A stretch of DNA of 15,496 nucleotides. Source: Gammaproteobacteria bacterium (lineage in GTDB: Bacteria > Pseudomonadota > Gammaproteobacteria > UBA11654). The DNA is taken from the NCBI GenBank assembly GCA_018672815.1, contig JABHDX010000035.1, positions 1 to 15,496 on the forward strand. The letters are read 5' to 3'. Positions 1 to 15,496 of the stretch are shown here, one piece after another (within the stretch, counting starts at the first letter, position 1; each line of letters opens with the position of its first letter). A model generated the notes under the pieces. That model ran no database searches, had not been told where the DNA came from, and saw nothing but the letters and a program-made list of their open reading frames with translations. The position numbers and the translations under genes are program-made.

Positions 1-219
1 CCTGTGGCTACAGCCGGTGGATCAGCTGGAATGGGTAATAACTATGTACCAGTCAATGATGCTCGTGTGATTGCTGCATCAGCAGTGATTGGTGGAGGAG
101 CTGAAACGTCAGTGACATTCTCTGGTGATTTATTGACTGCGGGTGGAGACTATACGTTCTTTTGTTCCTTTCCAGGTCATTATGCGATTATGAAAGGGTT
201 GTTTGTGGTTAGAGACTAG
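1..219 (+). CDS. Azurin, C-terminal part (5' end outside window)
   Basis: Partial gene, open from the first base, so the start and signal peptide lie to the left. Seventy-two residues are visible. They match the C-terminal half of azurin, the small periplasmic type 1 copper protein that shuttles electrons to terminal oxidases or reductases. Visible are the DARVIA stretch, the VTF strand and the copper loop FFCSFPGHYAIMKG. In that loop Cys55, His60 and Met64 (numbered from the window edge) keep the C-x4-H-x3-M spacing of the known ligands Cys112, His117 and Met121; the first His ligand is outside the window. The protein ends in a normal azurin C-terminus (GLFVVRD). Its last 11 bases overlap the 3' end of the convergent ilvH gene. 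The family call is firm; which redox partner it serves cannot be told from here. Confidence 0.93.
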   Translation, partial: PVATAGGSAGMGNNYVPVNDARVIAASAVIGGGAETSVTFSGDLLTAGGDYTFFCSFPGHYAIMKGLFVVRD

Positions 220-703
220 TTTTAGAGATGCCTTTGGCAAGAGCAAGAGGTCCACTTCTTGCTATGGCAATAATCTCACCAAAATCGGTTATATCTGTCA
301 AAAAATTATTATTAACATCACTGTCAGCCATGACCTCAATAATAATAAGCTCATCTTTATCATTAATCTTAGTTGCTGAATAATTAACAATAGTTTCATT
401 TAGTTCTTCAATTTTTCCAGTGTATGGTTTAATTTTTATCAACATCATCTCTCTTTCAATATGATCATGAAGAGTGATATCAAAAACATCAACAACATCG
501 ATCAACTTATAAAGCTGTTTAGTAATCTGTTCAATTACTGCATCAGAACCCTCTGTGACTAGTGTTAATCGTGAAACCATTGGGTCTTGGGTAGGGGCAA
601 CACTCAAAGATTCAATATTATATCCTCTGGTAGAAAACATAGAGGCGACTCTGGATAAAGCTCCAGATTCATTTTGTAAAAGAATCGCTATAGTATGCCT
701 CAT
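209..703 (-). CDS. ilvH: Acetolactate synthase small (regulatory) subunit
   Basis: Regulatory subunit of acetohydroxyacid synthase, the first common enzyme of valine, leucine and isoleucine synthesis; it activates the large subunit and carries feedback inhibition. The 164-aa length equals the family norm. The N-terminal ACT domain (about residues 2-78) has the signature NESGALSRVASMF, then RGYNIESLSVAPT and VSRLTLVT. Gly14 and Asn29, positions tied to valine sensitivity in E. coli IlvH, are both kept, so valine feedback is likely (inference). The second domain (about 80-160) is more divergent but keeps EREMMLIKI and ends in the usual ARSGPLALAKG. The start is ATG; I see no clear Shine-Dalgarno sequence. 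The gene is divergent from ilvI instead of downstream of it, so the subunits must be balanced from two promoters. Its 3' end overlaps azurin by 11 bases. Confidence 0.95.
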   Translation of the reverse strand: MRHTIAILLQNESGALSRVASMFSTRGYNIESLSVAPTQDPMVSRLTLVTEGSDAVIEQITKQLYKLIDVVDVFDITLHDHIEREMMLIKIKPYTGKIEELNETIVNYSATKINDKDELIIIEVMADSDVNNNFLTDITDFGEIIAIARSGPLALAKGISKTSL

Positions 704-743
704 AATAATTTTATTATTTTATTATTGAAAATCGATTGTACAT

Positions 744-764
744 ACTTCTATTAATAATTGAAGT
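744..764. promoter_or_regulatory. Near-perfect palindrome between ilvH and ilvI, candidate operator
   Basis: The arms ACTTCTATTA (744-753) and TAATTGAAGT (755-764) flank a single central base at 754 and pair at 9 of 10 positions. The site lies in the 155-base gap between the divergent ilvH and ilvI starts, about 41 bases from the ilvH start codon and 95 from the ilvI start codon. A dimeric regulator bound here could control both genes at once. The size and AT-rich centre would suit an Lrp/AsnC- or LysR-type site, but I cannot assign the protein. Short palindromes also occur by chance in AT-rich DNA. I found no convincing -35/-10 pair in this gap. Confidence 0.45.
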
Positions 765-858
765 AAGACAATCACTATTACTTTTCACTCTTCTTTATAG
801 TATGGTGTTTGGCTCTAAATAAATAGCATAGTATTTTTTTATAAAATAGAATGAAAAT

Positions 859-2661
859 ATGGTCACAGAAAAAAACATAACTGGATCTGAAATTATAATC
901 AATGTTCTTGCAGAACATGGAGTGGATACGATTTTTGGCTACAGTGGTGGAGCTATACTTCCCACGTATGATGCTGTTTTCCAATACAATGAAAATAATA
1001 AAGAAAATGCTATACCACTCATTGTCCCTGCAAATGAACAAGGCGCTGGATTTATGGCTTCAGGTTATGCAAGAACAACGGGTAAGCCTGGGATTGTAAT
1101 GGTTACTTCTGGGCCGGGTGCTACGAATACTGTAACGCCAGTCAGAGATGCCATGGCTGACTCTATACCAATGGTTGTCATTTGCGGACAAGTAGGTAGA
1201 AGCTCTATTGGAACTGACGCTTTTCAAGAAGCACCAATAACCAGTGTTATGGGGTCTGTAGCAAAACACGTTTTCTTAGTAACGAATGAAAAACAATTGG
1301 AAGCAACTATGAGGGCTGCATTTGAGATTGCAACTTCAGGAAGACCAGGTCCAGTAGTAGTAGATGTTCCAAAAGATATACAAACTGCAATAATTCAACC
1401 TGATGCTAACAAAAAACTCAACATCTCCTCATACAGAAAACGATTGATATCTATAGAACAAAACACCTTAAGTCAGGATGATTGCAAAAGATTCTTTGAT
1501 CTTTTGGAAAATTCAAAACGCCCCCTATTCTATGTTGGAGGTGGAACTATTGCAGGAGAAGCCTATGAAGAATTAAGATATTTCTCCAGTAACTTTCAAA
1601 TACCTGTCGTCACAACATTGATGGGAATTGGTGTTTGTGATACCCAATCAAACCTCTCAATGCGTATGCTTGGAATGCATGGAATGGCCTTTGCTAACTA
1701 CGCTGTAGAAGACTGTGATTTTATGATTGCATTTGGCTCAAGGTTTGATGACAGAGTGGCTGCATTACCAGAAAAATTTGCGCCTAGGGCTAAAGCGGTA
1801 GCACATTTTGATATAGATCCATCAGAGATTAACAAAGTAAAAAAAGTTAATTGGTCGCACATTGGACTTCTAAAAGAAGCTTTGTCTGAACTCACTGTTT
1901 ATGCAAGCAAAAATAAGATTAAACCTGATTTTTCAAATTGGCTTCAAGAAACTCAAGCACTTAAAGAAAAACACGGAATGAAATACAACATGGATTCAGA
2001 ATTGATCCAACCAGAAATGGTATTAGATGAAATTAATAAACTCACAAAAGGCAATGCGATAGTATCCACAGGTGTTGGACAACATCAAATGTGGGCTGCA
2101 CAGTATTTTGATTTTTCTAAACCAAGACAATGGTTAACTTCAGGAAGTATGGGCACAATGGGATTTGGGCTACCCGCTTCAATTGGAGCACAATTTGCAG
2201 AACCTAATGCACTGGTCATTAATGTAGATGGTGATGGAAGTATAAGAATGAATCTTGGTGAATTGGAAACCATTACAAGCTATGGATTACCTATCAAAGT
2301 TTTACTACTTAATAATTCAGGTGATGGAATGGTAAAACAATGGCAGAAACTTTTTTACAATGGAAGATTCTCAGGCAGTGATAAAACATTGCTTAAAAAA
2401 GATTTTGTGATGGCAGCTAAAGCGGATGGTTTTGAGTACGCAGAACGCTTAACCGATAAAGATAAATTACTAGAAACAGTAAAGAGCTTTATTGAATTTG
2501 AAAAGGCGGCTTTTCTTGAAGTAATAATAGACCCTGATGCAATGGTCTACCCAATGGTTGGACCAGGAATGTCCTATGATCAAATGGTCACAGGTGAATT
2601 TATTCAGGGTAGAAATGAAGATCCAGAAATTGATGAAGTGGATCCCAGTGCCATGTTTTAG
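859..2661 (+). CDS. ilvI: Acetolactate synthase large (catalytic) subunit
   Basis: Catalytic subunit of acetohydroxyacid synthase. It condenses pyruvate with pyruvate (valine/leucine branch) or with 2-oxobutanoate (isoleucine branch), using thiamine diphosphate, Mg2+ and FAD. At 600 aa it is slightly longer than E. coli IlvI. Seen: FGYSGGA near residues 26-32; the catalytic Glu60 in NEQGAGFMASGYAR; VTSGPGATN; the middle FAD/regulatory domain with FGSRFDDR; and the diphosphate motif GDG (458-460) with NN at 485-486. Oddities: Ser29 stands where most family members have Pro (FGYPGG), the segment after NN reads SGDGMVKQWQ where NQHLGMVxQW is usual, and the C-terminus is VYPMVGPGMSYDQMV. This looks like a divergent clade, not decay. 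The start is ATG with only a weak upstream purine run. The symbol could equally be ilvB; the adjacent ilvH favours ilvI. Confidence 0.93.
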   Translation: MVTEKNITGSEIIINVLAEHGVDTIFGYSGGAILPTYDAVFQYNENNKENAIPLIVPANEQGAGFMASGYARTTGKPGIVMVTSGPGATNTVTPVRDAMADSIPMVVICGQVGRSSIGTDAFQEAPITSVMGSVAKHVFLVTNEKQLEATMRAAFEIATSGRPGPVVVDVPKDIQTAIIQPDANKKLNISSYRKRLISIEQNTLSQDDCKRFFDLLENSKRPLFYVGGGTIAGEAYEELRYFSSNFQIPVVTTLMGIGVCDTQSNLSMRMLGMHGMAFANYAVEDCDFMIAFGSRFDDRVAALPEKFAPRAKAVAHFDIDPSEINKVKKVNWSHIGLLKEALSELTVYASKNKIKPDFSNWLQETQALKEKHGMKYNMDSELIQPEMVLDEINKLTKGNAIVSTGVGQHQMWAAQYFDFSKPRQWLTSGSMGTMGFGLPASIGAQFAEPNALVINVDGDGSIRMNLGELETITSYGLPIKVLLLNNSGDGMVKQWQKLFYNGRFSGSDKTLLKKDFVMAAKADGFEYAERLTDKDKLLETVKSFIEFEKAAFLEVIIDPDAMVYPMVGPGMSYDQMVTGEFIQGRNEDPEIDEVDPSAMF

Positions 2662-2704
2662 TTTCCCGTCCGCTCTGCCAGTTGTATTAAAAATCCTACT
2701 TAAT

Positions 2705-4156
2705 TTACCTTTCCCCCATGGCATCAATGCCATAGTTTTCTGAGGCAGACTGAGTATAGAGAACTTTTTTTCTAAAAAATCTCAACATTCCCATCTCTCC
2801 CATTCTTGAGGCTCCAATTCCTGATTCTTTGAACCAGTTCTTTTCCCCATCAAAAACATAAGTGGTGATGCCACAATCTTGAATACTAACAGCACCAGCA
2901 TCAATATGTTGTGCGATAGCTTCAGCTTCTTTGTTATCTCCAGCCAAGACAGCGGCTGATAAACCATATTTAGTATCATTGGCTAATCGAATAGCCTCAT
3001 TTACATCACTATAAGTCATGACTGGAATTACAGGTCCAAAAGTTTCCTCCATCATCACTAGCATTGAATGATCTACATTGCCAATCACCGTTGGTAGAAT
3101 CCACTTTCCACCGCCATGATTTTCTATTTCGCCACCAGATAAGATTACAGCTCCTTTATCTTTAGCGTCAGTGATATGGGATTCAATAATATCAGCTTGT
3201 TTATCAAAAATCAGCGGTCCTATGTGCCCTTCTCTAATATTGGGATAATTAATTTTAACGGCTTTTGCTAATTGAACTAACTCTGTTTTAAAATTATCAG
3301 ATACTGATTCATGCACATAGACTCTTTCAATGGATTGGCAAGCTTGCCCAGTAGCCTGAACTGAAGCTCTAAGTACAATTTTTGCACTCTCTTTAGGATC
3401 AGCATTTTCGGTGATAATAACTGGGTCTTTACCCCCTAATTCTGCATAAATAGGAATAAAATTCTCTGCACCACTTTTGTAGACTAATTTTCCAGTTTTG
3501 ACACTACCAGTAAAGCAAAGAGCATCTACATTATTAATTAAGGATTGACCAGTTTCTCCATCGCCTTGTATAAATCGACAAACACCATTTAATTCTGGCA
3601 CTTGTTTTAAGGTTTCCTGAAGTGGTTGGATAAAACGCGGGGTAATCTCACTCGGCTTTACAACTACTGCAGAACCGGCCATTAAAGCAGGGATAAGATC
3701 TATTAATGTAATTAAGAATGGAAAATTCCAAGGTCCAATAATTCCAACAACTTCAAAGGGCTTGTATTGATGTTGATAAGTGACCGTTGGAGCTGAAGAT
3801 TGAATGCCTGGATGATCCTTAAATATTTCTTGCCCAATTGTTAGCCAATCCCCAATCATTGTAGTTAATCTGGCAATTTCAGCAGTAGCAATAAAATATC
3901 TTCCTGTGTCTTGAACCAGAGCCTCAAGAAGGGCTTCATTGGAAGAAACGGCTTTAGCCCAGACATTCAAAGTTTCAGCCCTTTGATCAATAGTTTTCTC
4001 AGACCATGCTTTTTGGGATGACCTTAAATCAGATACAATCTCTGTTATTTCATTATTATTAGTTACCTCAAAAGAATAATCCATCTCACCTGTCCTTGGA
4101 TTTCTCGCTTGCATTGTTCTGCCTTGTAGATCTTGAGTGGTCATATTATAGTCCAT
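2705..4156 (-). CDS. NAD(P)-dependent aldehyde dehydrogenase
   Basis: Soluble aldehyde dehydrogenase superfamily member of 483 aa, the usual length, which oxidises an aldehyde to the carboxylic acid with NAD or NADP. The Rossmann part has GIIGPWNFP (about 138-146), the cofactor lysine Lys167 in VVKPSE and FTGS (215-218). The catalytic base is Glu239 in ELGGKDP and the nucleophile is Cys273 in GQACQS; MEETFGPV lies near the end. The substrate is not readable from sequence; the overall look resembles broad-specificity aliphatic or aromatic aldehyde dehydrogenases. The start at 4156 (MDYNMTTQ) and an ATG four codons later are both possible, neither with a clear ribosome site. It lies 54 bases downstream of the PLP-enzyme gene on the same strand, so cotranscription is likely. 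It is convergent with ilvI, 43 bases apart, with no recognisable terminator hairpin between. Confidence 0.9.
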   Translation of the reverse strand: MDYNMTTQDLQGRTMQARNPRTGEMDYSFEVTNNNEITEIVSDLRSSQKAWSEKTIDQRAETLNVWAKAVSSNEALLEALVQDTGRYFIATAEIARLTTMIGDWLTIGQEIFKDHPGIQSSAPTVTYQHQYKPFEVVGIIGPWNFPFLITLIDLIPALMAGSAVVVKPSEITPRFIQPLQETLKQVPELNGVCRFIQGDGETGQSLINNVDALCFTGSVKTGKLVYKSGAENFIPIYAELGGKDPVIITENADPKESAKIVLRASVQATGQACQSIERVYVHESVSDNFKTELVQLAKAVKINYPNIREGHIGPLIFDKQADIIESHITDAKDKGAVILSGGEIENHGGGKWILPTVIGNVDHSMLVMMEETFGPVIPVMTYSDVNEAIRLANDTKYGLSAAVLAGDNKEAEAIAQHIDAGAVSIQDCGITTYVFDGEKNWFKESGIGASRMGEMGMLRFFRKKVLYTQSASENYGIDAMGER

Positions 4157-4210
4157 TTTTTAAGTGTTTTAGAGTGTAAGACTACTTGTAAAAAGCTATC
4201 GCATCAATAG

Positions 4211-5176
4211 TTATTTAATGAGATTTTGATGTTCCACTGGATCTATATTTCCACCGCTTAGAATTACAAGTGTATTTTTCTTATGAGTGATAAAATGACC
4301 AGAAAGTATTAATGCCAAACCAACAGCGCCGCTGGGTTCTATAATTAAATTCCATTCATTATAAGCAAATCGCATTGCATCTCTCACTTCATCATCACTC
4401 ACAGTAAAAATCTCTTTGAGGAGTTCTTGATTGATAGAAAAAGTTAACTCTCCAGGTTTTGAGGCCATTAATGCATCACATAAACTGGGTTGACTGATGT
4501 CAATCTTAATTCGTTTACCAGCATTCAAAGATTGCTGTGTATCATTTAATAATTCTGGCTCAACACCAAAAATATTGAGGTCACTTAAAGACTCCGATAA
4601 AGCAATGCTGCATCCAGCTATTAACCCCCCGCCACCAATTGGGCATATAAAATTATCAACACTCTCTTCAATTAAAGACAATTGCTGCATTGCTTCTAGA
4701 CCCACAGTTCCTTGCCCTGAAATAACATCATAGTCATCATAAGGAGAAATGATAAACCCATTCTGTTGATTGGCATAATCTTTTGCAATTACTTCCCTGT
4801 TTTCTTTGTAACGATCATAAAATATGATCTGAGCCCCTAAATCTTTAGTTTTTTTAATTTTTATTTCAGGTGCATCATCAGGAATGATAATTGTAGCTTT
4901 TAAACCAAGTAGAGATGCTGCAAGTGCAACACCTTGAGCATGATTGCCTGAAGAACAAGCAACCACATTTGTGTAAGTATGAATTTTTAACATTTGATGC
5001 ATACAATAATAAGCGCCTCTTAATTTAAAAGATCCTGAATATTGCTCATTTTCAGTTTTTAAAAAGATATTCCCATTAACTAACTCATTTAGTTTTTTTG
5101 AGGACAAAATAGGAGTTTCTCTAGCAACACCCTTTAGAATATTGCTCGCGTTGAAGATATTTTCGATTGTAATCAT
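4211..5176 (-). CDS. Threonine dehydratase / serine racemase family PLP enzyme
   Basis: Fold-type II PLP enzyme of 321 aa. Family members deaminate threonine or serine to 2-oxo acids, racemise serine, or cleave 3-hydroxyaspartate. The Schiff-base lysine is Lys51 in SGSFKLRGA. The substrate loop is SSGNHAQGVA (75-84), the phosphate-binding loop GGGGL (181-185), and SGGN (307-310) holds the PLP pyridine nitrogen end. There is no C-terminal ACT-like regulatory domain, so it is not a full-length biosynthetic IlvA (about 500 aa); the length fits the short TdcB or serine racemase types. Ser76 sits where E. coli TdcB and IlvA have Ala in SAGNH, but where eukaryotic serine racemase has its second catalytic base. 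This leaves a racemase or hydroxyaspartate lyase activity open. Nearby ilvI/ilvH would use 2-oxobutanoate if threonine is the substrate (inference). An aldehyde dehydrogenase gene follows. Confidence 0.88.
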   Translation of the reverse strand: MITIENIFNASNILKGVARETPILSSKKLNELVNGNIFLKTENEQYSGSFKLRGAYYCMHQMLKIHTYTNVVACSSGNHAQGVALAASLLGLKATIIIPDDAPEIKIKKTKDLGAQIIFYDRYKENREVIAKDYANQQNGFIISPYDDYDVISGQGTVGLEAMQQLSLIEESVDNFICPIGGGGLIAGCSIALSESLSDLNIFGVEPELLNDTQQSLNAGKRIKIDISQPSLCDALMASKPGELTFSINQELLKEIFTVSDDEVRDAMRFAYNEWNLIIEPSGAVGLALILSGHFITHKKNTLVILSGGNIDPVEHQNLIK

Positions 5177-5193
5177 TGGATAAAAATTTAATG

Positions 5194-5221
5194 TTTACTT
5201 TATTTAAAACTGATTTAGAAT
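5194..5221 (+). promoter_or_regulatory. Candidate sigma70-type promoter for the small alpha/beta-barrel gene
   Basis: TTTACT at 5194-5199 and TAGAAT at 5216-5221 are separated by 16 bases and resemble -35 and -10 elements (4 of 6 and 5 of 6 matches). They lie about 30 bases before the start codon at 5253, in the 76-base gap between two divergent genes, where a promoter is needed. AT-rich DNA yields such matches by chance, so this is only a candidate. Confidence 0.35.
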
Positions 5222-5252
5222 TTAGTGTCAATCAATTAATGGGTGGAAGCAA

Positions 5253-5609
5253 ATGGAAAATTACATAGTCACTATTTATGCCAAGGAAGATCATGCTGAT
5301 GAAGTTGGTGAGTATTATAAAGGTCTCCAATCAAAATATGAATCTGCACCCGGCTTTATTAGTAGAAAAATTTTTAGAGCAAAAAATGGCGCTATGACTG
5401 CAGCAGTAAAAGCCACCTATTCCGAAGAAGAGCTAGCAGCTAGTAGCGAAGAGGATCATGATCATGGACAACATTTCGTTATGATTGAAGAATGGGAATC
5501 AATTCAAGATCGAATTAATTTTGGAAGAACTTTAAGCAAAGAGCATCATATGAAAGTTATACCCTATCTACTTCCTAATCATTCTCATGAATTTTATGAA
5601 AATGCCTAA
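5253..5609 (+). CDS. Small dimeric alpha/beta-barrel (ABM-like) protein
   Basis: Soluble 118-aa protein. The N-terminal strand (NYIVTIYAKEDHADEV), the helix, then the APGFISRKIF turn and the later VMIEEWES strand match the antibiotic-biosynthesis-monooxygenase / dimeric alpha-beta barrel fold. Members are cofactor-free monooxygenases, heme-degrading enzymes or proteins of unknown role, and no catalytic pattern lets me choose. Between the middle strands there is an acidic, His-containing insert (about residues 56-73, with EEDHDHGQH) that could bind a metal. The ATG start has a good ribosome site (GGTGGA at 5242-5247). It is monocistronic, divergent from the PLP-enzyme gene, and its stop overlaps the convergent pterin dehydratase gene by 4 bases. 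Confidence 0.7.
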   Translation: MENYIVTIYAKEDHADEVGEYYKGLQSKYESAPGFISRKIFRAKNGAMTAAVKATYSEEELAASSEEDHDHGQHFVMIEEWESIQDRINFGRTLSKEHHMKVIPYLLPNHSHEFYENA

Positions 5610-5947
5610 GAAATAATATTATCTATCTTCTTGGCACAGATAAAATCGTTTTCAGATAAACCATCAATTGAATGTGTTGAATAAGTCACTTTACAAGACC
5701 CATAGTGTATTTCCATTTCTGGATGATGATCTTCTGTATCAGCAACCCAAGCTACTGCATTAACAAATGAAATGGTCTTGGTATAGTTTGAAAATTTAAA
5801 CTCTCTAACAATCTCTTTGGCATCATCGGATATTATCCATTTTGGATCTATGGCTTCTCCAATTTGTTTTGCAGCAGTCATATCCAAAGGCTGAACGCCT
5901 CCCTCACAAGGAGTACAATGCTTCTTTGCTAGATCATCAGTTGACAT
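5606..5947 (-). CDS. phhB: Pterin-4a-carbinolamine dehydratase
   Basis: Dehydrates 4a-hydroxytetrahydrobiopterin (or its bacterial pterin counterpart) so that the cofactor of phenylalanine hydroxylase can be recycled. It is a cytoplasmic protein of 113 aa, the normal size. The signature TEDHHPEMEIHY is at about 71-82. His74, His75 and His92 match the three active-site histidines of the DCoH/PhhB family, including the 17-residue spacing from the second to the third. The N-terminal CTPCEGG segment is typical of bacterial PhhB. No phenylalanine hydroxylase gene is in the window, and many marine bacteria keep an orphan copy, possibly for molybdopterin metabolism (recalled, not shown here). It starts 10 bases after the DedA stop, with a GAAGAGA ribosome site, so it may be the last gene of the minus-strand operon. 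Confidence 0.93.
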   Translation of the reverse strand: MSTDDLAKKHCTPCEGGVQPLDMTAAKQIGEAIDPKWIISDDAKEIVREFKFSNYTKTISFVNAVAWVADTEDHHPEMEIHYGSCKVTYSTHSIDGLSENDFICAKKIDNIIS

Positions 5948-5957
5948 TTCAGTCTCT

Positions 5958-6476
5958 TCACTTAAAAAATATTAGAATATTATCTATTCCTATGATTAAA
6001 ATTGCTAGTGCGAGCCCCCAAATAAAGCATGCACAAATAGAACTAATGATAAAAGTTATAGAAGGCATCTTTGCTAAACCGGCAATAAAAGGTATGAAAG
6101 GTCTAATGGCTGGTGTGAGCCTGCCAATGATAATTCCTCCCCACCCGTAACGATCAAAAAATGCCTCACCTTGTTTTATTTGATCCTTTCTATTTTGTAA
6201 GAATTTCTTTTGTTTTAATTTAGGACCAAAAAAAGACCCCAAATAAAAACTTAAAAAATCCCCTAGAAAAGAACCCATTCCTGCAGCTAAACAAATTGTA
6301 AGTAATTCAACGTCAGCCTCGTTAAGCGTTATTGCCAAAAGTAACAATATTACGCTTGGCCAGAAAGTTCCTAAAATTATAAAAGACTCAGAAAAGGCTA
6401 CTACAAACATGACAAAAGCAGAAAATTCTGGATTAGCCAACACCCAAAACTCTAATTGTTCATATGATATATTCAC
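5958..6476 (-). CDS. DedA/VTT-family membrane protein
   Basis: Inner-membrane protein of 172 aa with several hydrophobic segments (about 17-50, 55-85, 110-140 and 145-170). It carries the DedA core motif GRLTPAIRPFIPFIAGLAKM (about 118-137) and an acidic residue in the first re-entrant region (FSESFIILGTFWP). DedA proteins are thought to flip undecaprenyl phosphate or phospholipids and to support membrane potential. At 172 aa it is a little shorter than the usual 200. The start is GTG at 6476; no in-frame ATG fits the N-terminus better. It lies 30 bases after the second VWA gene and 10 before phhB on the same strand. Whether it serves the VWA cassette or is just cotranscribed is not clear. 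Confidence 0.85.
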   Translation of the reverse strand: MNISYEQLEFWVLANPEFSAFVMFVVAFSESFIILGTFWPSVILLLLAITLNEADVELLTICLAAGMGSFLGDFLSFYLGSFFGPKLKQKKFLQNRKDQIKQGEAFFDRYGWGGIIIGRLTPAIRPFIPFIAGLAKMPSITFIISSICACFIWGLALAILIIGIDNILIFFK

Positions 6477-6506
6477 GAGATATTAGAAACTCTTTTTTTA
6501 AATTGA

Positions 6507-7496
6507 TTAATATGATTCTACAACAACAGCGCCATAATTCTCACTTGCAAGAACTCTTAACATATTTTGGAATTCAACTGGATTGAAAGTTGCATTATTA
6601 GGAAAAGCCATGCCATGTATCCTTATAAAAGGAACTCCCTTATCATCCATTTTATTAAATTTTGATGCCACCCTTCTTATTGCCTCTACAGGATCATCAT
6701 ATAAGTTATTAGCTAAATCATCGCCCATTATCCAAATGGCTATTCTTTTTTTATTGTCTGTATATCTAGTAATTGCTTCATTAACTCCCCTGGTTGGATC
6801 GGAATCACAAGTTGCATTCCAATTATTCAACCTTCTTAAGATCTCATTTCTGTTTCCTGGTGTGTCTGGTATCCAGCCTGTCTTAAAAGAAGGGTATAGA
6901 TAGCTGGCATTACAATTGAGTACCTGTATCCCTTTCAGTTTTTCTTTTGGATAAGCAGCTAAAATATCAGCCATACTATTTTTTAATTTACTCCAAACAT
7001 TATTTTGCATGCTTCCAGAATTATCAATAACAAAAATAACATATTCGCTATCGACTGGAATACCCACAGCTTTACCTTCACTAAAAGACTGTTTTCTCTC
7101 AAGTTTTTTCATAACTTCCGTTAATGATTGCTTAATCATAAATAAGGCATTTTTCTCACCAGATTGCATTTCTGCAAATGCTTTTGTCGTATTATATTGG
7201 CCTTCTATATCAGATAAATCACCAGAGAGTTTATTCTTTTTTTCCTTATTAATAGCAAGTTGAGTAGTTGATGATGTTAATTGCTGATTCAATACTGTTG
7301 AATCACCTCTGATCACTTCTAATTCTCGTTCTAATTTAGAAACCAATGCTTGTAAATCCTCTTGGCTCTTTTGAATAGTAATAGGTTCATATATTTTTGT
7401 AATTACGAGCAATAAAATAACAGCACCGAAGCCACAGCAGACAACATCCAGAAAGGATAAATTGAATGTTTCCATATCTCTTCTTTTCCTCATCAT
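6507..7496 (-). CDS. Membrane-anchored coiled-coil VWA protein (second paralogue)
   Basis: 329 aa. A short basic tail (MMRKRRDMET) is followed by FNLSFLDVVCCGFGAVILLL, one membrane helix with Asp17 at its entry. A coiled coil of about 40-135 and a VWA domain (about 150-329) come next. The metal-site motif is complete: Asp158, Ser160 and Ser162 in DNSGSM, Thr235 in DPTRG, and Asp259/260 in IMGDD. Basic residues before the helix put the VWA domain in the periplasm. The start at 7496 is chosen because it makes an ATGA overlap with the preceding VWA gene and aligns with its paralogue's N-terminus; the open frame extends 33 bases further without a better start. The N-terminus resembles the ExbD/TolR/MotB helix, whose Asp carries protons, so it is probably a partner of the ExbB-like channel two genes upstream (inference). 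No enzyme activity is seen. Confidence 0.85.
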   Translation of the reverse strand: MMRKRRDMETFNLSFLDVVCCGFGAVILLLVITKIYEPITIQKSQEDLQALVSKLERELEVIRGDSTVLNQQLTSSTTQLAINKEKKNKLSGDLSDIEGQYNTTKAFAEMQSGEKNALFMIKQSLTEVMKKLERKQSFSEGKAVGIPVDSEYVIFVIDNSGSMQNNVWSKLKNSMADILAAYPKEKLKGIQVLNCNASYLYPSFKTGWIPDTPGNRNEILRRLNNWNATCDSDPTRGVNEAITRYTDNKKRIAIWIMGDDLANNLYDDPVEAIRRVASKFNKMDDKGVPFIRIHGMAFPNNATFNPVEFQNMLRVLASENYGAVVVESY

Positions 7497-8581
7497 GTTG
7501 GCCAATCTTTGGAAGGTGCAACAAAACATCCTTTCTTCAACCCTGCTAAGTTAATAAAACTAGCTGCTGCTGTTGGGTCTCCATCTAGAGGAAATAAAAA
7601 AACATTCATCGGTATTGATGGTGAAATATCAATTGCTCTATTAAAATATTTTTGCCTATCTCTAGGATAAACTTTTACTGGTACTTTGGGAGTCCTTGAT
7701 CCTAGTGTAGGTAACCCATCAGTAAATATAAATACATTATCTGGCTTTTTGTTAAAAGTATTAATGGCTTCAAAAGCATTATATAAACTGTTACCTCCTT
7801 GAGGGACTGTTAAAGCTAACTTATCAATGGCTGATACTATATTTTTACTATCAGCTTTTATCCATTCTCCATCACTTTGATCTAAAACTGATTGGGCCGA
7901 TTCATTAAATGTATAAATTTGAAATTCTCCTTTCAATCGTGTTGCCATCCATTCAACGCCTTTAACTACCTGGCTCCATTTTGGAGCTCTTATCTTCTCT
8001 TCATCTGGATAAATAGAAAAAAGCAAAGCGTTAGCATAAGAATTAGCTAGCATACTGGTGGATGAGTCAACTAAAAATAAGACACGCTCTCCAGATACTT
8101 TACAGCCAGATATATATTGTCTTTGTCCTTCACCACCTCTATCAAATGGTGAATCTCCACTTAGTTGAGATTGTTTTTCTGCTTCAGATGACAACCTCTT
8201 ACTGTCTTGTTCTAAGATCTTAATATCAGATTTGAGCTTTTCAACACTATCTTGAGAAGCTAGCGATATATTTTCATACAATGAAATTTCTTTAGTAAGT
8301 TCCTCAATAATTTTCATTAATTCATCTATACTCCCTTGTATAGTTGAGCTATCTTCATCTATTTTATTGATTTCATTCTTTATATTTGTCATGCGTTTTT
8401 GACCATCAACAATTTCTTCTTCTAAAAATTCAGTCTGACTTTTCAAGATTACAGATGCTTTATTACTTCTGGACTTAACCTGAGAATTAATAATCATAAA
8501 AAAAAGAATAATGGCCCCAAAACCACATGCCATTACATCCAAAAAAGACAAATTGAAAACATTAAATTGCCTTCTTGCCAT
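7493..8581 (-). CDS. Membrane-anchored coiled-coil VWA protein (first paralogue)
   Basis: 362 aa with the same plan as the gene after it. The basic tail MARRQFNV precedes FNLSFLDVMACGFGAIILFF, one membrane helix with Asp15 at its entry. A long coiled coil spans about 44-140 and a VWA domain about 160-350. The metal-site motif has Asp172, Ser174 and Ser176 (DSSTS) and Asp288 (FTDG). The usual Thr of the second loop (GGT) is replaced by Asn/Ser in GGNSLYNAF (262-270), so metal binding may be altered. Cys160 and a C-terminal Cys (KKGCFVAP) could pair in the periplasm. It lies 12 bases after the ExbB-like gene and its stop overlaps the next VWA start as ATGA. A bare VWA family hit says little; the helix and context suggest an ExbD/MotB-like stator partner with a VWA head (inference). 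Confidence 0.87.
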   Translation of the reverse strand: MARRQFNVFNLSFLDVMACGFGAIILFFMIINSQVKSRSNKASVILKSQTEFLEEEIVDGQKRMTNIKNEINKIDEDSSTIQGSIDELMKIIEELTKEISLYENISLASQDSVEKLKSDIKILEQDSKRLSSEAEKQSQLSGDSPFDRGGEGQRQYISGCKVSGERVLFLVDSSTSMLANSYANALLFSIYPDEEKIRAPKWSQVVKGVEWMATRLKGEFQIYTFNESAQSVLDQSDGEWIKADSKNIVSAIDKLALTVPQGGNSLYNAFEAINTFNKKPDNVFIFTDGLPTLGSRTPKVPVKVYPRDRQKYFNRAIDISPSIPMNVFLFPLDGDPTAAASFINLAGLKKGCFVAPSKDWPT

Positions 8582-8593
8582 AAAGATTTCTAA

Positions 8594-9394
8594 TTATTCA
8601 CCCTTAAGATGGGTAATCAGATTTTGATCTGCATAGGTTTCTGTTTCGAATATTTGACGTTCTTGTAGCAGTTGCAATTGATGCACTAGAAACATAATCA
8701 CTATACTAATAAGTAAAGCGATAAATGTTGAATTAAAAGCTATGCCTAGATTTTGAGTAACGCCACTAATGTCTCCATCCACTGCTTGATGTGCCAAAGA
8801 CAAAGCAGCCCCTATGCCTCTAACTGTTCCAATAAAGCCAATAGACGGTATAGCCCATGCTATATAACGTATCATTGATAATTCAGACTCAAGTCGGTCA
8901 GCTTCACTTTCAATCATTGTGTGTGTTGCAGTTGAAACATCCTGGATATTCTTGGTAGTGGCAAATCGTTTCAAACCATTACTTAAAACTCTAGGTAACA
9001 ATAATTCTTGTTGTGATTCATCTAAATTCTCAAATTGCCTTAAATACATATCAGTATTTTCTGGTTTTATAGTCTGGCCTCTTTGTAAAGGAATAAAATC
9101 ATTCCTTAAAAGCTTTCGTTCATTTAGGGATGTTTGAGCTTTCAGAGCCATGATTGCAAATGCCCATAGCATTAATATAAAACAAGCTTCTTGCTCGAAG
9201 TCACGAATAATCACAAAGAAAGAACGCTCAGGTACATAATTACTATCTTGCGTAATCATGGCTTGTTGCTGTTGTATGATCTCAACCGCTTCAGGCCTTA
9301 CCAATGACACATAAAAAGCATGGACCAGAATAATGGAGATAATTAAGGCAAAACCTTGATATAAAAATTCTTTGGATAAATTGTTGTTATTCAT
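8594..9394 (-). CDS. MotA/TolQ/ExbB-family proton channel
   Basis: 266-aa inner-membrane protein of the family whose pentamers use proton flow to drive a partner (TolR, ExbD or MotB). Four hydrophobic segments are seen: about 13-32, 68-85, 176-200 and 217-240, with a large cytoplasmic loop (86-175) between the second and third. The hallmark is in the third and fourth helices: AIPSIGFIGTVRGIGAAL with Thr190, then VTQNLGIAFNSTFIALLISI with Thr223, matching the polar pore residues of ExbB. No ExbD or TolR gene lies beside it; instead two VWA proteins with ExbD-like N-terminal helices follow directly. Four helices resemble MotA, but the core motif is ExbB/TolQ-like. The ATG start lies 9 bases after the small coiled-coil gene, with a poor ribosome site, so translation may be coupled. 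Confidence 0.9.
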   Translation of the reverse strand: MNNNNLSKEFLYQGFALIISIILVHAFYVSLVRPEAVEIIQQQQAMITQDSNYVPERSFFVIIRDFEQEACFILMLWAFAIMALKAQTSLNERKLLRNDFIPLQRGQTIKPENTDMYLRQFENLDESQQELLLPRVLSNGLKRFATTKNIQDVSTATHTMIESEADRLESELSMIRYIAWAIPSIGFIGTVRGIGAALSLAHQAVDGDISGVTQNLGIAFNSTFIALLISIVIMFLVHQLQLLQERQIFETETYADQNLITHLKGE

Positions 9395-9403
9395 AATAAA
9401 TTT

Positions 9404-9652
9404 TTAGGTATCAGAATAAAATATCATCCCTTGACCGGCATTCACTTTATTTTCCTCTGCAATCTCTTCCTTGAGTTTCTCTTTTTCATATACCTCTTTA
9501 AGTCGATCTAATTCTTCTTGCATTTCTCTGTTCTCATTCTCTAAATTATTATTTTCATCCTCATCAGCGATAGCCAATAGTGATAATGAAATAAATAGAA
9601 AGAAAAAGACAGTTTTATGTTTGATAAGATATTTTATTTTAGTGGTATTCAC
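9404..9652 (-). CDS. Small exported coiled-coil protein
   Basis: 82 aa, not recognised. A basic N-terminus (MNTTKIKYLIKHK) and a hydrophobic stretch (FFFLFISLSLLA) form a signal peptide or anchor, probably cut after about residue 28 (LLAIA). The rest is very charged, Glu-rich coiled coil (about 30-68, with ENENREMQEELDRLKEVYEKEK), ending in a short AGQGMIFYSDT tail. The start is GTG; there is no ATG near the signal peptide. It overlaps the stop of the preceding gene by one base (TAGTG) and has an AGGA ribosome site 7 bases upstream, so it looks real and coupled. The likely place is the periplasm, between the PEGA/FGE-like protein and the channel complex, perhaps pairing with the VWA coiled coils (inference). 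Confidence 0.75.
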   Translation of the reverse strand: MNTTKIKYLIKHKTVFFFLFISLSLLAIADEDENNNLENENREMQEELDRLKEVYEKEKLKEEIAEENKVNAGQGMIFYSDT

Positions 9653-12090
9653 TACTCTATCCTATCACTATAACGTGCAATTCTAAATCCAACATCCAAT
9701 CTTGATGTGACAGCGTGATCTCTAAATGAGTATCTCAGAGCACTGATACTAGAATGTCTCCAACTTGAGCCCTTAATTACTTTACTACTTCCTTCTAATG
9801 GTCCCAAAGGATCTGACACTATATTTTTGAGATCTCGAGGATAGACCTTATAATAATCATTAACCCATTCAGCAACATTACCTCCTAGATCAAAAATACC
9901 TAAAGAATTTGCTTTAAACTTTCCGTTAGGAGAAGTGACAGGATAGCCATCCCAGTATTGTCCTAGAGTATTTGACATAAAAACTTCTGCTGACTCATCA
10001 GCATAATTACCAGATTCTTCTGCAACTGGCATGCTATCGCCCCATGGATACTTTTGTTCTCCACCACCACCATTAAATCTGGATAACCATTCCCATTCTG
10101 CTTCTGTTAAAAGACGGTAACCATTGCCTACTGGTCGTTTCAACTCATACTTACCTTTTTTGATTTCATACGCTGGCTCTAAAGATTCTTGAATGCTCAA
10201 CCAATTGCAATATTCAACTGCTTGTTGCCAACTAACCATTACCGTTGGATGCATATTATTGGATAGTTCTCTAAAAACTTCTGCACCAGAAGTATGCTTG
10301 GGTTCAAACTCTCTAAACTCTTTATTGGATACTTCTGTTATACCAACATAGAAAGGTCTAGTAATTTTTACTAGCCTTTCAGTTTCGTTTGTTTTTCTTC
10401 CCTGGTCTCTCCTAGGTGCGCCCATAACAAATTCATTGCCGGGATAAATCAATCTCATATCTAAGCCCTGAGTTGTTTTGATCTTATTTGGTAAAGCTGC
10501 CAATGCAGCTTCCTCAGGAGTCATAAGATTTATCGCTATAGTTTGCTCATAGCCTAGTGTTGGATTAATTATTAATTCTTCAGTAACATATCCCTCTTTT
10601 TCAATAAGTAATAGTTGCTTCTTAGATAATAGATCAATACTAATTGGAACCGTTCCAATTTTTTTATCCTCCAAAATTAAATTAGCACCTGGTGTACCGA
10701 CAAAATTCATCATGCCATAAATTGGCTTTAACTCTCTTTCAAATTCAACATATTCTATATTTGTTTCTTTTAGGATTTCTTCTTGTGTGTCGAGAGTAAT
10801 ATTTTCACTGATAGTCTTAAATCCTGGCTTTGAAAGACTGATAGTATGAGAAATTATAGGTTCTAACTCCAGTTCAAGAGGTGTTAGACCACGATAAATA
10901 GAATCTATATTTACAGAAGCGCCCTTAGGATAGGAAATAATATTAAGTTTGCTATCTATGAGATTTAAGTTAAATGGCTCTAAGATAATATTTTCTTTCG
11001 CCTTTACGGTAATCTCAGTTGAAAAATCCTTAAACCCATTTTTCTTAATTTCAAGAGCATGTTGCCCTTCTATAATATCAAGGTCCAAAGGGGCCAATCC
11101 TACATTTTTACCATCAATGAATATTTCAGCCCCACTTGGTTTAGTGTCTATCTGAACATCAGCCCAAGCAGGCTTAAGGTCAAAAATGAATTCTTGTTCT
11201 TCGCCCATCCCATTGATGATCAATTGTTCCTTAATGGGAAAATGCTTTTCAAATCGCAACTCAACATCCCTTGTTCCAGATTCCAAAAGGCCTCCAAAAG
11301 GAAACCCTCTCTTTTTACATTCCTCTTGAGACATTTCCATATCTGCACAAATAAATGGTGCTGATCTTTTTCCTTCTAGATACAGTTCATAAACAACATC
11401 GGGCCGGGTTATAAATCTAACAATACCCGGTGTTTTTCTTAATTTCATATCAATAACTTGAGAGGATTCCTTAGTGATTGTAATATCTAAGCTGTTCGGA
11501 ATATAACCTGATCTAGAGTAATCAGCCCTATATTCACCGGGTCTTAATAAAAATCGTCCACTAATTTTTAAATGTGGGAAAAAACCCCCAGAGACTGAAA
11601 CCTTAGCATCAGCTGGCATGGTTCTTATTTCAACAGCTTTAGAGGTAAACAAATAGAATAAAAAGTATCCAACTAAGAAAAACACTCCTATGGCAGCTCT
11701 CTGAAATGCCTTTTTTTGAAAAATACTCTCACTTTGTCTTTTTTGAAACTGTGTTGGTTGATCCTCTATAGAAATATTATTAACATTAATAATTATTTGA
11801 TTAGTAGAAATCTGAAATTGAACTCGCTTATCAGATACAACCAGCTCATCATCATTCTTGATCCAATAATTTCCAGAAAATTCTTCATTATTTACTTTGG
11901 TATCGATACTTGGATTAATCTTTTGCAAAACTAAACGATCATCTATCAAATCAATGATCAAGGCTATCCCCAACGAAAGCGAACCCACAATCAAAATATC
12001 AGAATTCAAATCTGTCCCTATTGTAATGGGAAAATTATCAGAACTAATTTTTCTAGTTTGATTGCCTTCATGTATGTTAATAATTGTCAT
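9652..12090 (-). CDS. FHA-like, PEGA-repeat and FGE-sulfatase-fold membrane protein
   Basis: 812 aa. Residues 1-105 look like a degenerate FHA domain (FPITIGTDLNSDI, then a strand-rich part ending NDDELVVSDKRV), without the usual Ser-x2-His. One membrane helix spans about 131-150. Next come PEGA-type repeats at about 152-217, 310-376, 380-447 and 457-521, each with a P-x-G/D-A core and a late K/S-x-G-F/Y turn. A two-Cys insert (Cys248, Cys258) separates the first two repeats. A formylglycine-generating-enzyme/SUMF1-like domain fills 535-809 (FVMGAP, NWLS, RLLTEAEWEWLS, YPWGD, GGNVAEWVNDYY, GSSWRHS, DVGFRIA). The catalytic cysteines of true FGE are missing from the GSSW-x-FRDH region, so sulfatase activation is unlikely. 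The start at 12090 is chosen for its AAGGA site and ATGA overlap; a 15-base upstream extension exists. Orientation (N-terminus inside, rest periplasmic) is inferred. Confidence 0.87.
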   Translation of the reverse strand: MTIINIHEGNQTRKISSDNFPITIGTDLNSDILIVGSLSLGIALIIDLIDDRLVLQKINPSIDTKVNNEEFSGNYWIKNDDELVVSDKRVQFQISTNQIIINVNNISIEDQPTQFQKRQSESIFQKKAFQRAAIGVFFLVGYFLFYLFTSKAVEIRTMPADAKVSVSGGFFPHLKISGRFLLRPGEYRADYSRSGYIPNSLDITITKESSQVIDMKLRKTPGIVRFITRPDVVYELYLEGKRSAPFICADMEMSQEECKKRGFPFGGLLESGTRDVELRFEKHFPIKEQLIINGMGEEQEFIFDLKPAWADVQIDTKPSGAEIFIDGKNVGLAPLDLDIIEGQHALEIKKNGFKDFSTEITVKAKENIILEPFNLNLIDSKLNIISYPKGASVNIDSIYRGLTPLELELEPIISHTISLSKPGFKTISENITLDTQEEILKETNIEYVEFERELKPIYGMMNFVGTPGANLILEDKKIGTVPISIDLLSKKQLLLIEKEGYVTEELIINPTLGYEQTIAINLMTPEEAALAALPNKIKTTQGLDMRLIYPGNEFVMGAPRRDQGRKTNETERLVKITRPFYVGITEVSNKEFREFEPKHTSGAEVFRELSNNMHPTVMVSWQQAVEYCNWLSIQESLEPAYEIKKGKYELKRPVGNGYRLLTEAEWEWLSRFNGGGGEQKYPWGDSMPVAEESGNYADESAEVFMSNTLGQYWDGYPVTSPNGKFKANSLGIFDLGGNVAEWVNDYYKVYPRDLKNIVSDPLGPLEGSSKVIKGSSWRHSSISALRYSFRDHAVTSRLDVGFRIARYSDRIE
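9660..9663 (-). promoter_or_regulatory. Ribosome binding site of the 82-aa coiled-coil gene
   Basis: AGGA on the minus strand, 7 bases before the GTG start at 9652 and inside the end of the previous coding region. It supports GTG as the real start of the small gene; no in-frame ATG competes near the signal peptide. Confidence 0.6.
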
Positions 12091-13592
12091 ACTCTTTCCT
12101 TGCATTCAATTCTAAAGCTTTGATTATTTTTACCTGGAAGAACTTTGAATCTCAAGCTTACATCTCTAAAACCGTTTCTTGTACCTACTGCCTTATATAT
12201 TCCTGGTCTCAGTGCCATTTTTTTGTTTAGAAAAACACCCAGTTCTCCCACTTTATATAAAGTAACAATAGTCATCTCATCTGAAAGGATCAAGATATTA
12301 ATAGGGACACTTGCAAGGCTGATAATATTTTCTAGATTTGCTATTTGACCTACTAATATTGGCCCTTTCTTCTTAATAACACTAGCTTGATTCAGTGTTT
12401 TTTTTGCCTTCTTTAAAAGATCATCATCACTTAGATTATCAGCATTAGCTGTAAAAAAAATTAATTCGCTAGCAAGAGAAATTCTTTGGTTAACCGTTTT
12501 TAAACTCTCAGAAGCATCCTTAATGTTTGCATCAAGTTTCAGTATGGCTTCATAATGTTTTTTTGCTAAAGTCCATTGTTCATTAACTTCAGCTATTAGC
12601 GCTTCATATTGTATTGACTCAATCTTCGACATTCTGACTTTTAATTCCAATTCTTCAATGGCTTGTAGAACATCCTTAGAACTAGGATTAATTTGCAATG
12701 CCTGATTAAATTCTATTTTTGTTTCTTCAAATTTATCTTCTGCCATCAATTGATAACCCCTTGATAAACTATTTTGAAAAAGCTCTTCATCAAGGCTTTG
12801 TTTTGATATTTCTAACCCTTCGATTGCTTTGACCCAATCTGGATCTATTATTAATGCATTTTCATACGACACAATTGCATTTTTCCATTCACCATCATTA
12901 CGAAAAATATCTGCCTGCAACATTATTTCAATAACCTTATCTACTTTTAAAGCTCTCTCATACCCTGCTTTTGCCTCCAGATTAATACCATCAATTGCAA
13001 GAGCTATCTCATATTGTTGAATTGCCAAATCTTGATTTCCTTGCAATAAGGCGTCACGCGCTTCTCTGAGAGCCAATGATAATCTTTGAGGTATGCTGAT
13101 TTCCAGATCGATTAAAATCTGCATTGATTCACGATACTTTAGAACTGCGGTATTAAATTGTCTCAAGGTATAGGCAGCGTCTCCTTCTGCCTGATACATG
13201 AGTGCATCACTCCAATCCTTTCCTCCCCAAAATAAGACCCCATTGACTTTCAAATCCTCTAATTTAGCCAGTAATTCAGAAAGAAGAGCCTGAGCAATAG
13301 GTTTTTGAGCTAAGTCAAATGATTCATTATTTTTTAAATTTTCAGAATTCTTCTGAATTGATGAATCATTGACCTCCTCTCTATAGTCACTAACAGTGGA
13401 AGGTAGTATAAAAAAGACAACTATTAGAAAGAGCAATAACAATCCACTAAGAAAAAAAGCCAACTTAGGATTAAATCTTTTTTGATTCTCTCTATCTAGT
13501 TTTTCTTGATAAATTGTTTTATTGATATTCAATGATGAGCTAGCTTTGTCATCTGATTTTTTTACTGAATCATCAGTTTTCTTAATATTCAT
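12087..13592 (-). CDS. Membrane-anchored TPR protein with PEGA-like C-terminus
   Basis: 501 aa. A charged, cytoplasmic tail (1-43) leads to one membrane helix (about 44-64, LAFFLSGLLLLFLIVVFFIL). A linker and tetratricopeptide-type helical repeats follow at about 130-370, with clear TPR signatures such as GNQDLAIQQYEIALAID, GEWKNAIVSYENALIIDPDW and DKFEETKIEFNQALQINPSS. The end (about 430-500) has the strand pattern of a PEGA-like domain (LGVFLNKKMALRPGIYKAVG then GFRDVSLRF), like the repeats of the next protein. TPRs bind proteins, so this is probably a scaffold of the envelope complex (inference). The ATG at 13592 is preferred over a TTG two codons upstream. The gap to the previous gene is 9 bases, and its stop overlaps the FHA/PEGA/FGE-like gene as ATGA. 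Confidence 0.85.
   Translation of the reverse strand: MNIKKTDDSVKKSDDKASSSLNINKTIYQEKLDRENQKRFNPKLAFFLSGLLLLFLIVVFFILPSTVSDYREEVNDSSIQKNSENLKNNESFDLAQKPIAQALLSELLAKLEDLKVNGVLFWGGKDWSDALMYQAEGDAAYTLRQFNTAVLKYRESMQILIDLEISIPQRLSLALREARDALLQGNQDLAIQQYEIALAIDGINLEAKAGYERALKVDKVIEIMLQADIFRNDGEWKNAIVSYENALIIDPDWVKAIEGLEISKQSLDEELFQNSLSRGYQLMAEDKFEETKIEFNQALQINPSSKDVLQAIEELELKVRMSKIESIQYEALIAEVNEQWTLAKKHYEAILKLDANIKDASESLKTVNQRISLASELIFFTANADNLSDDDLLKKAKKTLNQASVIKKKGPILVGQIANLENIISLASVPINILILSDEMTIVTLYKVGELGVFLNKKMALRPGIYKAVGTRNGFRDVSLRFKVLPGKNNQSFRIECKERV
12097..12101 (-). promoter_or_regulatory. Ribosome binding site deciding the 812-aa gene's start
   Basis: AAGGA on the minus strand, 6 bases before the ATG at 12090. 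It fixes the start there and argues against the upstream ATG at 12105, which would place this site inside the coding region. Most other genes of the cassette lack so clear a site. Confidence 0.7.
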
Positions 13593-13601
13593 AAGCAAGA
13601 A

Positions 13602-14789
13602 CTATTGTGCAGAATCTTCTTCGAGAATTAATCCAGTCTCTTCAGTATAAATTTGTTTGAGTAATTTCTTCCAGCCTAAGAACATTTCTTGTGCATTACC
13701 AGTAAGTCTTAATGTTTGTCCTTCAACCTCAATAAGTAAACCTTCAGCCTCAGTATCAAAAGAATCTCCACCTTCTTTCATCGATTCTTTGTATATTTTT
13801 GCTTCAGATGCCTTAGCAAAACCACTCTGAACAGCCTGCATTCCTCCAATCATAAGACCTTGCTGAGCATAACCACTAGCATTACTATCACCATCAACCA
13901 TAATGCCTCCTAAAATTGCGACAGCTCCAAGTAGTTGTCTTTTTCTAGCTGATCGTTTTAATTCTTCATAATTGATTGCATTTTGGCGATTAGACTTTCT
14001 CCATTCTTCATAAGGAACTGAAATTTCTCTATATAATTGTGCATAATATTCATTAAGCGTATCAAGAAGCAAAAGCTCCCTTTCCTTAACATCAGCTATT
14101 CTTTGCATAATTGGATCGTCATTGGCAGGTAAACGAGAGATTTTATAAACACTTGTCTTCTTATCCTGAACTAAGTAATCATTAAAAACACTAGGAATTA
14201 AGTCTGAAGCAAATCTTAAATCACCAATCTCACTTATACGCTTTAAGTCTTTAGATATATAACCAATCTTTATCTTTTGTAAATCATTTGCTATTTGATT
14301 AAATATACTTTGATAAGGATCTTGAGTTAAATCACGGCGTTTACTATAAGAACTTTGGCCAACTCTTGCTTTATAAGTTTTATCAATCCACTGCTTTCCT
14401 GAGATATCCCAAACACCAATTTGCATAGAAACATCATATCCATCTGATTTTATAATTCGTCCAGAAATATTAAGATCCATAGCCTTAGTATTATCAGGCA
14501 ACATCCAAACACCCCCCCAAAAACCAGTCTCTTCAAGAGTGTTCTTCAAGTGATAAGGAATATATCTCGCTTCAGCTTTTCTTATTTCCGGGAATACTAG
14601 AGGATTGCTTTCAATATCTTCTGGAATATTAGGATCAAAAATAAAAATACCAACATCAAGTAAACGATCTTCGGTAATTTCTATTTCAGCACGTTTGAGT
14701 TTAACTTTATCATATTTAATAGTTTCACTTAAACTCAGCAATGGTAATGCTAAGCAAACAAAAAAAATAAAGGTAGTTATATTTTTCAT
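13602..14789 (-). CDS. Exported protein with CsgG/TolB-N-like first half
   Basis: 395 aa, no confident family. A signal peptide (MKNITTFIFFVCLALPLLSLS) is probably cut near residue 21; there is no lipobox Cys, so it is not a lipoprotein. Residues 40-175 follow the pattern of CsgG/TolB-N/LpoB-like domains (VGIFIFDP; a helix with LKNTLEETGFWGGVWMLP; LNISGRIIKSDGYDV; VWDISGKQWIDKTYKARV; FNQIANDL). This is a weak, pattern-level match. A charged helical part (225-285) is followed by a glycine-rich hydrophobic segment (about 286-325, LLGAVAILGGIM and GLMIGGMQAV) that could touch a membrane or oligomerise. The ATG at 14789 is preferred; GTG codons at 14795 (overlapping the previous stop as TAGTG) and 14807 are alternatives. 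It is the second visible gene of the cassette. Confidence 0.75.
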   Translation of the reverse strand: MKNITTFIFFVCLALPLLSLSETIKYDKVKLKRAEIEITEDRLLDVGIFIFDPNIPEDIESNPLVFPEIRKAEARYIPYHLKNTLEETGFWGGVWMLPDNTKAMDLNISGRIIKSDGYDVSMQIGVWDISGKQWIDKTYKARVGQSSYSKRRDLTQDPYQSIFNQIANDLQKIKIGYISKDLKRISEIGDLRFASDLIPSVFNDYLVQDKKTSVYKISRLPANDDPIMQRIADVKERELLLLDTLNEYYAQLYREISVPYEEWRKSNRQNAINYEELKRSARKRQLLGAVAILGGIMVDGDSNASGYAQQGLMIGGMQAVQSGFAKASEAKIYKESMKEGGDSFDTEAEGLLIEVEGQTLRLTGNAQEMFLGWKKLLKQIYTEETGLILEEDSAQ

Positions 14790-14794
14790 TCTCA

Positions 14795-15496
14795 CTAGCT
14801 TAAGCACTTATCTATTTCTGATTGGCCTATACCCATATGTTTCAGATATTGTTTCCAGATTTCATTTCGTATATTTGGATCATCTTCCTTAATTGCAAAA
14901 ACTCGAAGTTGTCTGGCGATCTTATCCTCTCCTGAACCATCTATATCAATGCAACTAGGTAATCTTGATATTTCTTCCTCAGACATTTCACCAGTAAATT
15001 CATCTTCGCTATCATTATTACCTTGGCTTTCATCATTACCAAGATCTCCAGAAATATCTATTGGGCCATCCAGATCTGCTCCCATAATTGATTCCATATC
15101 AGCTATCTCTTGAGCAGTCATGCTTGAATCTCCTTGGCTTGATGCAGCAATAATATCTCTTTCTCCAGCCATTTCCTTATCAAAGTCTCCTAAAGACTCA
15201 TTAAATACACTCGAAGCTGACTGTCCTAACTGTTGGTTTGAACTTCCAGCTTGAGACGACATAGTTGTATTATTTTGATTGCTGTCATCCTGACTCTTTG
15301 CTCCTTGACTAGTGCTTTTTGAGGAAGATGGCATTCCTCCTGAACTGGATGATGGCATTGATGATGAACTAGAAGAGGATGGCATTCCTCCTGAACTGGA
15401 TGATGGCATTGATGATGAACTAGAAGAGGATGGCATTCCTCCTGAACTGGATGATGGCATTGATGATGAACTAGAAGAGGATGGCATTCCTCCTGA
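14795..15496 (-). CDS. Ser-rich tandem-repeat protein, 5' end outside window
   Basis: Only the C-terminal 233 residues are visible; the frame runs off the right edge. The visible N-terminal part is a low-complexity repeat of 17 residues, made of MPSSSSSSS plus MPSSSSGG, in three full copies and a part copy. A Ser/Gln/Asn-rich linker follows, then acidic segments (ESIMGADLDGPIDISGDLGND, EDEFTGEMSEEEISRLPS). The end (about the last 55 residues) is a compact, more ordinary sequence with two cysteines (PSCIDIDGSGED and IDKCLS) that may form a disulfide. No known family is recognised. The linker looks disordered, as in stalks or surface spacers. Its stop lies 5 bases before the next gene's ATG (or overlaps a GTG as TAGTG), so it is cotranscribed with the cassette. 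Confidence 0.8.
   Translation of the reverse strand, partial: SGGMPSSSSSSSMPSSSSGGMPSSSSSSSMPSSSSGGMPSSSSSSSMPSSSSGGMPSSSKSTSQGAKSQDDSNQNNTTMSSQAGSSNQQLGQSASSVFNESLGDFDKEMAGERDIIAASSQGDSSMTAQEIADMESIMGADLDGPIDISGDLGNDESQGNNDSEDEFTGEMSEEEISRLPSCIDIDGSGEDKIARQLRVFAIKEDDPNIRNEIWKQYLKHMGIGQSEIDKCLS
15330..15496. repeat. 51-bp tandem repeat inside the Ser-rich gene
   Basis: Units start at 15330, 15381 and 15432; a fourth, partial unit starts at 15483 and runs out of the window. The three full copies are identical by eye, and the array keeps the reading frame (17 codons per unit). The bases left of 15330 (GAGGAAGAT instead of AGAAGAGGAT) show where the array decays. Identity at silent positions suggests recent expansion or ongoing homogenisation, so copy number may vary between strains. 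Confidence 0.95.

Follow-up and report, generated by a model that had tools for sequence, protein, structure and literature searches.

A co-inherited envelope cassette common to many marine bacteria, probably a proton-driven motor with VWA heads

Introduction

The 15,496-nucleotide stretch of gammaproteobacterial DNA analysed here (contig JABHDX010000035.1, positions 1 to 15,496; hereafter the window) encodes an ExbB/TolQ-type channel next to two VWA proteins and several putative envelope proteins, raising the question of what such a channel could drive, and through which inner subunit. We conclude that the cassette, common to many marine bacteria, is probably a proton-driven motor whose adhesion-type (VWA) heads push on envelope parts.

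Results

Layout of the locus

An earlier note on this DNA, made from the sequence alone, had described eight tightly packed minus-strand genes between 6507 and 15496, and all eight open frames were confirmed in place (Table 1). Re-reading the window recovered the spacing it gave: ATGA overlaps join the VWA1 and VWA2 genes (7493-7496) and the TPR and PEGA-FGE genes (12087-12090), one base (9652, in TAGTG) is common to the PEGA-FGE gene and the small gene, and the remaining four intergenic gaps measure 5-12 bases. Two starts were corrected, that of VWA2 from 7529 to most likely 7496, at the ATGA overlap, and that of the PEGA-FGE gene from 12105 to most likely 12090. Export and membrane signals of the cassette proteins were assigned by eye. 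Promoter and terminator scans of the window gave nothing above chance, and an Rfam search gave no match. A defence-system reading of the cassette was rejected, since apart from a weak match to ZorA all PADLOC matches were of the coiled-coil type, LmuB and Jet among them.

Table 1. Features of the cassette, in window coordinates
Feature	Position	Strand	Basis
VWA2: VWA domain preceded by a coiled coil and a membrane helix whose conserved Asp (in FLD) is codon 7446-7448	6507..7496	-	
VWA1: VWA domain on a coiled-coil stalk of ~100-130 residues, preceded by a membrane helix whose conserved Asp is D15 (codon 8537-8539)	7493..8581	-	
12-base gap, site of a ninth gene in relatives, none in the window	8582..8593	-	
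ExbB/TolQ-type channel subunit; T190 and T223	8594..9394	-	alignment to TolQ
Small exported protein	9404..9652	-	
PEGA-FGE protein: FHA-like cytoplasmic domain, membrane helix, PEGA repeats, Cys-less FGE domain (PorK/GldK-like)	9652..12090	-	
Membrane-anchored TPR protein, C-terminus weakly PEGA-like	12087..13592	-	
CsgG-like exported protein: FlgT/PelC/CsgG/TolB-N fold (residues 27-177), long helices after residue 226	13602..14789	-	
Ser-rich protein, conserved C-terminus, 5' end beyond the window	14795..15496	-	
Perfect tandem repeat, 51-base unit, 3.3 copies in view, within the Ser-rich gene	15327..15496	-	

Co-inheritance of the cassette

Related loci were taken as the best 80 of 217 hits of one channel-seeded scan. 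All six tested partner families were present in 41 of the 42 channel-bearing loci with enough flank. With contig ends allowed for, we found the FGE protein at 69/69 loci, VWA1 at 67/67, VWA2 at 63/63, the TPR protein at 61/62, the CsgG-like protein at 53/54 and the Ser-rich protein at 47/48; locus L032 has neither a TPR nor a CsgG-like nor a Ser-rich gene. Without exception, the 507 assigned open frames share the strand of the channel gene. An independent, VWA-seeded sample of 274 genomes from the class yielded a VWA1 at ≥215 bits in 20; leaving aside the centre genome, which had been chosen for having the cassette, the count is 19 of 273. A channel gene lies within 1.5 kb of VWA1 in 19 of these 20 genomes; in one genome (G226) the VWA and channel genes are on separate contigs, and in another (G104) the cassette gene order differs. 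The cassette is a gene block far beyond chance. Co-occurrence in other genomes, which the earlier note had set as its refuting test, thus holds strongly in both samples (41/42 full loci, 19/20 VWA-seeded genomes), and the counts support its proposal of one co-inherited envelope system on an ExbB/TolQ-type channel.

The channel and VWA pair as probable motor core

The channel aligns to TolQ (E 0.006), with T190 and T223 falling on TolQ T145 and T178. Both threonines are invariant in the alignment of 29 sequences, and their motifs were found at 80/80 loci; the roles given to these residues follow PMC12204202 and general background on such channels. At the helix start of the VWA proteins, the FLD motif is invariant in 48/48 aligned VWA1 sequences (37 of ~70 loci, ten database proteins and the window) and in 33/33 VWA2 sequences (32 loci and the window); a further input set (A4) comprised 34 loci and the window. 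Key residue counts were repeated on all long frames of the 80 loci, placing FLD within the first 130 residues of 70/71 VWA1 and 61/66 VWA2 frames. Of the misses, the five in VWA2 are frames exceeding 450 codons whose start is probably misplaced; the one in VWA1 runs to a contig end.

The N-termini of VWA1 and VWA2 are homologous to each other (hhalign 99.6%). Compared with 18 ExbD/TolR sequences from relatives they reached hhalign probabilities of 5.2% and 0.3%, which are not significant; we therefore claim likeness of layout, and ExbD ancestry of the VWA helices by profile was rejected as a claim. The Pfam hits of VWA1 and VWA2 included no match to ExbD/TolR (PF02472), and, judged from the window genes and the families recurring in the loci, no ExbD/TolR-like member was seen. 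The statement that ExbD/TolR is absent accordingly stands for a separate gene in the cassette but not for the layout, since the VWA proteins themselves carry the ExbD/TolR-type invariant Asp helix (48 + 33 sequences). Given that each VWA protein begins with a membrane helix led by this Asp, and that both proton-path threonines of TolQ are conserved in the channel, the pair most likely takes the place of ExbD/TolR, giving a 5:2 motor with coiled-coil/VWA arms. With such a helix the VWA proteins are probably the inner motor subunit rather than cargo of a partnerless channel; the envelope system of the earlier interpretation is retained.

The envelope partners

The FGE domain matches formylglycine-generating enzyme (SUMF1) in fold and sequence (4.7e-13) and is accompanied by PEGA repeats, in agreement with the earlier "PEGA plus FGE-like" assignment. 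Aligned to human FGE, whose Cys positions we take to be catalytic, the active-site region contains no Cys in 70/70 members. PorK/GldK is among the PDB matches of this domain; the NCBIfam GldK model scored 103 bits against the PEGA-FGE protein, below its cut-off of 350. As for the protein read earlier as "TPR plus PEGA-like", the TPR part was borne out, and the PEGA part at its C-terminus is only weak (76% and 14%). A comparable small gene with an end motif like FP-x-DI was found by a loose motif at 65/77 loci, the window protein having FYSDT at the corresponding position.

For the CsgG-like protein, Foldseek placed TolB in 17 of the top 18 rows (best E 1.9e-3), seemingly leaving the earlier name unsupported, and a second structural aligner then upheld the likeness at the fold level. 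The exported protein contains the alpha/beta domain fold shared by CsgG, FlgT, PelC and TolB-N, at ~9-16% identity to its members, and the long helices of its predicted structure after residue 226 are partly below pLDDT 70. Among relatives' frames not at a contig start, 48/59 CsgG-like and 39/49 Ser-rich frames have a lipobox-like start, which is absent from the window's CsgG-like copy; the pattern is loose, missing some real-looking starts (L014, L015) and able to match by chance. The Ser-rich gene, whose 5' end had been described as out of view, is cut by the window, and its copies in the close relatives L001 and L002 open with a lipoprotein-type signal.

A ninth gene and a kinase/FHA pair

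Two features common among relatives, a ninth gene and a kinase domain, are absent from the window and so were out of the earlier reader's sight. The ninth gene (~450 aa) occupies the position of the 12-base gap between channel and VWA1 at 63/73 loci of the 80-locus set; it is absent from 10/73 loci that have room for it and was not found in the draft genomes of those 10 relatives. In the VWA-seeded sample, 9/19 adjacent pairs have fewer than 200 bases between channel and VWA1, leaving no room for the gene. The frequency in the 80 loci is therefore overstated, that is, higher than the gene's general frequency. Pfam sees an FHA domain in 17 of 34 aligned members (of ~70 copies), at the C-terminus and in part of the family only, and no export signal was seen by eye. 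An ASKHA (Hsp70/actin-like) fold, suspected by eye in the N-terminus, was rejected; a PDB profile search put FHA first, with Hsp70 stretches at E 0.016 and worse, and Pfam found no Hsp70 or actin family over the 34 members.

Many relatives of the TPR protein carry an N-terminal Ser/Thr kinase domain, which the window copy lacks. At 60 scored loci the kinase and FHA motifs were both present in 25 and both missing in 35, with no mixed case, under motif rules refined after a first look at the data (kinase rule widened, FHA rule tightened). The first rule had given 20 active/FHA, 0 active/no FHA, 6 inactive/FHA and 34 inactive/no FHA; five kinases that it scored as degenerate keep the catalytic Asp residues (DFA, DYS or like for DFG), and the FHA of one locus (L029) lacks the His. 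A locus whose ninth gene is truncated (L068) entered neither count. On a tree from a short search with SH-aLRT support only, kinase and FHA each underwent five independent changes (sign test p = 0.0625); under the first rule, three to four of the four independent contrasts were in agreement (p 0.125-0.25). The state without the ninth gene takes two changes on this tree, and most of the co-loss is shared by descent. Both the kinase domain and the FHA motif are missing from the window's clade, no FHA domain being found in 9/9 of its draft genomes. This "regulatory pair", lost in the window's lineage, appears to be new, and the co-loss suggests phospho-control of the envelope motor.

Discussion

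Proposed mechanism

We propose, with a probability of roughly 0.6, that the cassette encodes a PMF-driven 5:2 envelope motor of the TolQR/ExbBD/MotAB/GldLM type whose VWA heads act on envelope partners. Co-inheritance, domain content, residue conservation and kinase/FHA co-occurrence were computed, and from here on we infer the 5:2 assembly, the heterodimer, the proton flow, the movement, the contacts and the switch. An ExbB-like pentamer would enclose one membrane helix each from VWA1 and VWA2, which probably pair as a heterodimer; each helix Asp and the two channel threonines would carry protons, and ion flow would turn or tilt the pair. Motion may then pass up the coiled-coil stalk to the periplasmic VWA heads, which would be driven against the inner-membrane-anchored PEGA/pseudo-FGE scaffold and the TPR protein, and would also act on the FlgT/PelC/CsgG/TolB-fold protein, several members of whose fold are known to form rings, and on the Ser-rich lipoprotein. 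In our judgement the motor would most likely pull on, or drive, a lipoprotein ring of the outer membrane or a surface structure. In 25 of the 60 scored relatives, the kinase domain of the TPR protein and the FHA protein could form a phospho-switch; in the window's lineage, which has neither, the motor would stay unswitched.

As VWA domains commonly serve as protein-binding modules, their fold does not by itself imply that force is transferred. The PEGA, TPR and FHA proteins could serve an adjacent function rather than touch the motor. The direction of force would change if, in the view put forward for most 5:2 motors in PMC9389320, the pentamer turns around an anchored inner pair.

More tentatively, and at less than even odds, the cassette could be a trans-envelope rotary machine that is widespread in Gammaproteobacteria and, going by record titles, also present in some Acidobacteriota. 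In this proteobacterial analogue of the T9SS PorKLMN engine, a TolQ-like pentamer would turn a VWA-tipped heterodimer that drives a pseudo-FGE/PEGA scaffold and a FlgT/PelC/CsgG-type outer-membrane lipoprotein ring; it would be kinase/FHA-gated in its full form, with the gate dropped by a small-genome marine clade that runs the motor constitutively.

Alternative readings

A stator-type use, as in MotAB or Zorya, would have the VWA heads as a fixed anchor on peptidoglycan or outer membrane while the pentamer turns against a cytoplasmic partner, the FHA protein. The frequent place of the ninth gene between channel and VWA1, its apparent want of an export signal and a weak match of the channel to the ZorA2 model (18.2 bits, E 2.5e-4) fit this idea, although no ZorB match was listed for the VWA proteins. 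Yet the 10 loci without the ninth gene keep the channel, the VWA pair and the periplasmic partners, and the short spacers of 9/19 VWA-seeded pairs leave it no place; a cytoplasmic output by way of this gene cannot be the core task, and we regard a stator as unlikely. The signalling proteins might conversely be the system proper, an envelope-stress receptor of kinase, PEGA and FHA proteins for which channel and VWA pair only sense tension or ions. Kinase, FHA and FHA-like domains do occur in one operon family, and at one locus (L079) the cassette is flanked by a further kinase and a phosphatase of PP2C type; however, the envelope genes are nearly universal among the loci whatever the kinase/FHA state, including the 35 of 60 that lack both active kinase and FHA motif, and no FHA domain was found in the nine draft genomes of the window's clade; we consider a receptor quite improbable.

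ExbD-family genes occur elsewhere in 13/13 related genomes, and their products might in principle be available to the channel. The VWA proteins might replace TolA/TonB in a Tol-Pal or TonB side branch, beside an ordinary ExbBD or TolQR motor, rather than form the pore pair. A precedent is a different VWA family in PMC12204202, described in the section concerned as having a TolA/TonB layout (SHLS motif) and adjoining tolQR genes. That same section treats the paired family with the Asp as distinct from the SHLS one, and here the first 130 residues contain SHLS in 0/71 VWA1 and 0/66 VWA2 frames, against 70 and 61 with FLD; nor was an ExbD/TolR-like family seen among those recurring in the loci, and we consider a side branch very improbable.

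Significance

The preferred reading, a motor with the VWA pair as inner subunit, matters in that few 5:2 motors are known by function, and this cassette is common, with an unusual inner subunit and a fixed set of envelope partners. Deletion and structural studies thereby gain a defined set of genes, and the kinase/FHA co-loss hypothesis can be compared between natural hosts with and without the pair.

Comparison with known systems

The closest precedent is the TPH-vWA motor predicted in section 8 of PMC12204202 (Mol Biol Evol 2025), which describes a TolQ-like gene with a heterologous membrane-tethered vWA pair, no tolR/exbD and a conserved helix Asp, mainly in Proteobacteria and Verrucomicrobia; the seed of that study came from an Idiomarina species. 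The cassette has the same channel and pair without tolR/exbD (VWA1 67/67, VWA2 63/63) and the same helix Asp and Thr ring, so its core is already predicted there, and the earlier statement that no characterised system has this set holds for function but not for the channel/VWA-pair core. Section 8 is silent on other conserved genes, and the main text gave no hit for kinase, PEGA or formylglycine; the window's clade further lacks the ninth gene and kinase domain. The eight-to-nine-gene set, with its outer-membrane-ring-type fold, Cys-less FGE, ninth gene (FHA-ending in part of the family) and TPR-protein kinase, appears new as far as searches of open-licence PMC show.

With ExbBD-TonB and TolQR-TolA the cassette shares the channel family (TolQ structures were matched) and the Asp/Thr layout, whereas it lacks the ExbD/TolR periplasmic domain, TonB/TolA was not seen, and the helix profile match is not significant. 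In place of the beta-propeller of TolB or the barrel hairpins of CsgG, the cassette protein of the FlgT/PelC/CsgG/TolB-N fold is predicted to have a long helical C-terminal part. Formylglycine-generating enzyme resembles the FGE domain in fold and sequence but has an active-site Cys pair, which is lacking in 70/70 members of the cassette family. The Pfam and NCBIfam matches of the channel and VWA proteins include no GldL/GldM model, though these libraries presumably contain them, and none of the remaining cassette genes was recognised as belonging to T9SS. PorK/GldK is an outer-membrane lipoprotein, unlike the cassette FGE protein with its apparent inner-membrane helix and PEGA repeats, and the cassette shaft ends in VWA rather than GldM domains. 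Shared with the T9SS/gliding motor PorKLMN/GldKLMN are a PMF motor and a long periplasmic shaft beside an FGE-fold protein, PorK/GldK itself matching the FGE domain; a pseudo-FGE beside a motor would be a second case, outside Bacteroidota, of the arrangement known from PorK/GldK and is of interest for the evolution of motor-ring couplings.

Conservation and setting of the cassette

Reading the open frames bore out the earlier note's claim of eight consecutive minus-strand genes, an unbroken run that extends from the window's right edge to 6507. The FHA-like N-terminal part of the fourth gene gave its best PDB match at E 4.2e-6 (profile of 20 sequences).

Cassette genes in transcription order, and the gene downstream
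Gene	Product	Position	Strand	Remark
1	Ser-rich protein		minus	start outside view; lipoprotein-type signal in relatives L001, L002
2	exported protein, CsgG/FlgT/PelC/TolB-N fold		minus
3	TPR protein, membrane-anchored		minus
4	FHA-like N-terminal part, one membrane helix, PEGA repeats, FGE domain	9652-12090	minus
5	small exported protein		minus
6	ExbB/TolQ-type channel	8594-9394	minus
7	VWA1	7493-8581	minus
8	VWA2	6507-7496	minus
	VTT-domain protein	5958-6476		downstream of cassette, outside conserved set

The channel protein, used as query in a single scan of genome contigs, returned 217 relatives, on MAG contigs of uneven quality, and we kept the best 80 for profile searches of their open frames. 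Among these best 80 of 217, allowing for contig ends, FGE (69/69 loci), VWA1 (67/67) and VWA2 (63/63) were always present, and TPR (61/62), CsgG-like (53/54) and Ser-rich (47/48) genes were each missing once; all six partner families occurred together in 41 of 42 loci. Gene order was the same in nearly every locus, and all 507 assigned frames lay on one strand (507/507). L032 is the exception: with its flank complete, it has the FGE, channel, ninth and both VWA genes but none for the Ser-rich, CsgG-like and TPR proteins. A second sample took VWA1 rather than the channel as its seed. Of its 274 genomes, all from the class, 36 gave some match at E 0.001; VWA1 reached 215 bits or more in 20, among them the sample's centre, picked because it has the cassette. 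The channel lay at most 1.5 kb from VWA1 in 19 of these 20 and on another contig in one. Both neighbourhood checks find channel and VWA genes together in other genomes, against the refuting condition that the earlier note named.

Amino-acid-metabolism-like genes lie beyond the VTT-domain gene, and some relatives also have families from that flank next to their cassette. Judged by eye, except for the VTT domain, the genes in window 209-6476 resemble those for acetolactate synthase subunits, an aldehyde dehydrogenase, a threonine dehydratase-like enzyme and a pterin dehydratase-like protein. Woeseiaceae loci again carry some of these families next to the cassette; this suggests that its chromosomal residence is old. 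The Ser-rich gene carries a perfect 51-base tandem repeat (15327-15496, 3.3 copies in view), a region variable among near neighbours, since its length is not the same in L001 and L002, both close relatives. In L001, near-identical to the window, the PEGA-FGE gene falls in two frames (7298-9746), through assembly error or a real break.

Kinase and FHA domains in relatives

In the 80-locus set, a ninth gene of about 450 codons lies between channel and VWA1 in 63 of the 73 loci with room for it, and part of its family has a C-terminal FHA domain (17/34, Pfam). In many relatives a Ser/Thr kinase domain opens the TPR protein (3.3e-30 in L079). Both are missing from the window and its relatives L001-L009, leaving out the kinase of L003, whose contig ends before the TPR gene. 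In a quick tree, ten rows that lack the ninth gene, the window among them, group as a single clade (SH-aLRT 100), which is nested among relatives with both. The ninth gene was found elsewhere in 0 of 10 draft genomes, L069 included; searches of nine drafts found no FHA domain in any (9/9) and, for the kinase, only short kinase-like matches of at most 44 bits (9/9). In the VWA1-seeded sample, 9 of 19 adjacent channel-VWA1 pairs leave no room for the ninth gene, so a motor without the kinase/FHA pair may be common.

In the 60 loci scored for both, a kinase with catalytic residues and an intact FHA motif occurred together in 25, were both missing in 35 and were never found singly, under motif rules adjusted post hoc after a first pass of 20/0/6/34. 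All five independent contrasts agreed on the association (5/5, p = 0.0625). We read kinase and FHA domain as a putative writer-reader pair that would gate the motor in some of the relatives and has been lost repeatedly. The TPR proteins of L036, L037, L041, L056 and L074 are pseudokinases, with recognisable kinase domains and the catalytic Asp lost, and the ninth gene of each lacks the FHA motif. Just upstream of the cassette in L079, a Woeseiaceae genome, 284-2454 encodes a second Ser/Thr kinase with a zinc-ribbon part and a PP2C-type phosphatase.

Relation to known systems and proposed mechanism

The earlier note knew of no characterised system with this gene set. That stands for the full set, of which we found no description in the open-licence PMC literature searched, but not for the channel/VWA-pair core, which is already published, as a prediction (PMC12204202). 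In its main text, that paper describes vWA proteins in heterologous pairs adjoining tolQ-like genes without tolR/exbD, reports a conserved Asp in the paired family, places the vWA pair in a pentamer by an AlphaFold3 model and casts the pair as putative transducers of force. In every feature tested, the window's motor core agreed with this family. As nothing was found on the full set, and kinase, PEGA and formylglycine have no match in that main text, the cassette, the pseudo-FGE (an FGE domain without the active-site Cys), the ring-fold partner (the CsgG/FlgT/PelC/TolB-N-fold protein) and the kinase/FHA co-loss appear to be new.

In the mechanism that we propose, protons flowing through the channel pentamer by way of the two Asp residues would move the VWA1/VWA2 pair; coiled coils would carry the motion to the VWA heads, and these would act on the pseudo-FGE/PEGA scaffold and on an outer-membrane lipoprotein layer. 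The main rival is the opposite use, in which the VWA pair is anchored and the pentamer turns, which is how PMC9389320 views most 5:2 motors. For a cassette with a moving VWA pair, the nearest functional analogy is not TonB or TolA but GldLM driving the GldK/GldN ring.
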